This document shows positions 1 to 64,000 of a stretch of DNA of 64,000 bases, piece by piece. Source of the stretch: Candidatus Gastranaerophilales bacterium (GTDB taxonomy: Bacteria; Cyanobacteriota; Vampirovibrionia; Gastranaerophilales; Gastranaerophilaceae); the NCBI GenBank assembly GCA_944325155.1, contig CALUYY010000001.1, positions 62,001 through 126,000 of the forward strand, in the 5' to 3' direction. The first letter of the stretch is position 1, and each line of letters begins with the position of its first letter. The position numbers and the translations under genes are program-made. The notes beneath the pieces are model-generated. The model was given only the letters and a program-made list of their open reading frames with translations. It searched no databases and was not told where the DNA came from.

Positions 1-1018
1 CACCTAATTGCTGGTCGACATAACCGGGGTCAAAAACGCCGTCGGCAACATATTTACCGGATGTATAATTTGTTGTACCCGCCCAAACATACGGCGAAGG
101 AAGCCCTTTATTTTTATACCCGAGACCGTTATATCTTTCCGCAAAATCATACCAAGTGTTGATATTATTTAAATCAATGTTTCCGTAGCCGCCGGACAGC
201 GCATCAACAGCAGAAGCTTCCCAGCTTGAATACCCTGACAGTGAGCCGCCGTCATGCAATCTTCTGTTAAAATTACCGCTTGCTTCTCTCCAGTGAATTG
301 CGGCAATAAGTTCGGCGGGAACTCCGGTTTGTGAAGCAACGGATTGATACCTGCTTTTATTTTGTGCCCAGTGACTTTTAAACATTTGAAGCTCGCTTTG
401 TTGTCTTGAAGATAATTTTTCGGAGAAATTATATGAAAAGTTTCCGTAATTTGTGCTGCCGTTTGAAGCGGATAAATTCATAACCTGTCCCGTGCCGTTT
501 GCCGCATTTTGATTTGCCGCTCTTTGTGCGGCTGCAAGCTCTTGCTGTTTTATTCTTGTAATCTGCATTTCCATATTAGTCATTAACGACAATACCTGTC
601 CTCTGAGGTTTGATATTTGATTGTTTACATTTTGTATGTTTGATGTTACCTGTTCAGCTTCGGACGCGTCTTCGACTTTAGAATAATCCGACAACAAAAG
701 ATGTCTTTGTTCTTCAAGATTTTCTATTTGTTTTTCCAAGACCTGAATTTGTTTCCAATATTCTTCTTCAACTTCTTCAACGGTCTTTGTGCCTGATGTT
801 GCAGTGTTGGCTGTCGTTTGGGCAGTGTTATTTGTATTTGAATTTGTGTCGTCAATATCTTCAATAAACGTCTGCAGTTCGTTTTCGGTTATTGTTTTAT
901 CATTGTTTTTATCAAGCATTTTTAAATATTGTTCATTTGTAATGCCCGCTTCTTTCAGGGCATTATACATATTTTTGCCTTCTATTTTATAGTTTCCTAT
1001 TTTAAAATTTTCGCCCAT
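1..1018 (-). CDS. Lysozyme-like protein with EF-hand-like N-terminus (3' end cut by window)
   Basis: Open from an ATG at 1018 to the window edge (339 codons, no stop seen). An AAAGGAA ribosome site lies 7 nt upstream. The N-terminal head (IGNYKI..., then LKMLDKNNDKTITENEL, about residues 7-55) contains an EF-hand-like loop and closely matches the head of the next gene upstream, which ends 15 nt before this start. A coiled-coil stretch follows. The C-terminal 110 residues resemble phage-type lysozyme-family proteins: HWREASGNF (likely catalytic E245), RLHDGG, ERYNGLGY and KYVADGVFDPGY. The expected activity is peptidoglycan cleavage. No signal peptide is visible, so the export route is unknown. 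Only a few residues should be missing at the C-terminus. Confidence 0.85.
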   Translation of the reverse strand, partial: MGENFKIGNYKIEGKNMYNALKEAGITNEQYLKMLDKNNDKTITENELQTFIEDIDDTNSNTNNTAQTTANTATSGTKTVEEVEEEYWKQIQVLEKQIENLEEQRHLLLSDYSKVEDASEAEQVTSNIQNVNNQISNLRGQVLSLMTNMEMQITRIKQQELAAAQRAANQNAANGTGQVMNLSASNGSTNYGNFSYNFSEKLSSRQQSELQMFKSHWAQNKSRYQSVASQTGVPAELIAAIHWREASGNFNRRLHDGGSLSGYSSWEASAVDALSGGYGNIDLNNINTWYDFAERYNGLGYKNKGLPSPYVWAGTTNYTSGKYVADGVFDPGYVDQQLG

Positions 1019-1033
1019 AATTTGTTCCTTTAG

Positions 1034-1975
1034 TTATGCAAAAAGGTTTGTATTTGCATTTATGTTGGCACCCGTTAATTGATTATATATACTCGTAACG
1101 GATGGAACCCACCCGGAATTTGTGCCGTTAGGGTCATTTGCCGCACCTACGGGGCAGTATTTAGCACCGATTGAACTTATTGTCGTTAACCCCTGATTAA
1201 TATAATTATTTTTCAAATTCTTTGCAACGGCTCTTATTCCTTCTTCAAGGCTGGAATAATGCGTCAAAGACATCCAGTTGCTGGAAGGATCCATCATGCC
1301 GCCCGGATTATTATAGTTTTTAATTGCACTTGATGTTCCCCATCCGGTTTCAAGCGCCATAATAGAAGCAAGCAAATTGGGATCAAGTCCGTTTTCTTCG
1401 GCAATTGAAGCAACCATGGCGCCTTGTCCCGCCAGAACACCTTTATTAAATGATGAGTTATTAAAGTTATTTACAAAATCGGCGCTGTTACCCGAATATG
1501 TATAATTTCCGCCGGATTGTGAAACGGCTGCGCCTGTACCGGATATACCCTGCATAGCTGCAGATTCTGCCTGCATATATGTATTTAAGATTTGCCCCCT
1601 TACATTTGAAATCTGGTTTTGAAGGTTATCGGACTGCTGCTTATATTTATTAAAAGTATCTTCATCCTGTGCCGTTCCCATCCGGTTATTTATCTGATGT
1701 TTTTGATTCATCAGGTTATCCATTTGCTGATAAAGCATAATTAAAATATCGTCATAATCGCTTTGCACCGAATTTGTTGAATTTGAAGATGAGGATGAAT
1801 TTTCTTTTTCATCATCATCAGACAGTGCTACTTCAACAAGTTCATCTTCCGATATTATCATATCGCCGTTTTTATCAAGCTTTTTTAAATCTTTTTCATC
1901 TTTTATATTAGCCTGATTTAAAACGTTATATGCTTCAGAGGTTTTAATTGAATAGTTTCCGATTTTTTCCGTCAT
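1034..1975 (-). CDS. EF-hand, coiled-coil, glucosaminidase-domain protein
   Basis: 313 aa. The N-terminus carries IGNYSIK and a canonical 12-residue EF-hand loop (DKNGDMIISEDE, about residues 34-45), then a Ser/Asp-rich linker and a short coiled coil. From about residue 185 there is a glucosaminidase (LytG/FlgJ-type) domain: ASIMALETGWGTSSAI with the likely catalytic Glu, then YNNPGGMM. It ends with a tail (IGAKYCPVGAANDP) shared with the C-terminus of the 2110-3972 protein. The expected role is cleavage of peptidoglycan glycan strands. There is no signal peptide or lipobox. It has an AAGGA-type ribosome site and is followed 15 nt later by the lysozyme-like gene, so the two are probably cotranscribed. 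Confidence 0.88.
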   Translation of the reverse strand: MTEKIGNYSIKTSEAYNVLNQANIKDEKDLKKLDKNGDMIISEDELVEVALSDDDEKENSSSSSNSTNSVQSDYDDILIMLYQQMDNLMNQKHQINNRMGTAQDEDTFNKYKQQSDNLQNQISNVRGQILNTYMQAESAAMQGISGTGAAVSQSGGNYTYSGNSADFVNNFNNSSFNKGVLAGQGAMVASIAEENGLDPNLLASIMALETGWGTSSAIKNYNNPGGMMDPSSNWMSLTHYSSLEEGIRAVAKNLKNNYINQGLTTISSIGAKYCPVGAANDPNGTNSGWVPSVTSIYNQLTGANINANTNLFA

Positions 1976-2038
1976 ATTTTTCCTTCCGAAATTAAAAATT
2001 CCGTATATTTCTTTATCGCCCTTTATTCAAGGGGGTAT

Positions 2039-2085
2039 AGTTTACCTTCCTTATTTTATATTGTCGGCATTTTTGAAGGTAAACT
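2039..2085. repeat. 11-bp inverted repeat between two hydrolase genes
   Basis: AGTTTACCTTC (2039-2049) and GAAGGTAAACT (2075-2085) form perfect inverted arms around a 25-nt spacer in the 134-bp gap between the genes at 2110-3972 and 1034-1975. There is no T-run on the minus strand just after it, so a simple terminator is unlikely. It could be an operator or an mRNA hairpin upstream of the 1975 start. Confidence 0.5.
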
Positions 2086-2109
2086 TTATTTAATATTAAG
2101 AATTGTTAA

Positions 2110-3972
2110 CTAGCATAATGCGGTATTTGCATCAATATTCTTTCCGGTTAAATCATTGTAAATGCTTACAATTGCAGGAATCCAATTTCCGTTAAGACCG
2201 GTAGGATCGTTTGCCGCACCGACAGGGCAGTATTTTGCACCGATTTGCGAAACGGTTGTCAGATTGTTGCCTTCCTGATGAACATAATTGTTGGAAAGAT
2301 TTCTTATAACGGCTTCAATGCCTTCATCGAGACTGTTATACGTTATAAGACCGCTGCTGCTCATCATGCCGCCGGGGTTATTTTTATTTAAAATTGCGGA
2401 GCTTGTACCGTAGCCGGTTTCATGCGCCATAATTGCGGTAACAAGGTACGGGTCAATATCGTATTCTTTGCATAATCCTTCAATTAAGTCGGCTTTATCC
2501 GCAAGCGCACCGTTTGCCAATTCGCTGTTTTCAAATGCTGCTGCAAGTTCGCCCAGGTTTTCGGCTTCGCCCGCTTTTTGACCTCTTTGAGCTTTTAGTT
2601 CTTCAAGCTCTTGTCTTTGCGAGTCAAGCGTTTCTTGTGCTGTTGTATTATCTTCTTCGTATTGTGTCTTTATATTTTCAATTTCATCTTTGGTTTCTTT
2701 TATTATTTTTTTCAGGGGCGAATTTTCATCAAGGCTTTCTTCAATCTTTGTCAGAATATCATCTTTTGCCTGTTCTTGTTCGCTTTCGGTATTTTTAAGA
2801 TCTGAAATTTCGCCGTCTAATGTTTCAATTTCAGCTTCAAGTTCCGCTTTTTTTGCTTCAAGGTCTGCTTTTTTTGCTTCAAGGTCTGCTTTAATTGCCT
2901 GGTTTTCTGCGTCTTTTTCCTCGTTGCCCGAATTTGTATCTATGGCAGAAATTTGTGCGTCAAGTTCTGAAATTTGGGATGTGGTTGATGATAATTGGCT
3001 TTCCGTATCAGCTTTTTCGTTTTCTTTTTCCGTTATACTTTCTTGCGTTTTTTGAAGGTCTTCATCAGCTTTTTTATATTCGTCTTTTAATTCCTGGTCG
3101 ATTTCATCTGATTCTTCAATTGCTTCTCTTTGTTTTTGTTCTTGTTCTTCAATGTCAGAATCTTTTGCTTCTCTTAAAGACTGTATATTTTCTTCAGATT
3201 CGGGTATTTTTACCGTTTCAAGTTCTTCTATTTTTGCATCCAAGTCAGCAACTTCTTGCTCTGCCTGACTTGCGGCTTCTTGTACCGCTTGTTGTGCAGC
3301 GTTATAGGAGCCTCCGCCGGATGAACTTCCGATCGAACCACCGCCTCCGCCTCCGGAGTAGCCGCCGGTTGAACCGCCTCCGCCTGTTGATTGAACCGGT
3401 GCTTGTTGAACGGGTGTTTGTGCTTCATTGCCTAAAAAATAGTCTTTCAGCTTTTGAACAATATCTTGCATGTTGTTTTCATCTATTTTTGGATCTTCTT
3501 CATCAATTGAATCAATATTATTATTTACGTAATTTTTAATTTCGCCGGGAGTTAAATCGGATAAAGTTTCGGCCGATGAACTGATTTTTTCAATGTCTTC
3601 CCTGCCGAGTTTCCCGTCTTTGTCGGAATCAAGAAGGTCAAAAACTTTGTCATATCCGATTTTATCTATAAATTTATTTAATGAATCATTTGTTTCAACA
3701 ATACTTTTGAATTCCTGAATTGATTCTTCCCTTATTTCTTTAACTTCAGGGTTAATTTCACTTTCTTCATTTTCGTTTTCTTCGTTTATTTCATCGAAAA
3801 ATTCTTCGGTATCAATATTTTGCAATTCATCTTCATTAATAGAATATAATCTGTTATATGAAGCATCGGATGCCGATTTAACGGTACTTGAATCCGTATT
3901 TACGATAGCTGTGTCTTCGGTGCCGTTTACATATAAATCGTTAATCCGGTTAATTAATGAAGTTCTTTCCAT
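2110..3972 (-). CDS. EF-hand, coiled-coil, Gly-rich linker, glucosaminidase protein
   Basis: 620 aa from ATG 3972. An upstream TTG at 3984 would extend the frame by four codons but overlaps the GAGGAA ribosome site, so 3972 is preferred. Order of parts: acidic head with the motif SYNRLYSINEDEL (about residues 39-51); EF-hand-like loop DSDKDGKLGRED (115-126); Gly/Ser-rich linker (about 195-225); long Glu/Lys/Gln coiled coil (about 230-480); C-terminal glucosaminidase-like domain with IMAHETGYGTSSAI, NKNNPGGMM and IGAKYCPVGAANDP. The last domain is a clear paralog of the one in 1034-1975. Expected activity is peptidoglycan glycan-strand hydrolysis, with the coiled coil acting as spacer or oligomeriser. 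There is no signal peptide. It is divergent from the 4155 gene across a 182-bp intergenic region. Confidence 0.88.
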   Translation of the reverse strand: MERTSLINRINDLYVNGTEDTAIVNTDSSTVKSASDASYNRLYSINEDELQNIDTEEFFDEINEENENEESEINPEVKEIREESIQEFKSIVETNDSLNKFIDKIGYDKVFDLLDSDKDGKLGREDIEKISSSAETLSDLTPGEIKNYVNNNIDSIDEEDPKIDENNMQDIVQKLKDYFLGNEAQTPVQQAPVQSTGGGGSTGGYSGGGGGGSIGSSSGGGSYNAAQQAVQEAASQAEQEVADLDAKIEELETVKIPESEENIQSLREAKDSDIEEQEQKQREAIEESDEIDQELKDEYKKADEDLQKTQESITEKENEKADTESQLSSTTSQISELDAQISAIDTNSGNEEKDAENQAIKADLEAKKADLEAKKAELEAEIETLDGEISDLKNTESEQEQAKDDILTKIEESLDENSPLKKIIKETKDEIENIKTQYEEDNTTAQETLDSQRQELEELKAQRGQKAGEAENLGELAAAFENSELANGALADKADLIEGLCKEYDIDPYLVTAIMAHETGYGTSSAILNKNNPGGMMSSSGLITYNSLDEGIEAVIRNLSNNYVHQEGNNLTTVSQIGAKYCPVGAANDPTGLNGNWIPAIVSIYNDLTGKNIDANTALC

Positions 3973-3994
3973 AATATTCCTCAATCTTTATATG

Positions 3995-4011
3995 TATATA
4001 TAAAGTATATA
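3995..4011 (-). promoter_or_regulatory. 17-bp AT motif upstream of 3972, shared with the 15829 gene
   Basis: TATATATAAAGTATATA occurs here, 23 nt upstream of the 3972 start, and again without mismatch at 15861-15877, 32 nt upstream of the 15829 start, in the same orientation relative to each gene. It may be an extended -10 region or the binding site of a common regulator. The evidence is the identity and the shared position only. Confidence 0.4.
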
Positions 4012-4154
4012 CTTATGGAATAATTGCTTTTTTGGTTTTTGGTTAATTTACATAACTTAACAATTTGTGTAACAAAACGGTAACATTTCTAAAGAAATTT
4101 TAAATAAAAACGATTTAGCTTTTATGTGTGTATAAAAACGGAAGGTGTTTATTT

Positions 4155-7100
4155 ATGGCAAACTACGAATTAAAAGTTGACGGAAAAACATATTACTTCG
4201 TAAATGAAGCGGAATATAACGAGGTTAAAGACGCAGGGAGCACCGAAGAGCAAAAAGAATTAATAGCACAATACGGCAAAACAAAAGTTTCAACCAATGA
4301 AGACGATTTGGTTGAAATTGACGAAACGGGCGAAACCGAAGGAACAGATGGAAGCGAAGAAAGCAGCAACAATTCGGGAGAGCTTAATGGCTTTGAAATT
4401 GAAGAATATGAAGCCTTTATGCAAACGGTCGGATATAACAATTTGACGGAAGACAGCAGTGTTGATGATATGGTTGCGGTTTTTGACAAAATAGAAGCCG
4501 AAATTGAAAAACTTGATTTAAAGGTAAGATCGCTTGACTCAGATGACCCAAACGAAATTAATGATGTCTTAATGGATTTGTCTACCGTAAATGTCGCAAT
4601 GGGGAAATTTATGGAATCAATCGGATTTGAAAGCTCTTATGGTGTTGGCAAACATATTCTCGGAGTAGGGGGATGTGCAGCAGCCGGCGCAGCAATAGGA
4701 AGCTTTATTCCGGGTGTAGGCACGGCAATAGGCGCAGGTGTCGGCGCCATTGTCGGACTTGTTGGCGGTTTTATAAATTTAGGAATAAATGCAGGTGAAG
4801 AAAATAAATTCAATAAATTAAAAGAAGACTGTGAAGCACAGGCAAACAATCTTTCACAAATGACGCAGGATGCAACAACGAAATTTACGGAAATTGTTGA
4901 AAAAGAGCTTGTGCCGGATGTCGAAAAAGAGCTTGAAGGATTGCTTGACGGTGAATTTAAATTTGATGATATTAACGATACAAGAAATATAACGGAAAAC
5001 CTGGATAATATAATTAAATGTCAGCAAAAAATTGAACCTTATTTTACAATAGCGGAAAATTTCGGAATATCATGCCCTGCGCTTGAAGAATTGGCGGAAA
5101 AATTGGGCACGGGCGACGATGCACTCCAATATGCACAGGATTATGTCGATTCTTACGCAGATGCGGTTGATATTTCCTTAACCGATGATGTTGTTGAAGA
5201 TACGGGCAAATTAAATGAAATCTATTCTTCCGTATCAAGCATAATAACGGAAGCCCAATCAAGAGGACTAAAAACGGATAAACTTGAAAAATTATTAAAA
5301 ACAACAACCGAAACAAACCAGGAAGCGGCAGATAACGAAGCAAACGATATAACAAACGGCGCAGGCTCGGGATCCGGCACAAGCGGGCTTCAACCTTATA
5401 CTATTACACAGCCTTCAAGCGGAGGCGGTATCTCAACGGGCGGAGGCTCATCGGGACTTAGCGGAGGCTCAACGGGCGGAAGCCAGGGAGCAAACACAAG
5501 CGTTGTTGAAGGCACGGAAAGCGCAATAGAAGGCTCAAATACGGCAGAAGAAACATCACAAGGCGTTGAATCAAATTCAAGTTCTTATGAAACATCAACG
5601 GATAAACTTGATGAAGCGTCAAAAGATTTAAAAGAATCTGCTCAGGCACAGGTGGATGCATACCTTGAAAGCATTAAAGCAAGCGGCTCCATAACCGAAC
5701 TTGAAAGCATGTATAATCAGGTAAGCGCAACTTATGAAGAATTGAAAGGCTTATCCGGTGAAGTTGACCTGTCGGGATTTGAAACAAAATTAAATGAAAT
5801 AAGAAGCGCACAGCAAAAAATTGTTGATGAATATACAAGTCAGGTTTCAGGCGCAATTAATTCATCATCTTCATCATCCGAAAGAAAAGAGCTCTTAGCG
5901 GGGATTGAAGCAACAATGAGTCAATATGCCGAAATTAACGTTGATTTTTCGGGGCTTAGTGCTCTTGTATCGCAAATAAAAGATAAAGAACAACAATATA
6001 TAGACGAGCAAACCCAAGCGGCAAATAATACTATTCAAAATGCGGCAACAAAAGAAGAAATAACAAACGTTATAAATAATATAACGGTTATAATAAATGA
6101 ATCAAACGGACTCGGCGCCGATGTCAGCGGGTTAACGGCAGCCGTTGAACAACTAAATGCAAAACTTGAAGAAATAATTGCAAAAGAAACGGCACCCGAA
6201 GGCACGGGTGAAACCGAAGACGGCAAAGGTGCAGGCGGTGCGGATTTTGAAACAAGAATTCAAAATATTTTAACTGCAATAAATGGTGCAAAATCATTGG
6301 AATCATTATCGGCGCTTAAAGGCGAAGTTGATCTGTTAATGAATGAAGCGGTAGCAAATTCATATCCGACCGAAGAAATTGAAAACTTATATTTAATGTT
6401 ACAGACAAAAGGAAATGAATTATCGGGCGAAGTTGCAACAGACGGCGAAGAAACGGTAAATAAAACAACAAATGTTGAAATTTTAAATAATGTTGCAATA
6501 AACGTAAATAATAATATAGTACATGTAATTAACATTAACGCAGATACCAAAAGACTTGAAGACCTGCTTCAAAAAATCTACGATAAAATAAGCGAGCTTG
6601 CTATAAATCCTCCCGAAGAAAAACCGGATGAAGACGACACAAGCGTTGAAGAACCTAAAGAAGAGTGTCCGCCTGAAGATGAGCTTCCGGTTGAAGATAA
6701 CCCGAATGATGACCCGAATTCATCAGGTATAATCGACCCGACTTTAGGCATAGAAGGGGCGCCTGAAGATAATGACAATATAGAAGACAGCGAAACACAA
6801 ACCCCTGCAACAGAACCGGATAACAACGATAAAAATGACAACAAACCGGAAGAAACAATTCCTGAAGGCGAAACAACGCCATCAAATGATAATGTAACCG
6901 AAGATAAACCGAAAGAAGATAACACAAAAGTTGAAGAACCTAAAGAAGACGAAACAGCGGTTGAACCCCCAAAAGAAGACAATACGGCTGCAACACCTCC
7001 CGTAAATGAAGATAACGAAACCTATAGGCCTTCAGAAAACAATACAACCGATTCATCCGTAACAGAAGATGATACAACACCTGAAACACCCCAAACACCG

Positions 7101-7313
7101 GTGTCGGATAATGAAAATGATGATACTGCAACAGAAGATGATATGCCGTGCGAAACGGAAGACAATCTTCCCGAAACAGACATGGGCGGCTCAAGCGTAA
7201 GTGTAAATGAATCGAATGAAAGCGAAACACAAGCCGATACAAATCAAACAAATGTCTATGAAGGTGAAGACGGGCATGATATAGAACTTGATTTTGAAGA
7301 AGATGAAAAATAA
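4155..7313 (+). CDS. Giant acidic protein: head module, glycine zipper, coiled coils, Pro/Glu tail
   Basis: 1052 aa from ATG 4155, chosen because GGAAGGTG lies 8 nt upstream; a GTG at 4128 is upstream of that site. The N-terminal head (YELKVDGKTYYF, then EY.EVK and NEDDLVEIDET) matches the head of the CHAP protein at 13036. Residues about 163-215 are a glycine-zipper or membrane-active stretch (AAAGAAIG, GVGTAIGAGVGAIVG). Coiled coil follows, then a Gly/Ser linker (about 402-446), more helical coil with NxxS-rich repeats, and a very acidic Pro/Glu/Thr/Asp tail (about 816-1052). No catalytic domain is recognised. The structure suggests a secreted scaffold, adhesin or pore-forming partner of the neighbouring hydrolases. 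It is followed 14 nt later by the 7328 gene, so the two likely form an operon. Confidence 0.85.
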   Translation: MANYELKVDGKTYYFVNEAEYNEVKDAGSTEEQKELIAQYGKTKVSTNEDDLVEIDETGETEGTDGSEESSNNSGELNGFEIEEYEAFMQTVGYNNLTEDSSVDDMVAVFDKIEAEIEKLDLKVRSLDSDDPNEINDVLMDLSTVNVAMGKFMESIGFESSYGVGKHILGVGGCAAAGAAIGSFIPGVGTAIGAGVGAIVGLVGGFINLGINAGEENKFNKLKEDCEAQANNLSQMTQDATTKFTEIVEKELVPDVEKELEGLLDGEFKFDDINDTRNITENLDNIIKCQQKIEPYFTIAENFGISCPALEELAEKLGTGDDALQYAQDYVDSYADAVDISLTDDVVEDTGKLNEIYSSVSSIITEAQSRGLKTDKLEKLLKTTTETNQEAADNEANDITNGAGSGSGTSGLQPYTITQPSSGGGISTGGGSSGLSGGSTGGSQGANTSVVEGTESAIEGSNTAEETSQGVESNSSSYETSTDKLDEASKDLKESAQAQVDAYLESIKASGSITELESMYNQVSATYEELKGLSGEVDLSGFETKLNEIRSAQQKIVDEYTSQVSGAINSSSSSSERKELLAGIEATMSQYAEINVDFSGLSALVSQIKDKEQQYIDEQTQAANNTIQNAATKEEITNVINNITVIINESNGLGADVSGLTAAVEQLNAKLEEIIAKETAPEGTGETEDGKGAGGADFETRIQNILTAINGAKSLESLSALKGEVDLLMNEAVANSYPTEEIENLYLMLQTKGNELSGEVATDGEETVNKTTNVEILNNVAINVNNNIVHVININADTKRLEDLLQKIYDKISELAINPPEEKPDEDDTSVEEPKEECPPEDELPVEDNPNDDPNSSGIIDPTLGIEGAPEDNDNIEDSETQTPATEPDNNDKNDNKPEETIPEGETTPSNDNVTEDKPKEDNTKVEEPKEDETAVEPPKEDNTAATPPVNEDNETYRPSENNTTDSSVTEDDTTPETPQTPVSDNENDDTATEDDMPCETEDNLPETDMGGSSVSVNESNESETQADTNQTNVYEGEDGHDIELDFEEDEK

Positions 7314-7327
7314 TGAAGGAGTAAAAG

Positions 7328-8689
7328 ATGACAATTGACCCCATCAGAAAACTGATTTTAGGAAACACGGACGCACTTGAATCCGACAGTAAAGTTCAAG
7401 ACACAAAAACAACGGCAAATCAGTCGGGATACAACAGAATACAAAGCTATGAAGATGAATTAATTGAACTTGATGAAACAAGCTTTGGAACTTTTGATTC
7501 CGAAAATGCCGATACGGATGAAATTGAAGCAGAAATAAAATCCAAAGAAGAAGAAATAAAGCAGCTTGAACAAGATACCGAACAATATATAGAAGATTGC
7601 ACCAATGAAATTGAAAAAATTATATCCGAAGGAACAGATGTTATTCCCGATGAAGTTCAGGAGCAATTTAGCGAAATATCGGATGAAATTTCAAAAGCGA
7701 TAAAAGGAAACACAGGTTCGATTCAGGAATTATCTTCAACAATTTCCGAAAATGAACTTGCAATTTCAAGAGCAAATGATGAAATAAAAGAAAAAGAAAA
7801 AGAAATTAAAGAAAAAGAAGATAAAATAAAATCTTTGGAAAAAAAGAATGATCCCGAATCCAAAGAAGAAATCGAATCTCTTAAAGGTGAAATTCAAGGT
7901 CTGAATTCCGAAATTTCAAAATTAAACGACATTATCTCAAATGCAAATAAAGTAATTGAAACAGCAAACGGAGAAATTGAAGAATATACAAAACTGAATG
8001 AAACCGAAGCCGAAAGACAAAAAGGCTTAATGAATGAGCTTTTAAATGAATATAACAAATCACACACACAGGAAGAAAGGGTTATGCAGGACCCTGAATC
8101 CAAAAGAAACATTGAAGGGCTTGAAGAGTGCATTTCAAATGCCAACATGAATTTATCCGAAAACACCCTTAATTTAACAAATGAAATTAATAATTTAAGG
8201 GTTGAACTTGCAAAAAAATATCTAGAAGAATTAAAAGCAAAAGAGGCGGCTGCAACCACCCAAACATCAGGCACAAGCTATTCAATTCTGGGCGGAAATT
8301 ATACGGGCGATCTTCCCGTTAATTCAAGTCTGGCTTCAATTGCGGAAAGCACGGCAAATTCAATGGGCTCGACCGGCTGGTGTTTAAAGGGCGTAAATAA
8401 TGCTCTTGAAGCGGCATACGGTTTCAGATTAAGTTACAATAGCGCCTATCAGGCAATTCCCGCACTGCAATCAAGAAGCGATTTTACGGAAGTTACAAAC
8501 GAATTTCCGACCGCACAAAGCTTAACAAATCTTCCCGCAGGCGCAATAGTAGTCTGGGAAAACGGCAACGGACACCCGCACGGGCACATATCAATTGCTC
8601 TGGGCGACGGCAGAGAAGCATCCGATCACATACAATCGCAAACCGTAAACTACGGAACACAATATCACGTATTTATAAAAAATAACTAA
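7328..8689 (+). CDS. Coiled-coil protein with CHAP/NlpC-like cysteine peptidase domain
   Basis: 453 aa, preceded by a GAAGGAG ribosome site 6 nt before ATG. The acidic head carries GYNRIQSYEDELIELDET, the same pattern as the 2110-3972 protein. A dense Lys/Glu coiled coil spans about residues 60-305. The C-terminal 130 residues look like a papain-fold amidase/peptidase of the CHAP or NlpC/P60 group: TGWCLKGVN with C352 as the likely nucleophile, and HPHGHISIAL with H420 as the likely general base. Expected substrate is the peptidoglycan stem peptide or cross-bridge. There is no signal peptide. The stop codon overlaps the convergent antiporter stop by 3 bp. Confidence 0.83.
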   Translation: MTIDPIRKLILGNTDALESDSKVQDTKTTANQSGYNRIQSYEDELIELDETSFGTFDSENADTDEIEAEIKSKEEEIKQLEQDTEQYIEDCTNEIEKIISEGTDVIPDEVQEQFSEISDEISKAIKGNTGSIQELSSTISENELAISRANDEIKEKEKEIKEKEDKIKSLEKKNDPESKEEIESLKGEIQGLNSEISKLNDIISNANKVIETANGEIEEYTKLNETEAERQKGLMNELLNEYNKSHTQEERVMQDPESKRNIEGLEECISNANMNLSENTLNLTNEINNLRVELAKKYLEELKAKEAAATTQTSGTSYSILGGNYTGDLPVNSSLASIAESTANSMGSTGWCLKGVNNALEAAYGFRLSYNSAYQAIPALQSRSDFTEVTNEFPTAQSLTNLPAGAIVVWENGNGHPHGHISIALGDGREASDHIQSQTVNYGTQYHVFIKNN

Positions 8690-10278
8690 ATATTATAAAA
8701 AACAATTATATCGCCGGTAACAATTTTTGTATCCCCGTTGGGAACAAAAGAGTTGCCGGCTCTTTTAATTAAAGCAATTAAAAAACCTTCCTGAAAATCA
8801 ATTTCTTTTATCAATTTATTTTTCCACTGGTGATTTTTTGTAATTTCCATTTCTTTTAATTTGATATCTGAAGTTGAATGGGTAACGGTTGTTCCGATTA
8901 AAACAAGATCATTTTCAAGAATTTTAATATCGCCCTTGGGAACAATTTTACATCCCTGCCTTTGAATTACAAGAATTAAAGACTTGTTATCAAGTTTTAT
9001 ATCTTTTAATTTCTTATCACGCCAGGGGTGGCTGTTTGTAACCAAAGTTTTTGATAAAGTTATTGCCGACTCGTTTTGATAGTCGTTAAAAGTTTTTAAG
9101 ACATCGGAATATTCATCTATCATATCAAGCTTTTGAGCAAACCAGGGTAATAATGAACCTTGAAATGCAACCGATATAAAAGATACAAAAAATACAATAT
9201 GAAATAAATCAAACTTTAAATCGGCGCTTTCGGCAACCGCAAAAATCGCAAATACGATTGAAGCCGCCCCTCTTAAGCCGGCCAATGAAACAAAGGCGAT
9301 TTGGTTTAATTTTGCCCTGAACGGAAGCATTATGAGAGAAATAGCAATCGGTCTTGCAATAAAAGATAAAAATAAAACAATTAAAATCGAAGGAACAAAA
9401 ATTTCATAAATTCTTGAAGGGGTTGATAAAAATCCGAGAAGGAAAAATATAATAATCTGTGATAGCTGGGTTATTCCGTCAAAAAAGTAAATAAGGTTGA
9501 TTTTATTTTTAATTTCGCTGTTTCCTAAAATTATCCCCGTTATATAGACGCTTAAAAATCCGTTTCCGCCGATTAAATCAGGAATTGCATAAGAAGCAAG
9601 AGCAAGGGCAACGACAAATAAAGTGTCCGTTCCCTCCTGAATTAAGTCAGTCTTTTTATAAATTAAAATTCCCGCTTTTGCGATTAAAATACCGGATATT
9701 ATTCCGTATCCGATTTGTGCAATAAACATGGGAAAAACGGATTCAACTCCGGCGCCTTTTAAAAGAATAAGGCCTAAAACCGTCAGCATATATGCAAAAG
9801 GATCGTTTGACCCGGATTCAATTTCAAGCAAAGATGCCGTATTATATTTTAAATTTAATTTTTTTGACCTTAATATTGAAAATACGCTTGCCGCATCGGT
9901 TGAAGATAAAATGGCGCCGATTAAAAAACTCTCTTGAAAATTAATTTTTAAAAAATAGTAACAAAAAGCCGTTGTTAACAGTGCGGTAAAAACCGTTCCC
10001 AAAGAAGACAAAAGAGCGGATTGAAAATTTAAAACTTTATCTTTTATATTCCTGGTGCAAAAACCCCCGTAGAAAATTATAAATAATAAGGCAACGGTGC
10101 AAAGTTTGGCGGTGAGATCATAATTATTGTATGAAATTTTTAAAATACCGTCTTCGCCGAATAAAATTCCCAAAAGCATAAATAAAAGCAAAGCGGGCAT
10201 TCCCAGCTTGCTTGAAAATTTATTTGTTATAAGGCAGAAAAATATGACAACTGCACAAAATAAAATTAAAACGGACAT
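8686..10278 (-). CDS. K+/H+ antiporter, CvrA/NhaP2 family, with TrkA-C domains
   Basis: 530 aa. About twelve hydrophobic segments fill the first 390 residues with CPA1-type signatures: GAILSSTDAASVF and SGSNDPFAY in the exchanger core, and LAGLRGAASIVFA near the end. Two C-terminal modules of about 70 residues each (from about 400 and 470) resemble RCK_C/TrkA-C ligand-binding domains, typical of the NhaP2/CvrA branch. It should exchange K+ (or Na+) for H+ across the inner membrane. The ATG at 10278 has AAGGAG upstream. It converges with the 7328 gene and is divergent from the carbonic anhydrase gene with a 93-bp gap. Confidence 0.9.
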   Translation of the reverse strand: MSVLILFCAVVIFFCLITNKFSSKLGMPALLLFMLLGILFGEDGILKISYNNYDLTAKLCTVALLFIIFYGGFCTRNIKDKVLNFQSALLSSLGTVFTALLTTAFCYYFLKINFQESFLIGAILSSTDAASVFSILRSKKLNLKYNTASLLEIESGSNDPFAYMLTVLGLILLKGAGVESVFPMFIAQIGYGIISGILIAKAGILIYKKTDLIQEGTDTLFVVALALASYAIPDLIGGNGFLSVYITGIILGNSEIKNKINLIYFFDGITQLSQIIIFFLLGFLSTPSRIYEIFVPSILIVLFLSFIARPIAISLIMLPFRAKLNQIAFVSLAGLRGAASIVFAIFAVAESADLKFDLFHIVFFVSFISVAFQGSLLPWFAQKLDMIDEYSDVLKTFNDYQNESAITLSKTLVTNSHPWRDKKLKDIKLDNKSLILVIQRQGCKIVPKGDIKILENDLVLIGTTVTHSTSDIKLKEMEITKNHQWKNKLIKEIDFQEGFLIALIKRAGNSFVPNGDTKIVTGDIIVFYNI

Positions 10279-10336
10279 TTTAAACTCCTTATATTTAATA
10301 TATCAAAGAGAATAAAAAATTAAAATCGTTTTTGGT

Positions 10337-10365
10337 TTGGCAATAAATAAAAACTAAACTATAAT
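10337..10365 (+). promoter_or_regulatory. Sigma70-type promoter of the carbonic anhydrase gene, probably leaderless
   Basis: TTGGCA (10337-10342), a 17-nt spacer and TATAAT (10360-10365). The ATG begins at 10372, only 6 nt after the -10 box, and no Shine-Dalgarno fits in between. Transcription would start at or next to the start codon. Confidence 0.7.
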
Positions 10366-10371
10366 AAAGAA

Positions 10372-10956
10372 ATGGAAAATAATTTAGAACTCGGAAAAAA
10401 AGAATTAAACAAACTTCTTTTTGGAAACAAAAATTTTGTGCAAGGTACGCCCAATGCAAAAAATATGTGCCTTGAAACATTAAAAAAGTTTGCATTTCAT
10501 CAGGAACCCTATGCCGCCGTTTTAAGCTGCTCCGATTCAAGAGTCGTTCCCGAAATTATTTTTGACTGCGGAATAGGTGAATTATTTGTTATAAGAGTTG
10601 CAGGCATTGCTCTCGGTCCGAATGTTACGGAAAGCATAGAATATGCCGTTAAAAAACTAAAAGTTCCGCTTTTAATATTGCTCGGACACGATGATTGCGG
10701 AGTTATGAAATATGCAAAAGAACATTACCCCGTTATGACGGATGACTTTAAATCGATAATGAGCGCCGTGTATCCTGTTTTGGATAAAAAAGAAGACATT
10801 AAATGTCATAACTTTTTTGCAATGGAGCACACAAAATGGGTTGAAAAAACTTTAATTGAAAAATCAAAAATTGTAAAAACGGCTGTCGACAATAAAGAAT
10901 TATTAATTGCAAAGTGCCACTTTGACCATTCAACGGGGCTTGTGAATTTAATATAG
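10372..10956 (+). CDS. can: Beta-class carbonic anhydrase
   Basis: 194 aa, typical of a compact beta-class enzyme. It interconverts CO2 and bicarbonate in the cytoplasm. The zinc and active-site residues are all present: CSDSR (C53, D55, R57) and GHDDCG (H106, C109). The start lies 6 nt after a consensus -10 box without a Shine-Dalgarno, so the message is probably leaderless. CreD starts 9 nt downstream and is likely cotranscribed. Confidence 0.93.
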   Translation: MENNLELGKKELNKLLFGNKNFVQGTPNAKNMCLETLKKFAFHQEPYAAVLSCSDSRVVPEIIFDCGIGELFVIRVAGIALGPNVTESIEYAVKKLKVPLLILLGHDDCGVMKYAKEHYPVMTDDFKSIMSAVYPVLDKKEDIKCHNFFAMEHTKWVEKTLIEKSKIVKTAVDNKELLIAKCHFDHSTGLVNLI

Positions 10957-10965
10957 GGATAATTT

Positions 10966-12153
10966 ATGGAAGATAAAAAGAAAAGTTCAAAGGTTAAAAA
11001 ATTCTACATTCTTTTAATCATGCTTATTATTCTTCTCATACCGATAGCATACCTTAATTCAATCGTAAACAACAGACAAGACTATAAAAATGAAGCCGTT
11101 AACTTTATTCAAAAATCCTGGGGCGGCATGCAAAGAATAAATGCGCCTGCGATTTATTATTCAATCCAAAATAAAGACCAAACTGAAAATAAATATCTTG
11201 AATTAAACAACTATAATGTAAATGTTAAGCTTGACACACAATACAGGAAAAAAGGAATTTTTAAAATACCTGTCTATACGGCAAATGTTAATCTTAGCGG
11301 TGATTTTACGAATAATTTAAATTTAAAAAACAAAGAACTGACATTTGAATTCACTATATCAGATTCAAAAGGCTTTACCGAACAGCCGAAAGTAAAAATT
11401 TTATCGGACAATTTTAAAACTGCACCAAAAAATAAATTCAACATCAAAATACATAACCAAAAATCAATTCCTTTTGAAATTCAATATAAAATAAGGGGAA
11501 CAAATAAAATATTTGCGGAACCGAAAGGAATGGAAAACAAAATTTCAATTGAAGGCAACTGGGCAGATCCGTCTTTTGAAGGAGATTTTCTGCCTGTTGA
11601 GAAAAAAATAACAAAAGAAAATTTTAGAGCCGAATGGAAAATCCCTTTTATTGCAACATCATCCGTAATGAACCCCGAAGCCGGCGTTTCACTCCTTGTT
11701 CCCGTTGATAATTATAAAATGTCCGTAAGAACGACTAAATACGCATTTCTGTTTTTATCATTAATGTTTTTATCATTTTTTATATTTGAAATCAGCTCAT
11801 CAAATAAAAAACCCGTCCATCAGCTTCAATATTTAATTATGGGCGGAGCGGGGCTTGTATATTATCTTTTATTGGTTTCGATGTCTGAATTTATGCCGTT
11901 TTTAGTTTCTTATATAATCGCCTGTCTTATGACAACGGGTTTAATCGGGTTATACACCTATTTTGTAATAGTTAAAAAAGAAGATATAAAGTTTCCGCTT
12001 ATAATATCTGTTATTTTGGCTCTTTTGTATATATTTTTATACGTACTTCTCGCACTTACCGACTATTCGCTTCTTACAGGTTCAATCGGTCTTTTTATAA
12101 TAACTGCGATTGTTATGTATACAACAAGAAAAATTGAATGGTACAATGATTAA
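10966..12153 (+). CDS. creD: CreD-family inner membrane protein
   Basis: 395 aa. An N-terminal transmembrane segment (about residues 12-32) is followed by SWGGMQRINAPAIYY, matching the CreD signature after the first membrane span. A periplasmic beta-rich region comes next, then about five or six C-terminal transmembrane helices (about 255-385). The role of CreD is poorly defined; it is linked to envelope integrity. A GGGA ribosome site precedes the ATG. The gene follows the carbonic anhydrase gene closely. No CreBC-type two-component system is adjacent. It overlaps the convergent gene at 12150 by 4 bp. Confidence 0.87.
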   Translation: MEDKKKSSKVKKFYILLIMLIILLIPIAYLNSIVNNRQDYKNEAVNFIQKSWGGMQRINAPAIYYSIQNKDQTENKYLELNNYNVNVKLDTQYRKKGIFKIPVYTANVNLSGDFTNNLNLKNKELTFEFTISDSKGFTEQPKVKILSDNFKTAPKNKFNIKIHNQKSIPFEIQYKIRGTNKIFAEPKGMENKISIEGNWADPSFEGDFLPVEKKITKENFRAEWKIPFIATSSVMNPEAGVSLLVPVDNYKMSVRTTKYAFLFLSLMFLSFFIFEISSSNKKPVHQLQYLIMGGAGLVYYLLLVSMSEFMPFLVSYIIACLMTTGLIGLYTYFVIVKKEDIKFPLIISVILALLYIFLYVLLALTDYSLLTGSIGLFIITAIVMYTTRKIEWYND

Positions 12154-12911
12154 TTTTCATACACCAAAGAACCTCTGAAAAGGTCTGCCTCTTTAAAATT
12201 AATCTGCCTCATTTTAACGTCAATATATCCGCCCAGCCTGTCAAGATCGTATGAGCCTATAATAATTGCCGAATTTCTGCCCAGTTTTTTATTAATTAAT
12301 TTAAAAAGCTCTGAAATTTCATTAATCGATAAATACGGTATCATATTTCTGCACAATAAAACCGTATTTGGCGTTTTATTATCCATTTTTGAAAGTTTTG
12401 ATAAAATATCGCCGCATGAAAAATTAACCTTATTTCTTAAAACAGGTGCAACAAAATAAGGAATGCTTCCTTCCTCGCTTCTTTTATAAACGGATTCATA
12501 AGAAGGTTTCATATAATCATCAATATCCAAATTATAATAATCAAATTTATCAACATCGGAAGGGCTTAAAGAAATAATTCCATTATTTGCGTCATCAATC
12601 AACAATTTGCTGCAATCAAATGCTTCAATCGGAAAAAATTTTTTACCGCCGGGTATTTTTTTATCTAAAATCATTGCAAGGCTGTACGGCTCGCTGCCGT
12701 CAGAACATGCGGCATTTAGCACATTAACTTTTTGAGCATTTTTATATTTATTTTCAAGATAATAAGATAATAAATTCCAATCCAAATCGCTTCTGAACAT
12801 TCTTGTATAACAGCAGGCATATTTTCTCCTGCCGTCAATTGTAGAGCGAAGATAATTAACGTTATTTGCACAAAATGAAAGATTATAATTTTTAACGGGT
12901 GAAATATTCAT
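12150..12911 (-). CDS. CheR-like SAM-dependent methyltransferase, orphan, copy 1
   Basis: 253 aa. The SAM-binding motif VLNAACSDGSEPYSLAM corresponds to the CheR signature (A-C-S-x-G-x-E-P-Y-S), and LLCRNMIPYL matches CheR's CRNxxIYF segment. The short N-terminal CheR helical domain is replaced by MNISPVKNYNLSFCANN, a lineage-type FxA/FxG head. No chemotaxis genes are nearby, so the substrate may not be a chemoreceptor. It is a close paralog of the 13930-14691 protein, which has the same length. The upstream region is AT-rich with no clear Shine-Dalgarno. Confidence 0.8.
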   Translation of the reverse strand: MNISPVKNYNLSFCANNVNYLRSTIDGRRKYACCYTRMFRSDLDWNLLSYYLENKYKNAQKVNVLNAACSDGSEPYSLAMILDKKIPGGKKFFPIEAFDCSKLLIDDANNGIISLSPSDVDKFDYYNLDIDDYMKPSYESVYKRSEEGSIPYFVAPVLRNKVNFSCGDILSKLSKMDNKTPNTVLLCRNMIPYLSINEISELFKLINKKLGRNSAIIIGSYDLDRLGGYIDVKMRQINFKEADLFRGSLVYEN

Positions 12912-13035
12912 ATGTGAATAAAACGCAAAAAAAATTTATTTATCTAAAAAATTAAGAATTATTAAATTTATTATAAAAAAACATAAATTTTTAAAATTAA
13001 TTACCGATAAAAATAAAGGAAAGGAAAATAAGGAA

Positions 13036-13908
13036 ATGAGCTTTGAACTTACCATATCAGGTAAAGTATATGTTTTTGATACGCAAAAAGAATATCAAAA
13101 AGTAAAAGAAATGACGCCCAAAGAACAAAAGGCGTACATTTCAAAAACGGTAAATGAAGATGAATTGCAGGAAACAAATTTTGAAGAAGAAACGGAAGAA
13201 AATGAAAATTTAAATGAAGAGCCGATAATCAACTCAAATATAGCGGCAATAGATGAACAAATTATAAGTCTTGAAGAAACAAGAACAAAGCTCTATAATT
13301 CACTTGCAGGGGCACTTGAAGAAGAATACACGGAAAAAATATTAAATGAAATTTCAAATATACAAAATCAAATTACAAGTTTAAGAAGCGAAGCTATAAA
13401 TTATCTTACCTCAAATACAATGCCGCAAAGCGCAAACGACACGTCGCAAATATCAGGCATGACAGCAAATGACGGAGGCGGCATAGTAAGTTTTGCCGAA
13501 AAATTCTTAGGCGAAAAAAACCCGAGCAGAAGTGCGGGTAAAAACCCGTTTGTAAGAGTTGAAAGAGGCGGAAGCTGCGATGACTTTGCAACATATATAA
13601 TAGATAATTCGCTTAGTGAAGACATGAGAGCCGACTGGTACAATAAACTCTCGGAAAATGAGAAAGCCTGGGGGCCCGATGTTTTCAGAGCTGCAAAGGA
13701 AGCGGGTGCCACGGTCAAATTAAGCGAAGCAAAAGCGGGTGATCTTTGTGCGATTGATTTGAACGGAAACGGCGGAATGGATCACACGGTAATTATCAAA
13801 GAAGTTAAAAACGGAAAAGTCTATGTTATAGAATCAAACGGCGGAACAGTACAAAATAAAACGTATAATGAAAGTCAGGTCTGCTCAATCGCAAGAACAA
13901 CAAAATAA
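13036..13908 (+). CDS. CHAP/NlpC-like amidase with conserved N-terminal head
   Basis: 290 aa. ATG 13036 has GGAAAATAAGGAA just upstream. The head (FELTISGKVYVF, EYQKVKE, VNEDELQE; residues 3-50) aligns with the head of the giant protein at 4155. A short coiled coil spans about residues 70-125. The C-terminal domain (from about 150) has GSCDDFATYI with C181 as the likely nucleophile, GDLCAIDLNGNGGMDHTVII with H250 as the likely base, and VIESNGG, as in CHAP/NlpC-type peptidoglycan amidases. There is no signal peptide. It sits between the two CheR-like paralogs. Confidence 0.83.
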   Translation: MSFELTISGKVYVFDTQKEYQKVKEMTPKEQKAYISKTVNEDELQETNFEEETEENENLNEEPIINSNIAAIDEQIISLEETRTKLYNSLAGALEEEYTEKILNEISNIQNQITSLRSEAINYLTSNTMPQSANDTSQISGMTANDGGGIVSFAEKFLGEKNPSRSAGKNPFVRVERGGSCDDFATYIIDNSLSEDMRADWYNKLSENEKAWGPDVFRAAKEAGATVKLSEAKAGDLCAIDLNGNGGMDHTVIIKEVKNGKVYVIESNGGTVQNKTYNESQVCSIARTTK

Positions 13909-13929
13909 TTCATAAAAAAGCCCAAAAAA

Positions 13930-14691
13930 TCAATTTTGATAAACCGGTGAATCACAAGAAATCCCGGCCGGCTTAAATCCTGATGTAATCATTTTATGAT
14001 TAATAAAACTGCCTGTCTTATCGTAATCATATGCGCCGAATACAACGGTGGAATTTTTCCCGAGTTTTTTTGAAATTAGATCAAAAAGTGCGTTTCTTTC
14101 TTTAAAGCTCAAATAAGGGAACATATTTCTGCACAATAAAACGGTATTTGGCGTTTTATCATCCATTTTTGAAAGCACGTTCAAAATTTCTCCGAGTCTG
14201 AAATTTACATTTTCCCTCAGATTATCTTTTGCCTGATATAACGTATATTCAATCGAGTTAGAATATAAGGGGTTTTTGACAGGCTCAAAATAATCCTCAT
14301 GATTAATTCCCTGATGAATAAAATATGCATAATCCATTAAAGAAAAATTAACCAAACCTCTCTTTGCGCCCGCAATAATTCTTTCATTGTAATCAAACGC
14401 ATCAATGGGAAAAAACTTAAGCGCATCATCTTCTAAATTCTTTTTAAGCGCCATAACAATACTATACGGCTCGCTGCCGTCAGAACATGCGGCATTTATA
14501 ACATTTACCTTTCTGACACCATGATAGCGTTCTTTAAGGTAGGAAGAAAAACTGTCCCACTTGATATCGGGTCTGAAAAACTGGGTATAACAAGATACTT
14601 GTTTTAATTCATTATCATGGGTTTTTCTTGAATATACGACCCTGTTGGCACTAAATGAAGGGGATGAATATGAAATCGGGGCAATATGCAT
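13930..14691 (-). CDS. CheR-like SAM-dependent methyltransferase, orphan, copy 2
   Basis: 253 aa from ATG 14691. An upstream in-frame start at 14751 would add 20 hydrophobic residues that the paralog lacks, and 14691 gives exactly the paralog's length. Motifs: VINAACSDGSEPYSIVM for SAM binding and LLCRNMFPYL as in CheR. The head is MHIAPISYSSPSFSANR, again an FxA type. Two stretches of DNA (near 14125-14178 and 14463-14497) are almost identical to the 12150-12911 gene while the rest has diverged, which suggests gene conversion. The substrate is unknown. Confidence 0.8.
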   Translation of the reverse strand: MHIAPISYSSPSFSANRVVYSRKTHDNELKQVSCYTQFFRPDIKWDSFSSYLKERYHGVRKVNVINAACSDGSEPYSIVMALKKNLEDDALKFFPIDAFDYNERIIAGAKRGLVNFSLMDYAYFIHQGINHEDYFEPVKNPLYSNSIEYTLYQAKDNLRENVNFRLGEILNVLSKMDDKTPNTVLLCRNMFPYLSFKERNALFDLISKKLGKNSTVVFGAYDYDKTGSFINHKMITSGFKPAGISCDSPVYQN

Positions 14692-14755
14692 TTTATAAGT
14701 CCGTATTTTAATTACACATAAATAAAACATGTAAAAATTATTTTTAAACAAAATA

Positions 14756-14782
14756 AAAACCGCTTTAAATTAAAGCGGTTTT
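14756..14782 (-). terminator. Rho-independent terminator
   Basis: AAAACCGCTTTAA (14756-14768), a single A, then TTAAAGCGGTTTT (14770-14782): 13-bp perfect arms with A/T flanks. It lies 106 nt past the current stop of the 14888-15829 gene but only 24 nt past the stop of that gene's alternative, frame-shifted tail. Confidence 0.8.
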
Positions 14783-14805
14783 AATAAAATAAGCTGATTG
14801 GATTT

Positions 14806-14887
14806 TTAAGCTGCAACAGCTAAATCTCCGTCTTTTTCATATTCTTCTTCGTCGTCTTTATCTCTATCGTTATCAAAGGGGTTTGTT
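14806..14887 (-). other. Detached C-terminal tail of the 14888-15829 gene (other frame)
   Basis: On the minus strand a second frame continues smoothly past the stop at 14888: ...KDKTNPFDNDRDKDDEEY, then EKDGDLAVAA and a TAA at 14806. The composition is acidic like the parent protein. Removing one copy of the 13-bp repeat at 14885-14910 would join the two frames, so this looks like the original C-terminus. Confidence 0.55.
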
Positions 14888-14910
14888 TTATCTTTTTGTT
14901 TTATCTTTTT
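14885..14910. repeat. Perfect 13-bp tandem duplication inside a gene end
   Basis: GTTTTATCTTTTT occurs twice without a gap (14885-14897 and 14898-14910). Because 13 is not a multiple of three, the duplication shifts the reading frame of the minus-strand gene and creates the stop at 14888-14890 inside the repeat. Confidence 0.85.
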
Positions 14911-15829
14911 CTTTTACATTTTTATTATCTTTATTTTCTTCATCAGGCTCCTGAATTTGAAGTCTTTCATCCTGATTTATCATATCCTGAACTGCAGAGC
15001 CTATTGAACCGGCGTATTCATGGTACATTTGAATAATTCCGTCATCCAATTGTCTGAAAGCGGAAATCATTCCGAATTGTTCTTTATGTCCGTCAAGTTT
15101 CAATTCATAATTTTCAAGGTTAGATTTGCACAGGAACCCGAATGAGCCGCCCTGCAAAATAGCATATTCATCTGCCGTTAATTCAGCCTCGGGAATTGAT
15201 TTGAATTCTTCAAGTTCGGAAGCTTCAATTGAGTTTATTTCATCGGAAATTGAAGCGTATTCTCTTATTAAATCGGACATTTCGGAAATTTTTCCGGTTG
15301 CTCTGTCAAGACCGCTGAATACTTCTGCTATATCTTGTTCATAGGTGCTGTTATCAACTCCTGCCGTAATTTGAGCATTCAAATCGGAAATCTCAACCTG
15401 TTCGCCGTTTTTTCTTGCCTGAAGGAATGCGGCAACGGAATTTTCAATAACATCCAAAATACGAAGATATTCGTTTTTGGTTACTTTTTCCTGTTCTGCA
15501 AGAGTTTCATCATAAATCACGCCGATTTCATCGCTGACTTTATCCATCTGGACTTCTTTTTTCTCGGCAGATTCTCTTAATTCGCCCTTACGGTCGCCTT
15601 CGGTTTTTGTTTCGTCATCTTCTTTTACGACATCCGTGCCCAATTGGTTTGAGAGCATTTCAAGATCATAATCGCTTAAGTTTGCGGCATTAATTGTATA
15701 TTCGCCGTTATCGCTTGTAAATGTCAAAATATTATCTTCGTATGTTACTTCGACATTACGGCTTTGGACGGCGGATCCGTTTGCGCCCGCATATTGATTG
15801 TATTGGTTTACTATGGAGTTAATAGACAT
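14888..15829 (-). CDS. Acidic helical protein of unknown function, C-terminus frameshifted
   Basis: 313 aa in the present frame. I recognise no catalytic domain. The N-terminus (QYNQYAGANGSAVQS, then beta-like VEVTYEDNILTFTSDNGEYTI) is followed by an acidic linker and mostly helical or coiled-coil sequence to residue 270, then an acidic Asp/Glu/Lys tail. It fits the surrounding group of acidic, signal-less coiled-coil proteins, but carries no hydrolase domain. The present C-terminus results from a 13-bp tandem duplication. The upstream region holds a 17-bp AT motif shared with the 3972 gene. The start has only a weak purine-rich ribosome site. Confidence 0.75.
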   Translation of the reverse strand: MSINSIVNQYNQYAGANGSAVQSRNVEVTYEDNILTFTSDNGEYTINAANLSDYDLEMLSNQLGTDVVKEDDETKTEGDRKGELRESAEKKEVQMDKVSDEIGVIYDETLAEQEKVTKNEYLRILDVIENSVAAFLQARKNGEQVEISDLNAQITAGVDNSTYEQDIAEVFSGLDRATGKISEMSDLIREYASISDEINSIEASELEEFKSIPEAELTADEYAILQGGSFGFLCKSNLENYELKLDGHKEQFGMISAFRQLDDGIIQMYHEYAGSIGSAVQDMINQDERLQIQEPDEENKDNKNVKEKDKTKR

Positions 15830-15860
15830 TTTTTATTTCTTTCGTTTTTTGCTTCCTACA

Positions 15861-15877
15861 TATATATAAAGTATATA
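15861..15877 (-). promoter_or_regulatory. 17-bp AT motif upstream of 15829, identical to 3995-4011
   Basis: TATATATAAAGTATATA, the same 17 bp as at 3995-4011 and in the same orientation toward its downstream gene. It is a candidate -10 or operator element shared by two members of the acidic coiled-coil group. Confidence 0.4.
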
Positions 15878-16054
15878 TAAAAGCTATAATTTCAAATTTA
15901 AATTTTTTTGTTACATTTGTTAACAATTTAAAATGGGCGGCAGACTGCAAATGTGTCATTGTTTAGTTTTGTAAAAATACAAAAGTTGAATAATAAAATA
16001 AAGCAATTAAATATATGGGGTTGTTTTAATTAGACCAAAAACGGGAGACAATAA

Positions 16055-18160
16055 ATGGAAGTAAATTTCACGGGCGGAATTAACTTAAATACAAAAGGCG
16101 AAAACAAAACAAAAAGAAAGTTTTTTAAAGAAGAAAACGACACGGTAGAAATAAAGTCTAAAAGAGAAAAGAAAAAAGAACCGTTTATAAAAAGATTTAA
16201 AACGTTTATTGCGGCGCTCGGTGCTTCAATTTTGACTTCAATAGGCTTTCTTGCATATTTTTCAAAAAAGCTGACAGCGGCAAATGAAGAAAATAAAAAG
16301 CTTGAAAATGAAAATAATAAACTTAATAAACAGTTAGAAAATATTGCGCTGCCTGAAAATGCCGATGAAAAATTAAATGATGAATTAAAAAAACTTGCTT
16401 CATCCGAATTAAATTATGATCCGATAAAACAAACTGATAAAAAAGATAAAGAAAAAAGAGAATCTAAAAACGATAATCCCGTAACAATTCTTCCCGAAAC
16501 TTATACAAAAACAACGAACAGAAGCGATGCAAAGGCGCTTAAATATCCGAAATTTAAAAAAGGAGAACCTTATGAATTTAAGTTCCCCGAATCTGATGAA
16601 ATAAAAATCACAAAAGAACAATATACATTTAAACCGATTGAAAGAACTCATACAAACATAAGCGAAAATTACGCCGATTCTCTTAAATGGGATAACGATA
16701 AAATCGCAAGAGATCTTCTTCAAAACTTTTTTGACGGACACAATCAAACGCTTGACGGTGTTAGATTCAGCGTAATACCGCAGGATAGGGGAAAATATAA
16801 AGTAAGGCTTGAAGGAAAATCGGTTTATTCACCCGATAAAGCCATTCTTCTCGGCGAAAGCTCAAAGAAAAATAACGAAAACGCAGCGGGAAATTACGGC
16901 GAAGGGCTTAAAATGGTCGTATTAAAGCTCTTAAAAGAAAAAGGCGCAAATAGCGTTAATATATCATCGGGGGATTGGAGAGTAAACTGGAATCTTGATG
17001 AAAACGGATTAAATAAAAGGGTTTTATCATACCAATTAGACAAAGTACCCGAAAAAGACGGCAACTATATGGAATTTGAAACAACGGATACTGATTTTAT
17101 AGAATCAATCATAAAATCTTTTGACAGATTTTATCATTACAATAATCCCGCATTTAAATGCCCCAATTTTGAAAATGATACACTTGCAATTAAATTAAAA
17201 AATAAAAACGAAAAAGGGAATATATTTATAGCGGGACAAGCCTTTGAAGCAGACGGCGAATATGGAAATATTAAAGGAATGGACATTTTAATCAAGAAAA
17301 GACCGCCCCGGCAGCATGAGTATAAATTTATATTTGATCCTTCAAGAGACAGAACCTCATTGAATTCGGACAATATGTCGGCACTGGGCGAATGGGTTGC
17401 ATCAAAGAAAAATATGTCTAAAGATGACGTTGTAAAACTTATCCACAGTCTTGAAGAATTCTGGGATTTAGGGACAACGGAAGCCATGTTTAAACACTCC
17501 GGCAGAGGAACGGCATTTATAAGCGGCATATTTAAGGGTGCGGCAGACAGAGGCGACCTAAATATAAAATTTCCGGACAAATGTATAGCGGATTACTTTT
17601 TTGCAACAAGCGAATTAAAAGATATGTATATAAAAAGCGGATACAGACTGTGCAGCAGCAGTTTTAAATATATGGGAATGCCCTCCGTTAAAGATGTAAT
17701 CAACGAATCAAGAGAACATAAACCGCTTGAGCCGACGGAAAGCGAAAAAAATAAAATATTAATTTTAAAAGAAGCACTTATGCTTTTTGAAGATGTATTA
17801 TGCAGTGATGATTTATTTGATAAAGACGAATTGGACACAAAAATATTTATCTATAACAGAAATTCAAAAGATGAAAATCAGGCATACAAAAACGTATCGG
17901 GTGAAGCCATAACCGAAGAAGGAAAATCGTTAGGGTTCTGGATGGATAAAGAACTTATAGACGGCGGCGATTTTTCAAAAGCATTTGCAACATCATTGCA
18001 TGAATTAACACACAAATTCGGAGGAGATGAAAGCCAAATATTCTCATACAAATTAACCGATATTATGGAAAAAGTATTCCTGGCAATTAACATAAACCCG
18101 AATCTTGCAATTAAATTAAAAATCCTTGAAAAAGCCTGGAATGAACAAAATAAAGAATAA
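16055..18160 (+). CDS. Membrane-anchored GHKL-ATPase-like and HEXXH-metallopeptidase-like protein
   Basis: 701 aa. A GGGAG ribosome site lies before ATG. The N-terminus MEVNFTGG carries the FxG motif. A basic stretch precedes one transmembrane segment (about residues 46-68), then a short coiled coil and a Lys/Glu linker. From about residue 205 a GHKL (Hsp90/histidine-kinase-like) ATP-binding region is suggested by an N-box-like LLQNFFDGH (Q223, N224, D227) and a lid-like GNYGEGLK (279-286). At the C-terminus SLHELTHKFGGDE contains HEXXH (H649, E650, H653), the zinc-protease signature. The combination is unusual. The membrane anchor implies a large domain on one side, but the topology is not certain. 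It ends at a bidirectional terminator. Confidence 0.7.
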   Translation: MEVNFTGGINLNTKGENKTKRKFFKEENDTVEIKSKREKKKEPFIKRFKTFIAALGASILTSIGFLAYFSKKLTAANEENKKLENENNKLNKQLENIALPENADEKLNDELKKLASSELNYDPIKQTDKKDKEKRESKNDNPVTILPETYTKTTNRSDAKALKYPKFKKGEPYEFKFPESDEIKITKEQYTFKPIERTHTNISENYADSLKWDNDKIARDLLQNFFDGHNQTLDGVRFSVIPQDRGKYKVRLEGKSVYSPDKAILLGESSKKNNENAAGNYGEGLKMVVLKLLKEKGANSVNISSGDWRVNWNLDENGLNKRVLSYQLDKVPEKDGNYMEFETTDTDFIESIIKSFDRFYHYNNPAFKCPNFENDTLAIKLKNKNEKGNIFIAGQAFEADGEYGNIKGMDILIKKRPPRQHEYKFIFDPSRDRTSLNSDNMSALGEWVASKKNMSKDDVVKLIHSLEEFWDLGTTEAMFKHSGRGTAFISGIFKGAADRGDLNIKFPDKCIADYFFATSELKDMYIKSGYRLCSSSFKYMGMPSVKDVINESREHKPLEPTESEKNKILILKEALMLFEDVLCSDDLFDKDELDTKIFIYNRNSKDENQAYKNVSGEAITEEGKSLGFWMDKELIDGGDFSKAFATSLHELTHKFGGDESQIFSYKLTDIMEKVFLAININPNLAIKLKILEKAWNEQNKE

Positions 18161-18181
18161 TACAAGGGATTCTCCCTTGTA
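18161..18181. terminator. Bidirectional hairpin terminator
   Basis: TACAAGGG (18161-18168), loop ATTCT, CCCTTGTA (18174-18181), sitting exactly between two convergent genes. The flanks are A/T-rich on both sides, so it can serve both strands. Confidence 0.75.
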
Positions 18182-18196
18182 TTATCAAAAAAGAAT

Positions 18197-20110
18197 TTAT
18201 TTTTTATCGACAATATTCACATAAGTAATATTTTGGTTAACCGGATTTGAAAGGTCATATTCGTTAACTTTTACACAATTGCCTGAATTTCCTTCAATAG
18301 TATACATCATATCGCCTTCAATTGCATAAACGATTCCTATATGCTGCATTGTGCCGTCGCCGTCATAGTCAAAAAGAACAATATCACCGGGCTGCGCCTG
18401 ATTTGATTCAATCAGTTCATTTTCTTTTTCTGCGGCTCTGTGGACATTAACCTGCCAGTACTGGTTTTCAATTTCTTCATACCAATCGGGAATATCCAAA
18501 TCCGTATTATTTGCAACCTGTTCCATTACATAAGAAACAAAAGCCGCACACCATCCGGTTTGACGAGATGAACTGTGCCATTTATATAAGAACTTATCCG
18601 CACTGGCATCAGCTTCATTATCTCCCAAATACTTAAGCGCTTCTTGAACAATTGCCTTTGAGAGTAGATTTGGCGAATATTCAATATTATCGTTTCTGTT
18701 TTTATTATCTGTAATTGTTTTTTCAATTTCGCTTACTTCTTTTTCGGAAGCGTCAATTTGCGCTTTAATATTTTCGGCAGTATTTTCTTTATAAGTATTT
18801 AAATTTTCTTTCGCATTATTATACCCGTTCATTGCTTCAGCTATATTGGGTCCGATTGTCTGCAGAATTTCCGCTTCAATTTGATCTTTTTCGCTATTCA
18901 AAGCTGCAAGGTCGGATTCATATGTTTCTTTTGTTGCTTCCATTTTTTCAAGCACACGTTTTGAATATTCAAGCGTTTTTTTGGTTTCTTCTTCTTTTGC
19001 TTTTGCGGTATTAAGAGCTGATGTAACAGATGCAATTTGAGCTTCTATTGCCGCTTGTTCATCAGGATCATCCGAACTAGCACCTTGAAGCGCACTTAGT
19101 GCGGATTCAAGATTTTCTCTTGTTGATTTTGCACTGTTATAAGCGTTTTCATTTTGTTGAATTTTAGCTTCCTGATTTGAAATTTTGATTTCCTGGGCAT
19201 CAATCTGCGCTTCTTTTGCGTCAATTTGCGATATCTTTTCCTGCAATCTTGTTTTGTCAACTTTTTCTTCATCAAGTCTGCGCATATATAATTCATACGC
19301 CGCTTGAACGTTTTGTTCCCTTGTTTTTACTCCTGAATCCGAACCGTCATAGACAGAATTTAATCTTTCTCGCTGTTCGTCCGCTTTTTCCTGTTTTTCA
19401 GCTTTTATTTCAAGAAGTTCTTCTTCCGTTTTCCCTGCCAGACTTGTCTGCCCTGAAACCCATATGGCTTCATCCGTATCATCTCCGCTGCCCGAACCGC
19501 CGGAAGCACCGGAAGCACCCGTATTTGCATTTATATTTTGGGTAGCGGTCTGTTGAATGTTTCCTGCCTGTTCAGCTTGAATTTCAGACAAATTATCCAA
19601 AATTTGATTTGCAACGTCTAAAGTCGTATTTCCCGCATCCAGCTGGTCTTTAATATATTCACCGTTTTTGACACTGTTTACACCGTCATAAATATCTTTA
19701 TACGAAACATTTTCAGCATTATTATCATTTAAACTTATGTATTCCATAAACTCTTTAATTTCGTCATTATCAAGTTTAGAGTCGCCGTTTAAATCAATTG
19801 TTTTAACAAAATCATTGTCCCTTAAAAGGTCAAACAAATATTCCGTAACAAATCCGTTGTTGTTGCTTTGATTTGTATTGACAGCATTAATATTTGCAAT
19901 AAGCGCCCTGTCCAAGATTTCAGATAATGACCCCTCAATTGAATCAACGTCGATATTTAATTCGTTTTCAAGATAATCTTTAAGTTCATCGTTGTAATCA
20001 AAAAGGTTAACACCCCCTTGAGCATTATCGTTATTTATTTGCTCCTTCCCGTACAGGTTTTCAAGATATGCTTGAAATCCCGCCTTAACGTCCGAAAAAT
20101 TAGTATGCAT
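18197..20110 (-). CDS. EF-hand, coiled-coil, CHAP-domain protein
   Basis: 637 aa, with an AAGGAG ribosome site. Residues about 110-125 contain the EF-hand-like loop DLNGDSKLDNDE. Residues about 230-480 are a long coiled coil rich in Gln/Glu/Lys (repeats of IDAKEAQIDAQE type). The C-terminal CHAP domain (from about 490) has TGWCAAFVSYV with C521 as nucleophile, PGDIVLFDYDGDG, MQHIGIVYAI with H590, and YTIEGNSG. This is a good match to CHAP amidases/endopeptidases that cut peptidoglycan. There is no signal peptide. The N-terminal head (NLFDYNDELKDYL) loosely resembles the NEDEL motif of the other family members. Confidence 0.87.
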   Translation of the reverse strand: MHTNFSDVKAGFQAYLENLYGKEQINNDNAQGGVNLFDYNDELKDYLENELNIDVDSIEGSLSEILDRALIANINAVNTNQSNNNGFVTEYLFDLLRDNDFVKTIDLNGDSKLDNDEIKEFMEYISLNDNNAENVSYKDIYDGVNSVKNGEYIKDQLDAGNTTLDVANQILDNLSEIQAEQAGNIQQTATQNINANTGASGASGGSGSGDDTDEAIWVSGQTSLAGKTEEELLEIKAEKQEKADEQRERLNSVYDGSDSGVKTREQNVQAAYELYMRRLDEEKVDKTRLQEKISQIDAKEAQIDAQEIKISNQEAKIQQNENAYNSAKSTRENLESALSALQGASSDDPDEQAAIEAQIASVTSALNTAKAKEEETKKTLEYSKRVLEKMEATKETYESDLAALNSEKDQIEAEILQTIGPNIAEAMNGYNNAKENLNTYKENTAENIKAQIDASEKEVSEIEKTITDNKNRNDNIEYSPNLLSKAIVQEALKYLGDNEADASADKFLYKWHSSSRQTGWCAAFVSYVMEQVANNTDLDIPDWYEEIENQYWQVNVHRAAEKENELIESNQAQPGDIVLFDYDGDGTMQHIGIVYAIEGDMMYTIEGNSGNCVKVNEYDLSNPVNQNITYVNIVDKK

Positions 20111-20258
20111 AGTTCTCCTTTACAGTTCTTCCGATTTATTTATCGGCAAAAAAAATAAATAATTTAACAATAATAGATTATTGATAAAAAATGTTTACAA
20201 ATTGTAATATTGAATAATTTATGAGGGTATAATTATCTAACCATAATAGACACAATCA

Positions 20259-20322
20259 GCGCTAAATGCGCCCAATGATAATAAAATAGCAAGGGAGAGA
20301 TTCACTCCGCTCGACCTCACGG
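20259..20322 (-). pseudogene. Relic of the 3' half of tRNA-Met with its 3' flank
   Basis: 28 nt (20276-20303) are identical to 32564-32591, which is the 3' end of the intact tRNA-Met plus its immediate flank. A further 13-nt identity (CTCGACCTCACGG) follows after a small scrambled stretch. The outer flank (GCGCTAAATGCGCC) also resembles the flank of the intact copy. The acceptor 5' strand, D arm and anticodon loop are missing, so no functional tRNA can form. Confidence 0.75.
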
Positions 20323-20334
20323 ACTCTGCCGAAT

Positions 20335-20360
20335 AAAAATGCGAACCGTTGAGCATTTTT
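20335..20360. terminator. Possible hairpin terminator next to tRNA relic
   Basis: AAAAATGC (20335-20342) and GCATTTTT (20353-20360) form an 8-bp stem with a 10-nt loop and T-runs on either strand. It lies between the tRNA relic and the left end of the mobile element. The rest of the 618-bp gap at 20111-20728 holds the relic, the element end and a coding fragment. Confidence 0.45.
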
Positions 20361-20409
20361 ATGAGAAGGCAATTGCAAGGCTGTAAAGAAACACATGGTT
20401 TGATTATTG

Positions 20410-20433
20410 TGTACGCTTAGTTTGATAATTTTA
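20410..20433 (-). repeat. Left end repeat of the Mu-like element
   Basis: TGTACGCTTAGTTTGATAAT with TTTA following. Its reverse complement resembles the right-end repeats (AATCAAACTATCCGTACA) at most positions. A partial second copy (GGTTTGATTATT) lies directly to its left at 20398-20409. Confidence 0.7.
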
Positions 20434-20505
20434 GTAAAGATGGTTACTAAATTTTGCAAAAATAACTAATTATAAATAAATTGTTAAAAAACACAATATT
20501 AATTA

Positions 20506-20667
20506 ACAGAGAAAGAGCTAATTGAAGCATATAATAAACTATACAATGAAATTGGAAATATTATTCCTTTTGAAGAAACAACTAGTTATGGCATTATTAC
20601 ATACAATACAAAGAAGTTAGAAGAATATTTTAGAGGAGGCAGAAATAGTTATAAACCATTAAATTAA
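20506..20667 (+). pseudogene. Coding remnant, 53 codons without a start
   Basis: An open frame with good codon character (TEKELIEAYNKLYNEIGNII ... YKPLN) ends at TAA 20665. It has no start codon: the frame opens two codons after a TAA. It looks like the 3' end of a truncated gene just inside the left end of the element. The family is not recognised. Confidence 0.5.
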
Positions 20668-20728
20668 TTTTTATATTTTATAGATTAGATGCAAAAATAC
20701 TGCAAAAGTTTCCTTGATTGGCACGCAA

Positions 20729-22519
20729 CTACTTAACTGTATTTAAAAAATCCTGCATGGAAAAAGGATTGTAAATTTTTGAACTACCAGAAATATCATT
20801 GTTTTGCAAAGCGGCATTTAAAGAAGTAGTTTGACTTTGTGGAGCTTCACGTAATTCATTAAGCTTTTCTTTGTTTTTTCGGTAAGTAATATATGCAAAA
20901 ATCGAACCGACAAAAGTTGTAATACCAAAAATAATTGCAATAATTTTATTATTTTTAGAGCCTGTTTTAACATTTTCTTTTGCTTGCGTTTGCAAAACCT
21001 CCGGTTTTATTTCTTCTTTTGCACTCCGAACAGTTTTAATAAATAATTTCTCAACAAGATTATATTTAGAATCTAAAACTTCTCTTTTATTTCCTTCAGC
21101 CAAAGCATAGATGCCCGCCTTTAGTTTATCAAAGAATGACAATGAATCATCATAATATCGTCTTAGCGCCAAAGAATCTTGATCCCTGAATTCTTTTATC
21201 ATTGAGGTTAAACTTTCAAACTGAGTTTGAGCCGCCTCTTTTTTGTTAAGAGCAACCCATCTCATCTGAATTTTTGCAAGCTCTGTTTTTAAAACATTTT
21301 CATTAATTTCATCTTTTGACAATAATCCTGTAAGCATTTTTTCGTATTCGGTAGCATCCTTAATTCTCTTAAGAATAGTCCCCTTATCGGCCCTGCAAGC
21401 ACTTGCAACTTCATCCGGATTAAGACTTTCAAAAAAATCCGACATTGTTTTATGGTGCTCAAAAACTTTTTGATGCAAATAACTTTTAAATATATCTTCT
21501 GCTGTTTGAGTTGTGCCTGTTGCATTTATTGTATCTTGCAAATGATAAAATAAACTTCTGTATTCAAAGTTTGCAACATTTGAAAAAGCGCTAAAGTATG
21601 GGTTTGAGTTTCTTGAGATAAAAGTTGTATCTATATCGGAAAATCCTAAATATGGTTTTGTACTTTTAAGCAGTTCTTCTAAATTAAATTCTTTAATACT
21701 ACCTTCCCTTAATGCGCTAAAATTAGGATAAAAGGATTCATAATCCACAGTTACACCCATTTGTTTTAGTGCATCTAGTACTGATTTATTCTCAGCCGAA
21801 ACACTAAAACCGCCAAAATCAATTAATTCAGCCTTATCACCATTAAAAAATATATTTTCAAGCTGTGCATCATACTGCACAAAACCACTTTTATCAAGTT
21901 GGGTCAGTTTTTTTAAAACATCTTTTGCCTGTCTTGGATTTAGCATTCTGCCTTCTTGTGCGTTAAGCGGGATACCTTGTGCAAGATTTGTAATAATGTA
22001 ATGTCTTCCGTCTTTTTCAACAAGGTCAACTAATTCTTGAGCATCTTCAATGCCGGTTTGTTGAACTTTTCTAAGTGCAAAAGCTTCTTTTTCATAAGTT
22101 GAATCATTGCCATAGTTCATTGCATCAGGTCTGAAAAAGCGTATGCCATAATCATTACTACCACTTGGATTCTTAACCTTATAACATATTGAATTTGTCC
22201 CCACACCCATAATTTGATAATTAGTTGTATCAAATTTTTGTAAAATCTCCTTAATATCATCCTTTTTCATTTGCTCTCCCGTTGATTGCAAATGTTCATC
22301 AGTGATTTTCTTTAAGTCTTGATATATGGGTTCCAAAAAAGTTGCAAATTGCTCAAAGTCATTTTTTGACAGACTTCTTACTGGCGTTTTTATTCCGGTA
22401 AAACATATAGTATCCTTAGTTAAGGAAGAAGTTCGTTTTTGAGCAAAATTAATATATTTATTTTTAATTTTATATTGATTTGAATAAACCTGATTCAAAC
22501 TTATTGCATTAATTTGCAT
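20729..22519 (-). CDS. Protein-kinase-like protein with C-terminal membrane anchor
   Basis: 596 aa. After an FxG-bearing head (ICFTGIKTP, about residues 38-46) comes a kinase-like fold: VGTNSICYKVKNP as a loose nucleotide loop, YEKEAFAL as an alpha-C-like helix, QYDAQLENIFF as the catalytic loop (D217, N222) and IDFGG as the DFG motif (D234). The usual ATP-binding Lys is not obvious: YGIRFFRP occupies that place, so Arg may substitute. A helical region follows, and one transmembrane segment near residue 530 (IIAIIFGITTFVGSIFAY). It could be a protein or small-molecule kinase, or a pseudokinase. It is the first cargo gene of the mobile element, transcribed away from the others. Confidence 0.7.
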   Translation of the reverse strand: MQINAISLNQVYSNQYKIKNKYINFAQKRTSSLTKDTICFTGIKTPVRSLSKNDFEQFATFLEPIYQDLKKITDEHLQSTGEQMKKDDIKEILQKFDTTNYQIMGVGTNSICYKVKNPSGSNDYGIRFFRPDAMNYGNDSTYEKEAFALRKVQQTGIEDAQELVDLVEKDGRHYIITNLAQGIPLNAQEGRMLNPRQAKDVLKKLTQLDKSGFVQYDAQLENIFFNGDKAELIDFGGFSVSAENKSVLDALKQMGVTVDYESFYPNFSALREGSIKEFNLEELLKSTKPYLGFSDIDTTFISRNSNPYFSAFSNVANFEYRSLFYHLQDTINATGTTQTAEDIFKSYLHQKVFEHHKTMSDFFESLNPDEVASACRADKGTILKRIKDATEYEKMLTGLLSKDEINENVLKTELAKIQMRWVALNKKEAAQTQFESLTSMIKEFRDQDSLALRRYYDDSLSFFDKLKAGIYALAEGNKREVLDSKYNLVEKLFIKTVRSAKEEIKPEVLQTQAKENVKTGSKNNKIIAIIFGITTFVGSIFAYITYRKNKEKLNELREAPQSQTTSLNAALQNNDISGSSKIYNPFSMQDFLNTVK

Positions 22520-22714
22520 TCTTAAAACTTTCTGTTTTTAAATACAACACATAATATCCCTACGGCTATATAAAACTACAAAAAAACATTTTTTGATAGC
22601 AATTTATAAATATTTATTAATTTGTACTATAAATACTATTTAAAAATAATTTTTACTGGGTTTTAATTATTAAAAAGTTAAAAAATTAGTTTAATAAAGA
22701 ATTGTTGGTGCAGG

Positions 22715-24061
22715 TTGCGTATTGCTAATATAAGATCATCAAACATAAATGTTGCATTTGGTACCGGAAAATCTTTTCTTTACTCTGATTTTGACGGTAC
22801 ATATATGCCGTTTGAACATAAGGATATCTGTTTTTTTGATGCCTATAAAAACAATGAAGGAGCTCGAAAATTATTTAAACATTGTTTTTTGCCATTTAAA
22901 GATTTTTTAAACAGATTTGGCGATAAATTCGATTTCACAATCACAACTGGAAGAAATAGGCCCGAATTTAATTACTTTTTAGACAAATTAAAAAGTCAAG
23001 GAGCTGATTTACCCAAACCAGACACATTAATCACATGCGATGGTAAAGATATTTTTTATAAACAAGATGGGCAATTTCCAAGCGGTACAGTTGATTTAAG
23101 TAAAAGAAGTTCCTTAAGCAAAATGTTAAACTGGAAACCGGAAATACTAATACCGCAAATAAGGGATATAATTTTAAGAACACCAACGACTGACCATAGA
23201 AGAGTCCATATAATAGAAACTCCCATAAATAAAAGTATAGAGGATTACGGCGAAATATCACTTGAATATAGATTAAAATATGGATTAACGTTAGAAAGAA
23301 ATTTTGCATCATTTAACGAGGGATATGATTTTTCCCCATATATAGTTTTTTCAAACAATGCAGACCTTGAAAGGACAAAAAGCAGATTAGAGGCTCTTTT
23401 TAGAAGAGAAAATATAAACGCAAGCGTAAGCTTATGTCAAAGAGATTGGGATATCAAACAAGGTGGCTCATATCAATCATTATCAATAAAACCTCGCCCC
23501 AAAAATGGTTTTTGGAAGGACAAAAAAATAAATAAACTTATTGACACACACAAGAAAGTTGAAGATATATATAGAAATAGAACAAACGACCTAGTCATTG
23601 TTGCCGGAGATGCTGGAAATGATGAAGATATGCTGAATATATTCAATTATGTAGATATTCTAGGTCTTCAAATACCGCCGAAAAACAAATATGAAGAGTT
23701 CTTGTCAGACCCCAATAATAGAGATCTTTTAAAACAACTGCCTTTTATGGCAATTGTTGCAGGCAATAAGGAAGACTTAAGGGTAATAAGGCAAAATCAA
23801 GAACTATTAAGTAAATATGGCATAGAAAGCACTGTTTTTGTAAATTATGAAAAAGGAGAGATCTTGTTAGACGGCATTAAACAAGCAATGCATATTTTTT
23901 CACAAAGAAACGAAATGTATAAAAATGCATTAGGCAAAGATCTTCTAAACGAAATAGAACCATCTAGCAATTTTATTTCAGACAGATGTGTAAAATTAAT
24001 TAGTGAAATAAAAGCCCTATTCAGCAAAATTGATAAAATTAAGGAAACTATATATGCTTAA
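22715..24061 (+). CDS. HAD-superfamily phosphatase
   Basis: 448 aa if the TTG at 22715 is used. No ATG or clear Shine-Dalgarno fits the N-terminus, and an ATT upstream is also possible, so the start is uncertain. Motif I is DFDGT (D25, D27), motif II TITTGRN, and motif IV VAGDAGNDEDML, the pattern of Cof/sucrose-phosphatase-type HAD hydrolases that act on sugar phosphates. The head INVAFGTG fits the FxG motif. The last 8 nt overlap the radical SAM gene, so the two are translationally coupled. The substrate is unknown; the GH13-like protein in the same operon suggests a carbohydrate. Confidence 0.78.
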   Translation: MRIANIRSSNINVAFGTGKSFLYSDFDGTYMPFEHKDICFFDAYKNNEGARKLFKHCFLPFKDFLNRFGDKFDFTITTGRNRPEFNYFLDKLKSQGADLPKPDTLITCDGKDIFYKQDGQFPSGTVDLSKRSSLSKMLNWKPEILIPQIRDIILRTPTTDHRRVHIIETPINKSIEDYGEISLEYRLKYGLTLERNFASFNEGYDFSPYIVFSNNADLERTKSRLEALFRRENINASVSLCQRDWDIKQGGSYQSLSIKPRPKNGFWKDKKINKLIDTHKKVEDIYRNRTNDLVIVAGDAGNDEDMLNIFNYVDILGLQIPPKNKYEEFLSDPNNRDLLKQLPFMAIVAGNKEDLRVIRQNQELLSKYGIESTVFVNYEKGEILLDGIKQAMHIFSQRNEMYKNALGKDLLNEIEPSSNFISDRCVKLISEIKALFSKIDKIKETIYA

Positions 24062-25325
24062 ACTACCATTTCAAATGGAATTTGTTGTAAATTTAACTCA
24101 TAGATGCAATATGACATGTAATATGTGCACGCAATATGGAGCAACATTCAAAAATAATACATTGGATGAAATGACTTTTGAAGAATGGGATACATTTTTT
24201 GATAGTATAAAATCAGTAAGTCCAAAACCTCAAGTTACTTTAATGGGTGGCGAACCTCTTTTGCATAAAGATTTTGATAAAATATTAATGTCTGCTACAG
24301 AAAAAAAATTAAAAGTGCATATTGTAACCAATGGTTATCTTTTAAAGGAACACTTAGATATAATTGCAAAATCAAAAGCAAGCTTATCCATAAGTATTGA
24401 TGGGTTAGGTGAAACACACGATAAAATAAGAAATACAAAAGGAAGCTTTGAGCGTTCCGTAGAATGTCTAAAGCTTATACAAAAAATTAACAAACCAAAA
24501 AGGCTTATAAGAACTTGCATAAATTATGTAATGCTACCAGAAAATATACATGAAATACTAGATTTTGCTGAATACATGTGGCAATTTGAACCCGCGTTTA
24601 TAGGATTTCAACATTTACAGTTTTCCTCCGATAAATTAGATGCTCAAAATAATAAAGAGTGGGTTAAATGTTTAAAGCAAAAATATACAACAACTTTAAA
24701 ACCAAAAGTCACGTATGAATTCAATGAATGCTATGTAGAGGAATTGTACTCCAAAATTGAACAATTACGCAAAAAATATAGTCCAACAAAAGTTTATGAT
24801 TTTCCACACTTATCATTTGAGGAAATGAAAAAATATTACCTTGAAGAAGATTTATCCCTAATTAGAAAAAACAGAATATGCACAACACCTTGGATGTCAC
24901 CATCAATAACTCCTGACGGTAAGGTATCAAATTGCATTTGTAATGAAATTGGGAACCTGAGGGAAAATGATTTTTGGACAATTTTTAATAACAACAAAGC
25001 AAACAAAATTAGAAAAAAGCTCGCACAGCACGGTAAATTTCCTGTTTGTTCAAGGTGTTGCTGTTTTTACAAAAGCAATTTTTTGGTTGCGCCTAATAAA
25101 ATAATTGAATTAAACGACGGTCAAAGACTCCTTTTGCCAGAAGTGTTGAATTACATTACTGCTGCTAAAGACGGAGTGTTTATATACGATTCAAATTTTG
25201 TTTTTGAGAGCGACATGCAAATGGATCTAACGCCTGTTATACCTTATACAGTGCATAATCAAAGACAAGAAAAAAGAATAGAAAAAGATAATGTTATAGT
25301 TGGCAGATACGATCAAATGTTATAA
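24054..25325 (+). CDS. Radical SAM/SPASM-type enzyme
   Basis: 423 aa from ATG 24054, with AAGGA 10 nt upstream and an 8-nt overlap with the HAD gene. The radical SAM cluster motif is CNMTCNMC (about residues 19-26), followed by TLMGGEPLLH for SAM binding and VTNGYLL. A Cys-rich C-terminal region (ICTTPW, CICNEIGN, CSRCCCFY; about 282-345) resembles a SPASM or twitch auxiliary Fe-S domain, common in enzymes that modify peptides or proteins. A small protein with repeated SFxG motifs follows 29 nt downstream and is a natural candidate substrate. Confidence 0.85.
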   Translation: MLKLPFQMEFVVNLTHRCNMTCNMCTQYGATFKNNTLDEMTFEEWDTFFDSIKSVSPKPQVTLMGGEPLLHKDFDKILMSATEKKLKVHIVTNGYLLKEHLDIIAKSKASLSISIDGLGETHDKIRNTKGSFERSVECLKLIQKINKPKRLIRTCINYVMLPENIHEILDFAEYMWQFEPAFIGFQHLQFSSDKLDAQNNKEWVKCLKQKYTTTLKPKVTYEFNECYVEELYSKIEQLRKKYSPTKVYDFPHLSFEEMKKYYLEEDLSLIRKNRICTTPWMSPSITPDGKVSNCICNEIGNLRENDFWTIFNNNKANKIRKKLAQHGKFPVCSRCCCFYKSNFLVAPNKIIELNDGQRLLLPEVLNYITAAKDGVFIYDSNFVFESDMQMDLTPVIPYTVHNQRQEKRIEKDNVIVGRYDQML

Positions 25326-25354
25326 AATAAGGTTACATAAATGGAGAGACAGTA

Positions 25355-25945
25355 ATGGCAATTAACACACGTGAAAATTTATTATTTTCAAAGAAACATC
25401 CCAAGCAAATGCTTAGTCAGAAAAGCACTAAGGTCAAAACAAATGATATTCAGAGTTTTGGCGGAACCAGTATTTATGAAACAGGGAAAAAAAGTAAAAT
25501 CGATTCTGCAAAATTAAAAAGCTCATTCCTATCGAATATATCTTTTGCAGGAACTTCTAATGCTGTTTCATTTGGTTCCGGTGGTTATAGCGGCTACTCA
25601 TCAAACACAAGTAGCTCGGTGCAAAGTTCGCAGCAAAGTCAAACAATACAAAAAGCTCAACCAACCGTTGCATCACAGAGAGTACAAGATTCTCAGCCAA
25701 TTGGGAGAGCTGAAACTGTAAATAGCGATTTTGATATTGATGGTTTGTATAGTAGTGACAAGGTGAAAAAATTGACAAATACAAAAAGAGATTTAATAAA
25801 ACAATATAAGGATTTACAAGCAACAATAAAAGAACTTGATGCCAAAAAGAAAGAGGCTGTTGAAATGCTTGCTACAATAAGAAGCAAGGTGCACCAGATA
25901 AATATTGATATTTTAACCGCCGAAGAAGAAGAATTATTTGGCTAA
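25355..25945 (+). CDS. Small protein with three SFxG repeats and a C-terminal coiled coil
   Basis: 196 aa, with GGAGAG 6 nt upstream of ATG. The first half contains QSFGGTS, ISFAGTS and VSFGSGGYSGYSS, then a Ser/Gln-rich low-complexity stretch. The last 60 residues form a coiled coil (LIKQYKDLQATIKELDAKKKE). No family is recognised. It lies between the radical SAM gene and the GH13-like gene, overlapping the latter by 8 nt if that gene uses its TTG start. It may be the substrate or scaffold of the radical SAM enzyme; this is inference from position and repeats only. Confidence 0.7.
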   Translation: MAINTRENLLFSKKHPKQMLSQKSTKVKTNDIQSFGGTSIYETGKKSKIDSAKLKSSFLSNISFAGTSNAVSFGSGGYSGYSSNTSSSVQSSQQSQTIQKAQPTVASQRVQDSQPIGRAETVNSDFDIDGLYSSDKVKKLTNTKRDLIKQYKDLQATIKELDAKKKEAVEMLATIRSKVHQINIDILTAEEEELFG

Positions 25946-27860
25946 AGTTAAAATTATGCAATATTTTAAAAACTGCACTAAATTTGAATTAATTTCTCCA
26001 AATGATATTTTAGATGTAGATTGCAAGACCCTTAAGGAATTATTAATTGATATGCTTGGTGACGACACATTTCGCCAAGCATATCAATGTGATTATCTTG
26101 TAAAAAGTCCGATTAGTTCATTTAAAAACTCAAATTGGTTAAAAAAATCCAAAATTATAGGGGTTAACCCAAGAGCACTGGGCAGTTTTATTAATATAGT
26201 CAAATATGCCTTAACATTTAATGAAAATGCCATTCATATAATGCCATTTTTTGAAACAGGACATCAAGGCAGTCTATATGTGCAAAATAGTTGGCGCATA
26301 TCAGATGAATATTTAGACAAAGAATTATTTAAGGATGGTTTTGATACTTCCGAAAAACAGTTAAAATTAACGATTAATCTTCTACACGCAATGGGTAAAG
26401 CTGTAGGTTTTGATGTATTGCCACATGTTGACAGTTTTTCAGAGATTGTATTTTTAAATCCCAAGTACTTCGAGTGGGCAAAATTAAACAATGACAAAAG
26501 TTCGCAATTATTTGCACCTGAAATTGATTACAATAAAATATATTTAGAAGTTGAATATGAAATAAAAAATTTTGTTAAAAATAGACAACCTAAGCACAAT
26601 TCAGATATTGATACTTTGTTTAAAAAAAATACGTCTGAAGATGAACGTCATTCCATTATTTTTGGCGATGATTCAACCAAATGGGAAGAAATAAGGATTG
26701 AATTATTACACTATATTCGCTCAAAAGGGTACGAGACACTTCCTGTAGTTGAACATGCACCTACTCGCCCAATAACTTTTGAAAAAATAATCAAAAACTC
26801 AAATCATAATTGGGCACAATTTAGGGTTAAAAACAAAGCTAGGGATGCTATTATCTTAGGATGTGTAACACCATATAAATGGTACAAAATTGACTCCGAG
26901 GGTTTTGCTGATACAAGTAAGCCTGAGGATGAAGTTTGGAATTATTTTATAAATAAATATAAAAATATTCAAAAAGAATTTAATTTTGATTTTATTAGAG
27001 CAGATATGGCACACAATCAAATCTCTCACTCATCAAAAAACGCTGAAAATCAATGCGGACGAGAATTTTGGAAAGAATTAAAACATTCAATTCAAAAAAA
27101 ATCTCCTCATTTTGCAACTCTCGCTGAAGCCTTCTATAACACCTACTACATTGACGGATATTTGGATATGATTAATAAAGATTTTGATGTAGTATTAGGT
27201 AATTTAAATTATAAGTTTTTAGATCAAGATTACATAAACCATATAAAAGATTTTATTCAAATTTATCCGCAACATTTTACCTTTGCACCTTGTATTTGCA
27301 CTTTTACAAATGATGCAGACAAAAAAGAAAATAATATTTTTTATCAATCGCCTTTAGCAAACGAAATAAGGATTTTTTGTGCATATTTTCTTGAGCTTCC
27401 AAGTTATATGGGTATGGGGTATGAATTAAGAAATTTACTACCGAAAACGAAAAGTGAATACAGTTTTAATTATATTAAAAAAATGGACAAACCTTACAAA
27501 TGGGGTAAAAATGAAGAATTTCTATCTAGTGTATTTGAAATGAGAGAAATTTTTGCAAAAATTAAAGAGGAAATAAGCGAGCCAATGATAAAGTTATGCA
27601 ATACAAATAGTGTCAGTTTAGCTTGGTTGTATTGTGGTAAAAATTCTATCCCTCAGTATTTATTCTGCTTTAATTTGGAACTTGATAAAAATGAAGTAGA
27701 GATTAATTTGAGCAATAATTGTCAAAACAAATTCTTAAAAGGTTTATATTCTAACGTATTTAGCGATTTTGACAAAATCAATTTTTCAATACCAAAAAAC
27801 AATAAAATAAAACTTGATAATTTCCCAATTGGTAGTTGCGCCATACTTTTATTTACTTAA
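25938..27860 (+). CDS. GH13 (alpha-amylase superfamily)-like protein, cargo copy
   Basis: 640 aa from TTG 25938, which has a GAAGAAG site upstream; ATG 25956 is the alternative. GH13 regions can be traced: VGFDVLPHVD (region I), FIRADMAHNQ with the nucleophile-position D356 (region II), ATLAEAFYN with E397 (region III) and TFTNDADKK (region IV). The usual Asn-His of region I and the His of region IV are changed, so substrate preference or activity is uncertain. It may act on alpha-glucans or transfer glucosyl units. It is the last gene of the plus-strand cargo operon. Confidence 0.72.
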   Translation: MAKVKIMQYFKNCTKFELISPNDILDVDCKTLKELLIDMLGDDTFRQAYQCDYLVKSPISSFKNSNWLKKSKIIGVNPRALGSFINIVKYALTFNENAIHIMPFFETGHQGSLYVQNSWRISDEYLDKELFKDGFDTSEKQLKLTINLLHAMGKAVGFDVLPHVDSFSEIVFLNPKYFEWAKLNNDKSSQLFAPEIDYNKIYLEVEYEIKNFVKNRQPKHNSDIDTLFKKNTSEDERHSIIFGDDSTKWEEIRIELLHYIRSKGYETLPVVEHAPTRPITFEKIIKNSNHNWAQFRVKNKARDAIILGCVTPYKWYKIDSEGFADTSKPEDEVWNYFINKYKNIQKEFNFDFIRADMAHNQISHSSKNAENQCGREFWKELKHSIQKKSPHFATLAEAFYNTYYIDGYLDMINKDFDVVLGNLNYKFLDQDYINHIKDFIQIYPQHFTFAPCICTFTNDADKKENNIFYQSPLANEIRIFCAYFLELPSYMGMGYELRNLLPKTKSEYSFNYIKKMDKPYKWGKNEEFLSSVFEMREIFAKIKEEISEPMIKLCNTNSVSLAWLYCGKNSIPQYLFCFNLELDKNEVEINLSNNCQNKFLKGLYSNVFSDFDKINFSIPKNNKIKLDNFPIGSCAILLFT

Positions 27861-27875
27861 AAATTAATTTATTTT

Positions 27876-28316
27876 TTAAAAAAAATTAATAAAATCAACA
27901 ATCTCTTTAAAATCTTCATTTGTAAGTTTTAAATAAGGTCTTGCAGGTATAGTTACAAATTGGTTTTTACCGGTTTGACCTCCAAGTTGATGAATTGCTG
28001 CATAATCAAGATTTGAGCCAATAACAGCAGAATCATTGTCATAATAAGTACTTATAGATGATGCTAGTTGTCCACTTACTTGTAAAATTTGCCCCGGCCA
28101 ATGTCCTTTTTTCTTTCTTTGCCTTTTAGTAGGTTCAGCTAAATCTATCCACATATCAGGTCTACCCTCTTTTTTAAAGTTTTCTTCAGTAGAATACGCA
28201 AAAACACCTGCGATGTTTTTCATTAATGGTCGCAGGTTTTCGCTTCGTTTTGCCAAATCAAGTAATCTTGACTCAACCTCTTTATTATCAAGTTTTATTT
28301 CAATTGGTTCGCTCAT
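27876..28316 (-). CDS. Phage Mu gpG-like virion morphogenesis protein
   Basis: 146 aa from ATG 28316; an upstream in-frame start at 28349 adds a hydrophobic stretch not typical of the family. The pattern matches gpG/tail-completion proteins: RPDMWIDLAEPTKRQRKK, GQILQVSGQLASSI, VIGSNLDYAAIHQLGG and IPARPYLKL near the end. In Mu this protein helps tail assembly. Here it stands alone with no other head or tail genes, which points to a degenerate Mu-like prophage origin. It converges on the GH13-like cargo gene with a 15-bp gap. Confidence 0.8.
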   Translation of the reverse strand: MSEPIEIKLDNKEVESRLLDLAKRSENLRPLMKNIAGVFAYSTEENFKKEGRPDMWIDLAEPTKRQRKKKGHWPGQILQVSGQLASSISTYYDNDSAVIGSNLDYAAIHQLGGQTGKNQFVTIPARPYLKLTNEDFKEIVDFINFF

Positions 28317-28402
28317 TTTTAAATATTTTTTTAATAGGATAATTAGCAATCAAAAGAAATACAAAAACTTGATATGGATTGAAAATACATAAAAATTAAG
28401 CT

Positions 28403-28420
28403 CTGTCCTGAATAGGACAG
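28403..28420. repeat. Hairpin upstream of the gpG-like gene
   Basis: CTGTCCT (28403-28409), loop GAAT, AGGACAG (28414-28420): 7-bp perfect stem in the 202-bp gap between 28316 and 28519. On the minus strand it is followed by AGCTTAATTTTT, so it may be a weak terminator for the transposition genes. Confidence 0.5.
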
Positions 28421-28518
28421 ATTTAAAAAAAGGGTTAAAACGATTTTAAAATGTTATATTCAACTTTATTTTTAAATTTCTCTTAATTTTAAAACCCCTT
28501 TATTTACAAGAAAAATAA

Positions 28519-29223
28519 TTAAAAAATTGTCCTGTTTATATTAAAAATGTTAAGTAAATTAACTTTTAAATTATCGTATAGTTCTTCTGTATTTTTATTC
28601 CTTCGCCAAATACCTTCGGCTAATTTTTGAAATAAATCAGATTTACAACTATTATGATTAACAAATCTTGTTAAATAGCTATATACTCTCTTAAATTCTT
28701 GTTCTTCAAACTTAGTAAACTTTTTTTCGTTAGTTAAATTTATAGGTTGTTCGGCAACAAATATTTGATTTTTAAATACATAAAAATAAGTTTCTAAATT
28801 AAAAAAAATTCTGTTTCGACATTGTTGTGGACTATTATTATAATAAGTAAATAAAACCTCTGGCTGTCTAGTATAAATTAAATTTCTAAATATATTATAG
28901 ATTTTATTTACTTGATCTTCTCCAACTCCGAGAATATAAGAAAGTTTGTAACCAGGAATGGAGCAACAAAAACCTCGAATAATTATATCTATAGTTTTGG
29001 CAGGATAATATGATAATATTGAATTATTTTTTTGAGGTGTTCTTTTCTTATAAAAATATAAATCGCCTCTCTGGACAAGCCTTTTGTCCTGAACAAATTT
29101 AATAAGCTGTAATTTTAAAACCGATTCATCAATATTGCTTGCAATCATTAAAATATCATCAAAAGTGAATTTATCCAATCGTTTGCATAGCTTTAATATT
29201 CGCATTGATATCTGGTCTTGCAT
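28519..29223 (-). CDS. Putative winged-helix DNA-binding protein of the transposition module
   Basis: 234 aa from ATG 29223, or 228 aa from ATG 29205. It overlaps the end of the MuB-like gene by 35-53 nt in another frame. The first 60 residues (FTFDDILMIASNIDESVL ... RLVQRGDLYFYKK) look like a winged helix, and residues about 80-115 look like another helix-turn-helix. The rest is helical. It is not TniQ or any family I can name with confidence. Its place as the third gene after transposase and ATPase suggests a role in target choice or regulation of transposition. Confidence 0.55.
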   Translation of the reverse strand: MQDQISMRILKLCKRLDKFTFDDILMIASNIDESVLKLQLIKFVQDKRLVQRGDLYFYKKRTPQKNNSILSYYPAKTIDIIIRGFCCSIPGYKLSYILGVGEDQVNKIYNIFRNLIYTRQPEVLFTYYNNSPQQCRNRIFFNLETYFYVFKNQIFVAEQPINLTNEKKFTKFEEQEFKRVYSYLTRFVNHNSCKSDLFQKLAEGIWRRNKNTEELYDNLKVNLLNIFNINRTIF

Positions 29224-29899
29224 TTAATAATCCTTTCATTGTGTATTCATCTAATTCTTCAATTTGATTGGTTTTCATTAATTTTTCAATTCTATTGATA
29301 AGTTTAACTAATTGTCTGAATTGGTTTGTACGAGTCGCAAGGTATTCAATAGCATCATCCTTAAACTTCAAATCCGTTAACTCTGTGAGAATTTCTTTAA
29401 TATCATCTGAATTAAATTTTTCAAATTTCAGCTTTTTATAAATCCGATCCATTAAATGTGGATAACGTGCAAGTTTCTTATCTGCTGCTCCCATACCAAC
29501 TAGAACAACAGGGCAAGCTGTTTTATCGTGTAAATCTCTTAAGGTTTCAATAATATTTTTATCAATTAAATAATCAATCTCATCAACAATAATTACCTTT
29601 GAATGTTCTCTTAAAATATTTTCTATTATTTCAAAATTATCATGAAGGTGCCAGTATGCTTCTTCTCCAAGCTCCTCTACAATTTCAGATAAAAGCCATC
29701 TACTTGTCATTCCTTGGGAGGCTCTTACATAAACCGAATCGTTTTTATCTGCCCACCACTGAATCGTCTGCGATTTTCCGAGCCCATGTTCTCCATAAAC
29801 TAATGTCATCTTAGGAATATTAGGTGGCACTTTTTGCAATTCGTCCATCAACGATACAAATTGCTTGACATTTTTTGTCCTAATAAAAGTTTTTTTCAT
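29171..29899 (-). CDS. MuB/TnsC-type AAA+ transposition ATPase
   Basis: 242 aa, with AGGAG upstream of ATG and only 3 nt after the stop of the transposase frame. Walker A is GEHGLGKS (36-43), Walker B VIIVDEID (102-109), and VVLVGMG fits sensor 1. Size and motifs match the MuB/TnsC/IstB-like group, which binds target DNA and activates the transposase. The C-terminal part (about 170-240) is helical as in MuB. The gene appears intact although the transposase is interrupted. Confidence 0.85.
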   Translation of the reverse strand: MKKTFIRTKNVKQFVSLMDELQKVPPNIPKMTLVYGEHGLGKSQTIQWWADKNDSVYVRASQGMTSRWLLSEIVEELGEEAYWHLHDNFEIIENILREHSKVIIVDEIDYLIDKNIIETLRDLHDKTACPVVLVGMGAADKKLARYPHLMDRIYKKLKFEKFNSDDIKEILTELTDLKFKDDAIEYLATRTNQFRQLVKLINRIEKLMKTNQIEELDEYTMKGLLNARPDINANIKAMQTIG

Positions 29900-29920
29900 A
29901 ATTTAATCTCCTTCTTGGTT

Positions 29921-29981
29921 GTTCGCATTAAACGGGTCTACAAACGAAAACTCATCGTTTCCGTTTTCCGCCCTCTGCTCA
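29921..29981. repeat. In-frame mini-repeat, copy 1, in the transposase C-terminus
   Basis: On the coding strand it starts GAGCAGAGGGCGGAAAAC and ends ACCCGTTTAATGCGAAC, giving QRAENGNDEFSFVDPFNANN. Its ends and interior resemble the segment at 30591-30636 in the same gene. It is richer in G+C than the surroundings. Confidence 0.45.
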
Positions 29982-30590
29982 CAATCCGCATATAAATTGT
30001 AGTATTCATCACTTCGAATGTAGTTTGTAAGCCATTTTCTATCTTCAGGATTAGTACATCCATTTGTCATTAACCACTCGTATTTTTCATAATCTGTATT
30101 AAAAATAGGTCTATACATTTGATTTTCACGAGGGCTTAATTTTCGTTCCCGTTTTGGTTTTTCAATTATTTCTTGCTCTTGTTTTTTATTTTCCAAAATA
30201 GATTCATGTTCAATCTCAATAACTACAGCCTGTTCTTTAGGGAAGTATTTAAGAAAGTCTTTCTTAGCTTTTTTGAATTGTCTTTGTTGTTTTTGAATTT
30301 GTTGTTTAAATTGCTCCATATCTTTTACTGTGCCTAAATGATTTGCCATTGGGTGAACTTTTTCAACTTGTCTTGCAACACATAAAAACTCGCCTTTAGT
30401 TGAATAAACGTGTATTTTAGTTAAATCAAATAGACTGTATCTAATGTAAACAGAATCTCTTAAACCTAAAATTGAATCACTCCTGTAATGAAGTCCAAGG
30501 AATGTTATTCCGTGCTTATTAATAGTTCTAACTTCAGTTTTCATCATTAAATCATTTAAGATATTTTTATCGATTTCTTGTTGCTTGGGG

Positions 30591-30636
30591 GCTCGCACTA
30601 AACGGGTATCGCTATCGCTTTCACCCTCTGCTCGCC
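30591..30636. repeat. In-frame mini-repeat, copy 2, in the transposase C-terminus
   Basis: On the coding strand it starts GAGCAGAGGGTGAAAGCG and ends ACCCGTTTAGTGCGAGC, giving RAEGESDSDTRLVRA. It shares both ends with the 29921-29981 segment but is about 15 nt shorter in the middle. Both keep the frame open. Confidence 0.45.
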
Positions 30637-32074
30637 TCCGCTTTTGAACATCCTTTAACATTTCTTGAATAGTTTTTGAACGGTCATTCGGACAGGGCTT
30701 TGAATTGTGGAACTCAAGCCAGCAATCAATAAATTTTATTGTTTCTTGAACTGTCGGAATGTAGTTATTAGTAAGTTTTTTGTGCATATCTCTATGGAGT
30801 TTTTCTCCTCGTTTCAGCCAAGCGGGTTTATTTTCAATACTTGTTCCAATGTAGCTTGCCATTAACTTCTCGAACTCTTCTTGAAATTCAAGGAAGAATC
30901 TTTCAATAACTTATGCTCTTGCATTGTATGGCTTAGCAAACACCGATTTAATACCAAGATTTGCATAGATTCCATTAAACCCTTCTTCATCAAAATCACA
31001 AGATTGAAAATACTTTGCTTTAAATGCCCTACCGTTATCTTGGTAAACTACCTTCGGAATCATACCTAAATTAATGATGGCATTTCTTAATGCTGAGGCT
31101 ATACATTGAGTGTTTTCACTCATCATAATTTCATATCCGACTAATGCTGTTGATTTCCAATCTAAAAAACCGACCAAAGTTGCTCTTGTTGGTTTACCGG
31201 TAAAAGGGTTAATTACTTGAAAGTTTAGAGTATGTCCATCAGCAATAAGTACATCACCAACTTCTAATTTTGAAATATCTCTTTCAATATATGCTTCCAC
31301 TTTATCGTGGTATGCCTTTTCACCTTCTCTAAATAAAATCCATCTTGAATAATTATTCTTTTTGTAGTGCTCTGCGAATCTTCTAAATGTAATAATGTGG
31401 GGAATATTTTCAATTCCTTTCTTTTCTAGTATATGTTGAGTTAATTTTATCGCTTTTGTAACAGAGAATTTATTTGGATGTAGAAGGAATTTAATAAATA
31501 TATCTTTCATTTCTTGAGTTAAAATTGTATTATATTCACCCTGTTTTGTATATTTGTAATTAGGTAAAAGCACTCTATAATCTTCATTATCTTCATATGC
31601 CCAAATCCATCGATGAAGTGTGCCTATCGAAATACTTCCAATAAATTTATGTATCTTTGGAAGATACATTCCACTATTGTATAAATCTAAAAATATTGAA
31701 TCAGCTTCTTTTTTAGTTTTGTATTTAGCTCTCATATTCTGAAGAGCTTTTACAATATCTACTCTAGCAAGTGCCGTTAATTTTGCACTCTCTGTTATGA
31801 AGTTTTTATTGTTGGTATTATTAATGTTATTAATCGGAACTAATGCGGTGCAGTTTGATTGAGTTGTTTCTTTAATTAATTCATCTTGGAGTTTTTCTTG
31901 AATATCTTGTTCTAGAGATGAGTATAATATCTCGTATGATTTACCTCCAAAAACTTTAACAACACGTGCTATATATTTACCTTTTTGAATTGCTAATCTT
32001 AATGAACGATTGCTTTTCAACCTTTTTAATTCTGCTATTTTATTAATATCTATATATTCTTTGTTTTTCATCGT

Positions 32075-32131
32075 AGACACACATTAGCTCGGAATTAAAT
32101 GTATTGGAACATCACTTCCGAGCTTTGTGTC
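32075..32131. promoter_or_regulatory. Long imperfect hairpin at the transposase start
   Basis: AGCTCGGAA (32086-32094) pairs with TTCCGAGCT (32116-32124), and outer GACACA/TGTGTC arms extend the stem. It lies directly before ATG 32071, so in the mRNA it ends 4 nt from the start codon. It may limit translation of the transposase from read-through transcripts. A T-run (32133-32139) follows on the plus strand, so it may also terminate transcription running rightward. Confidence 0.5.
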
Positions 32132-32314
32132 GTTTTTTTATCAATTGAATATATATTTTCTCAAACTTGGTTCCACATTTTTCTCAAACTCAATGATAAA
32201 ATTCTCAAAATCGATGAAATTTTTTAATTTAAATTTAAAATTTCCAAAACCTTGTGTTAATTTTTCCGAAACTTGGTGTTAATTTTTTAATTCCTTGCAC
32301 AACTGGACTATACT

Positions 32315-32503
32315 AAAATAATCAAACTATCCGTACACCTTAAAAACGGTGCTAAAACCAGCTATATTAAGAAAAAATCAAACTATCCGTACAGTCCCCA
32401 AAAAGTCCATTTCGGCAGTTTGATTTTTTTGGTAAACTTAATTTTCCGACCTGAAAACGCCCTCGCAGAGCGGGCTGTCCAAAATAATCAAAGTATCCGT
32501 ACA
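32315..32503. repeat. Right-end repeats of the Mu-like element (three copies)
   Basis: AATCAAACTATCCGTACA occurs at 32320-32337 and 32376-32393, and with one change (AATCAAAGTATCCGTACA) at 32486-32503. A partial inverted copy lies near 32416-32430 (CAGTTTGATTTTTTT). Such clusters serve as transposase-binding sites at Mu/Tn7-type ends. They fill much of the 503-bp gap between the transposase start and the tRNA; the rest (32140-32314) is AT-rich with nothing else recognisable. Confidence 0.75.
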
Positions 32504-32574
32504 AATAAAACCGGTCGTTAAATTACAGCAATTGCACCCGTGAGCGGCGCTATATGCGCCGTGTGATAATAAAA

Positions 32575-32648
32575 TAGCAAGGGAGAGATTCGAACTCTCG
32601 ACCTCACGGGTATGAGCCGTGCGCTCTCACCAACTGAGCTACCTTGCC
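32575..32648 (-). tRNA. tRNA-Met (CAT anticodon)
   Basis: 74 nt. The 7-bp acceptor stem GGCAAGG/CCTTGCT has one G-T pair, discriminator A, T8-A9, D stem GCTC/GAGC, anticodon stem CACGG/CCGTG with loop CTCATAC, and T arm GAGAG-TTCGAAT-CTCTC. The anticodon is CAT. The first pair is G-U rather than the C1xA72 mismatch of initiator tRNA, so it is elongator Met or possibly tRNA-Ile2 (lysidine type). CCA is not encoded. Confidence 0.93.
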
Positions 32649-32693
32649 ATTTATAAAATCTATTCAATTGTCAAAAGGCTCAGTCGGCTCGGC

Positions 32694-32783
32694 GCACGGG
32701 GCGCTCTCACGAAAAAATTGTCTTGTTCGCAAGCTCACAAGAGGAGCTGCCTTGCCATTTATAAAATCTATTCAATTGTCAAA
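32694..32783 (-). pseudogene. Relic of the 5' half of tRNA-Met with its upstream flank
   Basis: 32744-32783 matches 32636-32675 (the 5' end of the tRNA and its upstream region) at 39 of 40 positions. GCGCTCTCAC (32701-32710) also matches the tRNA, but 33 nt replace the D-loop segment and the anticodon loop is missing. The rest of the 32649-32834 gap holds only the tRNA upstream flank. Confidence 0.75.
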
Positions 32784-32834
32784 CACATGACAAAAACATT
32801 ATTTCAAAAACAAAGAATTATATCAAGCCGGATT

Positions 32835-33419
32835 TTATATAATTCCTTTTGTTGAAGGAATTATATCTTTTTTGTTTTCGTCAATTTCTATTGCGCCCCT
32901 AAGCGCTCTTGCAAAAGCTTTAAAAGAGCATTCTATTATATGATGTGTGTCAAAACCGTCCAATTGTTTAATGTGCAGCGTAATTAAAGAATTTTGCGCA
33001 AAAGAATTATAAAAATGAGGTAAAATTACCGTTTCAAAGTCGGATGTTTTTTCATCCGCTATCTTAAATTCCGTTTTTGAAAAAGCTCTTCCCGATATGT
33101 CAACGGAAACAAGAACCAAAGCTTCATCCATTGGTAAAATAACGCTTGAATATCTTTTAATTCCTTTTTTATCTTCCAGAGATTCAATAAAAGCCTGACC
33201 TAAAGTAATTGCAACGTCTTCAACTATATGATGATTGTCTTTATCAATTGAATTAACCTCTAAATCCAAATCAAAATTCCCATGGTATGTAAACTGTTCA
33301 AGCATATGGTCAAAAAATTTAATCCCCGTTGAAATTTTATATATTCCTGAACCCTTGGGGTTAAAAGTTAATTTAATTTCAGTTTCCTTGGTATTTCTTT
33401 CTTTTTTAATAATTAGCAT
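32835..33419 (-). CDS. hisB: Imidazoleglycerol-phosphate dehydratase
   Basis: 194 aa, the usual size of monofunctional HisB. It dehydrates imidazoleglycerol phosphate to imidazoleacetol phosphate (histidine biosynthesis step 6). The metal-binding His clusters are present: FFDHMLEQF, DNHHIVEDVAI and FDTHHIIECSFKAFARAL. The gene starts inside the end of the hisC-HAD fusion gene (14-nt overlap), so it is translationally coupled and supplies the substrate for the HisC domain of its partner. Confidence 0.95.
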   Translation of the reverse strand: MLIIKKERNTKETEIKLTFNPKGSGIYKISTGIKFFDHMLEQFTYHGNFDLDLEVNSIDKDNHHIVEDVAITLGQAFIESLEDKKGIKRYSSVILPMDEALVLVSVDISGRAFSKTEFKIADEKTSDFETVILPHFYNSFAQNSLITLHIKQLDGFDTHHIIECSFKAFARALRGAIEIDENKKDIIPSTKGII

Positions 33420-35160
33420 TTATTTTTTCCTTAACCAATTTATTTAACAATTCATCGGGGTTTAAAAATACATCTTTAGCGCCCAGATTTTTCATAATTT
33501 CAACCGTTTTATCCGGTATGGCGGCATTCGGGGGAATTATCCCAAAAACCGTAACATTAGCGTCATTTCCCGCTTTTATATCATCGACGGTATCGCCGAA
33601 ATAATAAATATCGGAAAACCTGCAATGCTTTTTAATCTGCCCCAACCCAAAAGGGCTTGGTTTTTGATTTCCTTCCAAATCTTCATTGCACATAAAATAT
33701 GAAAAATATTTTTTTATGTTAAATTTTTCCAAAGAATAAAATGCTTCAATTCTCGGGCGCCCCGTAAAAACGGCGCAATCGGCATATTTTGTTAATTTTT
33801 CAAAAAAACTTGAATTGAAAACAACTTCTTCTCTGTCAATTAACCCTTTTGAACCTTCTTTATCGGGAACAAAGAAATAATTTTGAAAAACACGTATTAA
33901 ATCATTATAATCGGCGCTAAAACCCGCTTTTTTTATCAGATAATGCGTTAAATCCCAATCGTTTGCAAGCCCGCCCATATTTTTTGCATCCTGCATATCT
34001 TCATCACTGCACTCATACCCCGTAAAACTGGCAAATGTTTTTTTGATTGCTTCACGGTATGAATTTTTAACGTCAAAAACAACTCCGTCAAGGTCAAAAA
34101 CAAACATCGGCTTAACTTTTAAAACGTCAATAAATTTTTTGGCACCCTCAGTCGGGGGAACGGTTATTCTAAACGTATTATCCAAGCCTTTAACATTTTT
34201 AAAATATTTAACCTTTATTCCGTTATTTAAAAGCTTTTGATAATAAAAATCCGCATAATCTCCGAAATCGCAAAGAACAAAATTTGCCTGTGTTGAATAT
34301 GCCCTAAAACCTAATTTATTCAATTCTTCAATTAAATATGCCTTTGATTTTTTAATCTCATGCATAATTTCTCTGAAATAATGAATATCGTTCAAAGCTT
34401 CAATTCCCGCAATGACCGCAGCGGCATTAACCGAATAAGGCGAAATTACTTTTTTAACTTCATTTATTATATTTTTATTTGCATAAATAAACCCTAATCT
34501 TAACCCGGCAAGCGCAAAATCTTTTGAAAAAGATTTTAAAATTGCAACATTATCATATCTTTTAACCAAATCAAAAAATTCCTGATGGGAAAGCTCCGAA
34601 AAATTAAAATAGGTAAAATCAAGCGCAAGGAGTTTGTCTTTATATTTATTTAAAAGATACTCAATTGTCTTAAGGTCAACAACTCCTCCCGTCGGGTTAT
34701 TGGGAGATGTTATATATAAAATTTTTGTTTTCGAATCAATATTTTTTTCAAATAATTCAAGGTCAAATTCCCAATTTGAATTATATGAAATTTCAAAAAA
34801 TTCGGCGCCGATAATATCTGAATATAATTTAGGCATTGAAAAAGTCGGCGCAAAAGATAAAACTTTGTCATCCTTATCAAGAAAAGTATTAAATAAAACG
34901 TTAATAGCTTCATCGCACCCGTTTGTAAAAATAATATTTTCTTGTCCGCACCCTAAAATATCCGATAATCTGTCAACCAAATTGCCGTATGCGGGATAAT
35001 AATTAACCTTATCGGGGTTAAAGCTTCTCAATGCCGATATGACATTTGGCGACGGACCGAATAAATTTTCATTTGAATCAAGTTTAAGATCGTATTCCTG
35101 ATAATATCTATCAATTTCATAAGGAATAATATTTTTTAATGTTTTCTTCGGATTAATCAT
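33406..35160 (-). CDS. hisC: Histidinol-phosphate aminotransferase fused to a HAD phosphatase
   Basis: 584 aa. Residues 1-350 are a complete fold-type I aminotransferase of the HisC group: LDSNENLFGP, SPNNPTGG, and LKSFSKDFALAGLRLGF with K213 as the PLP lysine. Residues about 351-584 are a HAD subfamily IA phosphatase: FVFDLDGVVFD (D356, D358), AVFTGRPR and YFGDTVDDIKAG. The fused phosphatase may hydrolyse histidinol phosphate, the product of the HisC reaction, so one polypeptide would do steps 7 and 8; this is inferred from the fusion. A TATTAT hexamer lies 6 nt before ATG with no Shine-Dalgarno, suggesting a leaderless start. Confidence 0.9.
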   Translation of the reverse strand: MINPKKTLKNIIPYEIDRYYQEYDLKLDSNENLFGPSPNVISALRSFNPDKVNYYPAYGNLVDRLSDILGCGQENIIFTNGCDEAINVLFNTFLDKDDKVLSFAPTFSMPKLYSDIIGAEFFEISYNSNWEFDLELFEKNIDSKTKILYITSPNNPTGGVVDLKTIEYLLNKYKDKLLALDFTYFNFSELSHQEFFDLVKRYDNVAILKSFSKDFALAGLRLGFIYANKNIINEVKKVISPYSVNAAAVIAGIEALNDIHYFREIMHEIKKSKAYLIEELNKLGFRAYSTQANFVLCDFGDYADFYYQKLLNNGIKVKYFKNVKGLDNTFRITVPPTEGAKKFIDVLKVKPMFVFDLDGVVFDVKNSYREAIKKTFASFTGYECSDEDMQDAKNMGGLANDWDLTHYLIKKAGFSADYNDLIRVFQNYFFVPDKEGSKGLIDREEVVFNSSFFEKLTKYADCAVFTGRPRIEAFYSLEKFNIKKYFSYFMCNEDLEGNQKPSPFGLGQIKKHCRFSDIYYFGDTVDDIKAGNDANVTVFGIIPPNAAIPDKTVEIMKNLGAKDVFLNPDELLNKLVKEKINANY

Positions 35161-35183
35161 AAGAAAATAATACCATAATTAAC

Positions 35184-35612
35184 TTATTTTGAAAGTTTGG
35201 ATAAAATTTCATCAAAACTTTCAATCGGAACAAGCTTATATCCGCACTCTTCCGTTAAAATTCCGCCCATTTTAAAAATCTCTTCCATGGGATAATTTCT
35301 GCAGATGGGCGGACGGAAAAAATGTATTGTGCATTTTCTTGTATTCGGGTCTAAGTGTCTGCATTTAAACGTTAAACCCAATTCATCAGACCCCATTACA
35401 TCAAGGTTTCTGTAAAACGAATGGAAAAGTTTTAAACGGTTAAATTCTTCAATCGATTTTATAAAACCTTTTTTGCCATGGTTTACATATATGTTTTCGC
35501 AGCATTTACCGCACCCTTTGCAGGAACCTGTTCTATAATATTTTTTCTTTAAAATCTTAAGACAGAAAAATTTTTTAAAATTATTGTAAATTTTTATTAA
35601 AAAGGCAAACAT
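35184..35612 (-). CDS. YkgJ-like cysteine cluster (CxxCxxCC) protein
   Basis: 142 aa. The family signature CKGCGKCC lies at about residues 34-41, followed by FKCRHLDPNTRKCTIH and RPPICRNYP, giving the eight or so cysteines expected to bind a metal or Fe-S centre. The function of the family is not settled. A hydrophobic and basic N-terminus precedes the cluster. TATAAC lies 5 nt before ATG, another candidate leaderless start. The gene sits 23 bp upstream of hisC-HAD, and may be cotranscribed with it. Confidence 0.82.
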   Translation of the reverse strand: MFAFLIKIYNNFKKFFCLKILKKKYYRTGSCKGCGKCCENIYVNHGKKGFIKSIEEFNRLKLFHSFYRNLDVMGSDELGLTFKCRHLDPNTRKCTIHFFRPPICRNYPMEEIFKMGGILTEECGYKLVPIESFDEILSKLSK

Positions 35613-35621
35613 TATATTAAG

Positions 35622-35960
35622 TTATATTTCAAAAATATCATCTATAAGGCCTTGGGATTGAAGAAGCTTTTTAACCTGTATATCGTCATCAATGCTTATT
35701 TTTTCTTCAAGTTCAACCGCTCTTTGAATGTCCTCTTCGGTTACATTATCAATATCAACAAGCGCAAGTTTTGTAAATTTTTTAATATCTTCAAGCCTGT
35801 TATATTCTTTAATTGCTTCTTCCAAAACTTCAATTTGTTTTTGGATTATTTCATCGTCATTTTGAAAATCGGGAACGCTCATGAATTGATTGGTGCTAAA
35901 AGCGCCCGTTAAGGGTTTAGAAGCATTTTTAGAAAAAGATAAGCTTGATTTTTTCAGCAT
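35622..35960 (-). CDS. Small helical protein of unknown function
   Basis: 112 aa. The first 30 residues are Ser/Thr-rich and contain two FxG/FxS-like motifs (LSFSKN, GAFSTN). The remainder is acidic and helical (QIEVLEEAIKEYNRLEDIKK). No family is recognised. It ends 10 bp before the CxxCxxCC gene. A TAAAAT hexamer lies 6 nt before ATG and no Shine-Dalgarno is visible. It is divergent from gpmI across 61 bp. Confidence 0.65.
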   Translation of the reverse strand: MLKKSSLSFSKNASKPLTGAFSTNQFMSVPDFQNDDEIIQKQIEVLEEAIKEYNRLEDIKKFTKLALVDIDNVTEEDIQRAVELEEKISIDDDIQVKKLLQSQGLIDDIFEI

Positions 35961-36021
35961 GGCAATATTTTACCATTTTTATGTTATATTTTCAAAGGTA
36001 ACTATCTTGGGAGCATATATT

Positions 36022-37536
36022 ATGAACAGAGTTTTACTATGCATACTTGACGGCTGGGGAATTTCGAAAGATACGGAATATAATGCCGTTTATCAGGCAA
36101 ATACGCCGAATTATGATAATTTTATAAAAAATATGTCAAATACAACAATTCACGCAGACGGACTTAACGTCGGGCTTCCCGAAGGACAGATGGGAAATTC
36201 TGAAGTCGGACACTTAAATATCGGAGCGGGAAGAATAGTATATCAGGAATTAACAAGAATTAACAAATCAATTGAAGAAGGCACATTTTTTAAAAACGAA
36301 GAATTTTTAAAAGCAATAGACCATGTTAAAAAGAATAATTCTTCATTGCACATCTACGGGCTTGTATCCCCGGGCGGCGTCCACAGTGCAATGAATCATC
36401 TTGAAGCATTAATTAAAATGGCGTCCGACAACAATTTAAAAGACGTATACGTCCATGCATTCTTGGACGGCAGAGATACACCGCCAAAAAGTGCAATTAA
36501 CTATTTAAAAGAAATTGAAGATTGTCTTAAAAAATATAATCTTCCCCCGATTGCATCCGTTATCGGAAGATATTGGGCAATGGACAGAGATAAAAGATGG
36601 GACAGAATTGAGCGTGCTTACAATTGTTTAACACTGGGCGAAGGAAATAAGGCAAAAGATTCGATTGAAGCGGTTAACAATTCATACAATAATGATAAAA
36701 CGGATGAATTTGTCGAACCCGTTTGCGTCGGAGGAAAAAGAATATCGGATAATGACGCCGTTATATTCTACAATTACCGCCCCGACAGAGCCCGTGAAAT
36801 TACAAGAGCAATAGCGCTTAAAGATTTTAATGAATTTGAACGCAAAAAGGTTTTAAACAACGTTTATTATGTCTGTATGACACAATATGACGAAACTTTT
36901 AATCTTCCGGTTGCGTTTAAACCCGAAAAATTGACAAACATTTTAGGAGAAGTTCTTGATAAAAACAACATAAAACAGTTCAGAACAGCAGAAACCGAAA
37001 AATATGCCCATATCACATTCTTCTTTAACGGCGGTGTCGAAGAACCGAACAAACTTGAAACAAGAAAACTCGTTGCTTCCCCCAAAGTTGCAACATACGA
37101 CCTTAAACCGGAAATGAGCGCTTATGAAGTTTGTGATAACGTTCTTGAAGCGCTTAACAATAAAGATTACGGTTTTATTCTCGTTAATTTTGCAAACCCC
37201 GATATGGTAGGGCACACAGGCGTAATGGAAGCGGCGGTTAAGGCTTGTGAAGCGGTTGATGAATGTGTCGGAAAAATCGCAAAAAAAGCGCTTGATGAGG
37301 GAGTTAAAATGATAGTAACGGCAGACCACGGCAATGCCGAATGGATGTTTAATAAAGAAACAAATGCGCCTCAAACCGCACACACAACAAACGTTGTTCC
37401 TTTTATAATCGTAGATGATAAAAAATATAACCTCAAAGAAACGGGTGCACTTTGCGACATTGCACCCACCATTCTTGACCTGATGGGAATAAAACAGCCC
37501 GAAGAAATGACCGGGCATTCATTAATCATTAAATAG
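36022..37536 (+). CDS. gpmI: Cofactor-independent phosphoglycerate mutase
   Basis: 504 aa from ATG 36022, with GGGAG upstream. Frame-compatible starts from 35890 lie upstream of that site and do not fit the family. It interconverts 3- and 2-phosphoglycerate in glycolysis/gluconeogenesis. Typical segments: LCILDGWG, GNSEVGHLNIGAGR with the phosphoserine site, HAFLDGRDTPP, GRYWAMDRDKRWDR, NYRPDRARE, FANPDMVGHTG and TADHGNAE, covering both Mn sites. The 3' end overlaps the convergent lgt gene by 15 nt. Confidence 0.97.
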   Translation: MNRVLLCILDGWGISKDTEYNAVYQANTPNYDNFIKNMSNTTIHADGLNVGLPEGQMGNSEVGHLNIGAGRIVYQELTRINKSIEEGTFFKNEEFLKAIDHVKKNNSSLHIYGLVSPGGVHSAMNHLEALIKMASDNNLKDVYVHAFLDGRDTPPKSAINYLKEIEDCLKKYNLPPIASVIGRYWAMDRDKRWDRIERAYNCLTLGEGNKAKDSIEAVNNSYNNDKTDEFVEPVCVGGKRISDNDAVIFYNYRPDRAREITRAIALKDFNEFERKKVLNNVYYVCMTQYDETFNLPVAFKPEKLTNILGEVLDKNNIKQFRTAETEKYAHITFFFNGGVEEPNKLETRKLVASPKVATYDLKPEMSAYEVCDNVLEALNNKDYGFILVNFANPDMVGHTGVMEAAVKACEAVDECVGKIAKKALDEGVKMIVTADHGNAEWMFNKETNAPQTAHTTNVVPFIIVDDKKYNLKETGALCDIAPTILDLMGIKQPEEMTGHSLIIK

Positions 37537-38325
37537 CTTTTTTGAATAAATAAAATAAATTCCTATTAGACCCGCAAAAATACCGATAATTGAAACCAAA
37601 AAAGGAAAAGGAACGCCAAATAAGTATAAAACGGTATCAAGCCTTAAAAATTCCAAAAAAGCTCTTACGATTGAATACAAAATTATATATAAATAAAATA
37701 CTAAACCGTCAAATTTATTGGCGGTTTTTTTCAATACAAAAAATAAAGCAATAAAAATTAAAAAATCCAAAATGCTCTCATACAAAAAAACAGGGTGAAA
37801 ATAACCGTAATCAACATATTCAAGGGGTCTGTACCGCTTTTCCACAAAAAGTTTTATAAAAAAATTATCATAAACGGGTACCCCGAATGCTTCCTGATTA
37901 AAAAAGTTGCCGAATCTTCCGACACACTGCCCCAAAGAAAGCCCGATTGCAATAATATCGGCATAAGGATAAAATTTAAGCTTTTTTATTTTAAAATAAA
38001 CAATTCCTGCGATAATTCCGAAAATGATTGCACCGTGGATTGAAATTCCGCCTCTCCAGATTTGAAAAATCAAATGGGGATTGGAAAAATAATAATTAAA
38101 AGACAATATTACATAATAAATTCTTGCACCAGAAATCCCCGATATAAAAAGCCAGGGGAAAAAATCAAGAAGAGTATCTTTATTTGTATTATCGGAAATT
38201 TTCCCCGCTAAACCGTAAGCAATTAAAAATGCGGATATTATTGCCAAAAACATACAAATTGAATAAAAGCGGATATCAAATCCGAATAAATCAAAACTCC
38301 TGAACGGATACGGATAAATTATCAT
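37522..38325 (-). CDS. lgt: Prolipoprotein diacylglyceryl transferase
   Basis: 267 aa with seven predicted transmembrane helices. Lgt signatures: RGGISIHGAIIFG and the strongly conserved CVGRFGNFFNQEAFG. It transfers diacylglycerol from phosphatidylglycerol to the lipobox cysteine of prelipoproteins at the inner membrane. Its start overlaps the stop of the TPR lipoprotein gene (ATGA), so translation is coupled to that of a likely substrate. Confidence 0.95.
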   Translation of the reverse strand: MIIYPYPFRSFDLFGFDIRFYSICMFLAIISAFLIAYGLAGKISDNTNKDTLLDFFPWLFISGISGARIYYVILSFNYYFSNPHLIFQIWRGGISIHGAIIFGIIAGIVYFKIKKLKFYPYADIIAIGLSLGQCVGRFGNFFNQEAFGVPVYDNFFIKLFVEKRYRPLEYVDYGYFHPVFLYESILDFLIFIALFFVLKKTANKFDGLVFYLYIILYSIVRAFLEFLRLDTVLYLFGVPFPFLVSIIGIFAGLIGIYFIYSKKLFND

Positions 38326-38906
38326 TCTGTATCTTTACCGTCTTGATTTAATTTATATTCATCAGCATATTTTTTAATATTCTCTTTAATTTCATTAATA
38401 TGAGAAATGATTATATCTTTATCTTTAGCTTCAGGCGACAAAGCAAGATATTTTTCATACATTTTTACCGATTTATTTGCATATTCAAGCCCGTCATTTG
38501 CCATATCCGGGGTAATTTCTTCTTCAACAATAATCGCATCTGCTAAATCCGCCGTCGGCTCTTTTTTCTCAAAAACCGAAAATCCGTACGATTCAAGCGC
38601 AACGGCATAAGAATAATACGCATCGGGCGAATCGGGGTTAATTTGAACCGCTATTTTTAATTCATCGATTGCTTTTTTAAATTCTTCTTTTGCAATGTAT
38701 GCAACGCCTAAATTATATCTTGATTCAAAAACGTTTTCATCCAAATCAACGCTTGATTGAAATCTAGCAACGGCATTATCATAATCGCCTTTATCTAAAT
38801 ATTCTTTACCGATTTGGTTTAATTCCTGAATGGCAAGATTATTAATACAAGCCGTGCAAAAAAGGCTTGTAATGAGTATAAATGCTAATGTTATAAACTT
38901 TTTCAT
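38322..38906 (-). CDS. TPR-repeat lipoprotein
   Basis: 194 aa. The N-terminal signal (MKKFITLAFILITSLFCTAC) ends in a lipobox-like CTAC, so Cys20 is probably lipidated. Two or three tetratricopeptide repeats follow (YLDKGDYDNAVARFQSSVDL, then YNLGVAYIAKEEFKKAI). CGGAG precedes ATG. The role is probably protein-protein contact in the envelope. The gene lies directly before lgt, which would process it. Confidence 0.85.
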   Translation of the reverse strand: MKKFITLAFILITSLFCTACINNLAIQELNQIGKEYLDKGDYDNAVARFQSSVDLDENVFESRYNLGVAYIAKEEFKKAIDELKIAVQINPDSPDAYYSYAVALESYGFSVFEKKEPTADLADAIIVEEEITPDMANDGLEYANKSVKMYEKYLALSPEAKDKDIIISHINEIKENIKKYADEYKLNQDGKDTE

Positions 38907-38968
38907 TAAAAAACTCCGATATTGTTATAATTATTCACAAAAAATATTATTTATCAAGATTGTTAACA

Positions 38969-41900
38969 TTAATTGAGCCAATTGAATGATTTTACGATAT
39001 TATCGGCATTGATTTCTCCTTGTATTTTGGCGTTAAAAAGCCTGAAATCATCATTTTTTAAATCAATTAAAGGAACCTTATTTACGTTTTTAAGCATTTC
39101 CGTTTTAACGAGTTCATCTACTTTATTTCTCGTTAAAGTATTTAATATTGAAACAATGCTTGCATTTCCGACAGGGCCCAATAAGCTTGATACTTTTTTG
39201 GATAATTTGCCCAAAATTTCAATATCTGCAATACCTGCCAAAATATCATAGTTTCCGTATGTATACGTGCTTAAATTATCACCCTGCGAATAAATTTTTA
39301 AACCCTTTATCGTTGCATCTTTTACGGTAAAATACCCCGTAATTTTGTTAAAATCACCATGCTTATAGGGAGTCAAAAGATCAATAACGTTATTTAAAGT
39401 CATGCCGAATAAACCTGATTTAAAGAAATTTGACGCTCTTAAAAGATATTCGATTGACCCCAGTTTGGGAAGCCTTCCTTTTATAATTTCAAAATCAACA
39501 TCGGCATTAATTTTTTTAACGTAATCGGCGGAAGAAAAATCATTAATCGAAAGCTTAACATTTCCGTTTGCGCTTCCGTATATTTGCCCGTCAACATTGA
39601 AAAACGCCTTTGTAAGTTCGTTGGCATCGCAATCAATAATATCCGATGATACAAAAACATCTCCGGTATCAAATTTATAGCTTCCGTTTCCTTTGATTGA
39701 ACCGCCCGCAATATTAATTGAAGCGTTATCTATTTTTAAGGAAGTGTCCGTTGAATGAGAAAAATCGAGTTTTAAATTTTCTCCTTCAATATTATTAATT
39801 AAAACTTTATCAGCCGCTATGCTTCCTTTTTTAACATGAATATCCGAAGGGGTAAGCATGGTGTTTTGCATTGAATTAATGCCTATTGAAGAATTATTCC
39901 GGTTTGAAGTTGAAGCAAGGGAAGAAAAAGCCTTCATTAAATTATCAATCGAAATACTGTCCGAATGAACGGAAACATTATTTATAACAACGGGAAGCGA
40001 AAGTTTGTTTTCAAAATTTAATTTAACATCGGCATTTGTATTAAAACTGAACAGTTTAAAATCCGCAATGCCTTCTTTGTTGTTTAAAACAATCTTAATA
40101 TCATCTATAACGGATTCATACATGGGAACAATAACATTTGAAAAATTAATGTTTCCCGTCGTAATAAAATTATCAACGGGACCGTTTAAAACAAGGTCGG
40201 AAGTAAAAAGACCGTCTTTTATCAGAGATTTTTTAAATAAGATATTTAAAAATCTGACAGGCGCAGGATTTGGAGTAAATAATTTTAAATTATTTAAAAC
40301 GAGGTTTCCTTTGTTTAATTTAACGCCGCCCTTAACGTTAATAAGATCATAGGGAGTTTGTTTATTGTTTTGGGATGAAATATATTTAAAATATCTTATA
40401 TAATCAATATGTCCGCTATTTCCAAAAAATCTTATTTTAGACGAAATTTCCCTTTTTTGTCTGACATCGCCGAATTTTAAACCCATAAAAGATAAATCGG
40501 ACCCCTCGTTTAAAACAATACTGAAATATGTAGTATAAGAATTTAATCTTCCTTTAATTCTTCCCTTAACCGTCGATTCGCCCGATAAAAGCAGGGGATA
40601 TTGAAGATAAGGATTTATAAGCCTGTCGCATGAAGCTTCATCAATATTGGTTGATGCAAAAATATTAAATTCGGGATTTTGCCCCTGTGTTTGAATAAAA
40701 CCGTCAAAATAAACGGGAGTTGAGCCGTATAAAAGGTTAAAGCCGTCAAAATATGTTTTATCGTTTTTAATTTTTATTCCGCCGTCAGAAATATTAACCG
40801 GAATATCGGATTTTAAATCAACAAAACTTACTCCCTGCGGGAAAAATGCGCCCGTAATTTTATCCGAACGGAGCTTAATTTTTCCTTCTACACTGCCTCT
40901 GTACCGGCCGAAATTTTTAACAATATTTGAAGATTTTTCAGGTAAAAGCTTAGAGATAAAATTAACATAATTTTTAAGTTCTCCCTTTTGGAACGTTAAT
41001 TTTAAATCATTATAGGGTTTATTTGAAGCAAATTTATCAATATACCCGTCCATTAAAAAGTTAATGCCCGTCATTGTAATTTTTAAATTGTCAAAAACGG
41101 CCTTTTTATTATCCAAATTAATTTTTCCGCCCGCAAAATAAAAATCGCTTCCTTTATAATTAACACCTTGAATATCGCCCGAAAAATCAAATCCGGATAA
41201 ATTCAAAGTATCTGCGTTTTGGTCAACTTCGCCCTTGGTATTTACATTTGCGATTAAATTAAATTTATTTTTATTAAACATTTTTGCAAGCAATAAAGTA
41301 AAGGGCCTGTTTTCGGGGATAAAAAGCTCTATGTTATCATCCAGAAATTGTCCGACTGATGAAGATAAAATTTTATCGGAAACAAAATTAATATTAAGAA
41401 GGCTTGGTGCATTATTGTCTATTTTTCCGTTTTTAATTTTTGGTTCAACCGTTCCTTTAATTTTAAAAGACGAATTATAAATATCGGATGTCAAATCAAA
41501 TTCCGCATTATTATTAAAAGTTAAAACGCCTTTTAAATTATCCGCTTTAATCTTTGGCTCAACATATAAATTAACCCCTTTAAAAAGAATTTTTCCTTTT
41601 GCAAAAACGCTGTCCGATTGTTCGCCAAAAACGGCGTCCGATGGGATATTACCCGATATATTCAAATAAAAATCAATATTCCCCGAAACCGGATTAAAAC
41701 TGTCTAAAAATTTTGCGCCGTTTAGAGGTTTTCTTACAATATCGGATGTTTTTGCAACATTCATTGCATATTTTGAATTGATATCAGCCACATTAACATC
41801 AACGTTTAAATTCCCGGAAGTGTCGGCCGTGCCTGAAATTAATGTATTTGAACCGTTTATCAAGCCTTTTGCGTCTTTAAAGATAATATCGGAACCTAAA

Positions 41901-43525
41901 AATTTAATATAAACGCTTCCGTTTGTTAAAATCGAAGACAGCCCCTGCATTTTAACGGTTGCGTTATTTGTTTTAAATTCGCCGAATAATTCGGCTTTTT
42001 CCTTATTTCCTTTTGTCTTTAAGACGATTTCGCCCTCGCCCTTTAAATCCATATAAGGAATGGGGCCCAATTTAAGCGCAAGAATTTTTTGAAGAGGAAT
42101 TAATATGGATTGTGCAAATTCCATATCCAGAGGTTTATATGATTTAACGCTGAATTCGGCATATGGCATTTTTTTCATTTTTGTTTTGCCAAATACCGTT
42201 AAAAGCGCGTCATTGGGTGCTTTTGCAAAAACCGAGATAAAAATATTCCTGCCGTCAAACTCGCATTCGCCAAAAGACGCTTCGGCATTTTTCGGGCGGG
42301 AAACTATATAAACATCGTCAAATCTTAATTTTCCCTTAACGGAAAAATCATCAATATTTTTAAACCTGACATCGACCGAACCGTTTACAACGGCGTTTGC
42401 ATTATACAATTTTAAATTTTTAACGTAAGGTATTTGAAACGGAAATAAAGTATCCGGCGAAATATTTAAAAGTTTCGATAATTGCGTATCTTTAATTTTA
42501 ACGTTCAAAAAAGGCTCAATTTTATCAAATTCAAAACAGCGGCTGATTTTTCCGTCGCCCGATATATTAATTCCGTCCGACAATACATTAACCGAATTTA
42601 AAATAAGGTCCCTGCCCGAAAAATAATAATCGGATAAAATAACAACGGGTTTATCGGATTTTATCGTGTTTTTATCGTTCTTATAAATAAAATCATAATT
42701 AATATTATCCAAAGATAATAAAAGTTTTGAAGATTCGTTTTCATTTTTTGTAATCGATAAATTAACAATTGAATCTGTTGAATTAACGTTATATTTTTTA
42801 AGATAATCAGCTAAAAACGATGTATTAAAGCCGTTTAAAAGAATTTTGGAACGGTTAACCTTAACGGAATTTTTTGTGTTTTGACTGTCAAAATCAATAT
42901 AAAAATCGGATTTTAAATTTTTGCCGCCCGATAATATATTAATCGTACCCTGCGTTTCAAGTATAAATTTATTATTGATATCAAGCCCGTCCGATAAAAA
43001 ATAATCACCGTTAAATAAAATTTTATTATTATATAATTCATCTTCAAAATTAATTGAAAATCCGTCCGAGGTAATATTGAGTGCGGATAAATCGGGCTTA
43101 AGGAAAGAATTATTTTGAATTTGTATATAATTTAAAATATCAAAACTGCCGTCTTTATTTCTTTTAACGTTAACCGAGAATGAATTTAAGTAAATATCGC
43201 TGAATGAAATCTTTCGTTGTAACAGGGGGAGAATATTAATTTTAAATATAACTTCTTTTGCTTCAATAAACGGTTTTGAATTTTCATTAGAATTAATTGA
43301 AACATAAGGAGAATAAAAATTAAAAGACAGTCCCTTGAAAGATGCGTTAGTATCATTAATATTTAAAACAAGACCCGTATTTTTATAGACAATATGTTTT
43401 ATAAAATCAATGTCCGATAATTTGTTTTTTATATAAAAGCCTGAAATTATAAAAACAAAAATAAATAATACGGCAAAAACCGCAAAAAATTTCAAAACCC
43501 CTCTGAATTTAAATTTCTCCGCCAT
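38969..43525 (-). CDS. Giant AsmA/YhdP/TamB-like envelope protein
   Basis: 1518 aa from ATG 43525; an earlier in-frame start at 43540 is less likely. There is one N-terminal transmembrane helix (about residues 12-35), then a very long run of short beta strands with Asn/Ser/Lys-rich turns, typical of AsmA-like repeating beta-groove proteins. The C-terminal 150 residues (ADVDFEIIKGRLPKLGSIEYL, GLFGMTLNNVIDLLTPYK, GYFTVKDATIKGLKIYSQGD) fit an AsmA-like C-terminal domain. In other diderms such proteins bridge the periplasm and move phospholipids to the outer membrane. TATAAT lies 6 nt before ATG with no Shine-Dalgarno, so the mRNA is probably leaderless. Confidence 0.87.
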   Translation of the reverse strand: MAEKFKFRGVLKFFAVFAVLFIFVFIISGFYIKNKLSDIDFIKHIVYKNTGLVLNINDTNASFKGLSFNFYSPYVSINSNENSKPFIEAKEVIFKINILPLLQRKISFSDIYLNSFSVNVKRNKDGSFDILNYIQIQNNSFLKPDLSALNITSDGFSINFEDELYNNKILFNGDYFLSDGLDINNKFILETQGTINILSGGKNLKSDFYIDFDSQNTKNSVKVNRSKILLNGFNTSFLADYLKKYNVNSTDSIVNLSITKNENESSKLLLSLDNINYDFIYKNDKNTIKSDKPVVILSDYYFSGRDLILNSVNVLSDGINISGDGKISRCFEFDKIEPFLNVKIKDTQLSKLLNISPDTLFPFQIPYVKNLKLYNANAVVNGSVDVRFKNIDDFSVKGKLRFDDVYIVSRPKNAEASFGECEFDGRNIFISVFAKAPNDALLTVFGKTKMKKMPYAEFSVKSYKPLDMEFAQSILIPLQKILALKLGPIPYMDLKGEGEIVLKTKGNKEKAELFGEFKTNNATVKMQGLSSILTNGSVYIKFLGSDIIFKDAKGLINGSNTLISGTADTSGNLNVDVNVADINSKYAMNVAKTSDIVRKPLNGAKFLDSFNPVSGNIDFYLNISGNIPSDAVFGEQSDSVFAKGKILFKGVNLYVEPKIKADNLKGVLTFNNNAEFDLTSDIYNSSFKIKGTVEPKIKNGKIDNNAPSLLNINFVSDKILSSSVGQFLDDNIELFIPENRPFTLLLAKMFNKNKFNLIANVNTKGEVDQNADTLNLSGFDFSGDIQGVNYKGSDFYFAGGKINLDNKKAVFDNLKITMTGINFLMDGYIDKFASNKPYNDLKLTFQKGELKNYVNFISKLLPEKSSNIVKNFGRYRGSVEGKIKLRSDKITGAFFPQGVSFVDLKSDIPVNISDGGIKIKNDKTYFDGFNLLYGSTPVYFDGFIQTQGQNPEFNIFASTNIDEASCDRLINPYLQYPLLLSGESTVKGRIKGRLNSYTTYFSIVLNEGSDLSFMGLKFGDVRQKREISSKIRFFGNSGHIDYIRYFKYISSQNNKQTPYDLINVKGGVKLNKGNLVLNNLKLFTPNPAPVRFLNILFKKSLIKDGLFTSDLVLNGPVDNFITTGNINFSNVIVPMYESVIDDIKIVLNNKEGIADFKLFSFNTNADVKLNFENKLSLPVVINNVSVHSDSISIDNLMKAFSSLASTSNRNNSSIGINSMQNTMLTPSDIHVKKGSIAADKVLINNIEGENLKLDFSHSTDTSLKIDNASINIAGGSIKGNGSYKFDTGDVFVSSDIIDCDANELTKAFFNVDGQIYGSANGNVKLSINDFSSADYVKKINADVDFEIIKGRLPKLGSIEYLLRASNFFKSGLFGMTLNNVIDLLTPYKHGDFNKITGYFTVKDATIKGLKIYSQGDNLSTYTYGNYDILAGIADIEILGKLSKKVSSLLGPVGNASIVSILNTLTRNKVDELVKTEMLKNVNKVPLIDLKNDDFRLFNAKIQGEINADNIVKSFNWLN

Positions 43526-43531
43526 AAAATA

Positions 43532-43537
43532 ATTATA
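43532..43537 (-). promoter_or_regulatory. -10 box of the AsmA-like gene, leaderless type
   Basis: TATAAT on the minus strand, 6 nt before ATG 43525. A TTGCAA lies about 19 nt further upstream as a possible -35. The intergenic region to the divergent gene at 43593 is only 67 bp. Confidence 0.55.
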
Positions 43538-43592
43538 CAAAAAATAAACGCATTTTTTGCAAAAATTAAAAAAATAATTTAAAATTCTAAAT

Positions 43593-44147
43593 ATGAAAAA
43601 TATAGCTTACATTCTCTTAATTACAATATTTTCAATACTTTTATCCTTTCATACAAAAGCATATGCACAGACGGAGTATCTTTTAAAGGATATGTTTATA
43701 CCCGTTTATCCGACAAAAGTTTTATCATCATCGGTTCAGGAGGAAGGAGACGCTTTTTATTTTATAGTTCCGAATGATTTGTGGCTTGAAGAATATAAAA
43801 TAATTCCCAAAAACAGCATTATAAAAGCAAAAATAACCATGTTAAAAATGCCTCTGACGGGGATTAATGCCGCAATGGTAATTAAAACGGATGACATAAC
43901 TCTTCCGACAGGGGAAAAATATCCCCTAAAAGGAACAATTACCTATAAAGGCAACAGACAAATAGGTGGAGATTTAACCCCGCCCGCTTCATACAATAAA
44001 GCGCTTCATCCGAGAAAAGGACAATACTATAATGCGGTTCTTGCGCAATATGTCCCGAGCGGCGAATACGAATTCGGACAGCATGTAACAATTAAAACGG
44101 ATGAGATGCTCTATGTTGTTTTAGATGAAGATTTTATGCGCTTTTAA
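43593..44147 (+). CDS. Exported protein of unknown function
   Basis: 184 aa. A clear signal peptide (MKNIAYILLITIFSILLSFH, cleavage after AYA, about residue 25). The mature part is beta-rich, with PKNSIIKAKITMLKMPLTG and TLPTGEKYPLKGTITYKGN. This resembles the strand pattern of the next gene's product (PKGAIATVML, TPQGYNIPVNAVF), so the two may share a fold related to VirB10/TrbI-like beta-barrels; this is a weak match. It is periplasmic or outer-membrane associated. It lies 59 bp upstream of the 44207 gene, which has its own -10 box. Confidence 0.75.
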   Translation: MKNIAYILLITIFSILLSFHTKAYAQTEYLLKDMFIPVYPTKVLSSSVQEEGDAFYFIVPNDLWLEEYKIIPKNSIIKAKITMLKMPLTGINAAMVIKTDDITLPTGEKYPLKGTITYKGNRQIGGDLTPPASYNKALHPRKGQYYNAVLAQYVPSGEYEFGQHVTIKTDEMLYVVLDEDFMRF

Positions 44148-44206
44148 ATAAATATTCGGATTTGAATTATTTAATGTATAATGAATAAATAATGGAGGTT
44201 TTGAAG

Positions 44207-44935
44207 ATGAAAAAAATTACGGGTTTATGCACATTATGTGCGGTTTGCTTAACTTTAGGGCTTATGACAAATGAAGTCGGTGCCGCTAATTTTTCATACA
44301 CATCACCGAATAATACCTATAATTCCCAAACGGCAGGCAGCTTGCAGGGAAAAGTTACATACGTTCCAAAGGGTGCAATTGCAACCGTTATGCTCTCAAA
44401 TACTTTAAGCTCCGATTCAACAACGGTAGGCTCACCCGTCAGCGTTTCTCTTGTTAACGATTTTATGTACAACGGAAAATTAATAGCCTCAAAAGGAAGT
44501 GTTTTATCGGGCACCGTCATAAAAGCAAAAAAAGCGGGGTTCGGGAACAGAAACGGACAAATTCAGGTTATCTTCAATTCAATGACAACTCCCCAGGGAT
44601 ATAACATTCCCGTTAATGCCGTGTTTAAAACGGACGATAACTCGGGAATACTTAAAGGCGGAACCGCAAAAGACGGCGCAAAAGATTACGTTAAAAATAC
44701 CGCAATCGGTGCAGGCGCAGGCGCCGCACTCGGCACTGCAATGGGAGCATTATCTGACGGCTCTGTCGGAAAAGGTGCAATATACGGTACCGCAATCGGA
44801 GGCGGATTGGGCTTAATTAAAGGGACGGCAACAAAAGGTGATAATTTAACGGTGCCGTCGGGTGCATATCTTGATATATATTTCACGCAGCCAATCACAC
44901 TGTCTGCACCGGAAGAATATAAATATGAATATTAA
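44207..44935 (+). CDS. Exported beta-domain protein with glycine-zipper segment
   Basis: 242 aa from ATG 44207, chosen because GGAGG lies 8 nt upstream; an in-frame ATG at 44192 overlaps that site. TATAAT occurs upstream at 44177-44182. A signal peptide ends at about residue 27 (EVGAA). A beta domain of about 125 residues (VPKGAIATVMLSNTLSSDST, SKGSVLSGTVIKAKKAG) precedes a glycine zipper (GAGAGAALGTAMGAL, GGGLGLIKG; about 165-215). It looks like an outer-membrane or peptidoglycan-associated protein, and may partner with the TonB system encoded just downstream. Confidence 0.8.
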   Translation: MKKITGLCTLCAVCLTLGLMTNEVGAANFSYTSPNNTYNSQTAGSLQGKVTYVPKGAIATVMLSNTLSSDSTTVGSPVSVSLVNDFMYNGKLIASKGSVLSGTVIKAKKAGFGNRNGQIQVIFNSMTTPQGYNIPVNAVFKTDDNSGILKGGTAKDGAKDYVKNTAIGAGAGAALGTAMGALSDGSVGKGAIYGTAIGGGLGLIKGTATKGDNLTVPSGAYLDIYFTQPITLSAPEEYKYEY

Positions 44936-45018
44936 TATAAAAGCTTAAACAAATAGGCTATTTTAAATAAATCCAAGTTATTTAAAATAAAAAAGTAATA
45001 TAAAAATCAAGTAAAAAA

Positions 45019-46263
45019 ATGAACAACCGAACAAGCAATTTAAAAGAAGACAATAAAAATAAAGAAATAAAAACAAAAACTCTGCCGAACAGTTTCGAAG
45101 ATAGCGGCAGGGATTTTTGGAAATATTTTTTGCTGTCTGCGGTCCTTCATCCGCTTGCGGCTATTATACTTTGGGGAGGCTTTTGGGTTCTTATTTTGCT
45201 TGGAATTCATAATCCGCTTGCAAACAGACCCGAATGGAAAACAAAAGATATTGAATTTGTTTTAACAATGAATGAAGCAGACCCGATTAATAAAAATACA
45301 AAATACCGCTCGGACAGAAATTCGCGCGCCGGAGGAAAGCATGACCCGACAAGAAAAGTTTCAATGCCATCCCCCGCACCCTCAAGCGCACCTGCACCCG
45401 CAAAAATGCAGCAGGCTCCAAAAGCACCGCCCGCACCAAAACAGCAAATAAAAAAACAAACGCCAGCTCAACAACCAAAAGTTCAACAGGCACCCAAAAA
45501 ACAAACAACATCGGCGCCAAAACCGAAAGTTACGCAGGCGCCCGTGCCAAAGGCGCCTTCAAAACCGTCCGTACCTAATGCACCGGTACAAAGACCGGTT
45601 TTAAAACCTGCGCCTGTAACGCCGAAACCGCAAATGCCAAAACTTGCAAAAGCACCTTCAAGTCCTTTTAAAATTGATGTGCCAAAAACTATGGCACCTG
45701 TGGGTAAGGGCTTTTCAACTTCAACGGGTACCTCAAATTCAGGCGGCGGAGGCGGCGGCGCACAGGGAACATCAACCGCCAAAACCGCAGGATCGGGTAT
45801 GGTGGGAATGCCTGCACCGCAATTTTCAACCTCCAGAGGCACCTCATCAAGAGGCTCTTCATCGGGCTCCCCCGGTTCAAACGGCAGAGGAACATACGGA
45901 ACGGGTAATATGGGAAATCCCGGTCCCGGCAACCCTTCGGGCGCACCCGGAATTGATGCCATCAGATCACCTCAATGGGGACCTTACATGAGAGAATTGG
46001 AATCGAAAATTAAACGCAACTGGCACCCGCCAAAAGGCGATACTTCAAAAAGAGTTGTGCTTTTATTCAAAGTCGGCAAAAGAGGCGAACTTTTATCGGT
46101 CAAAGTTGCAAAGACATCCGGATCGCAATCAAACGATCAGGCAGCAATTTCAGCCGTCCAGATGTCCGCTCCGTTCAGAGCGCTTCCGCCCGAATTTACG
46201 GGAACAAGCGTTGAAATTGAATTTACGTTTGATTATAACGTACTTGGAGCAAGTTACAGATAA
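45019..46263 (+). CDS. TonB/TolA-like energy transducer
   Basis: 414 aa. A cytoplasmic head of about 35 residues, one transmembrane helix (about 36-63), then a long Pro/Ala/Lys/Gln-rich spacer (about 110-215) and a Gly/Ser/Thr-rich stretch (about 225-305). The C-terminal TonB-type domain has YMRELESKIKRNWHPPKG, VVLLFKVGKRGELLSVKVAKTSGS and ALPPEFTGTSVEIEFTF. It couples inner-membrane proton motive force to outer-membrane events. ExbB, ExbD and a second ExbD follow directly. The spacer is long enough to cross the periplasm. Confidence 0.9.
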   Translation: MNNRTSNLKEDNKNKEIKTKTLPNSFEDSGRDFWKYFLLSAVLHPLAAIILWGGFWVLILLGIHNPLANRPEWKTKDIEFVLTMNEADPINKNTKYRSDRNSRAGGKHDPTRKVSMPSPAPSSAPAPAKMQQAPKAPPAPKQQIKKQTPAQQPKVQQAPKKQTTSAPKPKVTQAPVPKAPSKPSVPNAPVQRPVLKPAPVTPKPQMPKLAKAPSSPFKIDVPKTMAPVGKGFSTSTGTSNSGGGGGGAQGTSTAKTAGSGMVGMPAPQFSTSRGTSSRGSSSGSPGSNGRGTYGTGNMGNPGPGNPSGAPGIDAIRSPQWGPYMRELESKIKRNWHPPKGDTSKRVVLLFKVGKRGELLSVKVAKTSGSQSNDQAAISAVQMSAPFRALPPEFTGTSVEIEFTFDYNVLGASYR

Positions 46264-46287
46264 TATAATGATAGGGGAAAATAAAAA

Positions 46288-46935
46288 ATGGAACTTTTAA
46301 TTAAATCGTTTTTACTTGATTGGCCTGTTTTGACGCCGATTTTAATCTGTTCGTTTCTGGTTATTGCGGTTGCAATTGAAAAAATCAGATACTACAACAA
46401 AAATAAACGTGATATAGGGCAATTTATCCAAAACCTTCAATTGGCACTTGCAAAAAATAACATAGGACAGGCAAGACAACTGTCAAATAACCTTGGCGGC
46501 ATAATTTCAGAAATGACCGAAGAGGGCTTAAGAATTTACACAGAACAAAGAGCAGGGTTTTCAAGAGCATACGACATATCAAGCTCGCTTGCTTCAAGGA
46601 AACTTGAAAAACACCTTAATATTTTAGGCACAATAGGCGGCGTTGCTCCGTTTCTGGGGTTATTCGGAACGGTTGTCAGAATTTTATACACATTCCAGGA
46701 TTTAGCCACAAAAGGAAATCAATCCGCAGAAGTTGCAACGGGTATCGCATCGGCTCTTGTTGCAACGGCATTCGGTCTTGGAGTTGCCATTGTCGCCGTT
46801 ATTTTATACAACTATTTCCAAAGCGTGGTTACAAGATTTGAAAGCGATTTCAAACTAATTAAACTCGTATTTTTAAGCTTTATTGATTCGGATGAAGAAG
46901 TTCATGCGGATGAAGCGGGAACAATGGCAATTTAG
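46288..46935 (+). CDS. exbB: ExbB/TolQ-type proton channel subunit
   Basis: 215 aa, with AGGGGAAAA before ATG. Three transmembrane helices (about 12-32, 108-130, 150-175) and the family segment LNILGTIGGVAPFLGLFGTV, then GIASALVATAFGLGVAIVAV. It forms the pentameric channel that, with ExbD dimers, powers the TonB-like protein encoded 24 bp upstream. ExbB and TolQ cannot be separated by sequence alone; the absence of Pal/TolB nearby favours the ExbB reading. Confidence 0.93.
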   Translation: MELLIKSFLLDWPVLTPILICSFLVIAVAIEKIRYYNKNKRDIGQFIQNLQLALAKNNIGQARQLSNNLGGIISEMTEEGLRIYTEQRAGFSRAYDISSSLASRKLEKHLNILGTIGGVAPFLGLFGTVVRILYTFQDLATKGNQSAEVATGIASALVATAFGLGVAIVAVILYNYFQSVVTRFESDFKLIKLVFLSFIDSDEEVHADEAGTMAI

Positions 46936-46947
46936 GATTAAATTATT

Positions 46948-47403
46948 ATGTCAATCAAAGTAAGCAAAGAAACGGGCGGCAAAAAGCAGACGTTTAACGA
47001 AATAAATATAACGCCTTTAACGGATATTTTCCTTGTGCTTTTAATCATTATGATGGTTATAGCGCCGAGCTTTCAATCAATAGACAATAACATTAAAATG
47101 CCCGAAATTTCATCCGGTACGGGAATTGAAGAACAAAACACAAATATTTCCGTTACCAAAAACGGCGAAATTTTCTTAAACTCAGAAAAAATATCCGAAG
47201 AGTCGCTTGAAGAAAAATTGAACACTCTGGTTGAACAAAACGAAGCAAAAGAAGTTATAGTAAGAGCGGACAAAGAAGCAAAAAGTTCAAAAATTTTAAG
47301 CATAATGAATGCCGCCCAAAATGCGGGATACAAAAAACTCATTGTAGCGGGCGAACCCTTATCAAAACAAGAACAGGAAGAACTAGAAAAGAACAATAAA
47401 TAA
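46948..47403 (+). CDS. exbD: ExbD/TolR-type subunit, copy 1
   Basis: 151 aa. The N-terminal segment FNEINITPLTDIFLVLL, with the conserved proton-path Asp in its single transmembrane helix, is followed by a periplasmic ExbD domain (TKNGEIFLNSEKISEESL, VIVRADKEAKSSKILSIMNA). The first 25 codons of the core are identical in DNA to those of the next gene. It overlaps the second copy by 1 nt (TAATG). Confidence 0.92.
   Translation: MSIKVSKETGGKKQTFNEINITPLTDIFLVLLIIMMVIAPSFQSIDNNIKMPEISSGTGIEEQNTNISVTKNGEIFLNSEKISEESLEEKLNTLVEQNEAKEVIVRADKEAKSSKILSIMNAAQNAGYKKLIVAGEPLSKQEQEELEKNNK
46993..47066 (+). repeat. 74-bp block identical in both exbD genes
   Basis: From TTTAACGAAATAAATATAAC to GTTATAGCGCC the 74 bases at 46993-47066 equal those at 47418-47491. 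The rest of the two genes has diverged strongly, so the block looks like the result of gene conversion or strong DNA-level constraint. Confidence 0.85.
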
Positions 47404-47792
47404 TGAAAAGACCGACATTTAACGAAATAAATATAACGCCTTTAACGGATATTTTCCTTGTGCTTTTAATCATTATGATGGTTATAGCGCCCATGCTTGA
47501 CCAGCAGGGCTTAAAACTTGCAATCCCCGAATATGTCGAGCAAAACGAACAAAACCAAAATGAAGAATCCAAAATTTTAACGGTTATTGTTGATGAAAAT
47601 AATAATTACTATATAGATGATGTTCAAATTCCCGTAAATAATCTGAAAGATGAAATAACCCAAAGAACAAAAATTCTAAATGAAGGGCTTATGATTGAAG
47701 TTATGGGCAATTCAAACCACGGCGCCGTTGTTAAATTAATGGATATTGCAAGAAATACGGGTGTAAAGGCAATTTCAATAACCGAAATTTAA
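47403..47792 (+). CDS. exbD: ExbD/TolR-type subunit, copy 2
   Basis: 129 aa, starting within the stop of copy 1 (TAATG). It has the same FNEINITPLTDIFLVLL transmembrane segment and a shorter, divergent periplasmic domain (LTVIVDENNNYYIDDVQIPV, VVKLMDIARNTGVKAISI). Two different ExbD subunits could form a heterodimer in one ExbB pentamer. The operon order is tonB-like, exbB, exbD, exbD. Confidence 0.92.
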   Translation: MKRPTFNEINITPLTDIFLVLLIIMMVIAPMLDQQGLKLAIPEYVEQNEQNQNEESKILTVIVDENNNYYIDDVQIPVNNLKDEITQRTKILNEGLMIEVMGNSNHGAVVKLMDIARNTGVKAISITEI

Positions 47793-47813
47793 ATAAAAAG
47801 GAATATAAAGGAA

Positions 47814-48752
47814 GTGAAAAAATTAATTGTAGCGGCAGTTATTATACTGTTTTTTGCATCAATCTTTCAATGTTTAAAAAGTATAGAACAATTGAACACG
47901 CCTTTATCGTTCACTCATTCAAAAAAACTGCAAATAAAACGCAAAAAACAAGGGGAAATTCCGTATAAAAATATGAAAAATACAGCGGACATTCTCTGGG
48001 TGAATCTTCCGAGCGAATATAACAATCTGACCAAAAAAGAAATATATGATTTGAGAAAAAAATACGTACAAGATTCAATTTTTGCATATGAAAATTATGA
48101 ACCGTCCGAAGCGGTTTTTGGCGCAATTGAAGATTATAAACCATGGTATGGTCTTGATTATTACTACTGCGTTGCATATTACAAAGGCAAGCCCGAACTG
48201 ATATCGGGACCTTCCGAAGAAAGCAGATATATAAATAACCCGTCAATGCTTGTGGGATACAATTGCGGCGGAATTATGCCCGATGAAAATCATCTTGATA
48301 TATGCAAACAAAAAAATCTTGATTTGCCGAGATACCTGCAGGCAACAAAAACAGGAAAAACAAAGGCAATAATCCGCGCCAAGCATTTGTTGCCCAAACA
48401 TGGACAGTATTGCAGCCTTGTCGGATTAAACGCAAGAGATTTAGGCTACAATTATGCATATGTTGATAAGGCAATAAATGTTAAATTTGATAATAAAATA
48501 AATATAACAAATAAAATACACACATTTAAAGATTTTCTTCACACGGGATACAGCTGTCAAATAAAAGGAGGATGCACCAATTCATCCCCTCTGCAAAACG
48601 AATTGCTTTTTCTGCTTGATAAAGATAAAGAAGCAACCATCGGAATAAAATTATGGGCAGAAAAACCGGAAAACATAAATACCCCTGAAGACATTTACTA
48701 TGAGATAGATATACAAAAAAAAGATAAAAATATGGGCTATTACAGAAAATAA
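47814..48752 (+). CDS. Membrane-anchored or exported protein of unknown function
   Basis: 312 aa from a GTG start; AAGGA sites lie just upstream. One hydrophobic N-terminal segment (about residues 4-20) could be a signal anchor. The rest has several Cys residues (YYYCVAYY, YNCGGIMP, YCSLVGLN, YSCQIKGGCTN) that may form disulfides in the periplasm. No family is recognised. It follows the exbD genes by 21 bp and ends at a strong terminator, so it is probably the last gene of the TonB-like operon. Confidence 0.75.
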   Translation: MKKLIVAAVIILFFASIFQCLKSIEQLNTPLSFTHSKKLQIKRKKQGEIPYKNMKNTADILWVNLPSEYNNLTKKEIYDLRKKYVQDSIFAYENYEPSEAVFGAIEDYKPWYGLDYYYCVAYYKGKPELISGPSEESRYINNPSMLVGYNCGGIMPDENHLDICKQKNLDLPRYLQATKTGKTKAIIRAKHLLPKHGQYCSLVGLNARDLGYNYAYVDKAINVKFDNKINITNKIHTFKDFLHTGYSCQIKGGCTNSSPLQNELLFLLDKDKEATIGIKLWAEKPENINTPEDIYYEIDIQKKDKNMGYYRK

Positions 48753-48777
48753 GAAGGGCTTAGACCCTTCTTATTTT
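48746..48777. terminator. Bidirectional Rho-independent terminator
   Basis: AAAATAAGAAGGG (48746-48758), loop CTTAGA, CCCTTCTTATTTT (48765-48777): a 13-bp perfect stem ending in A/T runs on both strands. It lies exactly between two convergent genes and overlaps both stop codons. Confidence 0.88.
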
Positions 48778-50092
48778 AAGCTATATCTTCATTTGCCTTA
48801 GTTTCCGTTTGAATGGTCGGAAGCTTTATGATTTCTGCCACATTGCATTTTTTCCTGACCAAATCAGCCGTAACAGTAAATGTTTTAATGTCAGAATTTG
48901 AAGGCACATCATACATAACATCAATCATTATTTCTTCAACGATTGATCTTAGCGCCCTTGCGCCCGTTTTTCTTTTAATTGCCTCCTGGGCGATTAAATC
49001 AATTGCCTCTTTATCAAATTTCAAATCAACATTATCCATTTTCATTAAACATTGATATTGTTTAACGATAGCGTTTTTCGGTTCGGTTAAAATCATCTTT
49101 AGGGTATCTTCATCCAAAGGATCCAATACCGTATAAACGGGAATTCTTCCTATAAATTCCGGGATTAAACCGAATTTTAAAAGATCATCCGGCTGTAATT
49201 TCTTTAATAGTTTTTGGGCCTGAAGTTCTTTTTCTTTTTGACTGACAGGCTTTGAACCAAATCCTATTGCCATGCCGTCGCCGCATCTGTGCTCTACTAT
49301 TTTTTCCAAGCCCACAAATGCACCGCCCACAATAAACAAAATATTTGCGGTATTTATCTGGATAAATTCCTGATGAGGATGTTTTCTTCCGCCCTGCGGG
49401 GGAACGTTTGCAACCGTTCCTTCAATCATTTTTAACAGCGCCTGCTGAACGCCTTCGCCTGAAACATCTCTTGTAATTGAAGGGTTTTCGGATTTTCTTG
49501 CGATTTTATCGATTTCATCAATATAAATAATTCCACGCTCTGCCTTTTGCGCGTTATAATCTGCGGCCTGATAAAGTCTTAATAAAATATTTTCAACATC
49601 ATCGCCGACATATCCCGCTTCGGTTAAAGTGGTAGCGTCCGCAACGGCAAAAGGAACGTTAAGCATTTTAGCCAATGTCTGTGCAAGCAGAGTTTTACCC
49701 GAACCGGTCGGGCCCACAAGCAAAATATTGCTTTTTTGAATTTCGACATCATTTTCTTTTTTATCCGATGTCATATTATGGGCAATTCTTTTATAGTGGT
49801 TATATACAGCAACCGATAATACTTTTTTGGCATCATCCTGACCCACTATATGCTGATCTAAGAACTCTTTAATCTCCTGAGGCTTGGGAACGGATTCAAC
49901 AGCCTGTTCAATATCTGAAACTTTATCTTCCTGCTTATTAACGTTAAAAAGTTCTTCATCAAGAATTTCATTGCAAAGTTCGATACATTCATCGCAAATG
50001 CAAACATCCGGCCCTGCAATTAATTTTTTTACCTGATCTTGTGTCTTTCCGCAAAAAGAACACTTTAAATTAGGATCGTCATTTTTTGCCAT
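48776..50092 (-). CDS. clpX: ClpX, ATP-dependent unfoldase
   Basis: 438 aa. An N-terminal C4 zinc finger ([18 protein letters not shown]), Walker A GPTGSGKT, Walker [10 protein letters not shown], and the C-terminal AAA lid ([17 protein letters not shown]). It unfolds tagged substrates and feeds them to ClpP. It lies 27 bp downstream of clpP in the order tig-clpP-clpX. It ends at the bidirectional terminator. Confidence 0.98.
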
Positions 50093-50119
50093 AGTCTTGT
50101 TAACTCCTAAATTGACATA

Positions 50120-50707
50120 TTAAACACTGTCTTTAGAAATAATTTTATCAATCATTCCGTATTCCAGTGCTTCTTCCGGGGTCATAATATAATCTCTGTC
50201 GGTATCTTTTTCGATTTTTTTCAACGTTTGCCCCGTATTTTGAGATAAAATTTCGTTTAAAGCTTTTTTAATTCTTATTATTTCGGCAGCCTGAATTTCA
50301 ATATCCGTTGCCTGTCCCTGCGCACCGCCCAAAGGCTGGTGAATTAAAACTCTTGAATGCGGAAGCGCAAGACGCTTGCCTTTTGTACCTGATGACAAAA
50401 GAAAAGCGCCCATGCTGGCAGCCTGGCCGAGACAAATAGTCGAAACATCCGATCTTATGTGCTGCATTGTATCATATATAGCAAAACCTGCCGTAACGGA
50501 GCCGCCCGGAGAATTAATGTAGAGCATAATATCTTTTTCGGGATTCTCGGAATCCAATAAAAGAAGCTGTGCTACAACCAGATTTGCAACCATATCATCA
50601 ATCGGAGTTCCTAAAAATATAATTCTTTCTCTTAAAAGTCTTGAAAAAATATCAAAACTTCTCTCGCCTCTGGATGATTGTTCAACTACGACAGGTACGA
50701 AACTCAT
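50120..50707 (-). CDS. clpP: ClpP, ATP-dependent protease subunit
   Basis: 195 aa. The catalytic triad is S98 ([11 protein letters not shown]), H123 ([10 protein letters not shown]) and D172 (DTDRDYIM). The N-terminal axial-loop segment ([20 protein letters not shown]) is typical. It forms the proteolytic barrel with ClpX. A GAAAGGAA site precedes ATG. It is 25 bp downstream of tig. Confidence 0.98.
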
Positions 50708-50732
50708 TTATAAATTCCTTTCATAACTAATA

Positions 50733-52034
50733 TTATACTGATTTTGCAACAAATTTGTTATTATTCAACAAAATATCGTTAACCTTCTTTATTGCAGCCT
50801 GCTGGGTAATAGCGGTAAAGAAGTGGCGGTTGTTTGTTATTTCCTTTAAAATTTCATTTGGCGATGTATGGTATGCCTGTGCGATAACTGAAACCTGCTG
50901 AACAATATCCGCCTGTTCGATTTTTACACCTTCGGTTTTTGCAATTTTTTCTATTATTAAAGAATTTTTAATTCTTCTTATTGCTTCTTCTCTTGCCTGC
51001 GAATCAACGGCATCTTTGCCTTGGGCTTCAACTATTTTATTCCAATCCTGCCCCTGGCGCTCAGCTGCAGCTTTGGTTTCCGCAAAAACAGCGTCAATTT
51101 CCCTTTGAATCATGGATTCTTGAATATCAATTTTTGCTTCATTTAAAACTTTATTAAAAATTGCTTCCATTTTACGTTTTTCATTTTCCGTATTAACCGA
51201 ATTTTCAATATATTTTGAAATATCTTCTTTAAGAGCTTCCGCCGTTTCAAACTTGCCGACTTTTTTTGCAAGTTCATCCGTTAATTCGGGTAAAATTCTT
51301 GTTTGAATTTCATGGAGTTTAATTTTAAACTGTGCTGGTTTTCCCTTCAGGGTTTCTTCCATGTAATTTTCGGGGAAAGTTACATCAATAGTAAACTCTT
51401 CTCCTTTTTTATGCCCGACAATAGCTTCCGCAAAACCCGGGATAAAATTTGAATGCCCTAAATCAAGTGTATAATTTTTGCCTGCGCCCCTGTCAATTGC
51501 TTTTCCGTCAACAAAGCCTTCAAAATCAATTAAAACAAGGTCTTTATCCGTTGCTGCTCTGTCTTCTTCAACATTTTTAACGGTTGAAAAGCGGTTTCTT
51601 ATAGCGTCAAGTTCAAGCTCAAGAGCATTATCGGGAACATTATATTGTTCAAATTCAACCGTAACATCTTTATATTGACCCAATTGAACTTCGGGTTTTA
51701 ATTCAACTTTTGCGCTGATTGTTAAATCATCGCCCAAATTAAAGTTGAAAGATTCAATTGATGGCTGCGTTGCAACTTCAAGTTTATTTTCATCAACCGC
51801 TTTATTGAATTCAAACGGGAACAAATCTTCAACAACCTGAACTTTTATTCTTTCAATTCCCAAATATTTTTCAACAACATTTTTAGGGGCTTTTCCTTTT
51901 CTGAACCCCGGAATATTAACATGCTGCGACATTCTTTTAACTGCGGCATCATATGCTTTTTGAGCCGTTTCTTTATCTACCGTGATGTCAATTTTTGCCG
52001 TATTTTTCTCTAAAATCTCTAATTTGCTTGTCAT
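50733..52034 (-). CDS. tig: Trigger factor
   Basis: 433 aa. The N-terminal ribosome-binding domain contains the signature PGFRKGKAPKNVVEKYLG. The central FKBP-type PPIase domain (about 150-235; DFEGFVDGKAIDRGAGKNY, GHKKGEEFTIDVTFPENY) and helical C-terminal chaperone arms follow. It binds nascent chains at the ribosome exit. AAGGTG lies upstream of ATG. It is the first gene of tig-clpP-clpX. Confidence 0.97.
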   Translation of the reverse strand: MTSKLEILEKNTAKIDITVDKETAQKAYDAAVKRMSQHVNIPGFRKGKAPKNVVEKYLGIERIKVQVVEDLFPFEFNKAVDENKLEVATQPSIESFNFNLGDDLTISAKVELKPEVQLGQYKDVTVEFEQYNVPDNALELELDAIRNRFSTVKNVEEDRAATDKDLVLIDFEGFVDGKAIDRGAGKNYTLDLGHSNFIPGFAEAIVGHKKGEEFTIDVTFPENYMEETLKGKPAQFKIKLHEIQTRILPELTDELAKKVGKFETAEALKEDISKYIENSVNTENEKRKMEAIFNKVLNEAKIDIQESMIQREIDAVFAETKAAAERQGQDWNKIVEAQGKDAVDSQAREEAIRRIKNSLIIEKIAKTEGVKIEQADIVQQVSVIAQAYHTSPNEILKEITNNRHFFTAITQQAAIKKVNDILLNNNKFVAKSV

Positions 52035-52106
52035 TTTACACCTTTATATTTAACTAATGATTTATTTTAGTATAACTTAAAAATAAAAAACATGGTCAAT
52101 TTGATG

Positions 52107-52112
52107 TATAAT
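52107..52112 (+). promoter_or_regulatory. -10 box of nanE, short or no leader
   Basis: TATAAT ends 8 nt before ATG 52121 and no Shine-Dalgarno is present between them. The 80-bp gap to the divergent tig gene leaves room for only short promoters. Confidence 0.5.
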
Positions 52113-52120
52113 TTTTGATT

Positions 52121-52831
52121 ATGAACGACAGCGAAGTATTGGATAAAATAAAAAACAAATTAATTATCTCGGTTCAAAGCGCAAAAAACGAGCCTTTAAA
52201 TAATGAAATTGCAATGAACGCACTGATAGATACGGTCATATTACTGGGTAAAATTGACGTCCTGAGGCTGGCAGGCGTCAGGGACATTAAAAACACGAAA
52301 GAAAAATATAAAGATAATGTTGTTGTAATAGGAATTACAAAACCGGATATAATCCCCGTTAATTATAAAGAAATTGTTTATATAACACCTGCTCTAACCG
52401 ACGCAAAAAGCTTAATTGAAGCAGGCGCCGATATTATTGCGCTTGATTCAACAAAAAGAAAAAGACCGAATAACGAAAGCTTAAAAACAATAATAGATTT
52501 TATACATTCAAAAAATAAACTTGTTATGGCGGATATTTCAACGTTTGATGAGGCAGAATATGCATTTAATCTGGGGGCGGATATAATTTCAACAACATTA
52601 TCCGGCTACACGAAAGAAACGGAAAATAACCCCGAAACACCCGATTTTAAACTTGTTGAAAAATGCAAAAAAGAATTAAACTGCCCCGTTATTTTGGAAG
52701 GAAAAATAAAAGATGAATCGGACGTCAAAAAAGCGTTCGAATCGGGCGCATATGCGGTAGTAATAGGTTCAATGGTAACAAGACCGCATAAAATTATAGA
52801 AAATTTTAAAAAAGGATTGATAAATGGATAA
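52121..52831 (+). CDS. nanE: N-acetylmannosamine-6-phosphate 2-epimerase
   Basis: 236 aa from ATG 52121. It has a TIM-barrel pattern with the NanE signatures DIIALDSTKRKRP, MADISTFDEAEYAFNLGAD and IISTTLSGYT, and near the C-terminus CPVILEGKIKDESDV. It converts ManNAc-6-P to GlcNAc-6-P in sialic acid or amino-sugar use. It overlaps the ROK kinase gene by 8 nt, so the pair gives a two-step route from ManNAc. The aldolase NanA is not in the window. Confidence 0.92.
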   Translation: MNDSEVLDKIKNKLIISVQSAKNEPLNNEIAMNALIDTVILLGKIDVLRLAGVRDIKNTKEKYKDNVVVIGITKPDIIPVNYKEIVYITPALTDAKSLIEAGADIIALDSTKRKRPNNESLKTIIDFIHSKNKLVMADISTFDEAEYAFNLGADIISTTLSGYTKETENNPETPDFKLVEKCKKELNCPVILEGKIKDESDVKKAFESGAYAVVIGSMVTRPHKIIENFKKGLING

Positions 52832-53708
52832 AAAAGCGCTTGGAATAGACATAGGCGGAACAAAAATATTCTATGCATTAATTAACGATAAAGGCGAAAT
52901 CATAAGCGAAATAAAAAAAGAACATACCCCCAAAACCGCATCCGAAATAGAAAAAAAATTAAAAGAAATAATAAAAAAATATGAAAATGAAATAAATATT
53001 GCGGGAATTGCAACCGCAGGGGCGGTTAACCTTGATAACGATAAAATTTTAAGTTCGACCGCCAACATGCCTGAAAATTACAGAAAAATTGATTTTAAAA
53101 ACTTAAGCGAAAAAGTTAAAATTTTTATTGAAAATGACGCAAATTGCGCGGCACTTGCGGAACATAAAACGGGTGTTGCAAAAGAATATGATAATTGCGT
53201 GGTCTTAACCCTGGGGACCGGTGTCGGGGGCGGAATAATAATAAATAACGAACTTTTAAAAGGAAAATCGGGAGCAGCCGGAGAAATGCATTTTAAATTA
53301 TCAACGGATAAAAAACGCTTATGCACCTGCGGCGCTTATGATTGTTTTGAAATTTACGCTTCCGGCAAAGGGCTTCAATTAACGTATAAAGATTTAACCG
53401 GGCTTGATTTAACAACGTATGAAATAATCGAAAAATATAATAATAATGAAAAAGATGCAATTAATGCGCTTATAAAATGGAATGAATATATAGCGGCAGG
53501 CGCACTTTCTTTGAATAACATTTTTGATACCGATATAATCGCACTATCCGGGTCTATGGCACAATTTTGCGATGTAGAATTTATAGAAAATTATGTAAAT
53601 AAATATACGGTAACAACAAAAACAAAAGTCAAATTAAGTGAAGCCGGAAATTATGCGGGGCTAATCGGTGCTTCAATTCTGGCGTTTAAAAAGGCGTACG
53701 GTTTTTAA
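52824..53708 (+). CDS. ROK-family sugar kinase (N-acetylmannosamine kinase or glucokinase)
   Basis: 294 aa. The phosphate loop LGIDIGGTK at the N-terminus, catalytic FIENDANCAALAE, LGTGVGGGI, and the ROK zinc motif CTCGAYDCFE. Overlap with nanE makes NanK the likely role (ManNAc to ManNAc-6-P), but the ROK family also includes glucokinases and the specificity cannot be read from sequence. The 3' end overlaps the convergent rsmG by 23 bp. Confidence 0.88.
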   Translation: MDKKALGIDIGGTKIFYALINDKGEIISEIKKEHTPKTASEIEKKLKEIIKKYENEINIAGIATAGAVNLDNDKILSSTANMPENYRKIDFKNLSEKVKIFIENDANCAALAEHKTGVAKEYDNCVVLTLGTGVGGGIIINNELLKGKSGAAGEMHFKLSTDKKRLCTCGAYDCFEIYASGKGLQLTYKDLTGLDLTTYEIIEKYNNNEKDAINALIKWNEYIAAGALSLNNIFDTDIIALSGSMAQFCDVEFIENYVNKYTVTTKTKVKLSEAGNYAGLIGASILAFKKAYGF

Positions 53709-54333
53709 AAATCACAAGTTCCCTTGTATAATTTTCATCCAAAGGAAGATTATATTTTATAAAGCTTAATTCACAAAGCTCGGCGTATTTTTGAGCCGCT
53801 TCATATGCTTCCGTTTCTGCCGTTTTTGCCTTATAAGATATGAAATATCCGTCTGTTTTTAAATGTTTTTTTGAATATTTCCATATATCTTTAATTTTTC
53901 CGACCGCCCTGTTTACTACAATGTCAACGTCCAAAGGCGGATAATCCTCGACTCTTGTCAGCATCGGTCTTAAATTTAAAAGTTTTAATTCCGATTTTAC
54001 GTAATTTATAAAATTAATTTTTTTTGCAACGGAATCCATCGCAATAATATTCTTATCTGGATAAAAAATTGATAATATGACGGAAGGAAACCCTCCGCCG
54101 CAGCCGACATCAAGAATTGTTCCCGAAGCTAAAAATTTATCAAATAAAACTACGGACAAAGAATCTATGATATGTTTTTCAAAAAGAAATTCAATATCAT
54201 TTTTGCTCATTAAGTTTGTATGCGAATTATATTCAACAAATAATTTAATAAATCTTTCCGTTTTGGAAATTGTTTCATTGTCCGTTTCAATATTATAGAG
54301 TTTTTTAATTAAATTAATTCGGGCTTCTGTCAT
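53686..54333 (-). CDS. rsmG: 16S rRNA (guanine-N7) methyltransferase RsmG
   Basis: 215 aa from ATG 54333, supported by GGAAG 7 nt upstream; a TTG at 54360 would overlap more of the upstream gene. RsmG segments: NSHTNLMSKNDIEFLFEKHIIDSL and the SAM-binding ILDVGCGGGFPSVIL, then VVNRAVGKI. It methylates G527 of 16S rRNA (E. coli numbering). It overlaps the end of the STAND-type ATPase gene by 20 nt, so the two are cotranslated. Confidence 0.95.
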   Translation of the reverse strand: MTEARINLIKKLYNIETDNETISKTERFIKLFVEYNSHTNLMSKNDIEFLFEKHIIDSLSVVLFDKFLASGTILDVGCGGGFPSVILSIFYPDKNIIAMDSVAKKINFINYVKSELKLLNLRPMLTRVEDYPPLDVDIVVNRAVGKIKDIWKYSKKHLKTDGYFISYKAKTAETEAYEAAQKYAELCELSFIKYNLPLDENYTRELVIFKNRTPF

Positions 54334-56623
54334 ATAATTCTTCCATTCCTCTGAATACAAAATCGCCTAATTTTACTTTCATGTCATTAATTCTTGTTGT
54401 AATTCTGTCAAGATTTTCTTTTGAAGCGGATGAACCCAATTGGTTTTTAGCCTGAAAATAACAAATCAGAGCCTGCTCGTTTTGTTTGGAGTCGTAATAA
54501 AAATCACCGAGTTCCAGTAATGAAATTGCAATTTCAAAAGAATTGCCCGACTCTCTTGCATATTCAAGCGCAGTTAAAAGATAATCATAAGCTTTATCGT
54601 TATCGATGTTTTTATAAATTGAGGCTATATTTCTTGCAATGTAGTAAGTATCCGTTAAATTATTTCCGTCTTTTGAAAGCTCAAAAGCATTCAGCAATAA
54701 TCCCGACGCTTCATCATTATTTCCCATATCCGCCAAAATTACACCGGAATTGGTGTAAGATTTAACGAGATAAACATCGTTATTTGAAGTTTTTGAATAT
54801 TTAACGGCGTTTTTATAATAAACAAGCGCTTCATCATAATATGCGTTTTCATCATATTCGTTTGCAAGCTTATAGCAAATTTCAGGCATAAGAGGATCTT
54901 TTTCGTCATTTATTAAAATCATTAAGTCAAAGGCTTTTTTATATTCTTCAATACATTTGTCAAAATTATTTTCAAGTTCAAAAATTTCACCCAGTGATAA
55001 ATGCGCATAAGCTAAAATTCTGTCTGAAATTTGCCCCTCTTTTTTAATTATTTCCTCATATGCATTTTTAGCTCGTGAAAATGCATAAAGTTTTTTATAA
55101 ATTTTACCTATTTCAATCCTGTACCTTGCAAAAGAATCAATATCGCCTTCCGTTAAAACAATCTCGCAAAGCTCCCTTAAATTTGAAAGAGCGGAATTAT
55201 AATCGTTAATTTTAACGGAATTACGGGCAATTTTAGAATAAACGGTAATTTTTTCATCCGTCGTTTTAGCAATGGTTTTTGCTTCTTTTAAGATATCGAT
55301 TGCTTCCTGAAATTTATATTCTTTTTCATTATTTATCGCTTTTTCTATAAAAGTTTCAAATAAAGAAGGTTTAGGAGCAATAATTTTTTCTTCAAATGGT
55401 TTGGCTTGATTTTTTTGTTTTTCTTCCCTTCTTTTTGAAAGTGCTCTTCCGCTCATTGACCTGTTTTGCATATTTCCCGTAACAAACCACTGCGGATTTG
55501 TGCTTTTTACCTGTGCAACATAGCTGAAAGCGGGCGCCGGGTTAATTTTTGCAACTTTTGGAAGTTTTTCTTTTAATTCTTTAATTAATTCCCTTATACA
55601 TTCTCTCGATAATCTTAAAATTCTGTCTTTCGGGCTTTTTTCCAGCTCATTTTCATAAATTGAAATTAATTTATTAAACATTGAAACTTTGTTTTGAAGG
55701 CTTAAATTATCAAGAAAATAATTTCTGACATAAGATTTAATATAGTAAGTTCCGAAAAATTCCGAAATCATATACTTTGAAATTAAATATGGAACAAATT
55801 TTTCATCCCCGAGCCCGTATGATTCCATAAAAGACAAAGGCACATTATGATTAATGCATGCCAGATTTTCCAAAAAAGGATAATAGGTATTTGAAATTAA
55901 AGAAACCTGTTTATCCGTCATAAATTGTTCAAAAGAAATGTCTTTTTCTTTATACTCATCCAAAAATTCGCCTAATGTCATATTCAGGGAATCAAGATAA
56001 GATAAAACCATTTTTAAATAAAGCTCATATCCGCCCGTTGCATCGTAAAATTCTTTAATTAAAGAAGAATCGGCGCCTTCAAAAATGGTATTTATCAGCT
56101 CTTCAAATTTTTCATAAGAAATTTTATCAAAGAAAATCCTCTCGACGCTGACGGTCGGATATTCTATAAGCCTGCAAGAGGGGTTTTTTGAAATAATAAT
56201 TATTTTTACGTTTTGAAACCCGGATATATGTAATAAAAAATCAATAACCTCTGAATCCTCGCTTACGGTTTCAAAATTATCAATAATAACAACTGAAGGA
56301 TAATCAAGGTTTTGGAAATAAAAATTCACCTTTTCCATAAACCCGGTTTCCGGATTCTTCTTTAATGAAATTTTTTGTTTTATCGCATAGTGTTTGAAAG
56401 TGTCGTAAAAAGAAAGCAAAATGTCGTCAATTACGGTATTTTTAAAGCAAAGATGATGAAATTTTAATATATCGGCTTGAAAAATATTCAAAGCATGCTT
56501 TAAAACGGAAGATTTCCCCGAGCCTGAATATCCGTTAATGTATAAGATATCAGATTCCGAGTTCAAAAAGTCATGGATTTCTTGAATATAATCGTTGTAA
56601 AAATTTGTAAATAACTCATCCAT
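54314..56623 (-). CDS. STAND-type P-loop ATPase with C-terminal TPR repeats
   Basis: 769 aa. Walker A GYSGSGKSS (31-39), Walker B VVIIDNFE (111-118), then a winged-helix-like region to about residue 330. A basic linker (about 385-415) leads to eight or so tetratricopeptide-like repeats (from about 425). This layout fits signal-transduction ATPases with helical repeats (STAND/NACHT-like) used in regulation or defence. The downstream overlap with rsmG suggests a housekeeping or regulatory role rather than defence. TAAAAT lies 7 nt before ATG with no Shine-Dalgarno. Confidence 0.78.
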   Translation of the reverse strand: MDELFTNFYNDYIQEIHDFLNSESDILYINGYSGSGKSSVLKHALNIFQADILKFHHLCFKNTVIDDILLSFYDTFKHYAIKQKISLKKNPETGFMEKVNFYFQNLDYPSVVIIDNFETVSEDSEVIDFLLHISGFQNVKIIIISKNPSCRLIEYPTVSVERIFFDKISYEKFEELINTIFEGADSSLIKEFYDATGGYELYLKMVLSYLDSLNMTLGEFLDEYKEKDISFEQFMTDKQVSLISNTYYPFLENLACINHNVPLSFMESYGLGDEKFVPYLISKYMISEFFGTYYIKSYVRNYFLDNLSLQNKVSMFNKLISIYENELEKSPKDRILRLSRECIRELIKELKEKLPKVAKINPAPAFSYVAQVKSTNPQWFVTGNMQNRSMSGRALSKRREEKQKNQAKPFEEKIIAPKPSLFETFIEKAINNEKEYKFQEAIDILKEAKTIAKTTDEKITVYSKIARNSVKINDYNSALSNLRELCEIVLTEGDIDSFARYRIEIGKIYKKLYAFSRAKNAYEEIIKKEGQISDRILAYAHLSLGEIFELENNFDKCIEEYKKAFDLMILINDEKDPLMPEICYKLANEYDENAYYDEALVYYKNAVKYSKTSNNDVYLVKSYTNSGVILADMGNNDEASGLLLNAFELSKDGNNLTDTYYIARNIASIYKNIDNDKAYDYLLTALEYARESGNSFEIAISLLELGDFYYDSKQNEQALICYFQAKNQLGSSASKENLDRITTRINDMKVKLGDFVFRGMEELYDRSPN

Positions 56624-56775
56624 GACTTTTATTTTAACCGATTTTATGTTATTAATCCAGACTTGTAAGGGAATTTAAAAATTGTTAAATAATGTAAAGT
56701 CTATTTTAATTTAGGTGGCAACAATTTTTATTTTCATGTGTTTTTTTATATGTGTGTTAGTCGTGGAGCGTTTTA

Positions 56776-57774
56776 ATGCAATTCGATGTATCGAAACTGG
56801 AGAACATACCGAAGAATTCATATCTTGTCGTGCACAAAGATGTGGACACAGAGGATCATATTATAGAAAAGAAACCGACGACAGGCGCAAGAATTTATGC
56901 GGATAAACTCGTAAAAAGCTGCGTTTCTTATGTGCCGAAAGGTCTGTCAGGTTCAAAAAACAGTAATTTTTACGAATTTTTATCAATGGGAGCAATTCCC
57001 AATTTAGTCGGCTCTGCCATGTTAATTTTAATTTCTAACGCACTTAACGGTAAATACGGAGGAAGGGACAGTATTTTTGCCGGCATGAACGGTAAAAAAA
57101 TGGCGGGCGGAGTTGTCCTTTTTGCAGCAGGCAAATGGCTCGGTAAAAAAATCATTGATATGGGCGTAAACGCAAAAACAGGGCTTAACATTGATATGAA
57201 CTACAAGAAAAATGTTCATGAACTGCCTGAATACAAAGGCGACACGGACAATCTTGCGGTTGAGTTCCATAAAGTATATGAAAGTGTAGACTTCCCGAGA
57301 CACGACTTAATCAAAAAACAGGGCGAACACAATAACCAGAGATACGAATATTATGATAAAGCGGCAGAAAAAATGGGCTATGAAAAACAACTGAACAGCC
57401 CTGATCAAACAGTAATACCGAAAATAAAAGAAGTTCAGGTAAAATCGACGGCCGCAAAAGCAATAAGCCCCTATATATGGGCGGCATTAGGCGTAAATAT
57501 TGCCGCACAAGACGCATTCACCGGCGTATTCAAAAAGGGTATGACCGATAATGTACGTTCATTAAAAACATACAAAGAAATATTTAAAAATACTCTTGTT
57601 GCCGTTAAAGACAGTGTAAAATCGCTTGCCAAAACAAAAACGGGCAAATTCCTGTTCGGCGCCGCAATATTATCAAGTGCATTCGGCATAATTAATTCAA
57701 CATCAAATTTCAAAGCAGAAAAAGAAAATAAAAAATCATCCGTCGACTACAAAAGTAAGTATATGGAGTTTTAA
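56776..57774 (+). CDS. Helical membrane-associated protein of unknown function
   Basis: 332 aa, with GGAG 8 nt before ATG. Four hydrophobic segments: about residues 72-92 (GAIPNLVGSAMLILI), 105-125 (AGGVVLFAAGKWLG), 232-250 (ISPYIWAALGVNIA) and 295-312 (FLFGAAILSSAFGII), separated by polar loops. No family is recognised. The stop overlaps the next start by 1 nt (TAATG), and the next protein has a similar pattern of four dispersed helices. It is the first gene of a coupled operon ending in two GH13-like proteins. Confidence 0.75.
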   Translation: MQFDVSKLENIPKNSYLVVHKDVDTEDHIIEKKPTTGARIYADKLVKSCVSYVPKGLSGSKNSNFYEFLSMGAIPNLVGSAMLILISNALNGKYGGRDSIFAGMNGKKMAGGVVLFAAGKWLGKKIIDMGVNAKTGLNIDMNYKKNVHELPEYKGDTDNLAVEFHKVYESVDFPRHDLIKKQGEHNNQRYEYYDKAAEKMGYEKQLNSPDQTVIPKIKEVQVKSTAAKAISPYIWAALGVNIAAQDAFTGVFKKGMTDNVRSLKTYKEIFKNTLVAVKDSVKSLAKTKTGKFLFGAAILSSAFGIINSTSNFKAEKENKKSSVDYKSKYMEF

Positions 57775-60428
57775 TGCTTAACACCAACAATAATACAAAC
57801 AATCAAAGCATAATATTCAAAAGCATGGACTTACAGCAAAAGCTGCAGGACAGAAAAGTTTTTGACACGTTTTTAAGCAAAACGCAAAGTCAAAGAATTA
57901 CCTGCGACAAACCGAGAGGACATCTTGTTAAAGAAAATCCGATTCAAATGTTCGGTTCAATGTTTGTCGACACCGCAAAAGATGTAAAAAATTTAGGCGA
58001 AGCAATAACAAACGGCACTTCAAACGACCATGAATTGGGCAGGATGAACGATCTTGGCATGAAATTGGGCGGTGCGTTAATTGCCGCAGGGTTAATGGGC
58101 ACGAAAGCAACAACCAATAAAAAATTAATGGAATTATTCGGCTTCGGCACATTCTTCTCCGTTATGTCTTTATGGCCGAAAGTTGCAATTGATCTTCCCA
58201 CTTATTTAATGCATGGCTTTAATCCTCACCAGAAATATATGGATTCGCAGGGAAGAAAGAAACAATTCTTCCAGGATAACCAGTATCTGCCCTGGGATGT
58301 CTGGACAAAAGAAGACATAAATAAAGTTGCGGACCGTATGGGTGTTCCCAAAAACATGAAAGACAGAGAAGAATATACAAAAGAAAAAATGCGCACAATT
58401 GCCCTTCAGGGAAATACATTATGGATGCTGTCCGCAGGTCTTGCAACACCTTTGTTTACTTCTCTTATCTGCAACAGAATTGAAAACGCCATTGAAGTTC
58501 CGACCGCAAACAGAGATCTTAAATCCATAGCAAATATGATTAATGCATCAAAATCTCAAGATACGATAGATGCCGTTGTATCATCCGATATATTTAAAGG
58601 ACAGGATAAAGAATTTAAAGCATTAACCGACAGAATAAGAAGCGGAAATATAACCAAAGATGAACTTGTAAAAAAACTTCAAGGTCTTATAAATATTACA
58701 TCCATGACAAATTCCGATTCAAAAGGATACGACCTTGTCAAAAATGCGCTTAAAGATGACACCGAAAATGTTGCAAAAGATATGGTTGAAAGATTGTTTG
58801 TGCCGAAAGGAAATTCAAAAGGCGCATTTGAAATAACGGATCGGCTTGTTGAATTTGTAACAAACAACAGCAAAGATAAGGCAGATATCGATAAAGCAAG
58901 AGAACTGCTTAAAAAAGCTTCAACCATAGCTTTTGAAAAAACGGGCAAAAATGATGTTAATCTGATTATGCAGATTGCGGCTTCAATTGCAAGAAGCGAT
59001 AAAGACTTAAAAGATTTAGGCTGGATACAATCAAACATACTTGCAAAAGATAATAAAGATTTTCTGACAAGACTGAAAAGCATAACGGAAATCGGCTTAT
59101 TTATGGATAAATCAGAATTATCACACTGTGCCGACACGCTTGACGAACTGTATTCAAAAGGTATTAAACCCGCACAGGCACAGGTAAGATTGTTTGGTGA
59201 GGGACTAAGAAAGCTGGATCAGGTATCAGGCGTTAAATACAATAAAGTCGTTGAAACGCTGATACGCCAAATGAATTTAAGCGGTTCCGAAATTAACACA
59301 ATTAAACATAATGCCGATTTTTACGGAACAAGCATTATGGATATACTTAAATCGCATATAGGCGACATTGCCGAAAATGACGAAAGTTTTGATAAAACGG
59401 TTAAAGCACTTTTAAAAAGCGCAGAACAAATTGAAACCGTGGTTGATAAATCCTCACGCCGAAAAGCGGCATTTGCGGCACTCACCGGACAAACCTCATC
59501 CGATACGGATTGGGGGTCATTAATTAAAGGTATTTTTGATGATTCCAAAAAATCCGGCGCAAAAACAAAATTCACGGAAAGATTCAAAACCGCAAGAGAA
59601 ATATTAAAAAATAAAGCAAACAACAAAACAAGAAGTATAGAAACCACGTTTAACGCACTTTCGGAAGCTTTAAACGGCGGTCTTAAAGATACGTCTAAAA
59701 ACGTGGAGGGAATTTTTGAAGGCGCTTCGGGCACCAAACTTGCACAAAACCTTGCCTCGGGCTTTAATGGAAAAGCTTTGGATCAGGCAATGAGCAACAT
59801 AGATTCCGTTAACGGTATGATAAACAGAATGTTAAGCGGACTTGAACTTGAAAAAAGAATTAAAAGCACGGGCGATGACAGCTTGATTAACAGCTGGATT
59901 AAACAGGTGCAAGAAAGCGGCTATAAAGGCAAGTTCTCCGTAATTGACGAATCCAACATGGAAGAATTCTTTGATAATTGCAGACGGGTTGTATGGAATT
60001 CAACATACGGAGACGCCATGAATAAATTCCACTTTGACGGCAACGGAAAAGAATTTGAAAGTCTGCTCAAAGCAATTTTCCCCGATACAAGTTCAATTAA
60101 AGAAGAAGTCGGCAAATGGAACAAAAGAGCAAGAGAAATTGCATCCGGCTGTTACAGCGTACCCTTCCCGCAGCTTAACAAACCGGTTGAAGATGCAATC
60201 ACAAACAGCGTGGATTATAACAAATTCGGACAATCGTTATTTGACGCGGTCAAAAATAAAGCAGACCAGTTATATAATAACAGAACCTGGATGAAAGTAT
60301 TCGGCGGTCTTGCAATTGCAACCGGAGCAATAACTTTAATTTCACAACTGTTCTTCGGAAAAGTTAAAAACGAACATTTATACGGCAAAGATACATTTGA
60401 GGGCGGAAACACAAATGTCAATAAATAA
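57774..60428 (+). CDS. Large helical membrane-associated protein of unknown function
   Basis: 884 aa. The head IIFKSMD is FxG-like. Hydrophobic segments lie near residues 100-115, 120-150, 220-240 and 840-860 (VFGGLAIATGAITLISQLFF). The middle (about 250-780) is a long helical domain rich in Lys/Asp with many short helices. No known family is seen. It is translationally coupled to both neighbours: 1-nt overlap upstream and 14-nt overlap with the GH13-like gene downstream. The operon layout suggests that it forms a membrane complex with the 332-aa protein. Confidence 0.75.
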   Translation: MLNTNNNTNNQSIIFKSMDLQQKLQDRKVFDTFLSKTQSQRITCDKPRGHLVKENPIQMFGSMFVDTAKDVKNLGEAITNGTSNDHELGRMNDLGMKLGGALIAAGLMGTKATTNKKLMELFGFGTFFSVMSLWPKVAIDLPTYLMHGFNPHQKYMDSQGRKKQFFQDNQYLPWDVWTKEDINKVADRMGVPKNMKDREEYTKEKMRTIALQGNTLWMLSAGLATPLFTSLICNRIENAIEVPTANRDLKSIANMINASKSQDTIDAVVSSDIFKGQDKEFKALTDRIRSGNITKDELVKKLQGLINITSMTNSDSKGYDLVKNALKDDTENVAKDMVERLFVPKGNSKGAFEITDRLVEFVTNNSKDKADIDKARELLKKASTIAFEKTGKNDVNLIMQIAASIARSDKDLKDLGWIQSNILAKDNKDFLTRLKSITEIGLFMDKSELSHCADTLDELYSKGIKPAQAQVRLFGEGLRKLDQVSGVKYNKVVETLIRQMNLSGSEINTIKHNADFYGTSIMDILKSHIGDIAENDESFDKTVKALLKSAEQIETVVDKSSRRKAAFAALTGQTSSDTDWGSLIKGIFDDSKKSGAKTKFTERFKTAREILKNKANNKTRSIETTFNALSEALNGGLKDTSKNVEGIFEGASGTKLAQNLASGFNGKALDQAMSNIDSVNGMINRMLSGLELEKRIKSTGDDSLINSWIKQVQESGYKGKFSVIDESNMEEFFDNCRRVVWNSTYGDAMNKFHFDGNGKEFESLLKAIFPDTSSIKEEVGKWNKRAREIASGCYSVPFPQLNKPVEDAITNSVDYNKFGQSLFDAVKNKADQLYNNRTWMKVFGGLAIATGAITLISQLFFGKVKNEHLYGKDTFEGGNTNVNK

Positions 60429-62271
60429 CGTACAATTTAATCCTTATATTAATGCTCAAAACGGGTATCAATACCAAACGGCGCCCGTACAAATTCAAGC
60501 GCCCGCTTATCCGCCTTATGCAATTCAACAAAGCGCATATTCAATGCCTAATGCTTCGGTTTACTCCGCACAAAATACAACGCCTGCAAAAACACAAAAT
60601 ACAATACCCGTAAGCAGTTTGCTGCAAAACTATTTAAAGGCAAGCGGAAAAGATGTAAACAAAGCAAACGAACTGATGAATGTAAGCTTAAATACAAATT
60701 CAACAGAGCCCGTTTGGCACAACAATCTTAAAGATAATTTAAGAAAAGGTAAAGCAAATATAATGGCGGTTATCCCGAGAACCATGAGCGCAAAAGACAC
60801 TGACGGCAACGCTCTTATTCAAGACGGCGAAGTAAGGGGCAACTTTGTTAACGCAATCGAAAGATTGGACGATTTAAAAGCTATGGGAATTAACACGCTC
60901 CATATACTTCCCATTCATCCGACGGGAAAAACAAAAGCAATGGGAACCGCAGGTTCGCTATACGCACCCGATGATTTCTTATCAATAGATCCCAATTTAA
61001 AAGACCCCAACACGGAAGGTTCCGTTGAAGATCAATGCAAAAACTTTATTAAAGAATGCCACAAAAGAGGGATTTCCGTTATGCTTGACCTTCCGAGCTG
61101 CGCAAGCGTAGACTTTGCAAAAAAACACCCGGAACTTATGGCATACGAAAAAGACGGTTCCGATAAAACCCCCGGCGGCTGGCAGGATATCAGAATGTTC
61201 AGAGTCTTTGACGATGAAGCAACAAGAAAATTAAATCCGCATCTTTTGGAACTTCATAAAAAATATGTGGATATGTGTATAGATTTAGGCTTTGACGGCA
61301 TAAGAGCAGACGTAGGCAGAGCAAAACCCGCTGAATTTTGGGATATTATAATTCCTTATTCAAGAACAAAAGACCCGAATTTCGGATGGCTGGCAGAAAC
61401 TTATACTTACGAAGACGCTTCGCCTCAATTAAATATGCCTCATGACAGACCCATAGAATTATTAAAAGCGGGCTTTGACTGTTACTACGGTCAATATCAT
61501 ATATTTGACCAATGGACAAAAGCGTCCGATTTAAGAAACTACTTAAACGAACAAATTGATATGCAAAAAAGTTTCAGTGATAAACAACCGAGAACTCTTA
61601 TAGGCTCTTTCTCGACTCATGACGACCAGAGCCCGATGTTCTACGGCGGCTCACCCTGGGTACAGTTTACAAGCATTTTGCAATCAACGCTTCCTTTGTG
61701 CAACCCCTACTTTGTAGACGGCGTACAATCGGGCGATTATTATTTATACCCTTACGAACACGCATATGCCCCCGAAACCCAGACGGATACTCACGAATGC
61801 GTTGTTCACAAAGGAAGAATAGATATTTTTAACCCCTCAAGACAACCCGGTGGCAACAACCCGGAAATCGGAAAACAGATGACAAATATGCTTAACTTAA
61901 GAAACAATGAATACAACGACGTTATTACAAAAGGCTCAATCTGCTGGTTAAAACCGGAACCCGATAACGACCAGATTATTGCATTTGCAAGACAATACGG
62001 AAACAAAACCCTTCTTGTAATCGGCAACAGAAACATCAACCACAGAACAAGCTCGACATTAGAACTTAAAGACATAAAAGAAGGACAGCAATTAAAAGAT
62101 TTAACACTGCCTTACGGCGAAAAAAGCTACTTCCAGACCGCAGACGGAGAATTAAAAGTTGATTTGGCGCCTTCTAGAATCCATGTTTTTGAAATCAATG
62201 CACCCAACATCGAAAGCGATTCGTTTGACGTGTCAAAATTCGTAAACGGCAAGTACACAAAAGTTAAATAG
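60415..62271 (+). CDS. GH13 (alpha-amylase superfamily) protein
   Basis: 618 aa from ATG 60415, inside the end of the previous gene. The first 85 residues are Gln/Ala/Tyr/Pro-rich (NVQFNPYINAQNG), then a TIM-barrel GH13 domain: MGINTLHILPIHPTG, region I VMLDLPSCAS, region II GFDGIRADVGRAK (D299), region III GWLAETYTYED (E328), region IV STHDDQSP (H402, D403). The three catalytic acids are in place, but the Asn-His of region I is replaced. There is no signal peptide. It should hydrolyse or rearrange alpha-glucan; the exact reaction is not clear. A GH13-like protein follows and another lies in the mobile element. Confidence 0.85.
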   Translation: MSINNVQFNPYINAQNGYQYQTAPVQIQAPAYPPYAIQQSAYSMPNASVYSAQNTTPAKTQNTIPVSSLLQNYLKASGKDVNKANELMNVSLNTNSTEPVWHNNLKDNLRKGKANIMAVIPRTMSAKDTDGNALIQDGEVRGNFVNAIERLDDLKAMGINTLHILPIHPTGKTKAMGTAGSLYAPDDFLSIDPNLKDPNTEGSVEDQCKNFIKECHKRGISVMLDLPSCASVDFAKKHPELMAYEKDGSDKTPGGWQDIRMFRVFDDEATRKLNPHLLELHKKYVDMCIDLGFDGIRADVGRAKPAEFWDIIIPYSRTKDPNFGWLAETYTYEDASPQLNMPHDRPIELLKAGFDCYYGQYHIFDQWTKASDLRNYLNEQIDMQKSFSDKQPRTLIGSFSTHDDQSPMFYGGSPWVQFTSILQSTLPLCNPYFVDGVQSGDYYLYPYEHAYAPETQTDTHECVVHKGRIDIFNPSRQPGGNNPEIGKQMTNMLNLRNNEYNDVITKGSICWLKPEPDNDQIIAFARQYGNKTLLVIGNRNINHRTSSTLELKDIKEGQQLKDLTLPYGEKSYFQTADGELKVDLAPSRIHVFEINAPNIESDSFDVSKFVNGKYTKVK

Positions 62272-62280
62272 CACAATTTA

Positions 62281-62338
62281 TAAACCGCCCTAAAGTTTTA
62301 TAAAAAAAATACGATATTAAAAACAAAGGGCAGGTTTA
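62281..62338. repeat. Imperfect inverted repeat before the last gene
   Basis: TAAACCGCCCT (62281-62291) and AGGGCAGGTTTA (62327-62338) pair with one mismatch in the 95-bp gap between two GH13-like genes. The right arm ends 12 nt before the AAGGAG ribosome site, so a role in expression of the 62367 gene is possible. Confidence 0.45.
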
Positions 62339-62366
62339 TTTAAAGGAAACAAGGAGCAATAATATC

Positions 62367-64000
62367 GTGAACATATCACCAATAGACAATTCAGGCAGCA
62401 TTAAAAACCCCAAAAATGTTGCATTTACGGGACAAAAAAAATTAAAAGACGATATGGGAAATGCGGTATTAAGGCTTACCGTTCCGCCGCAGATTAAACT
62501 TGAAAAGGACGAATACCTCGGAGTTGAACTTGTAAGCATGTATGATTTCGGTCCCGACGGCACATACGGCGTAATGGCCGGAGAAGATTTTCCGGTCAAA
62601 GTTGACACTGACAGCTCATTTAAGAACGGCAAAAAAAATTATATAGATATAAACCTTAAAGATTATGCTTTTGATAATGCGGGCGAATTCGGATACAGAT
62701 TTATCGTAACCGATAAAGACGGAAACATAAAACGTGCCTACGATGACGGTATCGGAACAACAATAGAAACCGAAAACAAAAACAGATACACTATCGTATC
62801 CACAAGACAAGGTACGCAGCACCCGAAAGGCGCCATGATGCACATCTTTACGGATTCTTACGGTGTTGCAAAAAATCCCGCCTCAAATAAAAAAGAAAAA
62901 GGGACCCTGACTCCCATTGCAACCCAGGATGAAGTTGAAGATTTTAAAAGAACCCATTTTAACAGAGCGGGCGGCACAATAAAAAATATAACGAGAGAAC
63001 TCGGCGAAGACGGCGAACTGTCGCCCTACGGCTACATAATGACAACACCTCTGATTGGCGGAGGAAGCGTATCATCACATGGTTATCACCCCAAAAACCA
63101 TTTTAAAACAACGGAAGGCGTCGGCACAAAAAAAGATTTTATGGATCTTTTAACAAAATGTTTCGATGAAGGCAAAGGTTATGTCCTTGACGGTGCATTT
63201 ACAAGCCAGGGATATGAGGGGCTGCAATTAAATCATGCAATGAAGTGGTTTGATTCGCCTTTTAAAGACTGGTTTAAAGTTTCAAAAGACAACGACGGAA
63301 ATGCGTCTTTCAAACTTGCCGTACTGCCCGATAATGCAAATGAAAATGCGGCCGTAAGAATAGTTAACCCCAAAAACGTTGAAGGGGTTAAATATGATAA
63401 AACAAAACCCAGCTATATACAGTTTTACGATAAAAGGCTCGCAACCAAAGAACAGCTCAGCGATGCCGATAAATTAATCGACGCATACGACAATAAAAAC
63501 ACGGAAGACCCCTATGAAATAACAATTCATCAGGACGCAATTCTTCCTTATTACTTTGAAATCAACCCCGATGATGCGCCTTTTAAGGGCAAAGCTTACG
63601 CAACCTTTAAGGAGCTTGAAAAAAGCGGACAGCTCGGACAGGTTTTATCTCCCGACAACACTCCTTTTAAATTCGTAAGAAAAGGACAACAGGGCGGTTT
63701 TACGGGATGGGACGGAAATGTCGATCTTGTAAAAATGAATTTATCCTGCCATAACGGAACAAATTCGGAAATTGAAGGCTCCAATCAGGCAAGAAATTAT
63801 ATGTATAAAGTTGCAAGATATTGGACCGAAGAAACAAGAAATGCAATTATGCTGCATATTATGGACACAATAAGGTCAAAATCAAATCTTCCCAAGGAAG
63901 ACAGAAAAGAGCAGCTTAATGAATATTTCTCCGGAATTGAAGAAACATACGGCATAGAAAAAGGCACACTGGGTAAAATATACGCTAAAATTCAGGCCGA
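62367..64000 (+). CDS. GH13-like protein with N-terminal beta domain (3' end outside window)
   Basis: Open from GTG 62367 (AAGGAG about 10 nt upstream) to the window edge, 544 codons. The head MNISPIDNSG then NVAFTGQKK carries the FxG motif. Residues about 30-140 look like a beta-sandwich of the CBM48/E-set kind found before GH13 barrels. The barrel start can be followed: GGTIKNITRELGEDG, YIMTTPLIGGGS, SSHGYHPKNHF, GVGTKKDFMDLL, then region I GYVLDGAFTSQG (D275) where the usual Asn-His is lost. At region II, YWTEETRNAIMLH stands where GxRxD is expected, so the nucleophile appears missing. It may be a non-catalytic GH13 homolog. Confidence 0.78.
   Translation, partial: MNISPIDNSGSIKNPKNVAFTGQKKLKDDMGNAVLRLTVPPQIKLEKDEYLGVELVSMYDFGPDGTYGVMAGEDFPVKVDTDSSFKNGKKNYIDINLKDYAFDNAGEFGYRFIVTDKDGNIKRAYDDGIGTTIETENKNRYTIVSTRQGTQHPKGAMMHIFTDSYGVAKNPASNKKEKGTLTPIATQDEVEDFKRTHFNRAGGTIKNITRELGEDGELSPYGYIMTTPLIGGGSVSSHGYHPKNHFKTTEGVGTKKDFMDLLTKCFDEGKGYVLDGAFTSQGYEGLQLNHAMKWFDSPFKDWFKVSKDNDGNASFKLAVLPDNANENAAVRIVNPKNVEGVKYDKTKPSYIQFYDKRLATKEQLSDADKLIDAYDNKNTEDPYEITIHQDAILPYYFEINPDDAPFKGKAYATFKELEKSGQLGQVLSPDNTPFKFVRKGQQGGFTGWDGNVDLVKMNLSCHNGTNSEIEGSNQARNYMYKVARYWTEETRNAIMLHIMDTIRSKSNLPKEDRKEQLNEYFSGIEETYGIEKGTLGKIYAKIQA

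What the first reader, a model, noticed from the sequence alone, without database searches (positions are those of the whole stretch)
4155..13190. Shared N-terminal head module in proteins with unrelated C-termini
Seen: the 4155 protein (YELKVDGKTYYF, EY.EVK, NEDDLVEIDET) and the 13036 protein (FELTISGKVYVF, EYQKVKE, NEDELQE) align over about 50 residues, although one is a 1052-aa non-enzyme and the other a CHAP protein. The 2110 and 7328 proteins share a second head (SYNRLYS.NEDEL / GYNRIQSYEDELIELDE). The 1 and 1034 proteins share a third (IGNY.I ... LDKN.D). A NEDEL/EDELxExD element recurs in most. Inference: the heads may be targeting or secretion signals recognised by a common machine.
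Basis: partly seen in the sequence, partly recalled or inferred. Interest (0 to 1): 0.65.

Follow-up and report, generated by a model that had tools for sequence, protein, structure and literature searches.

The report
Shared N-terminal heads on signal-less wall-cutting enzymes
A gut relative of cyanobacteria makes about a dozen proteins, mostly cell-wall-cutting enzymes, that lack the usual export signal but share interchangeable start modules with one acidic motif about 45 residues in; this looks like an address tag, probably for a flagellum-type export machine that the bacterium keeps although it has no flagellin.

Summary
Heads "1" (4155, 13036) and "3" (1, 1034) are one homologous module (profile-profile E=8e-7): an EF-hand-derived domain, intact in head 3 and degenerate in head 1. 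Head "2" (2110, 7328) differs: a short helix plus a polar linker. Both end in the same acidic element, E-D-x-[L/Y]-x-E, at residues 40-69. The strict pattern occurs in 23 of 28 cluster proteins and orthologs, against 7 of 190 neighbouring genes. Orthologs keep the head, one relative has swapped it onto a different passenger, and it lies far from the hydrolase domains. None of the proteins has a signal peptide.

The genome has no flagellin but encodes a flagellar-type type III export apparatus (FlhA, FliI, FliH, FliF, FliE, FliJ, FliK, rod protein) that is near-universal in the family. A second, flagellar FlhA occurs in exactly the 32 of 78 genomes with flagellin. Two further motif-bearing hydrolases lie directly downstream of fliJ-fliK-rod, although this linkage is not conserved across the genus.

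Best reading: N-terminal address modules for export of peptidoglycan hydrolases by this type III apparatus (confidence about 0.5). Export is inferred, not shown. Organism: Gastranaerophilales, near Ca. Galligastranaerophilus.

The parts
2..1018 (-). EF-head protein, lysozyme/SLT-like C-terminus by eye (open at window edge); head = residues 1-60 (839-1018)
   Evidence: EF-hand profile hit weak in Pfam; head alignment A4; genus orthologs L043/L044 end in SLT-like sequence
1034..1975 (-). EF-head glucosaminidase; head 1796-1975, acidic motif about 1832-1849
   Evidence: Glucosaminidase PF01832 residues 188-300 E=1.4e-11; head z=16 to ORF 2-1018
2110..3972 (-). Helix+linker head (3793-3972) with motif INEDELQNID (about 3817-3834), EF-hand at residues ~108-130, coiled coil, glucosaminidase
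4155..7313 (+). 1052-aa protein: degenerate-EF head (4155-4346) with motif NEDDLVEIDE (about 4296-4325), glycine-rich hydrophobic segment at residues ~175-220, helical repeats, acidic tail
   Evidence: no Pfam or PDB sequence match
7328..8689 (+). Helix+linker head with motif YEDELIELDE (about 7448-7477), coiled coil, CHAP-like C-terminus
   Evidence: CHAP E=0.033, below cut-off; orthologs in G081/G082 keep LEDELVEL
13036..13908 (+). Degenerate-EF head (13036-13215) with motif NEDELQE (about 13153-13173), CHAP
   Evidence: CHAP E=2e-7 residues 179-268; ortholog L004 in another genus keeps the head (E=1.3e-8)
18197..20110 (-). Family-wide type: N-terminal helix, linker, VNLF motif at residue ~36, EF-hand, coiled coil, CHAP; lacks the EDEL motif
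   Evidence: CHAP E=4.6e-9; [ILVA]F motif in 17 of 17 such proteins

Best explanation
The heads are N-terminal address modules of a set of proteins, mostly peptidoglycan hydrolases, that leave the cytoplasm without a Sec or Tat signal peptide. There are two interchangeable forms. One is an EF-hand-derived domain (intact, or with a decayed loop). The other is a short amphipathic helix followed by a Ser/Thr/Asn-rich linker. Both present the same acidic element (consensus E-D-x-[L/Y]-x-E-x-D) about 45 residues from the N-terminus. The most likely machine is the flagellar-type type III export apparatus that this flagellin-less organism and nearly all of its family keep. The N-terminal stretch would engage the export gate or the cytoplasmic FlhA-type domain, the protein would travel unfolded, and the EF-hand and hydrolase would fold outside, perhaps on meeting calcium. 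Shown: homology and conservation of the heads, fixed motif position, absence of signal peptides, a head swap, presence of the apparatus, absence of flagellin. Inferred: recognition by the apparatus, export, calcium-dependent folding, and the target wall (own or foreign).
For: Heads 1 and 3 are one module (E=8.2e-7). The motif occurs in 23 of 28 cluster proteins against 7 of 190 neighbours. A profile of non-EF motifs then recovers EF heads and a new CHAP protein genome-wide. Hydropathy of the first 40 residues is at most 0.62, against 2.2-2.9 for Sec controls of the same genome. All five CHAP matches of the genome are in head or EF proteins. Head swap: L223 carries the EF head on the passenger that has the helix-linker head in the own genome. 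The EF head also occurs on an unrelated repeat protein (L196). Apparatus: FlhA 2.6e-214, FliH, FliF, FliE and an SLT without signal peptide in one operon, FliI, FliJ, FliK and FlgE/F/G protein. It is not a flagellum: no flagellin in this genome. In 78 family genomes a second, stronger FlhA occurs in exactly the 32 with flagellin, while the divergent FlhA is in about 70 and the rod protein in 76. Linkage: on contig C7, fliJ-fliK-rod-(signal-peptide gene)-CHAP-SLT lie on one strand with gaps of 12-89 bases, the last two with the motif at residues 43-48. Published gut genomes of this group are reported to lack a type I system (PMC3787301).
Against: The C7 linkage is not general. In G061 one such protein lies nearby on the opposite strand; in G081, G083 and G078 the orthologous pair lies elsewhere; other genera show no hydrolase homolog directly beside the rod operon. 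No export was measured. Type IV, VI and VII systems were not searched for. The strict flagellar gate-recognition pattern (F-x-x-x-hydrophobic) is not enriched in the family-wide set (12 of 17, p=0.09). The EF head is restricted to the genus, whereas the apparatus is family-wide. EF-hands also have ordinary calcium roles.
Confidence: 0.5

Rival explanations
1. The heads act after export, not for it: a calcium-binding or protein-docking domain (dockerin-like in role) that anchors the hydrolases to a surface partner or regulates them, with the acidic element as the docking site. Export would use some other route.
For: Head 3 is a true EF-hand. EF-hands occur again downstream of helix-linker heads. 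Acidic motifs are common docking sites (general knowledge).
Against: The motif stands at a fixed distance from the N-terminus also in heads without any EF-hand. Proteins with a downstream EF-hand still keep the N-terminal motif. It does not explain how signal-less hydrolases leave the cell.
Confidence: 0.25
2. Common descent without a shared function: the proteins are paralogs from local duplication, and similarity of the heads is residual homology plus acidic composition.
For: Many of the genes lie within 57 kb of one contig. Heads 1 and 3 are homologous. The motif pattern was defined on part of the set.
Against: Composition-preserving shuffles do not reproduce it. Catalytic domains differ (CHAP, glucosaminidase, SLT, none). 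The head is swapped between passengers. Two dissimilar head forms keep the same motif at the same position, also in orthologs with otherwise very divergent heads.
Confidence: 0.15
3. Prophage-type lysins or cytoplasmic autolysins released by lysis; the heads are incidental.
For: Catalytic parts resemble phage endolysins and tail lysozymes (PHROGs hits). A Mu-like remnant lies at window 27876-32080.
Against: PHROGs matches in the hydrolases are to catalytic or coiled-coil parts, not to heads. No phage record encodes a relative of 13036. Genes are single-copy, conserved in the genus and not in prophage context.
Confidence: 0.07

Closest known systems
EF-hand domains (PF13405, PF00036, PF13202); calsensin in the PDB
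   Same: Head 3 has the EF loop D-x-N-x-D-x-x-I-x-x-E; profile hit to calsensin E=2.9e-8
   Different: Single loop at the extreme N-terminus preceded by an IGNY-type strand; degenerate in 4155/13036; used as a swappable head on hydrolases
Flagellar type III export substrates with dual N-terminal signals (rod/hook subunits; PMC8983047)
   Same: No signal peptide; N-terminal information in two elements, with a second motif at least 30 residues in (Salmonella FlgD: residues 36-40; here [ILVA]F at 28-41 or EDxLxE at 40-69)
   Different: Motif sequence differs; the strict F-x-x-x-hydrophobic pattern is not enriched; passengers are hydrolases, not axial subunits; export not shown
FlgJ and the lytic transglycosylase encoded in the export operon here (L017:1922-2581)
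   Same: Signal-less peptidoglycan hydrolase associated with a flagellar-type export apparatus (FlgJ from general knowledge)
   Different: One enzyme per apparatus for rod passage; here about a dozen enzymes with other catalytic domains and heads
Dockerin domains of cellulosomes
   Same: EF-hand-derived modules attached to unrelated enzymes
   Different: Dockerins have a duplicated calcium loop, need Sec export and bind cohesins; here one loop and no signal peptide
LXG/WXG heads of type VII toxins
   Same: Shared N-terminal head on proteins with differing C-termini (general knowledge)
   Different: Heads here are about 60 residues, not the helical LXG domain; type VII genes not examined

Membership tests
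EF-hand domain | 12-residue calcium loop D-x-[DN]-x-[DN] with acidic last position | tested here: met
   Head 3: invariant D34, D38, E43, E45 across 12 sequences; PDB profile hit 2.9e-8; Pfam E=0.004-0.05 in window copies, below cut-off
EF-hand domain | Same loop intact in head 1 (4155, 13036) | tested here: not met
   Loop acids are lost although the profiles align end to end; degenerate, so not filed as calcium-binding
Type III export substrate | No Sec/Tat signal peptide | tested here: met
   Hydropathy of first 40 residues at most 0.62 against 2.2-2.9 for controls
Type III export substrate | Export depends on the apparatus | not testable with these tools
   Needs secretome or mutant data
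[quoted passage not shown]
   12 of 17 family-wide proteins, shuffle mean 9.0, p=0.09; a different motif [SND][ILVA]F is at residues 28-41 in nearly all, 16 of 17 against 23 of 234 background
Flagellar-type export apparatus | FlhA, FliI, FliH, FliF, FliE, FliJ, rod/hook protein | tested here: met
Bacterial flagellum | Flagellin filament | tested here: not met
   No PF00669 match in the own genome; flagellin tracks the second FlhA 32/32
Non-flagellar injectisome | Secretin and absence of flagellar-specific parts | tested here: inconclusive
   Flagellar-specific parts FliE and FlgE/F/G are present, so it is not a classical injectisome; secretin not searched
Type VII (LXG/WXG100) substrates | WXG100/LXG head and EssC-type ATPase | not tested
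   No LXG or WXG hit among head proteins in Pfam; ATPase not searched

The most novel reading that the evidence does not exclude
Gut Gastranaerophilaceae keep a family-wide, flagellin-independent flagellar-type export machine whose job is to deliver a panel of peptidoglycan hydrolases, addressed by exchangeable N-terminal heads (EF-hand-derived or helix-linker) through a common motif 30-60 residues in, perhaps read by the family's free-standing FlhA C-terminal-domain protein (own C8:23966-25417). It would be a bacterial wall-targeting or self-remodelling use of type III export in the phylum of cyanobacteria.
Probability: 0.3. Interest if true: 0.82.

Novelty: new variant of a known kind. Interest (0 to 1): 0.56.

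Why it matters
If right, it explains why gut relatives of cyanobacteria without flagellin retain a flagellar export machine. That has been read as an incomplete flagellum or genome reduction (PMC3787301; discussed in PMC5877343). It would also give a sequence tag for finding further cargo and make type III delivery of peptidoglycan hydrolases, so far mainly a matter of single flagellar lysins, directly testable. Even if export uses another route, the heads define a new lineage-specific family of exchangeable N-terminal modules on signal-less hydrolases.

Tried and rejected
1) Heads 1, 2 and 3 as three independent modules: rejected, because heads 1 and 3 are homologous. 2) Heads as part of the hydrolase fold: rejected by domain positions. 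3) Chance or acidic composition: rejected by shuffles and by comparison with 142 real proteins. 4) Phage lysins: unlikely. 5) Ancestral operon of type III genes with head proteins: not supported beyond the own genome and, weakly, G061. 6) Flagellar gate-recognition motif: pattern not enriched. 10) Literature searches for type III secretion in this group found no description of such a system in the open library; subscription papers are not covered.
Full report
Setting. The window is C1:62001-126000 of a 1.88-Mb, 98%-complete genome. Its FlhA is 97% identical to that of Candidatus Galligastranaerophilus intestinigallinarum, and the next best named matches are Candidatus Gastranaerophilales. It is therefore a gut member of the non-photosynthetic sister group of cyanobacteria.

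Observation. Pairwise scores of the first 75 residues, compared with 1000 composition-preserving shuffles and with 142 other proteins of the same genome, confirm each pairing: 1/1034 z=16, 4155/13036 z=9.6, 2110/7328 z=5.9. They also show links between the supposed types: 4155 to L013:15022 z=6.1, and 4155 to 1034 z=5.4. With orthologs added, the profile of head 1 aligns to the profile of head 3 from residue 1 to the end of the motif with E=8.2e-7 and probability 92%. The same comparison without orthologs was only suggestive. Head 3 is an EF-hand. In head 1 the calcium loop has decayed while the start and the exit motif remain. A genome-wide profile search finds exactly four intact EF heads, two in the window and two just upstream.

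The acidic element. Orthologs from other species of the genus have very different heads but keep the element: DEDEYQEM, VEDDLAETD, LEDELVELNE, SEDSYQEVD. A strict pattern is found in 23 of 28 cluster proteins and orthologs at residues 40-69. It is found in 7 of 190 neighbouring genes and in 2.8 on average in shuffles. The pattern was chosen after seeing part of the set, so the more telling test is. A profile built only from non-EF instances was run over nine whole genomes of the genus. In the own genome its non-training hits were three EF heads, a further CHAP protein on contig C7, and one conserved 97-residue protein that ends in the element.

Modularity. The head lies at residues 1-60; catalytic domains start after residue 140 in the short proteins and after 480 in the long ones. 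In G079 the passenger of the U3651 type (L013:3651-5684) carries an EF head in place of the helix-linker head (L223). In G080 the EF head sits on a repeat protein that is not a hydrolase (L196). The EF head is confined to the genus; head 1 with its CHAP passenger is found once outside it (L004). More broadly in the family, long EF-hand/coiled-coil/CHAP proteins share a different N-terminal signature: an amphipathic helix, a polar linker and a [ILVA]F motif at residues 28-41. It is present in 17 of 17 such proteins; the tighter form [SND][ILVA]F is in 16 of 17 against 23 of 234 other genes. These 17 are homologous to one another, so this is conservation and not independent origin.

No signal peptide. 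The first 40 residues of all head proteins are hydrophilic (maximum 15-residue hydropathy 0.62), whereas Sec proteins of the same genome score 2.2-2.9. The 4155 protein has one glycine-rich hydrophobic stretch at about residues 175-220 that could insert in a membrane. All five CHAP matches of the genome are in head or EF proteins.

A machine. The genome encodes FlhA; SLT, FliE, FliF and FliH in one operon with FlhA; FliI; and FliJ, FliK and a FlgE/F/G-type rod protein. It has no flagellin. Across 78 genomes of the family, a divergent FlhA like this one is present in about 70 and the rod protein in 76. A second, stronger FlhA occurs in 32 genomes, which are exactly the 32 with flagellin (lists compared by eye). 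So the apparatus of this genome is not a decayed flagellum of one species but a separate, family-wide one. Earlier work on gut members read missing filament genes as genome reduction and noted no type I system (PMC3787301).

Linkage of heads and machine. On contig C7 the genes fliJ, fliK, rod gene and a signal-peptide gene are followed on the same strand, with gaps of 65, 89 and 12 bases, by a CHAP protein and an SLT-type protein. Both carry EF-hand and coiled coil, and the acidic element at residues 48 and 43. In G061 one such protein lies close by on the other strand. In three other species of the genus the pair lies elsewhere, and in other genera no hydrolase homolog lies directly beside the rod operon; one EF-hand SLT lies about 6 kb away in G032 (L237). 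In a Caenarcanales genome a signal-less 748-residue multi-EF-hand protein lies 1.2 kb from flhA (L089). A set of coiled-coil genes between the hydrolase genes on C1 (L012:5041-6628) has its homologs about 4 kb upstream of the fliE-flhA operon in L088. Each item is suggestive; none proves that the heads serve this apparatus.

Judgement. That the heads are functional N-terminal modules and not chance is well supported. That they are address tags is likely (about 0.65). That the machine is the flagellar-type apparatus is the best single candidate (about 0.5), by analogy with early flagellar substrates whose two N-terminal signals must stand at least about 20-30 residues apart (PMC8983047) and because it is the one non-Sec exporter found here. 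Systems other than type III were not searched.

Noticed in passing
G000 contigs C3, C7, C8 (L016, L017, L222, L018); 78 family genomes: Flagellin presence and a second FlhA coincide in 32 of 32 genomes, while a divergent FlhA and its rod protein are near-universal: a family-wide flagellin-independent export apparatus.
   Followed up: partly
L018:13966-15417 (G000 C8): A ~490-residue protein consisting of a FlhA C-terminal domain without the membrane part is conserved in most genomes of the family; a possible soluble receptor.
   Followed up: no
L220:11654-11947; L217, L197, L218: Conserved 97-residue protein ending in FTSDDELQELDMQEFEDDFR-like sequence, the same acidic element at its C-terminus, beside a NarL-type response regulator.
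   Followed up: partly
window 27876-32080 (-): Mu-like remnant: transposase, transposition ATPase and neck/tail-completion gene (PHROGs 310, 296, 26), apparently truncated.
   Followed up: partly
window 12150-12911, 13930-14751, 16055, 20729, 62367: Many proteins of this lineage start with a short tag like LSFCANNV, PSFSANRV, NFTGGINL, CFTGIKT, VAFTGQKK; a second recurrent N-terminal tag, not studied.
   Followed up: no
L184:4372-5339, L185:12674-13606, L186:12913-13248, L188:5330-5602: Small proteins with a hydrophobic segment and C-terminal TTQG/THQG next to the long EF/CHAP genes in relatives.
   Followed up: no
L054, L055, L060-L064, L066, L072: In other genera CHAP proteins without signal peptide begin with Phe/Ser/Asn/Pro-rich low-complexity N-termini instead of EF/coiled-coil.
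   Followed up: no
L012:2377-6628 (G000 C1:44377-48628): Cluster of coiled-coil genes (two start GMAASQARFLSLTARKSNVEYEGQQ) lying between the hydrolase genes; homologs of three of them lie upstream of the export operon in L088.
   Followed up: partly
window 4155-7313, residues ~175-220: Glycine-zipper-like hydrophobic stretch in the otherwise hydrophilic 1052-residue protein, as in pore-forming or translocator proteins; its acidic C-terminal tail is conserved in orthologs.
   Followed up: no
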